Positions 1 through 64,000 of a stretch of 64,000 nucleotides of DNA are shown piece after piece. This DNA comes from Caenorhabditis elegans (lineage: Eukaryota > Nematoda > Chromadorea > Rhabditida > Rhabditidae). The number at the start of each line of letters is the position of its first letter. The stretch's first letter is position 1. Where the stretch lies: NCBI RefSeq assembly GCF_000002985.6, contig NC_003279.8:12586001-12650000 (forward strand). Reading direction: 5' to 3'. The translations under genes and the position numbers were made by a program. A model generated the notes under the pieces. That model did no database searches and was not told the DNA's origin. It saw only the letters and a list, made by a program, of their open reading frames with translations.

Positions 1-1151
1 CGTTAATGTTTAGTTTTATGATAGCAAACGCTGAAGCTTACTCGACCCGTTCTTTGTTGGCGGCGCGGATCACAGTTTTTCAAGCTTTTGGGACCTTCCG
101 AAAGTCTTGCCGGTAAATTCAATGTTCTGGTTTTCTTAAGACATCAGCTAAGATTTTCTGAGAAATTGACTTTTGGGATTCAGCTTTTGATTCTGAGAGC
201 TCGTTTATTTGGTGTTGAACAGATTTATTTTTGCTAGCTTGTATGTCGCTGTGATGAGGTATGTATGTATATCAGAACTGCTTGAAACAAAGACAAGAAG
301 TAGAAGCACCTTAGATGGCTGTGCATCTGGAAATTCAAAAATCCTGGAGATCCATGTTATTTTTAGCCTCCAGATATTGTCAGGCTTCCAGCATAGCAAT
401 GACTCTTTGAAACTGAAGCATGAATATCAGATCTTTGTCAAGAACTCACTGGTGAATGGGAATCTTGCACCGAAACACTAAAAATAGCCTAAAATTCGGA
501 AGTTCGATTATAAAAAAAAAATATTAAAAATCGCAAAAGGTTGTAAACTGTTGGGTATCAACGTGTATTGACCCACGACGTGGCTAAGAAGATCGTACAA
601 CGTGAACTCTATGAACTAACCTAATTATTCCTTAGTTTAGTAATGTAATAAACTACTCGTCTTCTCTCCTCGTCTCGCCTTCGAATACATAACATAAACT
701 AAACTCCCTAGAAATGAGACGGCACATATGATTTGCAACCAACCAGTACTGGTGACTGATTGACTCAAAAGTGGGCTGAATCGATGGTTGGTCTTGCAGT
801 GCTCATATTGGAAAAAAAAATCAAATAGCAATATCTGCAGAAATTGAAAAATCGGTCTTTGATTTTTTGTAGATTTTCGATTTTTCTTCCTATTTCCCGC
901 TACCCCTGAGAAAACCCAACTTGCTCTGCGTCTACAGAATAAATTTCAAAAAAACCACTACAAGCAAAAAACTCCAAAATCAAATTCGAAAATTCCTCGA
1001 TTTAATTTAATTTTTAATTTTTTTTCACAGCCCATTCCCATCGCCAATTCCCGCCGGTCGTAAAAATCGGCAAAAATGTGCATAATTCGATTTGCCCCCG
1101 CACTCAATGCACGCTATAAAATCGACCAGCTCTGCCTTTCGGAACCATTTC

Positions 1152-4100
1152 ATGGCTCGGACACTCTTCGCTTTTCTTCTGCTGACGTTTGTGGCATGCT
1201 CGGCAGGATGTAACTGTTATAGTCAAAAAGCAGTTTTCTGCTACAATTTCTTCCGTAACACTTGTTTCTATTTTGAAAGAAGGATTCTACCCGGACCGAA
1301 TCATTGCAGAAGTGTCGAGGTATATTGATTTGACTATGAGTTCGAATAAAAAACTACAACCGCCAATAATTTTTCAGATATGCGAGATCGCATCGAATGT
1401 CAAGGCGGTATAACACTGAATTTGCTCCAAGCTGTTTGCCCCGTAAGGTCAAATCCAACTACCACTACAACTGGCAGAACTACACGAAGAACAACTACAA
1501 CAACTATGACCACTACTACTACTGTAAGACAGTGTCGTGTAACACGCATCGGATCAACCGAATTACCACCACGAGTAGAGAACGCGATTCAATTTCTTGA
1601 TGATCAATGTTATGAAAAATTGGGCGGCACAGTGGTTATGAAATGGTTTGGCAATCGCGTGCCCCCAGAAGACCATCGCCAATTAAGCAGTTTTTGTCAT
1701 GTGGTCAATTTGACTAAATATGATGATGACCCAAAATCGAGATATCACAAGGACGACATCGAGTGTGCTTGTGGGACCTCGTCTAATTTATTTTTCTTAA
1801 AGGTTTGTTAAGTATTCCTTTTTTACTGCTCAAAGGAATTAACTTCAGTAGGGAAGTCTAGGCACTAGGGCTGACATGTCAGATGTCCGGTTGTTGAAAC
1901 TCGGAAAATTTTCCGAGTTTGGCCACTCACTTTATTTAGTTATATAGAGTGGCTAAACTCGGAAATTGTCGGCCGCCGTGAAAACCTACACTCGGAAAAT
2001 TTTCGAATTTCAAAAAACCGGACGCCAGCCCTACTAGGAACTTATTGTAGTACAGAATTATCGGACATCATAACAACACACATGTCTAGGTTTCTCGAAG
2101 TTTTCAGTCAAAAGTTTTGGTAAATTGCTAAATATTTCAAAATGTTGACAATGTTCTCATAGTGCGGCTCCATAAAACCCTCACTAGTTTTTTTTTTCAG
2201 AAATTCAACGAAGCCGTCGAAAAATACCCATGTGATGACGACGAAACGATTACCAAAGCCCCAACGACTGAACCATCAGATGATCTTTGGTGCTGGCAGC
2301 TCCGCTCAAGATCATTCGCATCATCCCCACCCCCACCACGTATGAAGAACGCGATTCAACTTCTTGATGACAAATGTTATGCAAAACTGGGCGGCACAAC
2401 GGTTATGAAATGGTTTGGCAATGTAGTGACTCCAGAAGGCAAAGTTTGTTTTGTGATCAATCTAACTGATTCAAAGATGAAACTGTACAAGAAAGAGATC
2501 GTTTGTGCCTGTGGGAGACAATCCTATGTATTTTTTTTAGAGGTTCGTTCAGCGTTGAATTTTTCTTGCTTGAAGAAACTAGCTTCAATAAAAACTTAGT
2601 CTAAGAGAACTTATTGTATGAAAAAATACCGAAATCATCAATCATAAATAACATCAAAAAATTTCTAGAATTTTCAAAAACTCCATATCGAAGGTTTGGT
2701 ATATCCAAATATTTCAAAAAAATTTGGAAATTTTTTCATAGTGTAGTTTAAAAATTATAAGACCATTTGAGGGACTAATACTCATGAGGGAAAAATACTC
2801 ATGTAACGACAAGACGACTACCAAATCCACAAGGACTACACCATCAACTACTACTGCAAAACAGTGCTATGTAAGGCGCACAGGTTCATCCGTATCACCA
2901 CCACGAGAGACGGACGCGATTCCAATGCTTGATGACCAATGTTATGAAAAAATGGGCGGCACAAGTGTTATGGACAGGTTTGGCAATCGCGAGCCTCCAA
3001 AATCAGTTTACGAATATTCGGAATTTTGTCTTCTGGTCGATGTAACTCTAAATGGTCCAGCAATGGAAACTTACCAAAGCGACATCGAGTGTGTTTGTGG
3101 GATCTCGTCCCTTGAATTTTTCTTAGAGGTTTGTTTTTTTGTTTAAAGGAAGAAGCTTGAGTAGGTTCTTAGTCTAAAAGCACTTGTTGCATAATACATA
3201 GTTCAGAATCACCAAAGTCGTATGCCTAGAATTTTAAAAATTTTCATATCAAAGTTTTGGTAATTTCGAGCGTAAAATGTTTTCATAGTATGGAAAATGA
3301 AACCCTCACCGGCATTATTTTTTTCAGAAATTCGAAGAAGCCATCAAAAAATACCCATGCGATAACGACGGGGCTACCGAAGCGGCAACCACCAAACCAA
3401 CAACAACCACTGTAACAACAACAACTGTACCTCCAAAGACAGATCCACCACGGACTGAACCTCCGAAGACAGAACCACCAACGACTGAACCACCAAAGAT
3501 TGAACCACCACGGACTGAACCACCAAAGACCGAACCACCACCGACTGAACCTCCAAAGACCGAACCACCAAAGACGACACCACCAAAGACAGAACCACCA
3601 ACGACTGAACCACCAAATATACCTTATTGTTGGCAGCAACAATCAAGATTATTTGCACCATCCCCACCCCCACCACGAGTGAATAACACGATGCCATTGA
3701 TTGAAGACAAATGCTACGCAAAACTGGGCGACACTCTGGTTATGGCCTGGTTCGGTAATCGGGCGCCCCCGAAAAACTTCACTGAAGTATTGGACTTTTG
3801 TACTGTGGCCGCACTAACTTATAATAATGAGTCAGCTGTATTCAGTGTGTTCAAGAAAGACATCCAGTGTAATTGTGACAAATTGTCTTTTTCACGTTTT
3901 CTAAAGGTTTGTGGTCACTGGAGATTTAAGCTTGGTGCACGTATTGTAGTCTTTTGCGGCCCGCCAACTTTTGAAGCCCTTGCCTGCATCTTTTTTGTGG
4001 CACATTTTAGCCCCAAATCAAGTCGATCCGATTTAATTTTGGTGCTACAGTTTCCGAAAAAAAGGGATGCCGGAAAGAGCTCCCAAAAATTAAGGGGGCT

Positions 4101-5091
4101 ACTTCACCTTTGAAAAACATTTAAGAAACTGTCTGAAGCCATGGAAAAATACCAATGTAATAACGTCTGGACAAGAACTGAAGCACCAGAGACTGTAACT
4201 ACAAGGACTGAGCCACCAAGGACTGAACCTCCAAGGACTATACCTCCGAGGACTGAAGCTCCAAGGACTGAACCACCACGAACTGAACCACCAAAGACCG
4301 AAGCTCCAAGAACTGTGCGGCCAAAGACCGAAGCTCCAATGACTGTACCACCACGGACTGAACCGCCAATGACTGAAGCTCCAAGAACTGAAGTGCCAAT
4401 GACTGAACCACCAAAGACTGAACCACCAAGGACGGCGCCACCGAGAACTGAAGTATCAATGACTTTACCACCAGAGACTGTACCTCCAAATACTGAAGCT
4501 CCAAGGACTGAAGTACCAATGACTGTACCACCACGGACTGAACCACCAAAGACCGAAGCTCCAAGGACTGTGCCGCCAAAGACCGAAGCTCCAATGACTG
4601 AAGTACCAATGACTGGACCTTCCAGGACTGAAGTACCAATGACTGAACCACCAAAGACTGAACAACCAAGGACGGCGCCACCAAGAACTGAAGTATCAAT
4701 GACTTTACCACCAGAGACTGTACCTCCAAAGACTGAAGCTCCAAGGACTGAAGTACCAATGACTGGACCTTCCAGGACTGAAGTACCAATGACTGTAACT
4801 CCAGAGACTGGACTTTCAAGCACTGTAACTTCAAAGACTGAACCACCAAAGACTACGACTGAAAAGAGAATAACTCCAAGGACAGAAGTGCCAAAGACGG
4901 TTCCTCCGCGGACTGGGCCACCAATGACTGTACCTCCTGGGACTGAAGCACCGACGACTGAAGCACCAATGACTATAACTCCAAGGACTGAACAACTAAG
5001 GACTGAACAACTAAGGACTGATCAATCAAAGACTGTAACTCCAAAGACTAAAATTACAGTCTGGCCTACAGACTACAGAGGTCCAATTTGA
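1152..5091 (+). CDS. Secreted mucin-like protein with four Cys-rich modules and a Pro/Thr-rich tail
   Basis: Six exons join in frame to 942 aa: 1152-1311, 1378-1802, 2201-2542, 2772-3128, 3328-3906 and 4126-5091. The start ATG opens a signal peptide (MARTLFAFLLLTFVACSAG). A short Cys-rich N-terminal segment follows, then four modules at roughly residues 123-206, 245-320, 365-440 and 555-632. Their shared core is LDDxCYxKLGGTxVMxWFGN, then FC, then IxCxCG and FFL, and each continues across an intron into KFxEAxxKYPC. Thr/Pro linkers separate them. The last exon is about 300 residues of degenerate PPRTEAP/PPKTEPP repeats, likely O-glycosylated. Introns 1 (GTGTCG donor), 3 (ATTTGAG acceptor) and 5 (ATTTAAG acceptor) have weak sites, so those joins are less certain. 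AATAAA lies at 5116. Function not recognised; the module vaguely resembles nematode T20D4.11-like (DUF19) domains. Confidence 0.75.
1867..2032. mobile_element. Small foldback MITE in intron 2 of the mucin-like gene
   Basis: The ends are inverted: AGGGCTG at the left and CAGCCCT at the right. Inside, ACTCGGAAAATTTTC-type blocks recur in opposite orientation. The 166-bp element lies wholly within the intron 1803-2200, so it should be spliced out. Family not recognised. Confidence 0.6.
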
Positions 5092-5185
5092 CGTCTTTCT
5101 AATTTTCAACAATTTAATAAATATGTATATTCATTTTCAATAAAGCCCATTTAATGAGAACGCAAAAGTACAAGAAATACAGAAG

Positions 5186-6847
5186 TCAGTGCAATGAGAT
5201 CGCATCCACGTTGAGAACGTCACTTAGTTGGTCGAAATCGCTGAGATCCTTGTCCTCGGGAGCTTTTAAGATATAATCTTCTTCCTTGCTCTTTTGTACA
5301 ACGGGCTCTGCAAAAAATGAACATCTTACTAGACTCCTCAAAGTGCTCGGGAGCTCATATCTCAGATTATTTTAAAGATGATTTAAAAAATTTTTTATTG
5401 CCAAACAAGATAGAAATACAAATTAGAAGTCTTTACCCGTTGGAAATCAAGATATGTTAGAGCAATTTGGTAATTGTATATTAATCACAGAACTAAAGAG
5501 AAACAAAGAACACATATTTTGTAGCTCAACAAGCCACCAAAGCTGATACTGCCATTAACCAAATTTTTAACGACCGTAATTCTGTTCAACATACCTTCTG
5601 GAGCAATCCACATGTACTCAAAGTGATCCTTGGCGCACTCAGCACATCCTTTAGTCCATTGCATGCAGTACACAGGATGATAGTTCAGATGCACAATCTG
5701 ACCATCGGCTTTTCCTACCCAAACTAAAACTCGACAGCCTTCCGTCTCACAATATCTCCCGTATCTCGCGAATTTCTTGAACGCCTTCGTGTCGAAACGA
5801 CTTTTACTGTTCAAGGGGAACGGTTCGGCTTTCTGGAACTCAAATCGCAGTAGAGTTTGCTCGGTTTGAAGTTTGGCGACCCACTTGCCGGCGGGAGTCG
5901 CGTAGTAGCAGACGCCGGCGAGGAACTGATTCCCCGCTTCATCGTTGAAGTAGGCGGCTTGGACTTGTTCGGTGATCTTTTTATATGTGAAGTACCCCTT
6001 GATGTTCTTGTACCAGTCCAGAGGCTGGAAGTCATGACAGTTTTGGCCGATCTTGAAGTTTGGCAAAGCCATTGACACGGCGATGTAGTTGGCGGGGATA
6101 TCGGTGTCTTGGAATTGTTCTAGAAGAACATTTTTGATCATTTCGGTGCATTTCTTATCGGCAATTGGTTCCTGGGAGAGGGTGAACGCAATTCGATCCT
6201 TAGAACCTTCAAGCTTCTGGAAGTCCGCCGTCTTCTTGAGGATCTTCGGGATGGTTGGGTAGCGAGCTTCCGGGTAGCCCATCATGATTTTAGAGCGAGT
6301 GACCACGCACTCGCGGGTTTTGTTGTAGGCTGCCGTCAGTTTTGACATTTCCTGGAAGTAAAGTTGTTTGAGAAAATAACTACGAAGGATCAAAAAAATA
6401 AAAACCAAGAAATAAAACTATGTACAGTCTGAAACTGAATAAAATTATGAAAGCTTGGAGAAAAGATTTCAAAAGTTTCAAATGTTTTTTGGGAGTTGGT
6501 ATAACTACAAACTACAATAACTACAAACTACAATAACCACAAACTACAAACTACGGCCTGCAAAAATACCAACTGAAAAATTGTACAGAACTTTCTAGCA
6601 ATAAACGTTGTTAACAAGAATCAAGAAATAAAGTTTGTGTTACAAAACTGCTGAACTGAAACATCTTTGTACTTTGCACACTTATCCAAAAATTCCAAGG
6701 TTTCACAATGAGATAAGAAGTGATAGTGCAAAACATAAAGTTACTGCAAAAACTACAAACTACAAATACTACAGAATCCATAAAAAAGTTTAGGTATACC
6801 TTTGCAGGAGAAAATAATAAAATCAATTTTTTTGGAAGTTGTTCCAT
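5186..6847 (-). CDS. Unrecognised Cys-containing protein, convergent with the mucin-like gene
   Basis: Three minus-strand exons, 6800-6847, 5595-6351 and 5186-5307, join with matching phases to 308 aa. The first exon (MEQLPKKLILLFSPAK) ends in AAG|GTATAC. The second starts after TACTTCCAG and carries nearly all conserved-looking sequence, including CHDFQPLDWYKNIKGYF, a CETEGC pair and CMQWTKGCAEC. Translation could instead start at the ATG at 6348 (MSKLTAAYNK). The acidic C terminus comes from a separate exon. The stop lies 94 bp from the stop of the converging gene. No clear signal peptide or membrane segment is visible. I do not recognise the family. Confidence 0.75.
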
Positions 6848-9800
6848 TTCTGCATGAAAGCCAGGCAGACAAATTATAAAAATTATGCAAGAAACTACAA
6901 ACTACAGTAATTTCAAAAATGTAATCTCTGTAAAAACTAGATAATCACAAAATCACGACAGCAGCAACAAAAAAAGAGGAATCGATGAACCAAATGAGAC
7001 ACCCGGAGGGGTCGGTTGGTAGGGTGGCAGATGTGTCCGGGGTGACCTACCTCTCCACGGAGACAGCGAGAGAGAGAGCACGTATCGAGAGATCAAGATA
7101 GAGGGAGTGGGGGGAGGCCAGAGGACCATCATTGTCCTGTCTCACCAACCCATGATTAAACAGAGATTTGCCGCATGTCTCTGTCTCTCTGTCTCTCGCT
7201 CTATCTCCTCGAGGAATAGGAAATTTTTTACAGTTTGGTGTAGATTACACGGGCCGAGTTTTCCAGATTTTCGGTGAAATTTGAGCTTTACAGGAGAGTC
7301 CAAATTTCAGCCCAAACGTTTAAGGTGCTGAAAATTTCAGTCAAGAATGAGAAAGTCCCTCCTGGAGGCTATTAGCGGATGAGCACATAAAATCTCCTCG
7401 ATGAGATCGGCTTTTAGATTCTCAAGAGAGTCCAAATCCAGAACACCTGCTCTTTGCAATTAATCAGGCACCACATAGATAATGAATGCGCGAGAGGTGT
7501 TGGTTATAGGGCATTTTAATTACAGCAAACTGAGCCAAAGGTGGATGAACATCTGATAGATGGAGGGAGCATCGTAACAAATTTCGGAGTTAGAACCGGA
7601 CAAAGTTTGAGGTACAGCAAAACTGGTTCTAGATTGTCCAGAACTTCCACAGATCAAACTTCAAAAACCTTGGTACTGTGATCTCTGCCGCCACAAAGAT
7701 GCCACAATTCTTCCACTGTGACATAATCTGAGGTCGTCTACGGTGACTCAGCTTCTGACTTGCTTTGCTCAATTTTTTCTAGCCAAATATTTTTATTTTA
7801 TAGATAATTAATTATCTTGAACCCAGATTTTGGTGGTTTAGTCATACTCAAACATCAATCAGATTCCAGACAAAAGAAACCAACAATTTGTATTAAAACA
7901 TCTCTATAAAATGCCATAGATTTTGGCGGGGTGAACTATAAAAGTGCATCGAGCGGAGGAGGTGATCGAGCACTAATCCGTTGTGTTTTGAACTTGAGTC
8001 AAAGAAAATACGAATGAATGTTTATTGGGAAGTGTCTTGTTGCAGAAAAAACATTTCAACGGTTTTAATCCACCAGTATCTTGCGGTGCTGTCCTCTAAA
8101 TTCAATCCCATGTATCTCAAACTGGGGGACACCTAGAAAAAAGTTGTCATCTAATAAAATGTGTAAAATTTTAAGATAAACAATTTATTAATTGACAATT
8201 TTTTGCTATCTCTCTAGTTTTTGAGTTATCAGACTTTCGCCCAATCTCACCCTAATCACAATACATGGTACAAAAGTGAAAATTCTGTAAGTGGAAAATA
8301 AATTCACATCTGAAATTGAATATATGAGGCTTAAGTTATCAGTTAGCTCGGAATCTTCTCAATTTTTTCAGTTTATACCAAACTACCTTGAAAAATAAAA
8401 GAAATTATTTTCGAGCACTCTCCTGCCCTAGCCATTGGCGCTGAAATCCTTTTAGCCCTCAAAAAGTACACGGGGCGGAGATTCGTCTCTTCACCGCACA
8501 TAATTCCACTTCAGACAGAAAGCTCATTCTCTGTCTCATTCTAGATACTCCAGCTATACATATTCCGAGAAACGTTACCTGCTGAGGTAGATTGATCAGC
8601 GAGCTTGATACCCCGTTCAAAATCGTGATCAGTATACTTCGTCAGGCAGCTTGTTTTCTTTTTGTGTTCGGAAGTTTGGACAAGGAGGTAAGGAAGAGTG
8701 TGAGGGGTTTTTCAGTTTTTCAGATACTTTGAGCGGGTAGTTTTGACCCATTCGTGATGTCAATTTTATAGGCTGTTTGAGCTTGAATTCTACTTGAAAA
8801 AGAATGTCACAAAATCCAAGATGCCTGAAAAAACCAAATGGAAACACGTAAGGCACACCGATGGCAATAAATTTATCTGGATATTCATTTTCAAATCGCG
8901 AAAGTTTAAAACTTTTTTGGGGAGTCTAAAAGATCCATACACCAAAGCACAACCTTACCAAGATCCCACTTTCAGCCGCTAAAAGAAAAATATTTTTAAT
9001 CTACATAATTGCAGTGCGGAGGTGCATTTTCAAAATCTTGACTTTAACACATATCTTTTTTGTGCTCTCTGGACTCATTTGTGCCTGATAGAGACGCCGA
9101 TGAGCAATCAGTGGCGGGTGATAAGACAAAAAGTCAGAAGACAGACGACTTCTGTCTCTTGCTACTCGAGCAGTTAAAAATCTGCAACGGTACTTTTCCA
9201 GATCAAACTGGAAAATCAGCCTTGAATTGTGTTCTAGAGAAGCCTTGCAAAGAGTAAATTGATCGAATTTGATAGGGAACATCCGTGAAGATCACTAAAA
9301 CTTCTGAGTTTCTGGAATTAATTACAGCGCACCTACTAACCAGCAAGTTCTCCAAACCGAGAATTACGTCAGCCTTTATGAAATTTGAGATGAATCTGTG
9401 AATCTTGTTCCAAACCGAACCAATTTTTTGAAAATATATAAGTCCTTTCAGTTTTCCAGAAGTAAACTTCAGAAAATGTTTTTTTCAAAAATTGATCCCT
9501 AAAGCTCATTTGATTTCTGACTCCTCATCTCTTCTCCTCATTTCGTAAAGTTATCACTAGTCACATAATTGTAGTACATATACTCTGCGTCTCTTCAGAG
9601 CAGTGGAGCCTGGGAGCCAAGGAGCGAAGGAGCACAGCTCTTTTCTCTTATCTTTACTTGCAGCTACTAAACTATTCTGCAAAAAAAAACTGAGCGTGTC
9701 TCTTGAGGTAATCATCGTTGTCACTTCGCAAAGTTGGAATTGAAAACGTTGTCTATCTCGAAAGGCTTATCAGTTTCTCACTCACAAGGAAAGTATCAGC

Positions 9801-9870
9801 TTGCAATTAGCCATTTAAAGTAGGACCTTTACATTTGGTCACCACAAAAAATCAGCAGAGAACTTTGATT
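6848..9870. other. Gene-poor intergenic region
   Basis: No ORF here has convincing splice context or composition. The first 400 bases contain GA-rich runs (AGAGAGAGAG near 7068) and probably include the upstream region of the minus-strand gene. A dispersed repeat copy lies at 8103-8285. Short ORFs near 8794-8982 and 9060-9257 have nothing to support them. Confidence 0.5.
8103..8285. repeat. Dispersed repeat, second copy at 16730-16931
   Basis: The two copies share CCATGTATCTCAAA, AAAGTTGTCAAC/TCTAAT, AATGTGTAAAATTT and CTATCTC..TAGTTTTTGAGTT in the same order. They end in a shared AAAAGTGAAAA block. The 8.1-kb copy lacks about 25 internal bases (around the GTCGCAAAAAAC stretch) that the 16.7-kb copy has. 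Confidence 0.7.
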
Positions 9871-10327
9871 TAGGGCTCGCAGCTGACTATGAGTGAGGCG
9901 CCAAATGCCGGCCTCACGCTGACGCCGCGCGCCGCTGTGTGTGAAATGAAGTGCGAGAGGTAGTTATTTGAAGCGGTCGACACGTTCGAGGTTCCGCAGC
10001 ATACAACTAGCGTGAAATGAGTAGCTGGTGTGTGCGCAACATAGTGTGAAGAAGTGGTTGTTTGGAAGCGGCCGACACGTTCGGGGCTCCACGCCTCACT
10101 ATACATGCGGCTTTAGTGACGCCGTGAGGCCGGCGCGGCGACCACTGAGACCGGCGCAGGCGCCTTTAAGGCGACCTCATGGGAGCCCTAGTGTGCGCAA
10201 TGAAGTGCGAAAGGTAGTTATTTGGAAGCGGCCGACAAGTTCTGGGTTCCGCGCCGCACTACATGCGGCATTAGTGACGCCGTGAAGCCGGCGGAGGCGC
10301 CGTTGCGGCGACCTAATGGGAGCCCTA
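9871..10327. mobile_element. GC-rich TIR element with a duplicated right end
   Basis: It is strikingly GC-rich in AT-rich DNA. The left end TAGGGCTC is matched by GAGCCCTA at 10320-10327. The subterminal sequences (GGCGCC, GCCGGC, TCACG, GACGCCG) also correspond as imperfect inverted repeats over about 60 bases. The flanks CTTTGATT and CTTTGAAC suggest a decayed 8-bp target duplication. An internal copy of the right terminus (GGGAGCCCTAG) near 10181 and a repeated GAAGTGCGA..GGTAGTTATTTG block show that the right half was duplicated. No transposase is visible; hAT-like or other 8-bp-TSD superfamily is possible. Confidence 0.65.
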
Positions 10328-10528
10328 CTTTGAACTAGAAAAAGTCAATCAGAAAAGGTTTCAGTTTTTCGTTCTAAATAAATTATGGCTATATCCAAAT
10401 ATGTGCCTTTCTTATACAATTTCCAAGCCTAAAATAATAATATCACTTTAAATAAAATGAACAAACACATAAAATGATAATTTATTTTCAAAATGTGGAG
10501 TACAAATATACACGTCCCAATTTAACAA

Positions 10529-11437
10529 CTATGAAAACTGGAAACAATGATCCTGGATTCTGAAGCTAGCCCCTCTGTAACCACGGGTTTGCCTTATATG
10601 AAATCGGGAAACGGGACCGTTCAATCTGAAAGCACATGAGACTATTTCAAAGCAAAAAAAATAAGCCAACTTCTCAGTGTAATCTGTGTCTTCAATAATT
10701 ATTGACTTCACGAGGTTGATGTCCATTTCTCTGACATAAAACTGGTGTAGAACGCTACCTGTCTTCCATTGTTTGATAAAACGATTCAATTGTTCACTGG
10801 ATACGTTTATGCGATTTAAACTAATATTGTCAGCACTAAGCTTGTAAAACTGGTCCAAATTGTTTCTGCTCAAATTGTGAGGAATTGTGACATTAACAAG
10901 CAATTGGCGTGGTCTTAGTGCTAGAAGGTGTTGGAAAATTTGATCAGATATGCTATACCCTGTGAATGACGCTTTACCAACAAAAGCCGGTGCGTTATAA
11001 GCATCTGTATAACTGATAAAACATCTTCTTCGTATATGTTATCGATTTTCAATATCAACCAACAGGGCCCAAAGCTTTCGATTAAATAATTGATTTTCTC
11101 TTCAATTTTTTTTCGATATTTTCTATATTTCCGATATAGAATGTGTTTTGACGACTCAAACGGACTTCAATATGATCCCGATTTGCAATTAATGAGATGC
11201 AGAAATATCGCTTTTTTGCATCTTCCTTTCGAAATTCAAAATTTCTGATGGACTTTGAAACGACACGCTTTGCATTTTTCGAAGTGTCAAGAAGGTAAAA
11301 TCTGAAAATATGACATATTTATTGAAATTTGACCATAAAGAAAAACCTTACATTTCTACGGTGTTCATGTGATTAAGTACTTCAGAGAGCGCACTAAATG
11401 GGAGTTTGCATATAGGGAATGGTGTAACAGACGACAT
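10529..11437 (-). pseudogene. F-box / FBA_2 domain protein pseudogene
   Basis: Exon 1 (11352-11437) encodes MSSVTPFPICKLPFSALS, the start of an F-box; exon 2 begins at 11301 after TATTTTCAG and continues it (FYLLDTSKNAKRVVSKS). A C-terminal FBA_2 domain is clear in the segment containing SSEQLNRFIKQWKTG. Between them the frame shifts twice. One shift is in an A8 run around 11105-11112. The second falls near 10998-11003, between VIQMLI and YNAPAFVGKASFTGY. Each segment aligns well to the expected order of this family, so these look like disabling indels rather than introns. In Caenorhabditis such proteins (fbxa/fbxb-type) are proposed substrate adaptors for SCF ubiquitin ligases. The stop is at 10529-10531 with AATAAA-like sequence downstream. 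Confidence 0.8.
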
Positions 11438-11695
11438 TTACAGACAAACGGTGCAGTAGATACAAATGAACGAAAAATGAGTGGTTGGTTGAGTAGGTGA
11501 TGTGCAATATCGATTACTGTGCTCAATAAGCGTCATAGGGTCATACATATCGACACACCACCTGCTGTCATCTTTTCAGAGCGGAGTGGACGTTAGAAAA
11601 TACCCACATCCCAACAGAAAGAACAGGATCAACATGCCACCCACTTTAGTCCACCAGTTGTCTCAAAATAACCCTCTCAACTTGCCTGCGCCGCC
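11438..11695. other. Short interval between the F-box pseudogene and the split tRNA
   Basis: It contains the upstream region of the F-box pseudogene. A plus-strand ORF runs through it into the adjacent transposon. Because it crosses the tRNA and element boundary, I do not regard it as a gene. Confidence 0.5.
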
Positions 11696-11704
11696 GGGGG
11701 TATA
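11696..11704 (+). tRNA. 5' fragment of a tRNA-Ala(AGC) gene, split by a transposon
   Basis: GGGGGTA matches the 5' acceptor strand of a eukaryotic tRNA-Ala. It is followed by TA (11703-11704), which is repeated at 15781-15782 at the start of the TAGCTCAGTGG continuation. The remaining tRNA lies at 15781-15845, across the 4,076-bp insertion. Non-functional as it stands. Confidence 0.75.
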
Positions 11705-11989
11705 CACAGGTAAACCGCGTCATGCGAATATTCATCGGGTGACGGGCCGCTATTTCGCGAAAACGGTACATGGCTTTGGCGAAGGCCCGAGCCGCTATTC
11801 GATGAAAAACTGGCGGAAAACGGACCGGTAAATGATGAAGACGCGCAAATGCCCAGCTAGTTGTTCACCCGTTTTTCGCCATATATTTGAAATTTGCGGT
11901 TCATTAATGACAATTAATAGTTCATACAAATTTTTATTATTTAAAAAAATAAAATACAATTTGAAAAAATAAATTAAAAAAATAAATTA

Positions 11990-13097
11990 TTCGGATGGGG
12001 GGACGGGTTGGTCGATGTAGGTGACTCGTTCCGAGGCGACGAGGCGGCAGGAGTCGGTGATTGTTGAAGCCGCTGAAAACAAAAAATGGTTTTTAATTAA
12101 GTTTCAACTATTTTTCTTACGTGATGAATAATCGTCCAGTTGACGAATAGCACAGTCCACGTGGGCGTGTTTAGTGGTGGAGCCTCGTCGATCACATTAT
12201 CCTGATTTGCCCAATTTAACTGTTGCTCGGTGAGTCACATTCGGAGATATATTCACAAATGGAATTGCATCCATCTCCAGATCCAGTGTGATGATGATGA
12301 CGAATTAGAGGCGATTTCGGTGCAACTGTCGCGGCTACTTGACGATTAAAGCTGGGATTACGACGAGGAGTTTCTCTGAAAAATTGTAGTTGGTTATCGA
12401 GAATCCAGGAACTTTTCGAATATTTTATCAACAAAACCAAACGTTTTCCAAGTTTTCCAATCAATAACGTCGTTCATTCTCGGCGGGCTTTCCGGTTCAT
12501 CCAATTGGGGCTCAATGCCGGCGCTGAGCGTTTGGCGGATTTTCATCATCGGAAAAATCGAATGGAGACACAATTTGAGATGCTTGGCAAACATCCACTC
12601 CGGCGAGAGATTCCAAATAAACTTTAGACGTCTCTGGAGTTTGGATGGGAATGTGCTGCTGATTCTGAAAATTTGAGTTGATAAAATTTTGGGTTAAAAA
12701 ATTAATGATTACATTGACAAATTTCCGCCTTCCGGTCTTTAATTGTAGCATGGATCTCGACTTGTTGGACAAATTCTCGGATCAGAGTCTAGCATCAGGG
12801 CAATCAAACTGCGAGGATCTGTAGAAATTCCAGCGAAGAATCTAACAGGAGTCTCTCCATTTCTATGGATTCCGTGTCGGATCCGCGGATGAATCGACGC
12901 CTCAACGTCGGAAATGCTGAAACACGAGTATATTTACGGAAAATAATTATTTTTGCCAAAAAGATCAAAGAATTGCTGAAGAAAACTATGAAAAATCGAA
13001 GAAAAAGAAAAATAAATGGTGAAAAAAAAATTTCGAAAATGAGGAGGATTTACGGTAAAGAGGGCGCGGTACCGTTATTTCGGAGTGTCGTTGCCAT
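11990..13097 (-). pseudogene. Decayed multi-exon gene fragment carried by the transposon
   Basis: A plausible first exon, 13054-13097 (MATTLRNNGTAPSLP), ends at GTAAAT. It joins in phase to an exon starting at 12916 (ISDVEASIHPRIRHG... then DPRSLIALMLDS), after which the frame shifts into REFVQQVEIHATIKDRKAE. Further coding-like exons with TTTTCAG acceptors follow: one with PIQTPETSKVYLESLAGVD, one with LNWANQDNVIDEAPPLNTPT, and a last short one near 11990-12073. The conserved splice signals and exon sizes argue for a captured host gene. At least one frame change makes it look dead. I do not recognise the protein and see no transposase motif. Confidence 0.5.
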
Positions 13098-13275
13098 CTG
13101 CGTTTGGAGCTTCTTTTGAAATGTTTTCTCGCTCTTATATTAAAATCGTAGAAAAGTAAAAATCACTTTGAGTCGTAAATGTAATTTGTGATTGAAACCA
13201 ACAAATAATTGAAAAAAATTGAGTTCAATAAAAATTTAATTAAAAATATTTTCCACTAATTTTAAAATTTTGATA

Positions 13276-15325
13276 AGGGTCCCCCCTTATGAAAAAATTT
13301 TGGAAAAACATTTTTCTTCCAAAAAATTTTAATCCTGCTGGATTGTGTAGGAAATGTATATTTTAGTATTTTCCACAGTTTTCATAGCACAAGCATACTC
13401 CTGGGCAAAAAATACAACAGTCGATTTGGATTGTTCATAGAAAGTACTTTCGAAAGTCAGTACTTCCAAAATATTCTAGCTCCGCAGGCAGCTGAAATAT
13501 GAAAAACTTTTCAATTAGAAAGTTATTAGGAATGAAGTGATTGACAAATTACTTATTGTAACTTTTTGTTATCTCGGATGGCTGAGCAGGTAGGAGCACC
13601 TAATTATATGTCAAATATCACTAATTTTGACTGATGATATCTCCGTACTCTGCACAAAAAGCAATAAACTATTAAACATAAAACATGTTCCATAACAAAC
13701 TGAACAAGTTTATAGTTGACAATTTTTTGATATCTTGCTTGCGCGATGTGGGACATGACTTCGAAAAACTGTCATAGTAGGTAGATCAGATAGAGGAATA
13801 GAGGTTTTTACAGTTTCTTAGTTTTCGAAAGCACCACATTTGGAAAGAAAGTACATAGATACAATTAGGAAAACATATTTTTACAATATCTGATAAATAT
13901 TTGACAACTTTTGAAAAAAAAAAATTTGGATCTTTTTTTGAATAAAAAATCCAAAGGGTCCCCCCTTATGAAAATTTTCTAAAATTTTTTCGAAATTTTT
14001 TTTTTGAAAACTTTTCTTAATTTGATCATATGTTATAGAAAAATGTAAATTTGATTGATTTTTTAAAGTTTCGATGTTCAGAGCACGATTTCAGACAAAA
14101 ACCTGGGGTTCAGTAGAACCTCTAAGTTCAAAAAACGCATTTCCTTTGGATGCGTATATCTTTGTTCAAAAATTTTTTCTGACAAAGTGTTCAACTACAA
14201 AGTTGTTTATTTTAATCTAAAGTACAACTTTGTAGTTGATGGTATTTTTTCAAAAAATTTTATGGTCGAGATAAAGTTGTGTTAATGGCGGCAGTTTCCT
14301 GCCTGTATTTTCTTCGTCTTTTTCTGTTCATATATCGGCCATTAAATTTTTTGAAGAAATACTATCAACTACAAAGTTGTACTTTAGATTAAAATAAACA
14401 ACTTTGTAGTTGATCACTTTGTCAGAAAAAATTTTTGAACAAAGATATACGCATCCAAAGGAAATGCGTTTTTTAACTGAGGGGTTCTACTGAACCTCAG
14501 GTTTTCGTCTGAATTCGTGCTCTGAACATCGAAACTAAAAAAAACAGTCAAATTTACATTTTTCTATAACATCTGATCATATTATGAAAAGTTTTCAAAA
14601 ATAAAATTTCGAAAAAATTTTAGAAAATTTTCATAAGGGGGGACCCTTTGGATTTTTTATTCAAAAAAAATCCAAAATTTTTTTTTCAAAAGTTGTCAAA
14701 TATTTATCAGATATTGTAAAAATATGTTTTCCTAATTGTATCTATGTACTTTCTTTCCAAATGTGGTGCTTTCGAAAACTAAGAAACTGTAAAAACCTCT
14801 ATTCCTCTATCTGATCTACCTACTATGACAGTTTTTCGAAGTCATGTCCCACATCGCGCAAGCAAGATATCAAAAAATTGTCATCTATAAATTTGTTCAG
14901 TTTGTTATGGAACATGTTTTATGTTTAATAGTTTATTGCTTTTTGTGCAGAGTACGGAGATATCATCAGTCAAAATTAGTGATATTTGACTTATAATTAG
15001 GCGCTCCTATCTGCTCAGCCATCCTAGATATCAAAAAGTTACAATAAGTAATTTGTCAATCACTTCATTCCTAATAACTTTCTAATTGAAAAGTTTTTCA
15101 TATTTCAGCTGCCTGCGGAGCTAGAACACTTTGGAAGTACTCACTTTCTATGAACAAGCGAAATTGACTGTTGTATTTTTTGCCCAGAAGTGTGATTGAG
15201 CCATAAAAACTGTGGAAAATACTAAAATATACATTTTCTACACAATCAAGAAATTTTCAAAAATTTTGGGAAAAAAATTTTCATACCAAAAAATACCAAA
15301 ATTTTTTTTCATAAGGGGGTACCCT
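13276..15325. mobile_element. 2.05-kb foldback element nested in the larger transposon
   Basis: The whole interval is an imperfect palindrome centred at about 14300.5, with arms of roughly 1 kb and almost no unique core. The ends read AGGGTCCCCCCTTATGAAAA and its reverse complement (with GTACCCC), and TA flanks both sides. A second pair of the same terminal motif sits inside at about 13956 and 14646. This implies that one foldback inserted into, or grew from, another. It resembles C. elegans foldbacks such as Tc4 and Tc6 in structure, but the termini differ from those I know. Confidence 0.8.
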
Positions 15326-15780
15326 TATGAATTTTGAAATCGTACCATACTTGTGAAATTAAAAAAATCGTGTAAGTGAAATTTCAAAAAAAAAATACTC
15401 GAACAGACTTGTTCAACTTGTACTAAGAAAGGATTCATCAGTTGAACTAGTTAGTATCTATTCACAACTTCTTCGTAGGCTACTACTGGGTTCATCCGAC
15501 GCTCGTCGGTTGGCGGCCGGATATTCACCGAATATTCGTGTGTCCCGGTTCGAAAAAGTTTGCTGAAAATATTTTGCCACCCATTTCAACAACTCGTCTT
15601 ACTTTCGCGCAATCCTCACCGGAAGCGGTTCTTCTCAAAATCAAGCAAAAATCATTCGTCCGGTACTGAACAGTTTTTCGCATGTTTGCGGTTTTTCGTC
15701 AGTATTTGACCAGATATTCGCGTGTTAGCGGCTATTTGTTCGTTATTCACCAGTTGCTCGCGTGACGCGGTTTACCTGTG

Positions 15781-15845
15781 TAGCTCAGTGGTAGAGCGCT
15801 CCCTTAGCATGGGAGAGGGCTGGGGTTCAATTCCCCATAACTCCA
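15781..15845 (+). tRNA. 3' part of the split tRNA-Ala(AGC)
   Basis: From position 8 onward the cloverleaf is intact. The D arm is GCTCAGTGGTAGAGC. The anticodon arm CTCCC-TTAGCAT-GGGAG has anticodon AGC. The T arm is TGGGGTTCAATTCCCCA, then TAACTCC and discriminator A. The preceding seven bases (ACCTGTG) belong to the transposon and do not pair with the 3' acceptor strand. The fragment at 11696-11702 does pair, with one wobble and one mismatch. The internal A and B boxes survive, so Pol III transcription starting in the transposon end is conceivable. Confidence 0.85.
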
Positions 15846-15897
15846 GAAACTTTTTCGCTTTTCGGTTGTTCAATATTACTTTCAAAAAAATTTTAAA

Positions 15898-17011
15898 TTA
15901 AGCTTTATTAGATAGAAATGATTTTTTCCAAGATATTATTGAGATGTAGATGTAGTTTGTGATCTGAAGTTTGTTAATTTTTTTGCATGTTAAAGTTTCA
16001 ATTAGGATATTACCAGTGCAAAGTATCCAACTCCCACAAAAAGTACGGTTCCTTGAAGGAAGCACTCGAAGTTCCTTCTAGTCAAACTTTGCATATTCTG
16101 CTGATTTTCTACTGTGCTCATCCATTTTTCATAAGAGAACATGGTTCCTACACCAAGAAATAATCGATTGTTGCGTCTGCAATTCAATTTTTAGGAGAGA
16201 CCAGGGGAGTACGGTATGTACCTTTAATACGATATTTTGTCGGTTTCCTAATAAGTTTTTGGTTGAAAATTTTGGAATTTTCACGTTTTTCTGTAGAGAA
16301 GACGTCGAGAATGTAGGAAGCCTGGAAGAAAATTGAGTTTGGAAAAAACTTTTGAAAATAAAAATAAAAAACGTTTTTATCTCGAGAACTAGAAGAGATT
16401 TTGAGAAATGGTCAACTGGTAAATTGATCTACGTATAATTTTACATATTTTGTTAGTTGGCAACTTTTTTCTAGAAATTGCACATCCAAAGTTGTGGGGC
16501 TTCAAAGTTGCACCGGCCTCCCTGCCTCCAAGCATGAGGTCACTAACCGCCTGAATATCTTGATTCTCGTTAGAGATACAAAAAATTTTACAACTAAAAA
16601 AAATTTTACGTGTAATTTTATAAGTTTTGTTAGTGAACAACTTTTTTAAATCTCTGTTATGAAAAAAGATACGCAGATTTTAAGAGAGACCACCAGTTTT
16701 CAGAGTTCCTGACTTTTACTTTCAAATCCATGTATCTCAAATTGAGAGGCACTAAGACAAAAGTTGTCAACTAATGAAATGTGTAAAATTTCAAGACAAA
16801 CAATTTGTTAGTTGTCAATTTTTGGCTATCTCTTCTAGTTTTTGAGTTTTCCCACTTCCCCCAACCTCACCCCAATTTCCGTCGCAAAAAACACCACGGG
16901 AATCACAATAAATGGTAGAAAAGTGAAAAATGCGTCGGTCACCGAGTATTCTAACATAGAAATAAAACGACAAAAGGTCTCGGTCGTATATATAAATATA
17001 AATATAGAAAC
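15898..17011 (-). CDS. 3' exons of a putative multi-pass membrane protein (possible serpentine receptor)
   Basis: Four minus-strand exons join in consistent phase: 16871-17011, 16222-16321, 16014-16147 and 15898-15963. The first encodes a hydrophobic span (AFFTFLPFIVIPVVFFATEI). The next two carry a basic cytoplasmic-like loop, and then a second span (FLQGTVLFVGVGYFALITNY) crosses the last junction. The tail is WKKSFLSNKA. Order and spacing recall the end of nematode chemoreceptors, but no family motif is decisive. The 5' exons are not identified; a possible one starts at about 17158. Part of the first exon overlaps the dispersed repeat shared with 8103-8285, so this may be a remnant. Confidence 0.45.
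16730..16931. repeat. Dispersed repeat, partner of 8103-8285
   Basis: See the copy at 8103-8285: shared blocks occur in the same order and orientation. Related AAC-TAACAAA/TTGTTAGTTG fragments also occur at 16400-16650. Confidence 0.7.
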
Positions 17012-17289
17012 CTCCCAAAAATCCGGTTATAATCCGCAGGAGGGCCATATCCAATTAGCCACCGAGGGGGTGCACCTGCCGCAGTGTGTGAAATCTCTAA
17101 ACTCACGTGAAATTTGTGTGAAAATTCAGGGAAATTTGAAGGAAATGAGGTAAACATCACGAAAATCTCGAAAAGTCCGCAAATTTTCGTGGAAAATGAT
17201 GGGTTTCGCGGAGTGAATGGAGAGAAAGTAGTAATGGCCTAGAAACCCCATGGGTGGCCTAGGATGGAAAAATCAGGGCGGTTGATTTT

Positions 17290-17700
17290 TAATTTTGAAT
17301 TCAGTGTGAATAGAGCTTTCATTCAAGTATAATCATGCCTGGGTTTTGAAAAGTTTGAAATTTCAAATTAAAAAATTTCAAAAATTAGGGTCCCGACACG
17401 AAAACTTACCATATTGCTGGCTTCCAACCTGAAACTATTATTCCTGTAATGCTTGAGTTATGATACTGAATTAAGTCAAAAGATTAACATAAAATCTCAA
17501 AAATAGGCCGTGTTATGGATTTTCGAAACTTTTCGAAATAATTTCTAAATCTAAACATATCGTAGTTCACTGGTTTTTGTGCTGAGACCTACAAAATTTA
17601 TATTTTCAGAAGCAGCGTGAAAATAGCTTTCATTTAAGTATAAACATGCCTGGGTTCTGATTTTTTTTTTGATTTTCAGAAAATTTCGAAAATTTTCGAA
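17290..17700. repeat. Dispersed repeat family with a CTTTCATTTAAGTATAAACA signature
   Basis: Recurring blocks are GGTCCCGACACGAAAA, CCATAAC/TTATGGATTTTCGAAAC, and the signature AGCTTTCATT(T/C)AAGTATAA(A/T)CATGCC. The same blocks appear in inverse orientation at 18240-18830 and again, more decayed, at 22850-23230. No coding content is seen. Confidence 0.65.
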
Positions 17701-17884
17701 AATCGATAACTCCTTTTGCCTCAAAATTTTGCAATATTTTCTAAGTTTACTTTAAAATAAATTAAAGAAATTCATTTTCCTGAGCTTGACGCAAAATTTA
17801 ACACAAAAATCGATAATGTCTCGAGTACACGTAAAAGTTTTGAATCTTCAAAAAAAAAGACTGCTACAGTACCCCTACAGTAAT

Positions 17885-20247
17885 CTACAATTTAGAAGAG
17901 TTAACAAATAATGAATAATAATTTGGCGGGGGAATTTCATCAATTCTAGAAATTAGGTCAGTTCTTGTATAACCGAATACGGTAGCATAAGCGGGAGGGT
18001 CTTCTGGCGTTGCCACGTCATCGGGCTCCAATTCCTCTTCTGATGATGACGTCATTTCTGGAGCTGATGGTACCGGTGGCAGGAGTAACGGCGAGTGACG
18101 TCGTCTGCCACGTGGCGAGATAAATCGCTTGACACCGGGTCCTGGAACGAAAATATTTAGTTTTTTTATGGCAAAATTTAAACTCAGAGTATAATCACAC
18201 CCATGTTTGGAAAAATTGGGTCCTGGCACGAAATTACTGTAGCTTGGGAGTGTTTAAAGGCGCAGAGAGTCGTGAATTTTCAAATTCTAGGCAACTTAGT
18301 CGTGATTATACTTGAATGAAAGCTCTTTTTTCGTTGATTTTGAAAACTGTATTTTCGAGGGTCTCGGCTCGAAAACCACTGGGTTACTGTAGATTTTTGA
18401 TGAAAAATGGTTTCAAAAAGTTTCGAAAATCCATAACACCGTCAATTTTCAAGATTTTTTGCTAATTTTTGTCATATAAGATTGGTGATAAATTGAGTTA
18501 ACAGTAAAAAATAGTTTGACCTAGATTTAGACAAAATTTCGTGGCGGGACCATGAGAAAAACCATGAATTTTCAAAATGATCCAAACCTAGTCATGTTTA
18601 TACTTAAATGAAAGCTCTTTTCATGCTGCATTCGTTGATTTTGAAAACTGTATTTTCGTGGGTCTCACCACGAAAACCACTGGGTTACTGTCGATTTTTG
18701 ATGAAAAATCGTTTCGAAAAGTTTCGAAAATCCATAACTCTGCCAAATTTTGTGATAATTTGAAAATTTTTGTTGTATAAGATTGGTGATAAATGATATA
18801 ATAAGTGAACAATTATTTGCCTAGTTTCGAGAAAAATTAGGCCATCAACGCAAATTCTAGGCCATCGGGCGATGGGTGCGTTTCCTCCTCCAATTTCAGT
18901 TTTTTTTATTAGGTTTTATGGGAAAATTTAGAAATTCTTGAATATTTTTTGTTGGTTAAAAAATTATGAAATTTGTATTTAAAAGCAATTTTATTTTGGA
19001 AAATTTTTAAACGAATTTTTAAAAATTTTCAGAATTAATTTCAAGTTCTATGTTTCGTTTTCTATTAATTAAGAATTTTTTAGAAACCCACCAATCAGGT
19101 CAAAAATAAGTTCATCCGGCAGGTCTCCAAAGTACCACGGCTCATTGGGTATTCGTAGGTAAATGCAGATCCCCGCCAGGCAAGTGCACCGCCTGTTATG
19201 GTAAAACGTTGCCTGAACTCGTGCCGAGACCATCTTATATGTGTAATGGAACTCCGAGAGTATTGTCGGACACGGACAGTAGGGCGCCGGCGGGGTGCAC
19301 TGAAATTCGTGGAAACGGGCTCCGGTCACCGAGCACCACGTGGGAATACACACGGCGACAGTGTTCTCGGGTACGTGGATCTGTGGATTTTCGAGCAGCT
19401 TCCGCAAGAGCCTCTGCACTTTTAGACGGTCTTGACTGTAGATTTGTGGATTCTTGGAGCTCTGACGGTAGTTTTGTGCTCCACAGAAGAAGGTGTGGCT
19501 GGGCGTACGGATTGTGTGCAGGCCGGGAATGTTCTCGAATTGGTGGAGTGTGTTGGGCACTTTTCGTTCACGACGCAGCTTTATTTGGTAGTAGATTTGA
19601 TGGAGAAGCTGGAAAATTTTAAATTCGGTAGTTTAGGCTTAGGCTTAGGCTTAGAATTAGGCGTAGGTTTAGGCTTAGACCAGTTTTCAAAGTTATGTAT
19701 TTTTCCGTTGGTTTTGAGAAGGTTTCACCAAAAAAGATTTCTTAAAACCCAAAAAACTAGCTTTCAAAATTATTTTTCTGTTTTTCCTGATTTCTGTCTA
19801 AAAAAATACCACTTTTCGTATTCCCGACTCATTTGTAGCCTTGTTCACCTATGAATAGGGTGTCTGATTAGTCTGTGACGTAAATCGCTAGGAGTGCCTA
19901 TTTTTGAAACACTACAAAAAATTTCAAACACTTTCAGACTTTAAAAACTATTTAAAAAATCAATTTAAAGCAGGAAAAATAAAAATCAGTTAGCGTGGTT
20001 CGAGCCCCGGTGTTGTGGGTAGGAGGCAAAACGTTTATTCTTAAGGCATACGATGTACTGAAGAACTTGGTGTGGGGAGAATATAGGAGGCTCGTGTATT
20101 TTGAAAACTATCTAACTATCTTCATCAGATCAATAGAGCGCATTTGCATTTTTAGATTTTTGAATTTCAACTCACCAAATACAGAAGAAACATAAGAAAT
20201 CCTAGAATAACATGAAAACACGTGACCTCCACCGACGCCACAATCAT
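17885..20247 (-). CDS. Single-pass membrane protein with a PPxY cytoplasmic or C-terminal tail
   Basis: Three exons, 20176-20247, 19092-19608 and 17885-18141, give exactly 282 codons (281 aa). Residues 7-26 form a hydrophobic signal-anchor (VTCFHVILGFLMFLLYLLLH), followed by basic LRRERK. The middle exon is a Cys-rich domain with CIPTWCSVTG, a PYCPCP motif and a CTCLAGIC motif. The last exon has two Pro-Tyr motifs (DPPAYATVFG and PPPNYYS) next to an acidic SSSEEELEPDD run. PPxY motifs are ligands for WW domains of Nedd4-type ubiquitin ligases. Intron 1 holds TTAGGC repeats; intron 2 holds the dispersed repeat at 18240-18830. Family not recognised. Confidence 0.75.
18240..18830. repeat. Two tandem copies of the CATTTAAGTATAAACA-family repeat
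   Basis: A block with AACCACTGGGTTACTGT, GATTTTTGATGAAAAAT, TTCGAAAATCCATAAC and TATAAGATTGGTGATAAAT occurs twice, about 300 bp apart, in the intron 18142-19091. Both are inverted relative to 17290-17700. Confidence 0.7.
19632..19679. repeat. Interstitial telomeric repeat, TTAGGC type
   Basis: Several perfect and near-perfect TTAGGC units in tandem lie in the first intron of the minus-strand PPxY gene. TTAGGC is the nematode telomere unit. Confidence 0.85.
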
Positions 20248-20249
20248 TA

Positions 20250-21900
20250 TCCTGCAAAAAAGTTAAAAGTTGCAAATAAAATTCTCAAATAACATGGAAA
20301 AAAGGTCAAAACGCATCAAAATCTCTTCAAAAATCGTAGAAAAAGAGTTTTTTTGCATATCACAAGCAGTCCCAAGGGCAAAAAGAGCGCATAACAAAGA
20401 GCAGCGGGAGCCGCAGAGTCAATCCGGACAAAAATTTCGTAGTAAAGGGGGCGATGAGGAGGAGTAGGAGTAGGAGAAGAATGAAGAATATATATATTTG
20501 GAAAAAGAAAAAAAAAAGAGAAAAGAGAGCAAAAAATATGCATCTTTTTTCGTCGCTTCTTTTTTTTCACCGCGCCAACTAAATCTGATTTTGATATCAC
20601 TGGGATTAGTCACACTAGGAATCGGATTAGGTGAAGGAGGAGGCGTTAAGTGCCGGATTTCCTGAAGACGAAAATGCTGGAAAAAAGGTTAGAAATCAAA
20701 AACTAAAGGATTGGAAGAATCATGAAGTAGTTTGGAATACTGCAGAGTCACCCGAGCTGGGAGAGGTCACATCTCGGCTGAACTTGATTTTAGCAAAAAA
20801 TTGTCAACTGACAAAAAACTTGTCATTATTTTTGCTACAATTTTTCAGTTGAAAGTTTTTTGACATCTCTAGTCGTAACCGAGATATCCTTGCCAAAGTG
20901 GAAGAACGTGATGCACCGGCACCCCGCGTTGACCGGCAATATCTTGATTCTTCTTAGTTTTACGGACAAAAGGCTAACTACTTGTCAAAATTTATTCGAA
21001 CCGTGATACAAGGCGACAAAGTAAGAAGGTAGGGAGCGCCGCAGCCCTAGGCGATTTAAAGGTTGACTGACAATATCTCGGCCAACGTTGATTTTTTCAA
21101 AAAATTTCCAACTGGCATAATACTTGTTAACATTTTTTCTATATTTTTGTAGTTAAACATTTTTTGGTATCACACTTGTGAGCCGAGATAAGAGCTCTCA
21201 AAGTTGGGGAATATGATTCAGAATGACTAGGGTTCGACCGGGACTATTTCTGTTCTCATGGACCTTACCACAAAATGGCTAACGGACAGTATACTGGTTA
21301 TACAATTTTTTTTAACTCTATTAATCATGAATGTTGAGTTGAACATCAGTTTGTGCATTTTTTTCAAACTCAAAAATTGCATACAGACAAAATTCTTATC
21401 ATCATTTCAGATTATCAATCGAAATATGAGCTCTTACAGATGAGAGTGTCTGAAATTTCCTGGCGCAAATTAATGTGAGCCTTGACCTTTAAAGAATCAT
21501 TCGATTTCCGCTCTAATACATGTTAACGATCTTAAGAATAATCAGAAAGAATTACCAGATCTTTGAAACAGAAAAACTGGCAAGTGTGATATGTATATTA
21601 GAGATCGACCCTTCGCAGAGAAAAGTAACATGGGGTCAGCTGAGTCAGCTGGCCGATTTTAAAATAAAGAATAAAACTTCAAAGCTGAAATTATAGCTTC
21701 CATTCAGGCCTTAAATATGCTGGCAATCAGACATTCTTTGTTTGCTAAACAAGCACGTAAATCAAGAGCCCGTGCTACAACAACATGCATGCAAGAAATT
21801 TAATTTCAAAATGCCTATCAACAAAGGCATAAATCATCCCGAACAGGTGGCATTTTCTGGGGAGTACGTGGTTCGTTAAAATATCAGAAATTTAGCTGAA
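20250..21900. other. Intergenic DNA with degraded dispersed repeats
   Basis: No supported gene. Purine-rich runs lie at 20450-20530. Related blocks at 20740-20885 and 21050-21200 share a pattern of TCAACT(G)ACAAAAAACTTGT, a CAATTTTTCAGTTGA/TAGTT core and CGAGATA. The same pattern occurs in the repeats at 27890-28560 and 58982-59202. Confidence 0.5.
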
Positions 21901-21924
21901 GTATAGTTTGACATGGAATTTGAA

Positions 21925-22320
21925 CAGAGTTTACCGGTTTGCCGGTGTGCCGGAAAGTTTCATTTCCGAGTCGCCGATTTGCCGAATTGCAGGTTTGCCG
22001 ATTTGCCGGAATTTTCAATTCCGGCAATTTACCGGCTTGCCGATTTGCCGGTTGTGTTTAAAGGGATTTTTTACAAGACGGAAACACTTAAAACTGTGCT
22101 TTTTTGAAATTATTTTCCCGTTTTCTTCAGATATTTACATAGAATTTGCTTACTTTTCAAAATAAAAAATACAATGTTGCCGATTAAAAATGAAATTCTG
22201 AAATTTCCAAAAAAAAATGTGCAGAGCCACAATTTGCCGGAAACTTTCGGCAATTGCCGTTTTTCGGGGAAATTCGGCAAATTGGCAAATTTGTCGGTTT
22301 GGCGATTTGCCACCCACCCC
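21925..22320. repeat. Foldback repeat built of TTGCCG / CGGCAA units
   Basis: The left part (21925-22050) is dense in TTTGCCGG and GATTTGCCG. The right part (22235-22315) carries CGGCAA and TTTGCCG on both strands. AT-rich sequence separates them. Probably a dispersed foldback or minisatellite family. Confidence 0.6.
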
Positions 22321-23880
22321 TGATTTAAATTATACAGGGCACCTGAATCGCTGGTTCATTGTTCAGAAAACAGTCAGGTCCCTCCTGCGAGGACTATTTG
22401 TATCTTTTTGTGTTTCAGCTGCTCTCCCAACGGTAATAAAGCAATCTTGGTACGTACTCTCTAGATTGTTATCTCTGTGGGCCAAAAAGGACAAACAAGA
22501 GGATTATTGCCTGTGCTAATTGACAGATTTAGGTTTGCCACCTAATTTATTATGCATTTCCCGACGAGCGTACCAAGTTTTCATTTTCACCACAGTTCCC
22601 TCCAATATATTAATTCCCCTTTGACCTGAACGTCACCCCTAACCCTATGCAGTATTTGGAGCTCATAAAATACTGGAAGTGTTTAGGAGTAATGCTCAGT
22701 TGTCAGAATTTGTGAAACTTATTAAATACTTGATTATTATCCAGTTGAGTATTATTTGAGATAGTTTTGCAGTCTTTCTTGAAGGATTTTGTGAGGTAAG
22801 GTTGTCTAGGTGAATTAGTCTAGGTTTTAAAGATTTTGAAATTTCACAAAAAAATTAGGGTCTCACAACGAAAATGTACAATACTACTTCAAAATTGTGG
22901 AAAACTATTTTTCCTTAATAATTTGATGTGAAATAAAGTTCCAGTATTAAAAATTGTCCGAAAAACTGTAAAATTTAAACAGTTACGGATTTTCGAAACT
23001 ATTCGAAAAAAAAAAACTGCCGTTACCATTTCTTTTTCAAGCCAGTACTTTTCATAGGCAGATTTTCAGATCCAGCGCAAATATAGCTATTATTTAAGTA
23101 AAAACAAGACCAGGTTCCGTGGAATTGGAAATTTACCCTTCCATGCGCCTTTAAACTCTGCCAAGCTATTTTACTTTCGTGGCGTGACCCAACCTGGGCA
23201 TGGTTATACTTATTTTGAAGTTCTCGGTGATCTTAATTTGAATTTTGCAATGAAAAATAATTTGGTCAATTGTGATCAATTATTGACGCCAAAAGCCAAA
23301 AAAAGCGGTCTAAAAAGTCCAGTTTTTAAGCTTTTGGTCTTATTTTTACAGTAATCGCGACCTTTTCTCATTTTTTTCTAGTGAACAACTTTGTAGACAG
23401 GATGTACATGGTGTCTACAGGAAATTAACCTCGAAGACATATAAGCTTTTCCCAAGTTACTAGAAAAAATGTTTTTTTTGATTATATGTGTTGTTCCGGT
23501 TGCTACTATACGTTTTTTGTTTTTATCACCCAAATCGTACAATCTCTTGGGCTTTTTCGGTCAGTTTTTTTTAAGCCACATTCTTTGTCAGAATTTGATA
23601 AAATTAAAATATATCCGAGTTCAGCTTCTCCCTCTCATTTCCCCGTCTCCCAATGTGTTCCGCTTCACGGAATTTGTTTTTTCTCCTTCTCCCAGGAAGT
23701 TCGCGTATTCTATTTCCGTATGTGTTTTTTTCTTATTTCTTATTGAATTCCGCCAGGAAAAAAAACTTTTAGTCGCGCTTCTTTCATGGCTATTCCTGTT
23801 TTTTGGTTAGTTGAGAAATTGTTTCCAGACGGTTTTTTTTTAGTTTTCCATAATTTTGCTTAACGACTTTTATTTAGACT
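22321..23880. other. Intergenic DNA, no supported gene
   Basis: A decayed copy of the CATTTAAGTATAAACA repeat lies at 22850-23230. Overlapping T-rich ORFs at 23469-23810 in two frames have low-complexity composition, with no splice or start context that would support either. Confidence 0.5.
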
Positions 23881-23901
23881 ACAAGAACTTCTAGAAAAAA
23901 A

Positions 23902-23975
23902 TTGCCACAATGGGGACTCGAACCCCGGTCTTGAGATCGGCAACCGCTGAAAATCCCACTGAGCCATTTGGGCAC
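23902..23975 (-). ncRNA. tRNA-like element 1
   Basis: Read on the minus strand it has the A-box-like TGGCTCAGTGGG and the B-box GGTTCGAGTCC, ending CATTGTGGCAA. It belongs to the family described under the findings. Confidence 0.65.
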
Positions 23976-24101
23976 TTTTCTTAAAACTTTCGGATTTTTT
24001 TATAGAAACTTAAAATTTGAATGATTGTTTTTTTCAAATGGGACATTGATTTTCCAACTTATAATTCTTAATTTAGTCTAATCACACTTTGGAAAAAAAA
24101 A

Positions 24102-24175
24102 GTTGCCACAGTGGGGACTCGAATCCCAGTCTTGAGATTGGCAGCCGCCAAAAAATCCCACTGCGCCATTTCTAC
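24102..24175 (-). ncRNA. tRNA-like element 2
   Basis: Minus strand: TGGCGCAGTGGG near the 5' end, a GGATTCGAGTCC B-box, and a CACTGTGGCAAC end. Confidence 0.65.
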
Positions 24176-24423
24176 ATTTTTTTTTCAAAATTTTTAATTG
24201 TTTTGTTCTGATAGATTATTCAACAAAAGTGCTTTGCGTCACGAAACTCCTTAAAATAACCTGAATCAGAGAACAAAAAATAAATACTTTTGACATTTGT
24301 CCTTCAAAAACTCAATTTTGTATGCAACACCCAAATCCTATATTTGAGCAGTCTGGCATTTAATCCCGGAAGTCCGAAATTGAAAGATCCATTGTTAAAA
24401 AATCCCGAAAAAATAATTTATGA

Positions 24424-24495
24424 ACAAATGGCTCAGTGCAATTTTTGAAAACTTCCAATCTCAATGCTAGGGCTCGAGTCCCCGTGGTGGCAACT
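24424..24495 (+). ncRNA. tRNA-like element 3
   Basis: Plus strand: ATGGCTCAGTGC, then GGCTCGAGTCC, ending GGTGGCAAC. Confidence 0.6.
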
Positions 24496-24600
24496 TTTTT
24501 TTCAAAATGTGATAAGCTTAAATTAAAATATCAGAGTTTAAAAATGATCCTAAGAATGCCCAAAAGTTTCCAGAAAGCTGTAAAAATAGAATTTTTAAAA

Positions 24601-24640
24601 GGTGTGCAAATGGCGCAGTGGGATTTTCTATGAAAACCTT
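24601..24640 (+). ncRNA. tRNA-like element 4, 5' half only
   Basis: TGCAAATGGCGCAGTGGGAT is present, but the B-box half is missing, so this is a truncated copy. Confidence 0.5.
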
Positions 24641-25254
24641 ATTTCTTAAGGTTAATCCTCCTGTTTCCCAGATTACCCATAAAAAATAATGTATTTTTGC
24701 ACGTTTTCGCGCAATCTCCTATAAACTAACAAAGTAAGATCTGAACATTTTCGAAAATTATTTTATTTTCATGTTTTCTTTTTTCAAATTCTTCAAAATC
24801 CATGCTCTCTGATGTAATATTCCATCGGAAAAACAGCAATTATTTCAATATTTCTTCTTCTTTTTGTAATCTCGACCACCACAACATTCAATTATTCATC
24901 ACTGCAGAGAAAAGAGCAAGAAAGGGCGGGGAGCATTGGGTTTAATCCCAGAATTCTAGTTTTCTTGGATCAAAATGACTTTCAATCTATCCCCTGAAAA
25001 TTTAGTTGAAAAATCTCCAAATTTTCTTCTGGTCTACTTCACAAGACGTCAGCGCGAGCTAATTTGTTCCTTCTGACTTGTTTGTCGAGGTGAGAAAGTT
25101 GCAATTTCTCGTTTTTTAACCGAAACATGCTCATTAGCAGCAAAATGTGTTAGCTTTCGCGTTTTCATTCACTTACATAGAAACCTTCATCTGTGAGAAA
25201 TCTGATGAATTGGTAAAAACTGTAAAAGCTGTGAGCTCTACCCTTACTCCGGAG

Positions 25255-25570
25255 CGTTTTGATGCACCATGTTGCGGAAAGCTGATCACTTGAAGCTTGG
25301 TAGATGTTTTTTTTTCATTTTCTTGATTGTCTTAACCTTACCTTCCCAAAAAACTGTATTAACTATCGATGCACCATGTCTAAAAATTTTTTTTAATTTT
25401 ATAAGCTTTCGTTTCTATAGAGTCGATAGATTTTCCTGACATAGAAATCCTATGAGTTTTTTGTTTTCTCTCGATGCACCATGTTTAGAAGATCTATAGA
25501 AACATTGATTTTTGCCAAAAAATCATGATGAACTGAAACTCAACATTCTTGAGACTCATGGTACATCGAT
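25255..25570. repeat. Cluster of TCGATGCACCATG motifs
   Basis: GATGCACCATG occurs at about 25262, 25370 and 25473, with a reverse-strand variant (CATGGTACATCGATC) at 25556. The motif also clusters in the receptor intron (36340-36870), and single copies occur at 28195, 37258, 55642 and 57077. Confidence 0.6.
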
Positions 25571-26867
25571 CGAATTCTTCAAGACTTTCAAGTTCTCTGC
25601 TGGTTTATGAATCACAAATCTCAACAAACTCTCACAATCTTCAAACTAGAAATTCTCAAATATTGAATTCAAGTTCGTCGCCAGCCAAAACAATCTTTGA
25701 TTGTCAGAAGCGTCGAATAAGTTTCAATTATTCAACGAATGGGAAAATGAGACATTTTGCAGATATTTGCCCATAATACTAGTTGTAAATTAACGCGTTT
25801 GCTCACTCAATGTTTGGCGTTCTAGCTCAAAGATCTGGTAGTAGAAGAGTAAAGGGCGGGTCAGAAGTATGAGTGACGAAGCGTTGTCTGAAAATGGTTT
25901 AGGCTTCGTTTTCACTGGAATTCTCATTTTTCATCTTGTTCGGAGCCTGTACATCTGGCACATTGTAAAAGTTGGCGAAATTAGGCAAAAGTCGGGCAAA
26001 ATCAGCAAAAGCTAGCTATAATTGGTGAAAGTTGGTTAAAATGTGGAGGTAAATTGCCAAGTATCGCTGGTTTGAGCAAAAAACCCTTATCATACTCTAA
26101 ACCAGTTCTGGAACTCCAATTTCTTAAGCAAAAGTTGGCCAAAATTTACGAAATTTGACGAATATTGCCTAATTTCAGCGTTTTCTTAATAATGATTATT
26201 CCTACTTTAAAGTGGTCTTTAAACGCCCTAAAGCCCAAACCAGGAAGTGTGCCAAACCCAAAACATGCAACATTTACAATAAGATCTCACAAAATGTCTT
26301 CCAAAAGCGCACGAGCATGACATTTTCGTTGTTCATGCTCATTTTTCTAGTTTGAAAGTTTTGTGTAGGTTGACAGATCGGTAAAGCTATCTTTGGGTGC
26401 TCGGTATGTCATTGACCCAAAAAGTTAATCTGTTTTTTGTATGACATAACTCCTTTTCTTCTATTCTCTGCCGGCGGATTAATCCTCTTTTCTCCAAGCA
26501 AAATATCACTTCGAAACTGCCATTTTTTCGAGAGATCCTCGAATTTTGAGTATTTGGAAATTTTCCTAGACATCTCAGATGAATATTTAATTGTTTGAAG
26601 AAATCTTCACGATTCTTGAACATCGAAGACTTTTGATTAAAGGTTGTTTGCCGCCCAATGTTGATAGGTGTGAGTAAATTATAGATGTGCTTCACTGGGC
26701 ATTGATGTTTGGAATTTTGAGAACGTTTTGAGTAGTTCCACTCGATTTTCGCAGAAATGTTTTTAGCCTGACTATTTTCCTTTAAGATTCTCAGAAAGTG
26801 TTAAAAAAGTGCCCAAACTTAAGAAATACCACACAACTTCCCTGTTTAAACCTCTCAGTATATTGAA

Positions 26868-27280
26868 CATCGCTGATTGGTTCAAAAGTGGGCGTGGCCA
26901 ATCGCTGATTGGTTTCAAGTTTGTGAAGGGTTTTTTGTGTTTCATGTTGAATTTTTGAAATACTGGAATGACACAAAAACAAGAAACTTTCCAATAAACA
27001 GCGTATCTTTTGGGCTTAACCGTTTTGCAGATAGTACGCCGCTGATTGGTTCAAAAGTGGGCTTGGCTTATGGCTGATTGGTCTACGTTTTATGGACGTT
27101 TTCATGAAGCTAATATCGATTTTTTTTTTTTTTAAAGAACTTCAAATTATTACCCGAATCGCTAGATCACCAGAAAAAGTGAGATTTTTCAACAGTAGCT
27201 CATCTTTTGAATCTCCTGGCAGATGGGACGCCGCTGATTGGTTCAAAAGTGGGCGTGGCTATTCGCTGATTGGTCAAGCA
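26868..27280 (+). repeat. Three spaced copies of a CCAAT/GC-box-like module
   Basis: GCTGATTGGTTCAAAAGTGG followed by GCGTGGC/GCTTGGC and a second GCTGATTGGT occurs at about 26870, 27045 and 27230, roughly 180 bp apart. Each copy has two inverted CCAAT boxes (ATTGG) flanking a GGGCGTGG box. The intervening sequence is similar but diverged. Confidence 0.65.
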
Positions 27281-27889
27281 GGTTTTTGTATTTTTATCAA
27301 CTTTTCTTTGTGATATGCCAGATTTCTGAACTAACTTGAAGCAAATCCCCTGTTGACAAGGCTTTGATCCCATTTTGCACCCAAAATTACAAATCACGGA
27401 TTTCAAATTTTCTAAATATTCTTTAGAATTTGAAATTGTGTGACCTGCAGCTGAAAATATTTTTAAGAGTAACAATTAAACTACTACGGGAAAAGGAGGT
27501 TAAAACACAGAGAGCAGCTGCAATGAGTAGCGTTTTTTGAAAAATTGGGGTTTTTTCCGAATTGCAGCGGGTTTTAAAAAAAAATATTTCAAAAGCAACT
27601 CGTCTAGACATGTTCTCATCCAGCAAAGCGTGACATGAGCACTTTCTATCCGTTTTCTATATCAAGCTAGATCCGAAAAGTTCCCTGGGTAGAATAAACT
27701 TTGTTTGATACCGCCAATTACTCATACTTGGCACCGACAGGCGTAGTAGCTAAATTATAGGCCAACTGCCCGTTTAGTGACGGAGGGTGTGCAATATTAG
27801 TGCCAGGTACTTAAGATTTGCTGATAGAGGAGAAATTTTAACAAGCAACTAGTATATTGAACTAAAATTGGAGCAAAATGCTCACGATG

Positions 27890-28560
27890 CACCAAAACCC
27901 CTGCGTACTCAACTTTGACAGCTCGTAACTAGTTTAGTTTCGATTTTAGCAAAAAATTATTAACTACCAAAAGACTTGTATTGTATTGTATTTATTACGA
28001 TTGAAATCGTGATCAAAAATAAATAGTGAATAGACATGAATAAGTTAAAGCCCAAACATCATAGCGAGATTGATAATAATCACAAATATACATAATAAAC
28101 ATACAGACTTGTTATCAATTTTTCTGCAGTTTTGTAATTTTAAACTTTTTGATATCCTTAAAATGCACGGAGGTATGAGAAGTCAAAGGTGGCTCGATGC
28201 ACCATGTTCAAGAATTTCAACTTTGACAGCTAGCCCGATTGGTTTTAATTTTACCAAAACATTATCAACTACAAAAGTGCTCGTAACAATTTTTTCTACA
28301 TATTTGCAATTTTAAATATTTTGATATCTTTAAAATGCATGGAGATATGCGAGGTCAAAAGGTGTCTTGATGCACCTTAAGAATTTCAACTTTGAAAGCT
28401 CATAACTCGGCTAGTTTGCATTGTATCAGAAAATTATAAACTACAGCAATTTTTTTCACAATTTTTTCTGCAATTTTCATTTTTAACTTTTGTATATCTT
28501 CAAAACGAATTGAGATACAGTCGAGCCCATTAAAAATGAGCCAAATTTCGACATCTTTGA
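27890..28560 (+). repeat. Three tandem dispersed-repeat copies
   Basis: A unit of about 170-180 bp (CAACTTTGA(C/A)AGCT..AACT.. , AAAA(T)TATCAACTAC, GTAACAATTTTTTCT, TTTTGATATC(T/C)TTAAAATGCA.GGAGATATG) occurs at about 27908, 28213 and 28388. The first copy is interrupted. The pattern matches the interior of the MITE at 58982-59202. Confidence 0.65.
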
Positions 28561-29130
28561 ATTTTCTGCGGTCTCTCCACCCACGCACCATTGTTTGATG
28601 TTTTACTTTGTTTATTGCTATTATTCAAATTTATAAATTGCTGGGTTTACGCTCAGCCCCACCCTCAATCTCCTCAATCTCCGTGGTGCCTTACCCATTT
28701 CTTGGCTTCATAGCTCTGAGCTCAGAGTTTCAAAAGGTCCAAAGTTCCTCAAAATATCAGTCATTTGCAATAAATCCCATTTGTCAACATGCTACTGCCG
28801 GTTCACATTTCCAATTCAAACATGCTTTGAACTTCTCCCCCCACTCGGCGTGAGAAAGAGTAAAAACAAAGAAAATTTCGATCTCTGGTGTTATATAATC
28901 CTTCCTTGCCACCTCCTCAACTTTTTTTTCTGTTTTTTTTGGGTAATTGTTCCCCTTCAGACTAGTTCTCGAGTATTTTCAGCCTTTTTATCTAATCTGT
29001 TGAAAACAAACTTTTTCGGTAATAGTTATCTTTGGTCTTTTTTTAAAGAAAAACAAGTTTTATTTCTGAAAAAAATACTTTGATTTAGTCTGATTTACCT
29101 TGAAGTTTTGAGATTTTGAGCTAAATTTCG
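28561..29130. other. No supported gene
   Basis: T-rich ORFs are present on the plus strand but lack convincing coding composition or splice structure. This is probably distal upstream sequence of the receptor gene. Confidence 0.4.
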
Positions 29131-29137
29131 AGAAAAA

Positions 29138-29212
29138 AGTTCCCAAGTGGCTCATTGGTATTTTCGGTGGCTGCCAATCAGAAGACCGGGGTTCGAGCCC
29201 GCGCTGTGGCAA
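29138..29212 (+). ncRNA. tRNA-like element 5
   Basis: Starts GTTCCCAAGTGGCTCATTGG; B-box GGTTCGAGCCC; ends GCTGTGGCAA. Confidence 0.65.
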
Positions 29213-29617
29213 ATTTTTTTTTAAAGTTTCGATTGGACCAATTGAAATGTTCTAAGCTTGAAAATTAGCATTTGATGTCTTGAATATTGCTGGAAGTATA
29301 ATATTTTAAAATCTTGAACATTTGTTTTCTAAGCACCTGAAAGTGACGTTTGCTGAAATTTTGAGCTTTGGCCACCTGAACAAAAATTGCAAAACTTCCA
29401 GTAAGCCTGAAAAATGAACGAAATGCCATTTTCAGGATAAATAATTTTGTTTTTAACGGTTGCAATATAATCTATACTAATTTTTGCAAACATCATTTTT
29501 GAAGATTAATTTTTCATCATTCAAAATGTTGAGTTAATTTTTTTAATGGAGTGTCAATTTTTGATCTCAGAGGACCTCGGTTTGAATAAATCCTCGCTCA
29601 GAAAAAAAGAAAAAAAA

Positions 29618-29691
29618 GTTACCACAATGGAGACTCGAACCCGGTGTTGAGATTGGTAGCCGCCGAAAATCCCACTGAGCCATTCGGACAT
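29618..29691 (-). ncRNA. tRNA-like element 6
   Basis: Minus strand: AATGGCTCAGTGGG, then GGGTTCGAGTCTCC, ending ATTGTGGTAAC. Confidence 0.65.
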
Positions 29692-29956
29692 TTTTTAAAA
29701 CTTCGATTTTTTTTCGATTCTTTCTACTTTGACCTATTTGAACTCTCATTTGAACTTTGTATTGCCCTCTTATTGACTACTCTCCCTTCTATAACTATTT
29801 GTTGTTAATTTGGTCTTAACATTTTTTTATAATTACCTTACGTCCTCAATCTACCGCCTGAATAACAATTAGCCGCCCCCATCGTTTTCCTGCACAAAAA
29901 ATGTGAACCATTTTCTCTTCAGATTTATCACGTAAAACCAAAAGACGCCGACAAAA

Positions 29957-32900
29957 ATGTTAATGATGAGCAACAAAAAATGGAGCGGCCGAATTGTGGA
30001 CCCACCGGCTCCGCCTCACGACTTCTTCTCCAATATGCCTGCCGACATTCGCGAGGTTAGTTTTTTGCAGTCCGAAAACGTAGAAATTTAATTTATAAAC
30101 TCAATTTTGATCATTTTTGAAAAAGTTGTCCAAGTGGCGCAGTGGGATTTTTGATAAACCTCCCTAAAATCAAAAGACCGTGGTTCGAGTCCCCCTGTGG
30201 CAACTTCTTTTTACAAGCTGTTATTTGACTAAAAGATATATCTTAGAACTAAAATTCATAATTTTAACTCAAAATGAGAATTATTGACCGTAAAAACTGA
30301 ACCTTTTGATTTTTCTAGAATAAATTTTGATTTTCTCGGTTTTTGGCGATAAATTTTTGATGAAATTGTTAAGAACACTACACAACCAGTAAATTTTAAA
30401 AGTTTTAAAATTTTTTAAGAAAAGTGTCCGAATGGCGCAGTGGAACTTTTCATGCCAATCTCAACACCAGGGTTCGAGTCCCCACTGTGGCTAATATTTT
30501 TCTCAGCGCTAATTTAGTGTCTCCTGCAATTCCAAAATCCTTTCAAACGTTTTTTTCTTGTTTTTCGCCAGGAATGCCAGGTTATTTTTTGATTCCAGAA
30601 AACTTTTTAGGGTTTTTTTCTGAATCTTTACTCTTTCAGGGGAAAAAGTATCCGATACACTAGAGCCTAAGGCAATTAATTATAAACTAGAAACACAAGA
30701 GGAAAAACAAATTGCGTAGGCACTCACTGGGGTGACATCCTGTTTTGCAGATTTTCGTCACTTTTTTCTCGAGTTGTCTGAAAATTTTCAAAAAAAATTC
30801 AAAGGAATTGTCTGTTCAATCTAGAAGTTATACAATTTCTTAAACACTCACATGTATTTGAAATTTACGGTGGGAAAAATATTCTGAAGAATTTTTTCTC
30901 TCTTTCTCTTTAATTTTCTTTTTTAAAAACTGAGCTATAATTTTTCAAATATATCAGAAAAACAACACGTTGTTGGTCTGTTTTTTTTTCTGAAAAAAGG
31001 GAACCCTTATCCAATTTTCCGTTTTATTTTCATGCGAACCTCCAATTTCCTGGAAATTTGAATATTTCTAATTTTTGGGTTTTCGGATGTTGGAACATCA
31101 AAAAACAAAAAAGAAAAATATAGTTGCCACAGTGAGGACTCGAACCCGGGTGCTTTGATTTGTAGAACTATCATTGAAAAACCTCTGAAAATTTTTTTTC
31201 AGTTTTTCAGTTTAATTTCTAGCTTTGTGGCGTTGATTTTCAAACTCATGACACTTGATTTAATAAAATCACACTTTAAAAACGAAGTTGCCACATTGGG
31301 GACGCGAACCCCGGTCTTCTGATTGGCAGCCGCCCAGAATTCCACTGCGCCATTTGGGCACTTTTTTCTCTGAAATTTCTCAAACTTGCTAGAAATTTAA
31401 TTAATAATTGTAGTTTTAAAGTTTTAAATTGCATATTTTGAGAGTTTTTCATGCTCAAACTCTATTTTGTCCAAAAAAAATACTCGATTTTTGGTTCTTT
31501 TCCCAAAATTTTGAGCAAAACAGGACTATTTGATTACACATAGGGTTATTTTTGGTTTTGTTTGGTTTTCCACGTGTGCTTTGATGTCAGAGCCCACCCT
31601 TGAAATTTGCTAATTAAATTTTGAAAAAAAAATTCATCCAGTTTTTTGACTTTTCATTTCCCATTTCACATAAAATTGGAGAAATTTACTAAGGCTTCTC
31701 ACATTTTGATTATATATGGCTTCATTTTATCCTGTTTTAAAATCTATATATATTTTTAAATCTTCCTCGCTTTCCCATTTTATTCAATTTTCATTTTTTC
31801 TTCTTGAATTTTTCATATTCATTTCTCACTGAATTCTTGATATTATATAGCTTTTACTGAGCCGAAACAGCATAAACTCTAGAATTTTGAAATTTTTTAA
31901 AAATTTGAGCAATTTTTGCAAAAAGTGTCCAAATGGCGCAGTGCGATTTTCGGCGGATACCAATCAGAAGACCGTGGTTCGAGCCCCCATTGTGGCAACT
32001 GTTTTTTGATTACTGATGATTAATGTATGCTGAGTTCAAAAATCAATATCACAGTCTTCAAAAAAAAAATTAACTGCATAAACTGCAAAATTTTGATTAA
32101 TTTTCGGAAAAGTGTCCAAATGGCGCAGTGAGATTTTGAACGGCTATCAATCTGAAGACCATGGTTCGAGTCCCCACTGTGGCAACTAATTTTTTCTAGA
32201 TTTTTCTAGATATTTATTATTTTTCTATCCAGAGTATGCTCTACGTTCTGTATTATTTTGTGATGTAAATTTTATTTATTTTTTCCTGAAATTTTTTTAT
32301 TCAGCTGTAAGTAAATAACTATTAAAAACATGCAGCTGGAAAAAAAATTCGTCAGAAAAACTTAAAAAAAACACGAAAAATATCCAAAAAAGAATAATGG
32401 AGATGAATTTTCTGTCGCTGGCCACCACTTTCATTTGTTCTAGGCTTCTGAAAAAGAAGAATGTCATTTCCAGATTCCCTTCCTTTTTTCTCAAATTTCA
32501 GAAAAAATTGCTTCAAAAATATTTCCCACAAAATTTTGGTTTTTTTTCAGTTTGTTTGCAGTTTCACCAGAATTTTTTTTTTGGAATTTTCAGCATTGAA
32601 ATCAGGATAATCTAAATTTGAAAAAAAACGTTGCCACTGTGGGGACTCGAACCCTGATTGGTAGGATTTTCATCGAAAAACCCTCTGAGCCATTTCTGCA
32701 CTTTTCTTAAAACTGGCAAATTTTTCAGTATTACGATATAATTCGTCATAGTAACAAATCAGAATTCCCACTCAAACTACAAAAGGGCTTCACGTCATGA
32801 ATATTTCCGCACCACCTCTCATAATCCGTATTTAGTCATCTCATTTTGAGAAATTTCAGTTTTTCGAAATTTTTTGGTAGCACTTCTAAAAATGTTCAGT

Positions 32901-35900
32901 GTGTCTGATTATACTTGCGAAATCACAATTTCACCTCCAGGACTCGGGCTTATATCTTTGTTAGACTCGTGCTTCTCAAAAATCCCAATGCGCCAAACGC
33001 GTACCTCCATCCATTTTGAATTTTTTACCACAAAATTTATTTGATGTACTCCTTACTCACTTTAAAAAATTTTGACCAGTGCGAGGAGTCGAACCCCGGA
33101 CCCCAGATTACCAATCATGGAAAATCCCACTGCGCCAAAAGTGCAACTCCGCTCATTTTAATTTTCGACCTTGAATACCTTTTTTTGTCATACTCATCCC
33201 ATTTTACAAAAAATTTTGACCAGCGAGGGGAGTCGAACCCCGGACGCCAGATTACTAGCCATCAAAAATCCCACTGCGCCAAACGTGCATTTTTTTCCAA
33301 TTTTTTAAAAAAATTCTCAAAAATCACCAAAACAAAATTAATTTCTACTAATTTAAGTGTACTGAATCCGTTTTCAACCTCAAATCCCACTCCACGTCAC
33401 TCTTAATCTTTGTTCGTTCCCTTTTGAAAGCCCAAAACCGAAGGATCACTAATAAAACATAAAAGGAATACGAATAACAATGAGCCACCCGCCGTGGCCG
33501 CCCATCAATTTCTCATTCATTAGCCCATAAAATAGCGATAGCTGAAAAAACATAGAATTCCAGGAAATTACTTTCATTTTTTAAGGTTTTCAATTTTTTA
33601 TTTCCGCCTGCAAATTTATGCGTTTTAAAACAAGGAAGAAGCTTGTTTTGAATAGTAAAATTTCAAACAAAAAAAAAAGAAGATGCCACAGTGGGGACTC
33701 GAACCCCGGTCTTAAGATTACGAGCAGTCAAAAATCCTATTGCGCCGCCAATTGTACAAATCCGTCAATGTTGACTTTTAGAATTTGAAATTTTGTTTAT
33801 ATACCCTTTGTTGCTTGCAAAAAAAATTGCAGGCTCGCGGAATCGAACCCCGGTCGTCTGATTATTAGCCGTCGAAAATCCCCACTGCGCCACCCACGAA
33901 AAATTTCGAAAATTCCCCAACATTTAAAATTTTCTTCGGATTTTCAATACTTTCCAGTTCATTTTCAAGTTCAAATTTCACGTCACTAACCCTTGTCCTA
34001 TAGTGAAACACGCTTGAATTATTAAGTATTTCCCGGAAGATCACAAATCATTCGGGTAAAAGGAAAAAAAGTGTAATTTAATTTCACTTTCAAACAAAAA
34101 CTGGCGTAAGGTTATCCATTTGAACTTCCTAGTTCAGGTTTCAAGAAAAATAGGTAGGCGGGCTCCACGAGGTGAAGCTCCTGCGCCATTATCGTCATTT
34201 TTTCCGCGTAATTTCGAATTTCAGCTCTTTGAGGTCTTAACGGGGTCGTAGATTCTCTGTTTTTAAAAATTTTCAGCAAAATTTCAATATATGCTCTTAG
34301 CTACAAGTTCTCAATTATTTTCGGTGCCTGGCAACTCCGCAAACTCAATTTCCCAGAGTTCTCAGTCTATCCCCCATCACATGAGTTTCGCGTAATTTTT
34401 CTCATATTTTTCTGATCATGAGAGCGTTTTTAATGTAACTTTTGGACAAAAAGCCTGCCTAACTAAGCCTGAGCCTAAGACCTAAGCCTAAGACCTAAGC
34501 CTAAGCATATACCTATACCTATACCTATACCTTTACCTATACCTATACCTATACCTATACCTATACCTATACCTATACCTATACCTATACACATACCAAA
34601 ATTAATACCATTTGTATTTTTAGAGCTATTATAGCTTCCGAACTTTTTTTATAATTGGAAAACATTAGATTTGAAGATTTCCTGGTACAACGTCATTTTT
34701 TCCTGGAATTCAGATTTTCAGCTGCCACATAACTGTTATAAATTTCGGTTTTTCCACAGATTTTATGTTTTCTAGACCAAAAAAATCTCTTGGTTTCCTT
34801 GGAGCCTTAGCTGAAGATTTACTGGCTTAGAGTTAATTTGGTGCGGAGCCCAAAAATTTTAGACCACTTTTGTTAGGGTCCACTAGATTAGTATAATAAA
34901 TAAAGCCGTCAAAATCTTTTCAAAATCTCGCTGTTTCCCACAAATTTGCTTGGGTAACGGAACATTAATACCTCTTCTGAGATTTGGAGCCAGTTTGTCT
35001 GAGCTTAGGGTAATCCATATAAGGTTTCTTTGATCTGTTAAGTAAACTCTTTCAAGATATTTTCGATCCTTTATTCTAATTTTTCTCCCTGAAAATCATT
35101 TCCCTGTTCCTGTGATTCTCCCACGCTTTGGTCATTTAGTCATGCCTTGACAAAAACTACGTGTTCAATCATGGGAGCCTTCTTTCCTGTCATTCTGCTC
35201 ACCCCAACACCAATTTCCTCAGCACATAACCTGTATCTTTTTCAGATGCTCGAGCTACAGGAAAACATCACCGATTCTCAGGTAATTCATACTTTAATAA
35301 TAGAAGTTAATTCTCCAAATTTCAGCCGATGGATCCGCCATCGCTAGAGATCATGATGCTCCATCACCTCATGATCATTCTGGTCACCCTTTTCGGTAAC
35401 ACACTTCTGATCTATGTGATCTACAAGAACAATGCGGTGCTGAGGCGGAAACGGGTCACTCCCGTGCAGGTAGGGATCACAGTTGTTAGATAGAACAACC
35501 CAGGTCTGACTTTGTACGGAAGTCCGGCTTAGTCTGGTTTACAAGCCAAACTCCCAATCACCCTCAACCTCTGATTTTCCAGATGCTAATGCTTCACATG
35601 TGCGCTGCTGACATTCTATTCGCCCTGATCAGCGTGGGCCCGACTATGGCCATCACTGCCACCGTCCCCTTCTTCTACGGCCCAAACCTGCTGTGCAAGC
35701 TCACCAAATTCCTCCAAGTGATCCCAATGTACGCCTCATCCTTCCTGCTCGTGGCGATCAGCGCGGATCGATATCAAGCCATCTGCCGTCCGCTTGCCTC
35801 TATGAAATCATCCATCTACAACCGCCCGGCCCTCTACTCCGGAATTGCCTGGACCGCGGCGATCCTCTTCAGCACACCTCAACTCTACCTCTTCGAGAAA

Positions 35901-37084
35901 CGAAACGGAGATTGCTCAGAAAACTACACGACCGCCTTGCAATACCAGCTCTACGTTTGCTTGTTCAACTCAGTGGTATGGCTTCTGCCGAGTGCCATCG
36001 CTGGATGGCTCTACTTATGCGTGTGTAAAGCGGTGTGGAAGAGCACCTCGTTCAGCAGCTCACTGAGGAATAATATGAAGAAGATGGAACATATGAAGCT
36101 GACCGAAAAGAACGGCGGCATGCAGGCTCACCACAAAGGTAAGATTCTTTGCCGGCACAAATCAAAAATCTTATATTTTTGTTGCAGGAGCCACGATGCA
36201 GTGCGTCGAGTTGGATCGAAGGAGAGTTCAGACCGTGAAGCTCACGTTGACAATTGTCGCCGCGAACTTTGTGCTCTGGGCTCCGTTTTGCATCACTTCG
36301 GTGATTGATGCCGTGTGGCCAACGGCGATAAGTGAGTTTTTACCTTCATGGTGCATCGAGCAAAATTCTCAGATCCGGAATATTGTGCATCTACTGGTTT
36401 TCTAGTTTTAGTCATGGTATGGTACATCGATCAAAATCATTCAATTTTCACACTGATTTGGGTGCCTTGACTAAGATCCTAGCTTTTATCATGGGGCATC
36501 AACTAAATTCCTCGTTTTTGGCCAGGCTCGATTAATTTTCTAGTTTTAATCATGGTGCGACGACTAAGATTTTAAAGATCTTTGTCATGGTTCATCAACA
36601 CATTTCTTAGTTCTAGTCATGGCGCATCGGCCGAAACAATCACATTTTTACACTGACCATGGTGCATCGACCAAAATCCAAAATTTTTGCCCTGGTTATG
36701 ATGTATCGACTAAGATCCATACGATCTTTGTCATGGTGCATCGTCTGTTTTCCTAGCTTTATACATGGTGCATCGACTAAAATTTCTTATTTCTGTATCG
36801 TTGTCATGGTGCATCGACTGAACTTACCTAATTTATGTTCTGATTATGGTGCATCGACTAAGAGGCTTCTGATTTTTCCAACAAAAAAATTATTTTCAGA
36901 CTCCACATTCGCCACATACATCATGTTCTTCGGCAACCTGAACAGCTGCATGAACCCCTGGCTATGGTTCCATTTCAACCGGAAACAATTGAAACGCGCA
37001 TGCCCGTGCCGAAAATCCTCGGAACCCCTTATCCAATCGTTAGTTTACGTACATGTGATGACCAGTGAGCAAAGCGATTTTTGA
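29957..37084 (+). CDS. ntr-1: Vasopressin/oxytocin-type GPCR, nematocin receptor
   Basis: Six exons, 29957-30055, 35246-35281, 35326-35469, 35583-36138, 36188-36331 and 36900-37084, give 387 aa in consistent phase. The short extracellular N terminus has a glycosylation site (ENITD). TM1 (MIILVTLFGNTLLIYVIY) is followed by six more spans. The DRY-type motif reads ISADRYQAICRPL. TM6 is FVLWAPFCI, and TM7 ends LNSCMNPWLWFHF; this NPW variant of NPxxY is typical of vasopressin/oxytocin receptors. A Cys pair (CKLTKF and a Cys before SENYTT) would form the extracellular disulfide, and CPCRKSS may be palmitoylated. The family couples to G proteins at the plasma membrane on binding a nonapeptide, nematocin in worms. 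TTTTCTCTTCAG lies about 38 bases before the ATG and may be a trans-splice site. The first intron (5.2 kb) is full of tRNA-like elements. ntr-2 is the alternative; I favour ntr-1 because of the adjacent flp-33. Confidence 0.8.
30125..30205 (+). ncRNA. tRNA-like element 7 (best acceptor pairing)
   Basis: The 5' GTTGTCC can pair with the 3' GGCAAC (one wobble), giving an acceptor-like stem. A-box TGGCGCAGTGGG and B-box GGTTCGAGTCC are intact. It lies in the first receptor intron, 70 bp past exon 1. Confidence 0.7.
30423..30492 (+). ncRNA. tRNA-like element 8
   Basis: GTGTCCGAATGGCGCAGTGG start, GGGTTCGAGTCCCC B-box, CACTGTGGCTA end. Confidence 0.65.
31122..31186 (-). ncRNA. tRNA-like element 9, decayed
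   Basis: The minus strand keeps GGGTTCGAGTCCTCACTGTGG, shortened by decay in the A-box half. Confidence 0.5.
31287..31361 (-). ncRNA. tRNA-like element 10
   Basis: Minus strand: CAAATGGCGCAGTGGAAT, GGGTTCGCGTCCCC, ending AATGTGGCAAC. Confidence 0.65.
31925..31999 (+). ncRNA. tRNA-like element 11
   Basis: GTGTCCAAATGGCGCAGTGC, GGTTCGAGCCCCC and TTGTGGCAAC are all present. Confidence 0.65.
32112..32186 (+). ncRNA. tRNA-like element 12
   Basis: GTGTCCAAATGGCGCAGTGA, GGTTCGAGTCCCC and CTGTGGCAAC are all present. It lies 113 bp after element 11 in the same orientation. Confidence 0.65.
32630..32700 (-). ncRNA. tRNA-like element 13
   Basis: Minus strand: AAATGGCTCAGAGGG, GGGTTCGAGTCCCC, ending CAGTGGCAAC. 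The middle is shortened. Confidence 0.6.
32938..33003 (-). ncRNA. tRNA-like element 14, decayed
   Basis: Minus strand: GTTTGGCGCATTGGGAT is intact, but the B-box half is reduced to GCCCGAGTCC. Confidence 0.45.
33074..33144 (-). ncRNA. tRNA-like element 15
   Basis: Minus strand: TTTTGGCGCAGTGGGAT, then GGGGTTCGACTCCTC, ending in CTGGTC instead of TGGCAAC. This is a second subtype together with element 16. Confidence 0.6.
33217..33289 (-). ncRNA. tRNA-like element 16
   Basis: Minus strand: CGTTTGGCGCAGTGGGAT, GGGGTTCGACTCCCC, ending GCTGGTC. Its flanks resemble those of element 15, which suggests a local tandem duplication. Confidence 0.6.
33682..33757 (-). ncRNA. tRNA-like element 17
   Basis: Minus strand: GGCGGCGCAATAGGAT, GGGGTTCGAGTCCCC, ending CTGTGGCATC. 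Confidence 0.6.
33827..33898 (-). ncRNA. tRNA-like element 18
   Basis: Minus strand: GGGTGGCGCAGTGGGGAT, GGGGTTCGATTCC, ending CGAGCCTGCAA. Confidence 0.6.
34463..34592. repeat. Interstitial telomeric repeat passing into a (CTATAC)n microsatellite
   Basis: CCTAAG and GCCTAA units (34463-34506) pass directly into about 14 copies of CTATAC/ACCTAT (34507-34592) with one CTTTAC variant. It lies in the first receptor intron. The change from CCTAAG to CCTATA looks like expansion of a mutated telomeric unit. Confidence 0.8.
36340..36870 (+). repeat. About 12 copies of CATGGTGCATCGACTAAAA in receptor intron 5
   Basis: Copies begin at about 36348, 36417, 36490, 36553, 36587, 36617, 36658, 36699, 36734, 36765, 36805 and 36846, all in the same orientation and 30-70 bp apart. 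Perfect CATGGTGCATCGA cores alternate with one- or two-base variants. The intron is otherwise T-rich. A further copy lies at 37258, after the stop codon. Confidence 0.8.
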
Positions 37085-37383
37085 TTCCTATCCTGTGCTG
37101 ATGATAACTCTCTCTTTTTTCTTGTGTAACCAATATTTCCTTTATCTAATTGACACAAATTTTTCACTATTCTTTTACACTATTCAAGTTGGGTATCTTG
37201 GTCGACTATCCGATCTATCTTGTTCTGTAAAATTCTGTAAAAGGAAGTGCGTATGGTCATGGTGCATCGAGTAAAGTTGTGTGAAACAGTGAAATTGTCT
37301 AGTACTCCAAAATTTGATGAACAAGTTTTTTCCGGGAAATTCAGATTTTCTTTGACAATGTGTTAGAAGAAAACTCAATTTTT

Positions 37384-37521
37384 CACGTGCTGGATCTACG
37401 TAGATCTACAAAAAATGCGGGAGAAGAGACGCAGGCTTCTCAAATGTCATATTTTTTAGGCAAAAAATATAACCGCATTTTTTGTAGATCAAACCGTAAT
37501 GGGACAGCCTGGCACCTCGTG
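37384..37521. mobile_element. Palindromic MITE, GTAGATC/ATGCGGGA family, copy 1
   Basis: The ends are CACGTG and CTCGTG. The inside reads GATCTACAAAAAATGCGGGA and, inverted, CGCATTTTTTGTAGATC, then CCGTAATGGGACAGCCTGGC. Relatives lie at 47704-47820, 59519-59711 and 60153-60328. Confidence 0.75.
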
Positions 37522-37984
37522 TTTTTCTGAAAAATTTTTTGGCGGGAAGTTAAATTTTTTTCAGAAATAATTTGGCAGTAACCCTTTGATGTATCTTAAA
37601 AAACTGAATTTGTAGCAACATTTTCTCTGCGAAAATCTGCAAAACCTTAAATTTTAGATTAAATTACCCGTGCCAAGTAAAAATTTGACATTTTCTCTGT
37701 AGGTTGTATGTCGTGCCAGTTTCTTGAAACTTCGTGAAACTGTACTACATTCTAATTCAAATATGCCTAGAAAGGCTTGAAATCGTTCCAAAATTCAAGG
37801 TTTCAATAAAAAAAATGTTGTCAAAACGCCTTAGAGTACCTGAGCCTGAGCCCCTTTGGTCAAAACTTGGCAGGGCTCCAGCCGAAACTTGACCTAGATC
37901 TCCCCTTCCCCATCCGACATCAATTTCCTCCCGCAAACAATAGCTATTCTGGTCTCCCCGACAATTGTATTTTGATGCCCGGTG

Positions 37985-38164
37985 ACATGTCAATACGCAC
38001 TTCCGATACACTTTATTATACCTTTCTTGTTTACACGTGGTTTTGTTCTTTCTTTGATTCTGGAAATTGTTGTGCAAAAAGAAAATGCTGAAATTCCAGT
38101 CGACCCGGCGGTGGAGCCGAAGAGGATCATGCTCCGACAGAGTTTACTATGGAGATGGCTGTGA
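37985..38164 (+). CDS. Possible small hydrophobic protein, or last exon of an unseen gene
   Basis: An uninterrupted frame starting MTCQYALPIHFIIPFLFTRG contains one likely membrane segment and a basic C terminus ending RQSLLWRWL. It is followed by AATAAA at about 38222. An internal AAATTCCAG could be a splice acceptor, leaving VDPAVEPKRIMLRQSLLWRW as a terminal exon. The family is not recognised; it lies between the receptor gene and the tail end of flp-33. Confidence 0.3.
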   Translation, partial: TCQYALPIHFIIPFLFTRGFVLSLILEIVVQKENAEIPVDPAVEPKRIMLRQSLLWRWL

Positions 38165-38428
38165 ACTCGGAATCCAATCGTTCTGATTAATTTATCAACT
38201 ATTTATTTTTCTCACCCATATCAATAAAACATATTTGTCAATGCTCATCGTTTATTTTTGGCTTTAATTTTGCATACGAAGAGTGTCGGGGCCGCACCGA
38301 TGTCAAGGGAAGAGGACAGAGAAGGAAAGAAGGGAACAGAGAAAACGACAGACACAGAGGAAGAGAGAGAAAGAGAGAGAGAACAAATTGTGAGAATTTC
38401 AAATTTCAGATTGAGCTGAGCATCAGGT

Positions 38429-39224
38429 TTAACCAAAACGTGGCTTTTGGATTCCGTCAATGGTGCGCAGGAATCCTGACATGTCCTCGAAGCCTTCCAG
38501 CGGGGCACGACGTTCCTTGGCTGGGAGGAATCGTCTGAAAATTAGGCTTTGAGAGAGGGAACGAGGACTGTTGAAAAGGAGCCTACTCACTAGAGCGAAG
38601 AGATAGTGAAGAGATCAGGAGCCTAAGCCTAAGCCTAGGCCTAAGCCTGAACCTAAGCTTAGGCCCAAGCCTGAGCCTAAGCCTAAGCCTGAGCCTAATC
38701 CTAGGCAAGGGTGTCAAGTCCCGTGTTCCGTTTGCCCCGTTGTCCCGTTTTTTGGGTGTTTTCACGGGAACGGGACGTCCCGATGTCCCGTTTTTGTAAT
38801 TTTTACGGGACATTGACACCCTTGATCCTAGGTCTAAGCCTGGGCCTGAGCCTAAGCCTAAGCCTAAATCTTGGTCTAAGCCTGAGCCTAAATCTAAGCC
38901 TAAGCCAAAACCTAAGCCTAAGCATAAGCCTAAGCCTAAGCATAAGCCTAAGCCTAAGCTTACGCCTAAGCCAAATAAGTTTAAAAAAACATTATAGTTA
39001 GGGCAACGCGACTCATTCAGCAAGTCATATTTATACATCGAAATCTCCAAGATCTAGTTCCCAACTCACTTGATAAATTCCAGCTCGGCGTTGCGAGCTT
39101 GACGAGCTTCCTGTGCCAGCTCTGCGGCTCCACCATCGGCAAACGCGGCAAGACGTGGCTCTACCGAGAAGCCATGCACGGCTGACAGCAACACAATTGC
39201 GACGATGAGAATAAGAAAACGCAT
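38429..39224 (-). CDS. flp-33: FMRFamide-like neuropeptide precursor FLP-33
   Basis: Two exons, 39070-39224 and 38429-38534, encode 86 aa. Residues 1-18 are a signal peptide ([18 protein letters not shown]). A spacer leads to dibasic sites KR (52-53) and RR (60-61). Cleavage after RR releases one 24-residue peptide, residues 62-85, ending [14 protein letters not shown]. The final Gly86 supplies the C-terminal amide. The peptide matches my memory of C. elegans FLP-33. It is secreted from dense-core vesicles and acts on GPCRs. The 535-bp intron is almost entirely telomere-like repeat with a small hAT-type MITE. A GA-rich run follows the stop codon in the 3' region (38340-38380). Confidence 0.92.
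38617..38970. repeat. Large interstitial telomeric repeat filling the flp-33 intron
   Basis: GCCTAA/CCTAAG units run for about 350 bp, many perfect and others with single changes (CCTGAG, CCTAGG). The block is interrupted once, at 38706-38824, by a MITE with its target duplication. Confidence 0.9.
38706..38824. mobile_element. 119-bp hAT-type MITE inside the telomeric repeat
   Basis: The TIRs read CAAGGGTGTCAAGTCCCGT and the inverse of CAAGGGTGTCAATGTCCCGT. A perfect 8-bp duplication ATCCTAGG lies at 38698-38705 and 38825-38832. An 8-bp TSD with a CAAGGGTG-type terminus fits the hAT superfamily. The interior is GGGACG/CGTCCC-rich and can fold. Confidence 0.85.
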
Positions 39225-39249
39225 GGTAGGGGGACCCTGGAAGTTTTTA

Positions 39250-40740
39250 TTTTTTTTTTGGGTGAAACAGTGAAAAAGCCCAACGAAACTTAATCTAGGC
39301 TCGGAACTCTAAAAAGCTCAACGAAACCCCCAAAAAGCTCGGAACTCGATTGACTTTCTGCTGGCTGCACAGCTTTTATACTATTCAGCTTACCTATATG
39401 TGCTCCAAAACCAAACACGCAGGAAACAATTAGAAGGCGTGGTCCCTCTCCGTCTTCTCCAAGAATGTAACAAATCTCAATCAAGACGGGTGACAAGTCA
39501 AGAGAGAGAGAGAAGGTAATTGTTCATGAGCTCTTTGATGGGCAGTTGTTTTCGGGTGGAAGCAAGTATAATGCTACAAATAATGGAGGAGGATGATGAT
39601 GACAATGCCATGATGACGAAGTTCCTGTTTGGTAATTCTGGAAGGTCGTATGGAGTCTATTTCAGTTGTGACATTGGTTTGGTTCCGGTACCATGGCCAA
39701 GTGATATCATTTCAATATTTGTGTAGGCCAGATTTTCGATTCCTATTCCGGTGACCGGACCGGATCAAACTGTCACGCGATCTGTTCACTTTACTAAGAA
39801 CCCATTATTCCTTAATCACGTGGATCGGCCGGTATCACACCTAGATGATATCATTCAATCGTTGTGTCACGCAATATGGGAAACCCATTAAGTTTTCCAG
39901 TGTAATTTGATTTTTTCTCGGAATATGTAACTTTAATTTTGGTGGAACAGGCACTTCCAGACCTTCTTTCGGCTAGATCCAAGTCCCGGTTGCTTTACCG
40001 GATCGGAGTGTCACGCGATCTGAAAATCTTAAAATTGAGACTTTTGGCAATGGATTTTTGTGCAAAAGAGCATGCCAGTCTGATCGAACTCGGAACTTCA
40101 GAGTCAATCCAGCTTGATTTAGCAGACACACTAAACACGCCAGTGTGGTCCATAGAAATGTGGTCTACGAGAATGGCGGGAGTTCAGATGCGGCGGACTT
40201 TTCAACTAATTTCGCATGTTTGAGAGTACACACAACTAAATCTGATTAAATCTGATGATCACATTTTTGTAGTTCCGCCGGGTCTTCTTATAATATACAG
40301 GTAATTTTGCTAAGAATCTTAGTTCTATGTACCCCTCCAGCCATTCGTAACGTCGATCTAGTATTAATGGGGCATATCGTGCAGTGACTCGGTTCTGGTA
40401 ACATGACCGGCTCTGATTGTCACGCGATCAGGAGCCTAGAAGTTTAATGCAAGTTTCAGGTAATTTAACTAGATGTTCCGGCCACACCGCCGGATTCAAG
40501 TGTCACGCGATCTGAAAGTTCCTTATAGGTTTTTTGTGCAAAAAGTTAAGCAGAAGCTTGTCACGCAAGTTGGGTTTTTGGCAGTTTTTCTGGAAAATTT
40601 AAAATGTGAACTTTTACTTGGCCGGAGTAAAATTAGGATAACTGGATTGAATATGGTTCAAGCCCTAAAAGTGTATAGTTATGGTCTTTATGTAGTTGAA
40701 AAGGTATAAATATCATTAAAACAAGCAAGTTTATCAACTT
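39250..40740. other. Intergenic region with repeated TGTCACGCGATC motifs
   Basis: GTCACGCGATC occurs at about 39772, 40009, 40419 and 40502, each shortly after an ACCGGATC/GCCGGATT-like block. Variants GTCACGCAA lie at about 39866 and 40560. The first part (39250-39520) is probably the flp-33 upstream region. ORFs here (39520-39726, 39939-40223, 40473-40709) lack splice or compositional support. Confidence 0.5.
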
Positions 40741-40741
40741 C

Positions 40742-43057
40742 CTACATAATCTTCCAAAAGTAGTCCACTACTTCCAATAAGAGCTTGGCCATCTGTCGTG
40801 GCGTAAACGAGGAATGTTTCAGTGGGCTTGTTCGCTGATAATTTGTGAATTTCTCGTTGATAAGACGTTGATTCACATCAATGATCACCACAATTATGGA
40901 TCGGTAGATATTGCACTGAAATTTTGAATATTTAGGAAAAAAAAACAAAAAAATTGCTTCAGTGGGGACTAGAACCCTTTTTATTTTTTTAACCAAAAAT
41001 GGTACTTTAATAAAATTTTAATAATTTTTAGACCATTTTCTACCCAAATACCCACCACATCTTCGGGCATATTATTGAACGGAGCCTCTCGCTCCACATG
41101 CTCCATGGCTTCACGTAAAACTGGCAGGTTTCGTAAAAGCACGTCACGTTGGTAATAGCAATACTTGAATTGGTGACCACATTTGCAAGCAATCACTTGT
41201 ACAAAAAACTGAAGGAAAAAAATTGGAAAAAATTGGAAAAAAACCAACCTTTCTATCAAAAAATTCACAATTCTGGCTTGCCACGTGGCTCTGAAACCCC
41301 TTGTTGTCCCGAAATCGGCGTTGACATGTGGTACACACATATAAGCCCTGAAATTTAACAAAAATAAAGGAAAAACTCTGAAAAAAGAGCCCAACATATG
41401 CTCGTTCCTCCTGCTTCTCCTGGTAGCGCAAAAAGTACTTGTAGTTGAGAAGTAGGTGCCTGGAGTCTAGGAATAGGTGTTTCTGAAAACTTGATTTTTA
41501 AAAATAAAATAAATTGAATTTTTTGGAGTATTTTGAGTCAAAAAAAAACTAGAAAAAAGCTTACAAATTAGATGAGTTATGGAAGTTTGAAACTTTTCAA
41601 ACAAGAATTCTGAGAAAATTTTGGGTCTCACGAAAACTTATTTCCTAACAAGTTTCTTCAGAAAATTTTCAGGCTAAAAAGCTTTAAATTTTTCAGATTC
41701 CCAGCTTTTCCAAATTTTAAAATACAAATTCCCAATGAAAACTCACATAATGCTGCTCAAAAAAGTGTCGGATACACTTCTCATTAGTTTCAAAAATGTA
41801 CTTGCACACCGGATCCGGGCACATATGATCCCGGCCGTGTAAATGTGCCACGTACTCGTTACGTGACGACCAAGTACGATTGCAACAGTTGCAGATGTAA
41901 ACTGGCTGAAATTTGGAGCAAAAATTTTTTCCTTGATTTATTTTTTCTAAATAAAAATTTCCCAACCTTCAAAAAATGTTTCTGCTGATCCCAAGCTTCT
42001 GTTTCAACAGATCCAGTTCCTTGTAAATGCTCCAAAGCAGTCTTATAGTCTGAAAACCGTACTCCACAGCAAAATAGTTGGCAGGATTGGTGCTCCAGGA
42101 GGTAATGGAATCTCGCATCAATGAGGTCCAAAAATAGTAGGCTACACGTGGAAAATGGACAGGGAATTACCTGAAAATCAAGAAAATTGCAAACAAATTT
42201 TCAAAATATCCAAGTGGCGCAGTGAGATTTTGGACAGCATATTAATCTCAACACCGTGGTTCGAATCCACCTAATGACATCACTAGTTTTACTAGATTTT
42301 ATAAGTTTAACAAAAACATTTGAACGCACAAATTCAAAATCTGGTAGCTGAATCTGAAATTTTCCATCTAGAAATCCGTTATATGCATCCATATGGACAA
42401 ATTGGTGCCATAGACGGGAGAGCTCCGAGCTGAGTATTTGGTGGCATTTCGGGCAAGTTTCACGCTGGAAAAAACGTTTTAAAAGTTAGGAGTTTGTCTA
42501 CAATACCCCTAGAGTCATCCTACAGTACCGCTACAATTATCCTACAGTAACCCTACAGTAACCCTACAGTAATTTCACAGTACTCTCACTATCCCGCTGA
42601 GCATTTCTGCAGTAGCTTACCGTAACCCTACAAAACCCCTACACAAGAATCACAGACCTACTACGGTATTGCAACAGTACCTATACAGTATCCCTACAGT
42701 AGCCTTAAACTACCTCTACAGCATCCCTACATCTGGCTCACAGTATCCCAGAGTAGCCTTTAGTGTCTCTACATTATTCCTACACTACCATCACACTACC
42801 TCTACAGTACCCCTACAGTACCCCTACTATAACCCCAAAACACTTCTAGAGTACCTCTAAAGTACCCCTAGTACCTGTCTCAACGGCTCGACAACTACCG
42901 TATCCTCTGCCCTTATAACCACCAACTCGAAGCGCTTCTCCTCGAATTGTGTCATCTGCATTCGGTTGAACACCTCCTGTTCGGTGGCGTCATCCATTTT
43001 TGCGGGGGAAAATTTCGGTAGCTTTCGAGAAATGGTGAACTTATCTTGCAGTTTCAT
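40742..43057 (-). CDS. C2H2-type zinc-finger protein (complete copy)
   Basis: Eight exons join in phase to 397 aa: 42875-43057, 42330-42464, 41967-42170, 41747-41905, 41396-41482, 41249-41347, 41056-41208 and 40742-40915. Zinc-binding sets seen in order are CPKCHQ..WHQFVH, CPFSTC..HYLLEH, CNCCNRTW..HLHGRDH, CPDPVCKYIFETNEKCIRHFFEQH and CTTCQRRFRDNKGFQSH; a looser Cys/His group ACKCGHQF follows. Spacing is irregular, unlike tandem TFIIIA fingers. The C terminus (SPLKHSSFTPRQMAKLLLEV) is probably helical. An alternative start is MDDATEQEV, residue 21. Intron 1 is CTACAGTA-repeat DNA, and introns 2 and 7 each hold a tRNA-like element. Exons 1-6 lie in the inverted repeat; exons 7-8 lie outside it and are unique. 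Nucleic-acid binding is inferred. Confidence 0.85.
40953..40980 (-). ncRNA. tRNA-like element fragment in intron 7 of the zinc-finger gene
   Basis: Only the 3' half survives: GGGTTCTAGTCCCCACTGAAG on the minus strand. Confidence 0.45.
42206..42277 (+). ncRNA. tRNA-like element in intron 2 of the zinc-finger gene (left)
   Basis: CCAAGTGGCGCAGTGAGAT and the B-box GGTTCGAATCC are intact; the 3' end is altered. It is antisense to the host gene. Confidence 0.6.
42500..42870. repeat. CTACAGTA(C/A)CC tandem repeat in intron 1 of the zinc-finger gene
   Basis: More than 20 degenerate copies of CTACAGTA-CCC spaced about 15-17 bp apart fill the intron. The mirror copy is at 52857-53227. Confidence 0.8.
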
Positions 43058-43308
43058 CTAATTGGAAAGTCACACTTTTCTTCGGAAAAAATATTATTGA
43101 AAGAAAATTAAGATTAAAAATTCCAGATAAGATGTTTGTTTCGCAGGAATTGGAATAGATTTTTCACAGAAAAAGTTGAGTTTCAGTACAGTTTAAACTC
43201 CTCCCTGTCGAGGTGCACTTTTTTCAAAAATAAAGTTTTGGAATGAATTAAACTGAAAATATTTATTCAACGAATGAAATACAAGGGTAGCATGATCTTT
43301 AAAAAGTT

Positions 43309-44701
43309 CTATGGTCTATAGATAACAGAAGTAAACTTTGCCGTGAAACCTGGGAAAGTGGTTCTCTCATCTGACGTGAACGTTACAAGCATGTTATTTC
43401 CAGTTGATGTATATGAAAACGGAGCTCTTATAGTACCACTGAGACGTCCCAAAACTGGACTGTTTATCGTTTCACCATCGTAGACGATCACCATATCATT
43501 GTTCAATTCAACGATGAAAAATTAAATTGTAGAAAAACCCTGTTTGGCCCCAATGTGGAAAGCTGATAAGTACATCTCTCATTGTTGAAGTAGTTTTCTG
43601 GATAATTCGGAGTGGTGATAACTGCATTATCCATTAGTCGCCCTGCGTTGCAGTTTGATGAGTTTGAAGAAATTGGTGTCACAGATGTTGGTGGTACAGT
43701 TGGGCACTGCACACCAGCCTCACGCTTGCACACGTACTTCCTATTGTCGATACAGTTGTCACTGTACCATAAGCCGGTCGGAGAACCGTTAAACACCGAC
43801 ATTTTCAAACAATAATCTATTCGAGGAGATGTTGGATCAATTTTACTGTAGTCCCACGCAGAACCATCTACCCAGTTGAGACTTGAGTTATGATTCCATA
43901 TCGCTCCAATATAGTGAAAACCTTCTGGCGCAAAGGTGGTGATATATTGAGCTTCATTTGAAGAATGTATTGACACAAGGCTTCCACAGCTTTTTGCGCA
44001 AATTCCCTGTGCAGTAGTAAATGGTGCATCAGCCGTGCTGAATGTGTAGCAGTACCCGTTGTAGTTGTAAGTGCAGCTATCTGGAAGTTCTGGACATTCA
44101 CAAGACACGTTATCATGATACCTGCAATCGTTGTTGGTAGTTCACAAATATAAGCTACACGCTGGCTTTCACAATCCTCGCTGAGCCATTTGCCAGTTAG
44201 TGCTCCCTGCGTAGAATAATAAACACATTGCCCAAGTTCGACAATTGGAAAACCTAAAACACTGAATAGTTGTTTTTTTTTCTCAAATCAAATAAATAAA
44301 ACCAAACCACTGGAAAAGTTGTTGTATCTTTGTGCCGATTCAGATCCATCATCCCATAAACACTGCGAAGGATCACTTTCAAAACAAGATAATCCAATCC
44401 ATATTAATGTAGAACTTCCAGATCCCGCAATAGTCGCAATTGCTTGATTATCCTGTAACCTCGACTTTGGAAAATCATAAAATTGTGGGCAAATTGTACT
44501 TACGCGATAATCTTTGACCTGAACAAGTGTTGCTCCAAAGCTACTACAAGATCTTTCAGCAGTTCTATGATTGACTGGAGTATTGAAAAGTTTCAAGCAC
44601 TTGTTGTTAATTAGTGTGAACCCATTTGTGCAAATTGGGGATGAAGTAACACAATTTGCAAGATAAAGAGTCAAAATTAGCAGAGCGGAAATTGTTTGCA
44701 T
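43309..44701 (-). pseudogene. C-type lectin/CUB gene A (left), frameshifted in the CUB domain
   Basis: Exons 44504-44701, 44308-44452, 44122-44253 and 43503-44080. A signal peptide (MQTISALLILTLYLANCVTS) precedes two C-type lectin domains. CTLD1 starts CTNGFTLINNKCLKLF and includes WIGLSCFESDPSQCLWDDG; CTLD2 starts CTYNYNGYCYTFST and includes YSDNCIDNRKYVCKR. A short Thr/Ser linker and a CUB domain (CNAGRLMDNAVITTPNYP) follow. The frame hits TGA at 43503-43505 after VFLQFNFSSLN, while the rest of CUB (NNDMVIVYDGETINSPVLG to FTSVIYRP, end 43309) continues in another frame. So either the protein is truncated in CUB or the gene is dying. The right-arm copy has the same shift. Confidence 0.8.
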
Positions 44702-44805
44702 GGTGGGAAAAGGGGTATGATTCTTATCAAAAGTCATAAAGTAGTTTCGAGGCGGTCTTTGGAAGCCACTCGGTGCATATTGAATCATGATAAGAATTTT
44801 CAACT
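44702..44805 (-). promoter_or_regulatory. Upstream element of lectin gene A (left)
   Basis: CTTTTGATAAGAATCATACC lies about 20 bp before the ATG. About 70 bp further upstream sits the conserved block ATTGAATCATGATAAG / GCACCGAGTGGCTTCC. TGATAAG matches GATA-factor sites, such as those used by intestinal ELT-2. The block is shared with gene B and the remnant. Confidence 0.65.
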
Positions 44806-45184
44806 GGTGAACCATTAATAAACAAAATGATGTGAAAGGCTAAAAATCATGTTAATATAAAATTATCAGAATGGTTTGTTCAACTTCTAACTAATATACT
44901 GTTTTTTTTAATCAACTAAACGCCGATAGCACGGATTGTGAGAAGACGCTTACCGAGTTATTGAATACTCGGTCACATTCTAGACAATGGGACAAACAAA
45001 ACTGAATTCGTCTGTAGCATGATGAATAAAAATTAGCCTGTTCCAGACCTGTTATACATATGGATATTCCCCAATTTTTGTACATAATGAATTGAAATAA
45101 TAGTGAGCTTATTTATTGAACACGTGGAATGCAAAAGCAAAATGGTGGAATTAATAAACAAAAAGTATATGTTTTCAAATAGTT

Positions 45185-46555
45185 CTACGGTCTGTAAATC
45201 ACAGAAGTAAACCTTGCCGTAAAACCTGGGCCAACAATACTGGCATCTGATGTGAAAGTTACAAGCATGTTATTTCCAGTCGATGTATATGAAAATCCAC
45301 CTTTGATAGTACCACTGAGACGTGCTGCCAAAACTGGACTACTTGTCGTTTCGCCATCGTAAACGGTCACAAAATCACGTCCAGCCTCAAGTCTGAAATC
45401 ATAAAATACTAGAATTATCTTATATGATCCCAATGTGGACAGTGTATAAGTGCAGTTTGCATTGTTGAAGTAGTTTTCTGGGTAGTTTGGAGAGGTGATA
45501 ACTGCATTATTCATCAGTCGCCCTGCGTTGCAGTATGATGAACTTGGTGCCACAGTTGTTGGCGGTACAGCTGGGCATTGCACACCGGCTGGACGTTTGC
45601 ACACGTATTTATTATTGTCGACGCAGTTGTTACTGTACCACATTCCAGTCGGATAACCGTTGAACGCCGACATTTTCAAACAGTAATCAACTCGAGGAAA
45701 TATTGGATCGATGTCACTGTAGTCCCACGCAGAACGATCTAACCAGATGAGACTGGAGTCATGATGCCATACCGCTCCAATATAGTAATACCCTTCTGGC
45801 GCAAAGGTAGTAAGATATCGAGCTTCATTTGAAGAATGAATAGATGCAAGGTTTCCACAACTTTGTGCGCAAATTCCCTGTGCAGTTGAGAATGGTGCAT
45901 CAGCAGTACTGAATGTGTAGCAGTACCCGTTGTAGTTGTATTTGCAGCTATCTGAATTTTTGAAAGTTCACAAGATACGCTATCATGATACCTGCGATCG
46001 TTGTTGGTAGTTCACAAATATAAGAAATGCGCTGGCTTTCACAATTCTCGCTGAGCCATTTGCCAGTTAATACTCCTTGTGTAGAATAATACACACATTG
46101 ACCAAGTTCGACGATCGGAAAACCTGAAACACTGTGTGGTGTTTTAACAGAAAAATAAAACCAACCACTGGAAAAGTTGTTGTATGTGTGTGCCGAGCCA
46201 GTTTCATCATCCCAAAAACATTGGGAAGGATCACTTTCGAAGCAATACAATCCGAGCCATATTAATGTAGAACTTCCAGATCCAGCAATAGTCGCGATGG
46301 CTTGGTTATCCTAAAACCTTGACATGTGCTTATTCTAAAATTATGTAATCCACTTACAATATTATTTTTGGCCTGAACAAGAGTTGCTCCAAAACTACCA
46401 CATGATTTTTCAGCAGTTGTATGATTCACTGGGGTACTGAATAGTTTCAAGCATTTGTTGTTGATCAGTGTGAAACCATTTGTGCAAATTGGGGATGAGG
46501 TAACACAACTTGCAAGACAAACAGTGAATATTAGCAGAGCGGAAATTGTGTGCAT
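45185..46555 (-). CDS. Secreted C-type lectin/CUB protein, gene B (left), intact
   Basis: Exons 46358-46555, 46166-46310, 45992-46123 and 45185-45951 give 413 aa in consistent phase. Order: signal peptide (MHTISALLIFTVCLASCVTS), CTLD1 (CTNGFTLINNKCLKLF to CESQRISYICELP), CTLD2 (CKYNYNGYCYTFSTADAPF to NCVDNNKYVCKR), a short TTVAPSSS linker, then a complete CUB domain (CNAGRLMNNAVITSPNYP to FTARFTSVIYRP). The architecture is that of nematode clec proteins, many of them secreted and pathogen-responsive. Canonical EPN/WND calcium-sugar motifs are not evident, so sugar binding is unproven. The third intron is only 40 bp. Downstream on the same strand follow lectin gene A and the zinc-finger gene. 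Confidence 0.88.
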
Positions 46556-46665
46556 GGTGGGAAAAATGGGTATGATTCTTATCAAAAGTCATCAAGAAGT
46601 TTTTAGGCGGGCTTAGGAAGCCACTCGGTGCATATGAATTATGATAAGAATTTCAAATTGGTGAA
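46556..46665 (-). promoter_or_regulatory. Upstream element of lectin gene B (left)
   Basis: TGATAAGAATC lies at 46576-46586 and the conserved block GAAGCCACTCGGTGCATATG at about 46618-46637, next to a second TGATAAGAA on the other strand at 46642-46650. The layout is the same as for gene A. Confidence 0.65.
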
Positions 46666-46799
46666 CAATTAATAAACAAAATGATGTGATAGGCTAAAAC
46701 TCATTTACCGAAATTTCCAATAGATTATTTTTAAATGGATTCTTCAAATTCAAATTAGATCACTGCTGTGTACAACTGCCAGTTCAAAGGTTTTGTGTA

Positions 46800-47095
46800 G
46801 TATAATAGAACAGCTTCACGCTTGCTGGTCCACACCGTTCGCGACATTTTATCTCGCTAAACGCCGGCATCATCAGATAGTGATTCTCAAGAGAAAATAA
46901 CGGATCAATGTAATCCCCGGCTGAACATGTATTCAGTTGAGATTGATGGCATGTCTCTTTATCGCTCTACTATAGCAAGAACAGAGATCAAGCTTCATCT
47001 GATGAATGTTATATACTGTTTATTAATTACCTATCTGTTATAAATTCTTATCGTGATTCATATGCACCGAGTGGCTTCCTACGCCCGCCCTACTT
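46800..47095 (-). pseudogene. Remnant of a third lectin gene with an inverted promoter block
   Basis: 46850-47010 aligns imperfectly to the end of CTLD2 coding sequence of gene B (the GGATCAATGTAATCC and GATTGATGGCATG blocks). It is interrupted and cannot be translated. At 47041-47090 the conserved upstream block (TTCTTATCGTGATTCATATG, CACCGAGTGGCTTCC) appears in the opposite orientation to the remnant, so the locus was rearranged. Confidence 0.6.
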
Positions 47096-47584
47096 ATTAT
47101 TTATTATTTATTATTTATTTATTCATCATGGAAACAAAAAGAATATGATAAGAAAAACATAACCGGTTATGATATTTACACGTGTAGATGAATAAATTAA
47201 AATAAACTCGGCCCGACAGAGCGCGAGTTTAAGTGAGAGGGAAAGAGATCAGAATTTAGATATTTGACAATCAACAAGCAAAAGGAATTGTGATGGGGAG
47301 AGGAAAAAGCTAGAGTTGCGTACAATGCTATTCCATATTGGCACTACTTGGGAGAAAAAGATACGACATTTGGGATTTTTAAAGCATCGGACGACGAGAC
47401 GAGTTAGCAAGCGTAACAAAGTCACTGCTTTTTGGGAAGTGCGCTGCGCCGGTAAGAATTTTGTATAGAAGCAATAGTTGGGCTCTTAGGCGGAGAGAGC
47501 GGGCAGTCAGCTCACTCCGCTTATCACTGACCTACTTTTTTATCCTTCAGTTACTGATTGAAATCTATTCATTCGGTCTTTTTC

Positions 47585-48142
47585 GTCGCCTTGTGTTTGG
47601 TGACTTTTCTTGATTATTTTTTTTTCTACTTTTAAACTCTATTTTCTAACGGAAAATGGAAAATTTTTTGTGTATGATGAGGTAAGTTTTATATATATAC
47701 TTTCACATAGTGTCAGGCTGTCCCATCATGCGGGAATGTTTTGCCTAAAAATGTGACGTCAGCTTAACCATGTAAAATCAGTTGAGAACTCTGCGACTCC
47801 CGCATTTTCTCCCGCATCCATGTCGGTAACATTATTTTTGCAAGATTTGCTAAGACTTACCCGAAAGTGCTAATTTCAAAAATCCTAGTATAAAGCGATG
47901 GACTCAAATTTTAACTCAAATTTTACAGTTGTATTTTCAAGGAATATTGAATCCCAACTCAACAAATATGCACCAAGACGTAAGAGAGATCAAAGTAGAA
48001 GAGACAAAAAATGGGAACTTGGTAGGATTTTGAATAATTCAAAACTTTAAAAATTGATTGAATAATTGACAAAATTATGACAATTTCAAAGTATGAAATT
48101 TCAAAAAAAAAAACAGTTCAAATACATTTTTTTTGAAGACCA
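47585..48142. other. 558-bp unique spacer of the giant inverted repeat
   Basis: It includes a partial MITE (47704-47820) of the family seen at 37384, 59519 and 60153. Two short coding-like pieces on the plus strand are in compatible phase: MENFLCMMR ending at a GTAAGT donor (about 47656-47681), and NIESQLNKYAPRRKRDQSRR (about 47943-48019). The acceptor TTTTCAAG is poor, so a gene here is speculative. Confidence 0.5.
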
Positions 48143-48631
48143 GAAAAAGACCGAATGAATAGATTTCAATCAGTATCTGAAGGATAAAAAAGTAGGTCAG
48201 TGATAAGCGGAGTGAGCTGACTGCCCGCTCTCTCCGCCTAAGAGCCCAACTATTGCTTCTATACAAAATTCTTACCGGCGCAGCGCACTTCCCAAAAAGC
48301 AGTGACTTTGTTACGCTTGCTAACTCGTCTCGTCGTCCGATGCTTTAAAAATCCCAAATGTCGTATCTTTTTCTCCCAAGTAGTGCCAATATGGAATAGC
48401 ATTGTACGCAACTCTAGCTTTTTCCTCTCCCCATCACAATTCCTTTTGCTTGTTGATTGTCAAATATCTAAATTCTGATCTCTTTCCCTCTCACTTAAAC
48501 TCGCGCTCTGTCGGGCCGAGTTTATTTTAATTTATTCATCTACACGTGTAAATATCATAACCGGTTATGTTTTTCTTATCATATTCTTTTTGTTTCCATG
48601 ATGAATAAATAAATAATAAATAATAAATAAT

Positions 48632-48927
48632 AAGTAGGGCGGGCGTAGGAAGCCACTCGGTGCATATGAATCACGATAAGAATTTATAACAGATAGGTAA
48701 TTAATAAACAGTATATAACATTCATCAGATGAAGCTTGATCTCTGTTCTTGCTATAGTAGAGCGATAAAGAGACATGCCATCAATCTCAACTGAATACAT
48801 GTTCAGCCGGGGATTACATTGATCCGTTATTTTCTCTTGAGAATCACTATCTGATGATGCCGGCGTTTAGCGAGATAAAATGTCGCGAACGGTGTGGACC
48901 AGCAAGCGTGAAGCTGTTCTATTATAC
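48632..48927 (+). pseudogene. Lectin gene remnant, mirror copy
   Basis: Mirror image of 46800-47095, with the same decayed CTLD segment and inverted promoter block. Confidence 0.6.
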
Positions 48928-49061
48928 TACACAAAACCTTTGAACTGGCAGTTGTACACAGCAGTGATCTAATTTGAATTTGAAGAATCCATTTAAAAAT
49001 AATCTATTGGAAATTTCGGTAAATGAGTTTTAGCCTATCACATCATTTTGTTTATTAATTG

Positions 49062-49171
49062 TTCACCAATTTGAAATTCTTATCATAATTCATATGCACC
49101 GAGTGGCTTCCTAAGCCCGCCTAAAAACTTCTTGATGACTTTTGATAAGAATCATACCCATTTTTCCCACC
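49062..49171 (+). promoter_or_regulatory. Upstream element of lectin gene B (right)
   Basis: Mirror image of the left element. Two TGATAAG sites flank CATATGCACCGAGTGGCTTC. Confidence 0.65.
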
Positions 49172-50542
49172 ATGCACACAATTTCCGCTCTGCTAATATT
49201 CACTGTTTGTCTTGCAAGTTGTGTTACCTCATCCCCAATTTGCACAAATGGTTTCACACTGATCAACAACAAATGCTTGAAACTATTCAGTACCCCAGTG
49301 AATCATACAACTGCTGAAAAATCATGTGGTAGTTTTGGAGCAACTCTTGTTCAGGCCAAAAATAATATTGTAAGTGGATTACATAATTTTAGAATAAGCA
49401 CATGTCAAGGTTTTAGGATAACCAAGCCATCGCGACTATTGCTGGATCTGGAAGTTCTACATTAATATGGCTCGGATTGTATTGCTTCGAAAGTGATCCT
49501 TCCCAATGTTTTTGGGATGATGAAACTGGCTCGGCACACACATACAACAACTTTTCCAGTGGTTGGTTTTATTTTTCTGTTAAAACACCACACAGTGTTT
49601 CAGGTTTTCCGATCGTCGAACTTGGTCAATGTGTGTATTATTCTACACAAGGAGTATTAACTGGCAAATGGCTCAGCGAGAATTGTGAAAGCCAGCGCAT
49701 TTCTTATATTTGTGAACTACCAACAACGATCGCAGGTATCATGATAGCGTATCTTGTGAACTTTCAAAAATTCAGATAGCTGCAAATACAACTACAACGG
49801 GTACTGCTACACATTCAGTACTGCTGATGCACCATTCTCAACTGCACAGGGAATTTGCGCACAAAGTTGTGGAAACCTTGCATCTATTCATTCTTCAAAT
49901 GAAGCTCGATATCTTACTACCTTTGCGCCAGAAGGGTATTACTATATTGGAGCGGTATGGCATCATGACTCCAGTCTCATCTGGTTAGATCGTTCTGCGT
50001 GGGACTACAGTGACATCGATCCAATATTTCCTCGAGTTGATTACTGTTTGAAAATGTCGGCGTTCAACGGTTATCCGACTGGAATGTGGTACAGTAACAA
50101 CTGCGTCGACAATAATAAATACGTGTGCAAACGTCCAGCCGGTGTGCAATGCCCAGCTGTACCGCCAACAACTGTGGCACCAAGTTCATCATACTGCAAC
50201 GCAGGGCGACTGATGAATAATGCAGTTATCACCTCTCCAAACTACCCAGAAAACTACTTCAACAATGCAAACTGCACTTATACACTGTCCACATTGGGAT
50301 CATATAAGATAATTCTAGTATTTTATGATTTCAGACTTGAGGCTGGACGTGATTTTGTGACCGTTTACGATGGCGAAACGACAAGTAGTCCAGTTTTGGC
50401 AGCACGTCTCAGTGGTACTATCAAAGGTGGATTTTCATATACATCGACTGGAAATAACATGCTTGTAACTTTCACATCAGATGCCAGTATTGTTGGCCCA
50501 GGTTTTACGGCAAGGTTTACTTCTGTGATTTACAGACCGTAG
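49172..50542 (+). CDS. Secreted C-type lectin/CUB protein, gene B (right), intact
   Basis: Exons 49172-49369, 49417-49561, 49604-49735 and 49776-50542. It encodes the same 413-residue product as the left copy, as far as the translations show: signal peptide, two C-type lectin domains, CUB. The upstream block and 3' flank (TTCAATAAATAAGC near 50609) are also duplicated, so both copies should be expressed from equivalent promoters. Being identical, the two copies cannot be told apart by short reads. Divergently oriented from the left copy, 2.6 kb away. Confidence 0.88.
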
Positions 50543-51025
50543 AACTATTTGAAAACATATACTTTTTGTTTATTAATTCCACCATTTTGCTTTTGCATTC
50601 CACGTGTTCAATAAATAAGCTCACTATTATTTCAATTCATTATGTACAAAAATTGGGGAATATCCATATGTATAACAGGTCTGGAACAGGCTAATTTTTA
50701 TTCATCATGCTACAGACGAATTCAGTTTTGTTTGTCCCATTGTCTAGAATGTGACCGAGTATTCAATAACTCGGTAAGCGTCTTCTCACAATCCGTGCTA
50801 TCGGCGTTTAGTTGATTAAAAAAAACAGTATATTAGTTAGAAGTTGAACAAACCATTCTGATAATTTTATATTAACATGATTTTTAGCCTTTCACATCAT
50901 TTTGTTTATTAATGGTTCACCAGTTGAAAATTCTTATCATGATTCAATATGCACCGAGTGGCTTCCAAAGACCGCCTCGAAACTACTTTATGACTTTTGA
51001 TAAGAATCATACCCCTTTTCCCACC

Positions 51026-52418
51026 ATGCAAACAATTTCCGCTCTGCTAATTTTGACTCTTTATCTTGCAAATTGTGTTACTTCATCCCCAATTTGCACA
51101 AATGGGTTCACACTAATTAACAACAAGTGCTTGAAACTTTTCAATACTCCAGTCAATCATAGAACTGCTGAAAGATCTTGTAGTAGCTTTGGAGCAACAC
51201 TTGTTCAGGTCAAAGATTATCGCGTAAGTACAATTTGCCCACAATTTTATGATTTTCCAAAGTCGAGGTTACAGGATAATCAAGCAATTGCGACTATTGC
51301 GGGATCTGGAAGTTCTACATTAATATGGATTGGATTATCTTGTTTTGAAAGTGATCCTTCGCAGTGTTTATGGGATGATGGATCTGAATCGGCACAAAGA
51401 TACAACAACTTTTCCAGTGGTTTGGTTTTATTTATTTGATTTGAGAAAAAAAAACAACTATTCAGTGTTTTAGGTTTTCCAATTGTCGAACTTGGGCAAT
51501 GTGTTTATTATTCTACGCAGGGAGCACTAACTGGCAAATGGCTCAGCGAGGATTGTGAAAGCCAGCGTGTAGCTTATATTTGTGAACTACCAACAACGAT
51601 TGCAGGTATCATGATAACGTGTCTTGTGAATGTCCAGAACTTCCAGATAGCTGCACTTACAACTACAACGGGTACTGCTACACATTCAGCACGGCTGATG
51701 CACCATTTACTACTGCACAGGGAATTTGCGCAAAAAGCTGTGGAAGCCTTGTGTCAATACATTCTTCAAATGAAGCTCAATATATCACCACCTTTGCGCC
51801 AGAAGGTTTTCACTATATTGGAGCGATATGGAATCATAACTCAAGTCTCAACTGGGTAGATGGTTCTGCGTGGGACTACAGTAAAATTGATCCAACATCT
51901 CCTCGAATAGATTATTGTTTGAAAATGTCGGTGTTTAACGGTTCTCCGACCGGCTTATGGTACAGTGACAACTGTATCGACAATAGGAAGTACGTGTGCA
52001 AGCGTGAGGCTGGTGTGCAGTGCCCAACTGTACCACCAACATCTGTGACACCAATTTCTTCAAACTCATCAAACTGCAACGCAGGGCGACTAATGGATAA
52101 TGCAGTTATCACCACTCCGAATTATCCAGAAAACTACTTCAACAATGAGAGATGTACTTATCAGCTTTCCACATTGGGGCCAAACAGGGTTTTTCTACAA
52201 TTTAATTTTTCATCGTTGAATTGAACAATGATATGGTGATCGTCTACGATGGTGAAACGATAAACAGTCCAGTTTTGGGACGTCTCAGTGGTACTATAAG
52301 AGCTCCGTTTTCATATACATCAACTGGAAATAACATGCTTGTAACGTTCACGTCAGATGAGAGAACCACTTTCCCAGGTTTCACGGCAAAGTTTACTTCT
52401 GTTATCTATAGACCATAG
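51026..52418 (+). pseudogene. C-type lectin/CUB gene A (right), frameshifted in the CUB domain
   Basis: Exons 51026-51223, 51275-51419, 51474-51605 and 51647-52224. The same TGA (52222-52224) truncates CUB, and the out-of-frame remainder extends to 52418. Because both arms carry the shift, it predates the duplication or was spread by gene conversion. Confidence 0.8.
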
Positions 52419-52669
52419 AACTTTTTAAAGATCATGCTACCCTTGTATTTCATTCGTTGAATAAATATTTTCAGTTTAATTCATTCCAAAACTTTATTTT
52501 TGAAAAAAGTGCACCTCGACAGGGAGGAGTTTAAACTGTACTGAAACTCAACTTTTTCTGTGAAAAATCTATTCCAATTCCTGCGAAACAAACATCTTAT
52601 CTGGAATTTTTAATCTTAATTTTCTTTCAATAATATTTTTTCCGAAGAAAAGTGTGACTTTCCAATTAG

Positions 52670-54478
52670 ATGAAACTGCAAGATAAGTTCACCATTTCTC
52701 GAAAGCTACCGAAATTTTCCCCCGCAAAAATGGATGACGCCACCGAACAGGAGGTGTTCAACCGAATGCAGATGACACAATTCGAGGAGAAGCGCTTCGA
52801 GTTGGTGGTTATAAGGGCAGAGGATACGGTAGTTGTCGAGCCGTTGAGACAGGTACTAGGGGTACTTTAGAGGTACTCTAGAAGTGTTTTGGGGTTATAG
52901 TAGGGGTACTGTAGGGGTACTGTAGAGGTAGTGTGATGGTAGTGTAGGAATAATGTAGAGACACTAAAGGCTACTCTGGGATACTGTGAGCCAGATGTAG
53001 GGATGCTGTAGAGGTAGTTTAAGGCTACTGTAGGGATACTGTATAGGTACTGTTGCAATACCGTAGTAGGTCTGTGATTCTTGTGTAGGGGTTTTGTAGG
53101 GTTACGGTAAGCTACTGCAGAAATGCTCAGCGGGATAGTGAGAGTACTGTGAAATTACTGTAGGGTTACTGTAGGGTTACTGTAGGATAATTGTAGCGGT
53201 ACTGTAGGATGACTCTAGGGGTATTGTAGACAAACTCCTAACTTTTAAAACGTTTTTTCCAGCGTGAAACTTGCCCGAAATGCCACCAAATACTCAGCTC
53301 GGAGCTCTCCCGTCTATGGCACCAATTTGTCCATATGGATGCATATAACGGATTTCTAGATGGAAAATTTCAGATTCAGCTACCAGATTTTGAATTTGTG
53401 CGTTCAAATGTTTTTGTTAAACTTATAAAATCTAGTAAAACTAGTGATGTCATTAGGTGGATTCGAACCACGGTGTTGAGATTAATATGCTGTCCAAAAT
53501 CTCACTGCGCCACTTGGATATTTTGAAAATTTGTTTGCAATTTTCTTGATTTTCAGGTAATTCCCTGTCCATTTTCCACGTGTAGCCTACTATTTTTGGA
53601 CCTCATTGATGCGAGATTCCATTACCTCCTGGAGCACCAATCCTGCCAACTATTTTGCTGTGGAGTACGGTTTTCAGACTATAAGACTGCTTTGGAGCAT
53701 TTACAAGGAACTGGATCTGTTGAAACAGAAGCTTGGGATCAGCAGAAACATTTTTTGAAGGTTGGGAAATTTTTATTTAGAAAAAATAAATCAAGGAAAA
53801 AATTTTTGCTCCAAATTTCAGCCAGTTTACATCTGCAACTGTTGCAATCGTACTTGGTCGTCACGTAGCGAGTACGTGGCACATTTACACGGCCGGGATC
53901 ATATGTGCCCGGATCCGGTGTGCAAGTACATTTTTGAAACTAATGAGAAGTGTATCCGACACTTTTTTGAGCAGCATTATGTGAGTTTTCATTGGGAATT
54001 TGTATTTTAAAATTTGGAAAAGCTGGGAATCTGAAAAATTTAAAGCTTTTTAGCCTGAAAATTTTCTGAAGAAACTTGTTAGGAAATAAGTTTTCGTGAG
54101 ACCCAAAATTTTCTCAGAATTCTTGTTTGAAAAGTTTCAAACTTCCATAACTCATCTAATTTGTAAGCTTTTTTCTAGTTTTTTTTTGACTCAAAATACT
54201 CCAAAAAATTCAATTTATTTTATTTTTAAAAATCAAGTTTTCAGAAACACCTATTCCTAGACTCCAGGCACCTACTTCTCAACTACAAGTACTTTTTGCG
54301 CTACCAGGAGAAGCAGGAGGAACGAGCATATGTTGGGCTCTTTTTTCAGAGTTTTTCCTTTATTTTTGTTAAATTTCAGGGATCATATGTGTGTACCACA
54401 TGTCAACGCCGATTTCGGGACAACAAGGGGTTTCAGAGCCACGTGGCAAGCCAGAATTGTGAATTTTTTGATAGAAAA
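52670..54478 (+). pseudogene. C2H2 zinc-finger gene, 3'-truncated copy
   Basis: Exons mirror the left gene: 52670-52852, 53263-53397, 53557-53760, 53822-53980, 54245-54331 and 54380 onward. The inverted repeat ends exactly where exon 6 should splice, so its donor and exons 7-8 are lost. The frame reads on into unrelated DNA (KIMIEKSPSIQTIKTIHQTV) until a possible new donor (AAAG|GTATGT) at about 54597. If transcribed, it would make a chimeric product with the same zinc fingers but a new tail. Confidence 0.8.
53450..53521 (-). ncRNA. tRNA-like element in the zinc-finger intron (right)
   Basis: Mirror copy of 42206-42277. Confidence 0.6.
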
Positions 54479-54599
54479 ATCATGATAGAAAAATCACCAT
54501 CCATCCAGACCATAAAGACCATCCACCAGACAGTCGGTTTTACCCTGGAAATATTGATTTATAACGATACGTTTGAAGAAAAAAGAAACATATTAAAGG

Positions 54600-55270
54600 T
54601 ATGTAATCAGGTATCATTTTAACCCAGTAAAAATATTCAAGATATAAAATAAAAATTCAAATATGACAGATTTAATTAATTATTTATTGTAAGATATACT
54701 AAATATTAAAAAAAAACAATTATGTTAGTTATAATAATCAAATTTTTTCTTCCGTGACTCGATAGAGAAGAAGGAATGTGTCGGACCCGTATATTGATAT
54801 TTGCTGAAATAATGAACAATTGTATTATCGAAAATGTACCATTTAAGACTTTTAGTTTTCTATTACAGCCTACTGCGCGGTTTGAATTTTTTTTTTCAAA
54901 TTCTTACCTGATTTTTAAATATTGGGCTAATAAGAACAACTTACTCCAGTGTAATGGCTGTAACATTGTTTTTCAACCCTTTTGACATGATTTGTACCAC
55001 TTGAATTTATGTTCCTGTAAAATCAAATACTCTGTTAGGATTTTCTTTCAATTGTGATTTAATTGAAGACCCAATTGGCCTTAGAGGTCTTAATTAGATG
55101 AAGTCACAGATTATCTTTCTGACAAGGGAACTATTTTCCCTGCTCCAAATCATTCTATACAATATACTTACGGATAGGCTTTTTCGACGTCAGCTAATAT
55201 GAAAATCGAAGTAAGTGAGAACTCCAAACACTGTCTGGCAATATCGCTGGTCCTTGGTCTATGAGTGTTC
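54600..55270. other. Sequence beyond the duplication break, no supported gene
   Basis: AT-rich. A plus-strand ORF after a TATTACAG acceptor-like site (about 54869-54985) contains LLQCNGCNIVFQPF, but no joining exon is clear. Confidence 0.35.
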
Positions 55271-55505
55271 TAAGATCACAGTGTGCCGATCCATCTATGA
55301 CTACTCTACCGTTTTTAATCGTTGGTCGTAGTTAAGGATTTTGGCAAACTCCTCTTGCCAATCGTCACCGTGAGAAATTTCAGAAGGTCTCTGAAAATTC
55401 AGCAGTTTTTTTGCAGAAGTTAACATGTAAACAAACTTACAGTTTAATAAAAAGCAAGAAAAAATTGGAGAGCATCACACAAACGCCCATAGGCTTGAAC
55501 CCTAA
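55270..55505 (-). pseudogene. Short-exon repeat unit 1
   Basis: The exon near 55440-55502 reads QAYGRLCDALQFF in one frame and MGVCVMLSNFFLLFIKL in another. It is followed after an intron by a coding-like exon (PSEISHGDDWQEEFAKILNY, about 55295-55392). Two homologous short exons lie at about 56860-56905 and 58240-58305. Phase problems and stops make this unit look decayed. No family recognised. Confidence 0.4.
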
Positions 55506-55796
55506 AATTATGGATTAGAAAGGAGCAATTCAAAATAAAATTATTTGTGAGATAAGTTCAGAGCTAGTATACTGTAGAAACACAAAAAGAAAGAAACAAA
55601 ATAACTGTATAAACATTTATTAATTTCATGTAATGATTGGTCGATGCACCATAAAGAAATTTCCTCAACGATTACTCCGATTACATCCTGAAAAAAAATC
55701 ATGTTTTAAACTTAAACAAAGATAAAAATTGCAAGATTTCCACATTTTCTACACAGCTACCAAGGAAAGTATAAGAATGACAGCGTGTTTATCTTA

Positions 55797-56330
55797 CTAA
55801 CTTAAGTGTGTAGAATAAAGTTTGTAGTTTTGTATGATGTCGTTCTGCGGCAATCGGGGCACCGGAAAGTTCCATCGAATAATTTCGAATAAATTCCGTA
55901 GACGAACCGAGTCCACTTTCTTCTTCATCAGTTCATACCGCATGCTTGCAATTTCCTTATTTGAATGTTGCATTATGATAAAATTTGCAAAGTTTAGGAA
56001 ATTCGAGTTTCGAGTATACATGGCCGACGGATGAAAAGTGACGCCTCCTGCAATTTTGACTGATTGAACTCCATGCGCATGCTGTGGTACTCGATTATAT
56101 CGAATGCTGGCCGTTGCGTATCTTGCGTTGATCTGAAATATACAATTAATTATTGATCAAGAAAGACGGTTCACTTACCGTAATCATCTGATTTGCATAA
56201 GTTTTGACAAAAATTTTTTAGCCAGCATCCGATTGAAACATCGCAAACATTCGGAGTGACCACATTCAGTAATTCTGGCAATGATGTTAACTCCATCGTA
56301 CGACTCTGTGCAAATCTTACATGTCTGGAA
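55797..56330 (-). pseudogene. RING-finger gene fragment
   Basis: The exon 56174-56325 encodes the first half of a RING domain (CKICTESYDGVNIIARITEC, then GHSECLRCF). After an A6T5 run the frame hits TGA. Removing one base there would restore an open frame to the GTAAGT donor, which suggests an indel. The next exon (55797-56132, starting INARYATASIRYNRVPQH) ends in RWNFPVPRLPQN with a stop before 55797; this may be the degraded second half of the domain. RING domains recruit E2 enzymes in ubiquitin ligation. Confidence 0.55.
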
Positions 56331-56416
56331 AGTTTAGAGAGTTTCAGCCAATAAGGTTTTGAAGAGGCTCAACGATTCTGTACACTCCGGCCACGAGAGT
56401 TGTCATGAGGGGAAAT

Positions 56417-56660
56417 TTAAATCTCTGGAACTCCGCATACAGAAGTATGATGATTTTCACTCTTGCAATAGTAGCACGTCGCTTGTAGGTGGGGACGACA
56501 TGGCTTCTGCAGGCACTTTGTGCACAAGTTGTGCAAGAATTTCTTCCGTTCTTCCGTGGTTTTGACCAGACCGCACATATTGGATGGATGGGTTCGGGTG
56601 CAAAAGGCGCATGGGTGTCTTCCACAATCTTTTGTAGCGTAATATCTTCTGAACTTAAAA
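56417..56660 (-). pseudogene. Zinc-knuckle exon resembling BEL/Pao-type gag, retroelement-derived
   Basis: After a TTAAGTTCAG acceptor the frame reads CAFCTRTHPSNMCG, TEERKKFLHNLCTKC, then CYYCKSENHHTSVCG and a stop. The CxxC...HxxxxC, LCxKCL, CxxC..HHTSxC series is characteristic of gag-like proteins of BEL/Pao retroelements (Cer elements in worms). Pol, protease or LTRs are not seen nearby, so this is a solitary fragment or a domesticated exon. Confidence 0.6.
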
Positions 56661-56719
56661 AAATGTATTGCATTCGAAATTGAAGTTTTTCTTTTTTTAA
56701 TCATTCAATAAAATGCAGT

Positions 56720-56905
56720 ATTGTTTCCAACTTACTCTTATACATAGAATCCTTCCAAAACTTCTCTCCAAGCAGTCCACAAAATCATTGGGTAGATGAA
56801 TTCTGGAATTTCAGATCACTTTTATTTTTACAAAAGTTTTAAAAACTCACAATTTAGCAAAAATCAAACGGGCATCACACAGACGCCCATAGGTTTGAAG
56901 CCTGA
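56720..56905 (-). pseudogene. Short-exon repeat unit 2
   Basis: The exon with TYGRLCDARLIFAKL (GTGAGT donor) is followed by an exon whose sequence parallels unit 3 (TCATCTACCCAATGATTTTG versus TCAACTACCCACCTCACTTG). This shows tandem duplication of at least two exons with the intron. Confidence 0.45.
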
Positions 56906-57057
56906 AATCGTGGATTAAAAATAAAAAAATTCAAAAAAAATAGGCAGATAGATAATGTCAGGGGAACTCAATTTAACCAGTAGACAACAGAAAAAAAACA
57001 GAACATATTTTCTTATGAATATTTATTAATTTTATATATTAGATAGATTATGTCCTT

Positions 57058-57740
57058 TAAATTTTATTATTGATCCTCGATGCACCATAAACGAGTTCGA
57101 TTCGTTCTGAAAATGACGGAATTAGATTCGAGTTTTTTTTTTGAAATTTCGAGCTCTTAGAACAAGCAAATTGCTGAAAATTTATCTTATTTTAATAAAT
57201 TGAAATGTATAAATTTCCAATCAAATTTCAAAACCACAGAAATTTTCGGTCAAATCCAAACGGAGTAAGCTCACCATTTTCATCAAAGTTGCCCTCATCC
57301 GTGAAACGACGGGTGTTGACGGAAACGCTTTCTGGCTGGCCACGCAAATGCTTCTGACCCTAAAAAAAGCTTACTCTTTCAGACAAAATTTGAATAAAAT
57401 AAGCTTACAATTCTTGTCATGGATTCAAAATGAATCTTTTCGATAGCCGAGTCTGAAACTCTTCACCTTGGTGTTGAACTTTTCGTTTCCATCTTGATCG
57501 ACCATCTTGATGGATTAGACTTTTCCATAGTATAGGACAAATAGACACGATGGATCTGAGAACCAGCATCCGCAGTTCCATCCTCCACATCCCGGGAAGC
57601 ATGACTTGATTTAGCAGTGTTTGATAATTCCGGCAAATCATCTTCCGAGCTTATCGATCCACATTTTTCAATTGAACAGCTGCCAGCCGAGTCACATCTC
57701 CTCGAATAATTGAATAGAATGGGAAATGTGGAAATAGTGA
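57058..57740 (-). CDS. Putative small gene with an in-frame stop, unrecognised
   Basis: Minus-strand exons: about 57415-57735 (DDLPELSNTAKSSHASRDVE, SQIHRVYLSYTMEKSNPSRW, then TGA after KSSTPR, then RVSDSAIEKIHFESMTRI), 57275-57359 (GQKHLRGQPESVSVNTRRFT DEGNFDEN) and about 57059-57107 (ERIELVYGASRINNKI). The last two joins are in perfect phase. The TGA splits an otherwise continuous frame, so either this is a pseudogene or translation starts downstream (MTRI). The 3' end includes the GATGCACCATA motif. No family recognised. Confidence 0.4.
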
Positions 57741-58149
57741 CGTTTACATAAAATATGATGAATCAAATTCGAAGATATTTGACAAAGTGCGACAATTTCC
57801 TTGATTCTCCATCCTGGTGAAACTTCGTTGGTCATCTGGCCAAGAGCATCACCTCACAATCAAACAATGTGATCTTCTCCTCTCTTAAACGGTACGGTTA
57901 GGGAAAATAAGCAAATTTTAAAAAAACTCACCACAATGTCGATTTTTTTTTTTGGAAAAACGTTGAATTCTAGTGTGCAACTGTTTTCAACTAGTACAAA
58001 CTGAACCAGCCTCCAAAACACTCTGGCTCTGAAAAATCAATAGTTACTCAAATCTCTGCAATTTCTAAAAATCCCCACATTTTATGTTTTACTTGTGCTC
58101 CAAAAAAAACTCACCAAAAATCCAAAAAAAAAAATCAATATTCTGGCCG

Positions 58150-58310
58150 CTCACCAAGCAGCCTTCAAGTGAGGTGGGTAGTTGAGGTCTGAAATTCAGG
58201 AGCTTTTTTTCCACAAAATCTAGAGTTTAAAAAAACTTACAATTAATGTATCAAAAAAAAGGAGAGCATCACACAAACGCCCAAAGGTTTTAATCGTTGT
58301 ACTCTCTGTA
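58150..58310 (-). pseudogene. Short-exon repeat unit 3
   Basis: The exon reads IKTFGRLCDALLFFDTLI with a GTAAG donor, followed by a second exon after TTTCAG (about 58155-58190). It is the best-preserved reading frame of the three units. Confidence 0.4.
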
Positions 58311-58319
58311 AAAGCTACA

Positions 58320-58980
58320 CATTAGAATTGAGTTTTTCTGTGACAAGCTTTGAGAAACAAACAAAGTACAGTCAAACACTGAGGGGTCAATTTTTGTGCA
58401 CAGTTCTCCGTGAGTCTGAGTCTCCATGCTTCTAGTACTATCTTCTTGATGTCTGTTACAGTGATGATGAGCATCGTATAGTTTTGGCGGAGAGGGGTGA
58501 GATAGTGTTATGCCCGTCTAACTATCTAGTTGGTGAGTCTCAAACGAGGAAGAGATATCGATAGAAATTGAGAAAAAACGGTACTAGAATTGAAAATTGA
58601 GAAGCTTTCAAGGCGGAGAAGGATTGAAAGAATCTCAGGTTATTTTCAAGAAGGCAAAAAAAAGGTGGTGAACAGACATTCAGAGAAGAGAACCGAGGCG
58701 CTGACCCAACGAGGGGACCCCCCCTAAGTCTCTCCAAGATCAACAATCTCTTTGTGATTGTCTGGGTCTCTAGGGGAGCCAAAAGGTGGACGCTAGGAAT
58801 GGGAGGAAAGAAGTGGTACTTATAGGGGAGAGGGGGCTAACAGAAACATTGCGAAATCTATTATGACTCCGGGCCCTTCAAGTTTTCTTTGAGTCCCGCT
58901 GGGACTAGCTGTACCCTTACAAGAAAACCGTAGAAAAAGAAAAGCAGAGGACGGTTTTTCAAAATGTCTTGGATTCTGAT
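58320..58980. other. Intergenic, no supported gene
   Basis: A few short ORFs only. The sequence is relatively G-rich for the window between 58680 and 58830. Confidence 0.4.
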
Positions 58981-58981
58981 G

Positions 58982-59202
58982 ACCGTATTTCCTCTATTAG
59001 TATTGCACCCCATTGTTCAACTTTGACAGCTTATATTTCAGTTATCGTTTGTTCTATTCAAAAATTGTCAACTAACAAAATATTTGTTACATCTTTTTCT
59101 TTCATTTCATAGTTAATAAAATATTGATATCTTTAAAATGAACTGAGATATAGCGTTTCAAAGTTGAGTGGTCGGGTGCAATACTAATAGAGGAAATACG
59201 GT
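58982..59202. mobile_element. 221-bp MITE with 29-bp perfect TIRs
   Basis: The left end begins ACCGTATTTCCTCTATTAGT and continues ATTGCACCC; the right end is its exact inverse. The interior is itself an imperfect inverted repeat (CAACTTTGACAGCT and GTTTCAAAGTTG). It matches the dispersed blocks at 27890-28560. Confidence 0.85.
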
Positions 59203-59347
59203 AATCTGTGAAAAACGGGAGATTTTCAAAAACTAGCCAAGTTTTGGACAGCTACCACTAGGGCCTTGAAGCAGGTATACTGTAGTGAAAGAAAAGGGAC
59301 AAGGCCCAAAATTATCGATATCTGTAGTGAACAAACGGGCACGAGAG

Positions 59348-59399
59348 AGAGAGAGAGAGAGAAAGGGGTAGATGGGCGCCAAGTGGGGGGGGGGGGGGG
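59348..59399 (+). repeat. (GA)n tract and a G15 homopolymer
   Basis: AGAGAGAGAGAGAGA lies at 59345-59362 and an uninterrupted run of 15 G at 59385-59399. Long G tracts form quadruplexes; in C. elegans they are unstable without the DOG-1/FANCJ helicase. Confidence 0.9.
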
Positions 59400-59442
59400 T
59401 CCTGAGAAGAGATGGCTCATATGATGGGTAGTACACAAAATT

Positions 59443-59515
59443 CTGAGAATGCGTATTGTGCAACATATTTGACGCTCAAAACGTCTCGTAGCGAAAACTA
59501 CAGGAGCTCTTTAAG
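59443..59515. mobile_element. Solo end of the CTCGTAGCGAAAACTACAG palindromic element
   Basis: TTCTGAGAATGCGTATTGTG, ACATATTTGACGC and TCTCGTAGCGAAAACTACAG match one end of the complete element at 60474-60775. Confidence 0.75.
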
Positions 59516-59518
59516 CTT

Positions 59519-59711
59519 CACGTGGTGTCAGGCTGTCTCATTGCGGTTTGATCTACAAAAAATTCGGGATATTTTCCACCAAAAATTGTGACGTCAGCAC
59601 GTCGAGGGCTTTTTTTTTCTCTCGCATATTTCGAAGATCAGCATCTCAACTGATTTCGCATGGTTAGGAACGTGCTGACGTCAGATTAAACCGTAATGGG
59701 GTAGCCTGTGC
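59519..59711. mobile_element. Palindromic MITE, GTAGATC/ATGCGGGA family, copy 3
   Basis: Starts CACGTGGTGTCAGGCTGTCT, contains TGACGTCAGCACGT and its inverse ACGTGCTGACGTCA, and ends near ACCGTAATGGGGTAGCCTGTG. Confidence 0.8.
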
Positions 59712-60152
59712 ATAGATCGGCAGAAAAACGAAAAATCGAGGAGAAATTTATAAAGCACAGACATATATACGACATTCAAGAGCGAGGGCGCTGGTCCTCC
59801 ATTGCGTGACCATTTTTCTCTCTCTACGCCTCTCCAAGATCCATGTACTATTTCGATGATTGTCTGAGTCTCTGTTAAGGATAGAACGTTGGGGGACCGA
59901 GTGGTGAACGCTTTGGGGAGAGGAGAGAGGATGGGGGTGGGGGCTTCGCAAGGCCAGCCAATAGGAGAAGAGTGGGCGTGGTTTCAACGGTGGGCGTCTG
60001 GGTCTCTGGTACGGAAGAAGTTGGGGAGGAGGGAAAATGAGCACTTAACAGAGGCGGTGTATTTTAATAACTGTAAAGTGTCCCACAGGACTGACTACAT
60101 TTGGGGCGAATCTGCAAAACAGAGATCTGGCAGTGTGCCAACACACAAAGCG

Positions 60153-60328
60153 CACGTGATGTCAGAATGTCCTATTTCGTTGTGATCTACCAAAAATGCG
60201 GAAATTAAGACGCAGACTTCTCAACTGATTACGCATGGTTAAGAACGTGCTGACGTCACTCTTTTTGGGGAAAAAATTCCCACATTTTTTGTAGATCAAA
60301 CCGTTATGGGACAGCCTGACACCGCGTG
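60153..60328. mobile_element. Palindromic MITE, GTAGATC/ATGCGGGA family, copy 4
   Basis: CACGTGATGTCAGAATGTCC at the left is inverted in GGGACAGCCTGACACCGCGTG at the right. ACGTGCTGACGTCA and a GTAGATCAAACCG block lie inside. Confidence 0.8.
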
Positions 60329-60473
60329 AAAGCGCAGTTTTTCTCGAAGAAAACGATAATCCGATATTACGCATCGCGCGTTGTTTAGCGTGTTTTCCAG
60401 CAGAAAATTTCAAAAAAACAACGTGCGTTTTGTGCTTTGGCACAGTGCTAGATTCCCTTTTCGGCCTCCAAAA

Positions 60474-60775
60474 TTCTGAGAAAGTTAGCAACATATTTGA
60501 CGCGCAAAATATCTCGTAGCGAAAACTACAGTAATTCTTTAAAGGACCACTGTAGCTCTATGTGTCGATTTACGGGCTTGATTTTTGAATTGAGTTTATT
60601 TTCAAATAATGACAGCGATATTCTGTTTGTTTTGCTTAATTTTAATAAAAATCGAGCCCGTAATTCGACACAAGCGCAGCGCTACAGTAGTAAATTAAAG
60701 AATTACTGTAGTTTTCGCTACGAGATATTTTGCGCGTCAAATATGTTGCGCAATACGCATTCTCAGAATTTAGTG
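60474..60775. mobile_element. 302-bp palindromic MITE
   Basis: Each arm of about 75 bp reads TTCTGAGAA, GCAACATATTTGACGCGCAA, AATATCTCGTAGCGAAAACT and ACAGTAATTCTTTAAA. Inner inverted blocks read TGTCGATTTACGGGC/CCCGTAATTCGACA. No ORF. Confidence 0.85.
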
Positions 60776-61121
60776 TTCCTGTAATACATTGAGCAAAACT
60801 CGACCGAGAAGGCGAACCGCGACGCTCCGGAAATCGACACCAGGCCGTGGCCGAATTCGGAAAACTCTTACATTTAAGACAGCCCTACAGAACAAAAATT
60901 AAAATATTTTCTTATTTCTTGATGAAGAAAATTTGAATTTTTCAAATTCCCGCCAGAAATTGCTTAGAAATTCGAATTTTCATGAATTTCTGGCAAAAGC
61001 TAAAAAAAAAGTTCGAAAATGGTTACAAAATATGAATTCGCGCCGAAAATGATGCTGGAAAATTAAAAACTTTCAAATTCCCGCCAAAATTTTTTTAAAT
61101 TTCTTTTATCGGAGAAATACA

Positions 61122-61258
61122 ATCGCACAAATTTCTCATAATTTATTTTTGATCTACCTTGTTGACTAGGCTCCTCCCCCTCCTTCGACGAGACAGATTG
61201 GGGGCGGAGTCAAGTTCAACTGGTAGATCAAAAATAAATTATGAGAAATTTGTGCGAT
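61122..61258. mobile_element. 137-bp hairpin MITE with 37-bp perfect arms
   Basis: ATCGCACAAATTTCTCATAA continuing to GATCTACC is exactly inverted at 61222-61258. The GC-rich loop contains GGCTCCTCCCCC and GGGGGCGGAG. Confidence 0.85.
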
Positions 61259-61495
61259 CGTATTTTTTCGATAATTTTTTAAAAAGTAATTTCTCTGAAA
61301 TTTTTTTAAAGAATTGTTGAATTTCCCACGTCTTTTCTCTGAAAATCTGTAAATTTCAATGCTTTTTTCAAAACAAAAAAAAAACTATTTATTCATTGGG
61401 CTCTGTTCAAAATGTTCAAAATGAGATTGTGATGTACCAATTTTCGTTCAAAAAAAAAAAAAGAAGTTTTAAACAATTAATTAACAAAACAAAAT

Positions 61496-63211
61496 TTAAA
61501 AATCCGATCCTCCAGAATCGACTCGTCTCACGACTTTTTGCACAATTCCGGGCGGCCCTCCGGCCACTTTTCCACGTGGTTTTTTTGGTGGTGGTGGTGG
61601 TCCTTGCGGTGTTCCGTAGAGGCTCCGTTGCTGCTCTTGTTGAACTTTTTTGTGTTGAAGAGCACATTGTCGAGTGATTGGATGGAGAATACGTGGAACT
61701 GGAATACTGAACACCAGGCGAAGTGAGACGATTTCAATTATTGAGCCATCTGGAAACATTTCAATTTTTTGAGATTTTTTTCACTAGAAATTATTGAAAA
61801 TTTGAGTATTTTCAACGAAAATTGATTTTTTTTTAATGGATTTTGTTAAATTTCCGCTGAAAAACCGGAAAATTTTGATTGCTTTTCCGCAGAAATTTGT
61901 TAGATTTTCTTTTAAATATTTTCACTAATTTCCAGCGAAAATTGACCTGAAAAATTCAATTTTTGGAAGTTCCCAAATTGATTTTTTTGTTGGCTAATTT
62001 CCGCTGAAAATCCGGAAATTGTCTCGATTTTTTTTTTGAAAAAATTGGTTTTTTTTTGTCATTTATTGGGATTTTCACAAAAAAAATTATTGCAAAATTT
62101 GGAAATTTTCAACGAAAATTGATTTTTAAAAAAAGATTCTGTGAAATTTCCTATGGAAAACTTGAATTTTTGGATATTTCCAACGAAAATTTGAATTTTT
62201 AACAATTTTTTTCGAATTTCTCACAAATTTTGCCTATATTTTGTGTGAATTTCCACGAAAAATTTGAAAACAAATTTCAAAAAATCGGCATTTTTTAACG
62301 AATTTTCAGAATTAAAATAAAAATCAATTTCTCGTTTTTTTTTGAAAATTTATATATATTTTTCCTAAAAAATGTTCAAATTTTGAGACTTCCACCGGCA
62401 AAAATGTATGAAAATTTCAAATTTCATCTGGAAAATTTATTTTTTTTTCGAATTTTCATAAAAATTGGAAATTTCGGGAGGTATTTTCAAGGAAATTCAA
62501 TTTTTCCAACAAAAATGAAGGATTTCCGTTCCAATTTTTGAACTTTCCAGGCTCATTTTTCTCGAAAATTCCAAATTTTCAGTCCAAAAATCGTGATTTT
62601 TCCGTACTTTTAAGCGAAGTTGTGACCATTTGTGGAAGTGGCTTGCTGTCCACATACATTATTCGTTGGCCAACATTTTGAATCGTGAATTTGTCGTCTG
62701 CCACGTGACAAATCACCGCTTGTTGACGGGAAACCTGAAAAATTTGGAGATTTCTCGAATTTTCAGTGGGAAAATCATTAAAATTTTAGTTTTTTGACGG
62801 AAAATCGAAAAAAAGTGAAATTTTCCGGTGAGAAAACACTGAAATTTCAAAACATTTTTGATTTTTTAATTTTTTACTCGAAAAATTCCAATTTTTTCCA
62901 ATTTCGAATTTCCAGGGTAAAAAACTCCCAAATTTTCGAATTTTTCGCTGAAAAATCCAAATTTTCACAATTGTCTTCTTCCTTCCAGTACCTTCGTGGC
63001 GGGACCCTCTTTCGACAGATCAATATCGATTTTTTCGTTTAGTGAAGCTCTACCCATCGTTACAGATTTTCCAGTCATTGCATATTGTAGAAATTGTCCA
63101 TTTATCATAGCAATTGCGTTGTCTGGAACTGATCCACTTGTCTTAAATCTGTTGAGAATTCCACTTAGAGCTGGACGACGGGAAATTGCTGCGTATCGAC
63201 TCCGAGCGGCT
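61496..63211 (-). CDS. Microspherule protein 1 (MCRS1) homologue, 3' part with FHA domain
   Basis: Three exons in matching phase: 62992-63211, 62608-62734 and 61496-61749 (200 codons visible). The FHA domain is split across them: MTGKSVTMGRASLNEKIDID, then KVSRQQAVICHVADDKFTIQ, then the final strand SIIEIVSLRLVFSIPVPR. GRAS, SRQQA and the N in IQNVGQR are the usual phosphothreonine-loop positions. The order GRxxxxxxIDxDLSxEGPAxKxSR is typical of MCRS1, a subunit of NSL and INO80-type chromatin complexes. The C terminus adds GPPPPPKKPRGK and ends RRVDSGGSDF, longer than I expect of the vertebrate protein. The 5' exons lie beyond 64000 or past the minisatellite intron. Confidence 0.8.
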
Positions 63212-63239
63212 CTGAAATTTTTTTTTTTATTCGAGGTTT

Positions 63240-63930
63240 TCCAGGGATTTTTGGTGGTTTTCAATGAGAAAATCGGTTTTAAAATGCGTTTTTACCACTA
63301 TTTTGACCATTTTCAGACAATTTAAGATATCTGTGCATTTTCTCGTAGGATCTTGGCTCATTGCGTACTTTCGGGGCTACCGTAACCCAAAATTCATCGG
63401 GGATTTTTGGTGGTTTTCAGTGAGAAAATCGAGTTTAAAATTCATTTTTACCCCTATTTTGACAATTTTCAGACATTTTTTAGGAATCTGGGCATTTTGC
63501 CGTAGGATATTGGACGCATTGCGTACTTTTGGGGCTACCGTAACCCAAAATTTATTAATTTAGATCAAATTTCAAAAAATTTGGGGATTCAGGGGATTTC
63601 AGAGGTTTTCAGTAAGAAAATCGAGTTTAGAATATTTTAAACCCCTAGTTTGACCAATTTCGGACATTTTCTTAGAAAACTGTGCATTTTGTCGTAGGCT
63701 CTTGGCTCATTGCGTATTTTTGGAGCTACCGTAACCCAAAATTCATAATTTTGGAGGAAATTTCAAGAACTTGAGGGTGTTTTGGCGATTTTAGGAGGTT
63801 TTCAGTGCAAAAATCAAGTTAAGAATGACTTGTTACCCCTATTTTGCCCATTTTCGGCCAATTTAAGAAATCTGTGCATTTTGTCGTAGGCTCTTGGCTC
63901 ATTGCGTATTTTTGGAGCTACAGTAACCCT
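63240..63930. repeat. Four-unit minisatellite in the MCRS1-homologue intron
   Basis: A unit of about 155-195 bp begins GGATTTTTGGTGGTTTTCAG and ends TTGCGTA(C/T)TTTTGG, then GCTACCGTAACCCAAAATTC. It starts at about 63245, 63400, 63585 and 63780. Confidence 0.8.
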
Positions 63931-64000
63931 AATTTAGTGAAATTTGTACTGTAGATTAAAATTTGGTGAAAATGTCGATTTTCTAGCTGAAATTCTCTCC

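Follow-up and report, generated by a model that had tools for sequence, protein, structure and literature searches.

A tRNA-Ala(AGC) gene of Caenorhabditis elegans split at positions 8-9 by an element with inverted ends and flanking TA

Our analysis of a 64-kb stretch of C. elegans DNA (64,000 nucleotides, hereafter the window) revealed a tRNA-Ala(AGC) gene whose two parts lie on either side of a long insert with inverted ends, each end abutting a copy of the TA of tRNA positions 8-9. We consider it very probable that this arrangement, taken as a whole, reflects a TA-duplicating transposon that entered the gene at positions 8-9, an element that is non-autonomous or degraded and has taken in a palindrome, and a gene that is now a pseudogene. 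The features of the locus, in window coordinates, are as follows.

11696..11704, plus strand: 5' part of tRNA-Ala(AGC), positions 1-7 (GGGGGTA) and the left TA copy (positions 8-9)
11705..15780, no strand assigned: outer DNA transposon, 4,076 bp long, with 1,994 bp outside the nested palindrome
11705..11727, plus strand: left terminal inverted repeat, 23 bp, starting CACAGGTAAACCGCGTCA, 22/23 identical to the right end
11927..12933, minus strand: decayed gene-like stretch in the element, with two candidate introns and AATAAA
13259..15340, no strand assigned: nested palindromic repeat, arms identical at 942/997 aligned bases, 57-nt centre
15758..15780, minus strand: right terminal inverted repeat, inverted copy of the left end
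15781..15845, plus strand: 3' part of tRNA-Ala(AGC), from the right TA copy (positions 8-9) through discriminator A73
15851..15855, plus strand: T5 run, possible Pol III terminator

Positions 11696-11704 read GGGGGTATA and are followed directly by the left end of the element, with GGGGGTA at 11696-11702 and the left TA at 11703-11704. The right TA occupies 15781-15782, immediately 3' of the right end, and from there the tRNA body runs on as TAGCTCAGTGG until the discriminator base at 15845. The left junction is made up of GGGGGTATA and then CACAGG, the right junction of CCTGTG and then TAGCTC, giving a 2-bp duplication. TA is the sole sequence common to both junctions whose sharing gives back a 72-nt tRNA, and this fixes the insertion site, the length of the duplication and the ends of the element where an earlier, sequence-only reading of this DNA had placed them. 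The same reading had described a tRNA-Ala(AGC) gene split by an insert at positions 8-9, with the TA of these positions repeated on both sides of inverted termini and some 4.08 kb between the tRNA parts; the junction letters, the length of the insert and the 72-nt cloverleaf formed by the joined flanks bear it out on each of these points.

From the joined flanks, ARAGORN draws a full cloverleaf and calls a tRNA-Ala(agc) of 72 bases, scoring 118.1. It also still accepts the right-hand chimera as a tRNA (71 bases, score 104.5), reaching 5/7 acceptor pairs through a two-base slide of the 3' strand, which suggests that some residual folding is possible. In the canonical register, the acceptor stem of the joined flanks has six of its seven pairs, including G3:U70, a known identity element of tRNA-Ala, and a single G5:A68 mismatch, whereas the chimera forms only 2/7 pairs in register with the sequence preceding the A box. 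The contiguous acceptor stem with G3:U70 that is expected of a functional tRNA-Ala(AGC) exists only once the flanks are joined. The A at position 68 is a substitution in the 3' acceptor strand that may date from before or after the insertion. The tRNA body, previously described as 'otherwise complete', does run on to A73, but its 3' acceptor strand is altered by this substitution. The Rfam tRNA model aligns with the right-hand part at model positions 6-65 of 71 only (45.8 bits), which indicates that most of the acceptor stem is absent. In ViennaRNA, the joined RNA folded into four arms with a slipped acceptor helix of five pairs, not in the canonical register, while the minimum-energy fold of a chimera of equal length was not a cloverleaf and a 90-nt possible transcript also folded otherwise. 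The fold energies of the joined RNA (z -0.75) and the chimera (z -0.28) were not unusual compared to shuffles; that of the 90-nt possible transcript had a z of -1.89.

The terminal inverted repeats are perfect over their first 18 bp, with ends CACAGG..CCTGTG, and a repeat finder reported the inverted ends as 25 bp at 96% identity, flanking TA counted in. Inverted ends of this kind, bordered by a short direct duplication, have the structure of a TIR DNA transposon. The window contains 278 word pairs formed by perfectly inverted 15-mers that border on TA and are separated by less than 6 kb. Eight of these pairs, the element's own included, fall outside two large palindromes, with several of the others coming from one repeat; the mean in 20 block shuffles was 0.05 such pairs. 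A search of the 64-kb window with a 15-bp end, allowing up to three mismatches, returned two matches, both of them the element's own ends. The terminal 18-mer had no match in viral contigs, and neither did a 45-mer of the joined tRNA. In bacterial and archaeal genome contigs, the 18-mer matched once in each of 16 stretches no longer than 8 kb; since none has an inverted pair, and about seven chance matches are estimated for 257 Gb on both strands, we take these 16 as chance matches.

About half of the insert consists of the nested palindrome (2.1 kb), and the GC content of the element's outermost 200 bp on either side (50% and 45.5%) exceeds that of the core (33%). The decayed gene-like stretch, on the minus strand, contains AATAAA at 11938 and two 48-nt candidate introns. 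One of these (12120-12073) is in phase, in that its removal leaves the frame open until a stop; the other lies at 12712-12665. By their coordinates, the open stretches of this region occupy three different frames, and the region may derive from a host gene that was captured or from an old gene of the element. Pfam gave no match above cut-off in any of the 19 element-overlapping open frames of at least 60 aa; the best match, to DDE_Tnp_1_7 (E=0.01), was below cut-off, at 15.6 bits compared to 22.4. With no recognisable transposase, the element is best read as non-autonomous or degraded. Bases 24-200 of the two ends share an excess of 6-mers (p 0.013) and 7-mers (p 0.012) relative to dinucleotide shuffles. 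The shared words are slightly commoner in opposite orientation (33 vs 26 for 6-mers, 13 vs 11 for 7-mers) and, not being confined to one orientation, do not amount to oriented sub-terminal transposase sites. Hand-picked sub-terminal motifs were set aside in favor of this unbiased word test, as they had been chosen after viewing the ends and included the terminal repeats. Of 17 Rfam rows at E up to 5, the tRNA alone passes its cut-off; matches to microRNA and sRNA families at 14130-14474 lie inside the palindrome, far under their cut-offs, and were rejected.

The window contains a number of other repeats and genes. An inverted repeat at 41250-47584 / 48143-54477 has arms of 6,335 nt that are 100% identical, separated by a 558-nt spacer, and either arose very recently as a palindrome or is an artefact of the assembly. 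Two tandem diverged copies of one stretch lie in each arm, and a frame of this stretch, tested with Pfam, encodes a C-type lectin/CUB protein. Further inverted repeats at 58988-59196, 59433-60776 and 61141-61239, some of them flanked by TA, are apparently short repeat elements. A tRNA-like repeat occurs in eight dispersed copies on the minus strand (23895-23965, 24096-24166, 29611-29681, 31281-31351, 33066-33136, 33210-33280, 33676-33746 and 33820-33890), with sequences such as GGCTCAGTGGG .. GGGGTTCGAGTCCCC. None of the eight is called a tRNA by ARAGORN or Rfam, and they are possibly a tRNA-derived SINE or a pseudogene family. Degenerate arrays resembling the telomere unit of nematodes (CCTAAG and variants; TTAGGC-like) are found internally at 34479-34590 and 38595-38989, and a 15-bp minisatellite extends from 3344 to about 5090, where 4114-5091 is an open frame encoding a Pro/Thr/Glu-rich repeat. 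Proteins encoded in the window include a rhodopsin-type receptor, the C-type lectin plus CUB protein and one with an F-box-associated FBA_2 domain, and short candidate introns end in TTTTCAG. Together with the telomere-like arrays, these features are suggestive of a nematode of the Caenorhabditis type.

We infer from these data that transposition caused the split in the tRNA gene. A cut-and-paste DNA transposon with CACAGG..CCTGTG ends would have entered the TA of positions 8-9, where GGGGGTA and TAGCTCAG would have been adjacent before the insertion, and the empty site would have read GGGGGTATAGCTCAG within a 72-nt tRNA. The element would also have acquired its palindromic repeat at some time. 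Such a transposon insertion is an ordinary kind of event, and its placement at positions 8-9 with a TA duplication is supported as the one reading we found that accounts jointly for the tRNA parts, the two TAs and the inverted ends.

In its ends and its duplication, the element shares features with two groups of DNA transposons. Its CAC..GTG termini and 2-bp duplication point, short of proof, to the CMC (CACTA/Mirage/Chapaev) clade, of which Mirage uses TA. The CACAGG..CCTGTG ends with TA agree with the CA(C)..(G)TG termini of CMC/CMCT elements and their duplications of 2-5 bp. For the DDE transposase of CMC/CMCT elements, with its C(2)C and H(3-4)H motifs, none of the 19 frames gave a Pfam match over cut-off; the copy being degraded, this speaks neither for nor against the clade, and we do not place the element in it. 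Tc1/mariner elements share with it the TA duplication and the terminal inverted repeats. However, Tc1 and Tc3 ends start with CAGTG, and Caenorhabditis Tc1/mariner ends differ from the CACAGG seen here, where no transposase frame was recognised either. As no transposase was found, we do not assign a superfamily. The CMC/CMCT clade comprises CACTA/EnSpm, Mirage, Chapaev, Transib and ESTA; its ends are mostly CA..TG and its duplications 2-5 bp, those of ESTA being TA (PMC12730594), and ENS1_Cis and two CMC MITEs have CAC..GTG ends and 2 bp (PMC6004678). In wild strains of C. elegans, MIRAGE1 ranks among the DNA transposons with the most insertions, and Tc1, Tc3 and MARINER2 occur frequently in this species (PMC5850821).

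The position of the insert, within a tRNA gene, from position 8 and in the A box, recalls the Dada transposons, known from tRNA genes of P. marinus and ray-finned fish (PMC3706591, PMC8869645). Dada elements occupy U1, U6 and tRNA genes and make duplications of 6-7 bp (PMC3706591), each family recurring in its own type of RNA gene. It is possible to imagine that the present family itself prefers T8-A9 of tRNA A boxes, independently of Dada, with the Pol III boxes staying intact next to its right end; we think this very unlikely. A single insertion does not amount to evidence for repeated targeting. The joined tRNA contains five TA dinucleotides (linear positions 6, 8, 19, 32 and 65), so that an insertion at one of them picked at random is expected to strike positions 8-9 about one time in five. 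We think it very unlikely that the element is itself a tRNA-targeting transposon of the Dada type whose left 6-bp duplication has been replaced. Its site is identical to that of the fish families Dada-tY, tK, tN, tR and tS and of several P. marinus Dada families; several families enter tRNA nucleotides 8-13, and in some of them TAGCTC is replaced, sometimes on one side only (PMC8869645). The Dada-tA families of tRNA-Ala, however, use a different site, on the anticodon side (TAGCAT) (PMC3706591, PMC8869645). The inverted repeat extends, at 22 of 23 bases, to the TA on each side and the duplication is of 2 bp, whereas Dada duplications are of 6-7 bp and Dada-U6 and Dada-U1 are described as having no terminal inverted repeats (PMC3706591). 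Because its terminal repeats reach TA on both sides, the element is not a Dada by structure. A Dada-type coding region is also not visible in it, as judged without a Dada profile. A Dada-like target-recognition signal, sought as a similarity of the terminal repeat to the tRNA, was rejected, since none of four comparisons was significant (shuffle p 0.20 to 0.65). In the literature search, the two Dada papers (PMC3706591, PMC8869645) were the close cases among the matches listed, no paper combined Caenorhabditis, a tRNA gene, a transposon insertion and a tRNA pseudogene, and the terminal-repeat strings occurred only in one unrelated paper on sheep mtDNA.

The left part of the gene is only nine bases long and the tRNA body already has a substitution in its acceptor strand, which could mean that GGGGGTATA is unrelated to the tRNA and that the right-hand part is a truncated tRNA pseudogene lying beside a transposon by chance. 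We scanned each strand of the window for TA, which was counted 7,801 times, the real site included. The seven bases 5' of TA pair at six or more of seven positions with the 3' acceptor strand in just 29 of these counts (0.37%), and GGGGGTA precedes TA once, at 11696. Since the nine bases, in addition, give back both G3:U70 and the 72-nt length, we regard a chance neighborhood as extremely unlikely. Archaeal split tRNAs carry pairing arms, which the complementary ends beside both tRNA parts resemble, but the chance of a true split or intron-bearing tRNA, whose complementary ends pair and whose parts are joined at the RNA level, is practically negligible, as the TA is present twice, so that simple joining would retain two surplus bases, the left part, with its 9 bases, has no A or B box, and nuclear tRNA introns are known at 37/38.

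Under the transposon reading, the fate of the gene can be considered from its promoter. The A box (TAGCTCAGTGG, 15781-15791) is unbroken because the duplication restores TA, and the B box (GGTTCAATTCC, 15824-15834) is present as well, in agreement with the earlier observation that the two boxes remain joined in the right-hand part. From the box consensus and the T run, it is plausible that Pol III transcribes the chimera, as the earlier reading had proposed: with both boxes intact, the polymerase could bind there and begin within the right terminal repeat. The chimeric transcript would lack the 5' acceptor strand, could form no Ala acceptor stem and would be discarded; we do not expect it to yield a processed, charged tRNA. 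The insertion most likely killed the tRNA gene.

The locus offers a clean case of transposition breaking a tRNA gene, and the insertion explains why a 'tRNA-Ala' is still called there by a gene finder. If other copies of the element were also to lie at T8-A9, they would represent a second, independent lineage of tRNA-targeting DNA transposons that shares its site with Dada.
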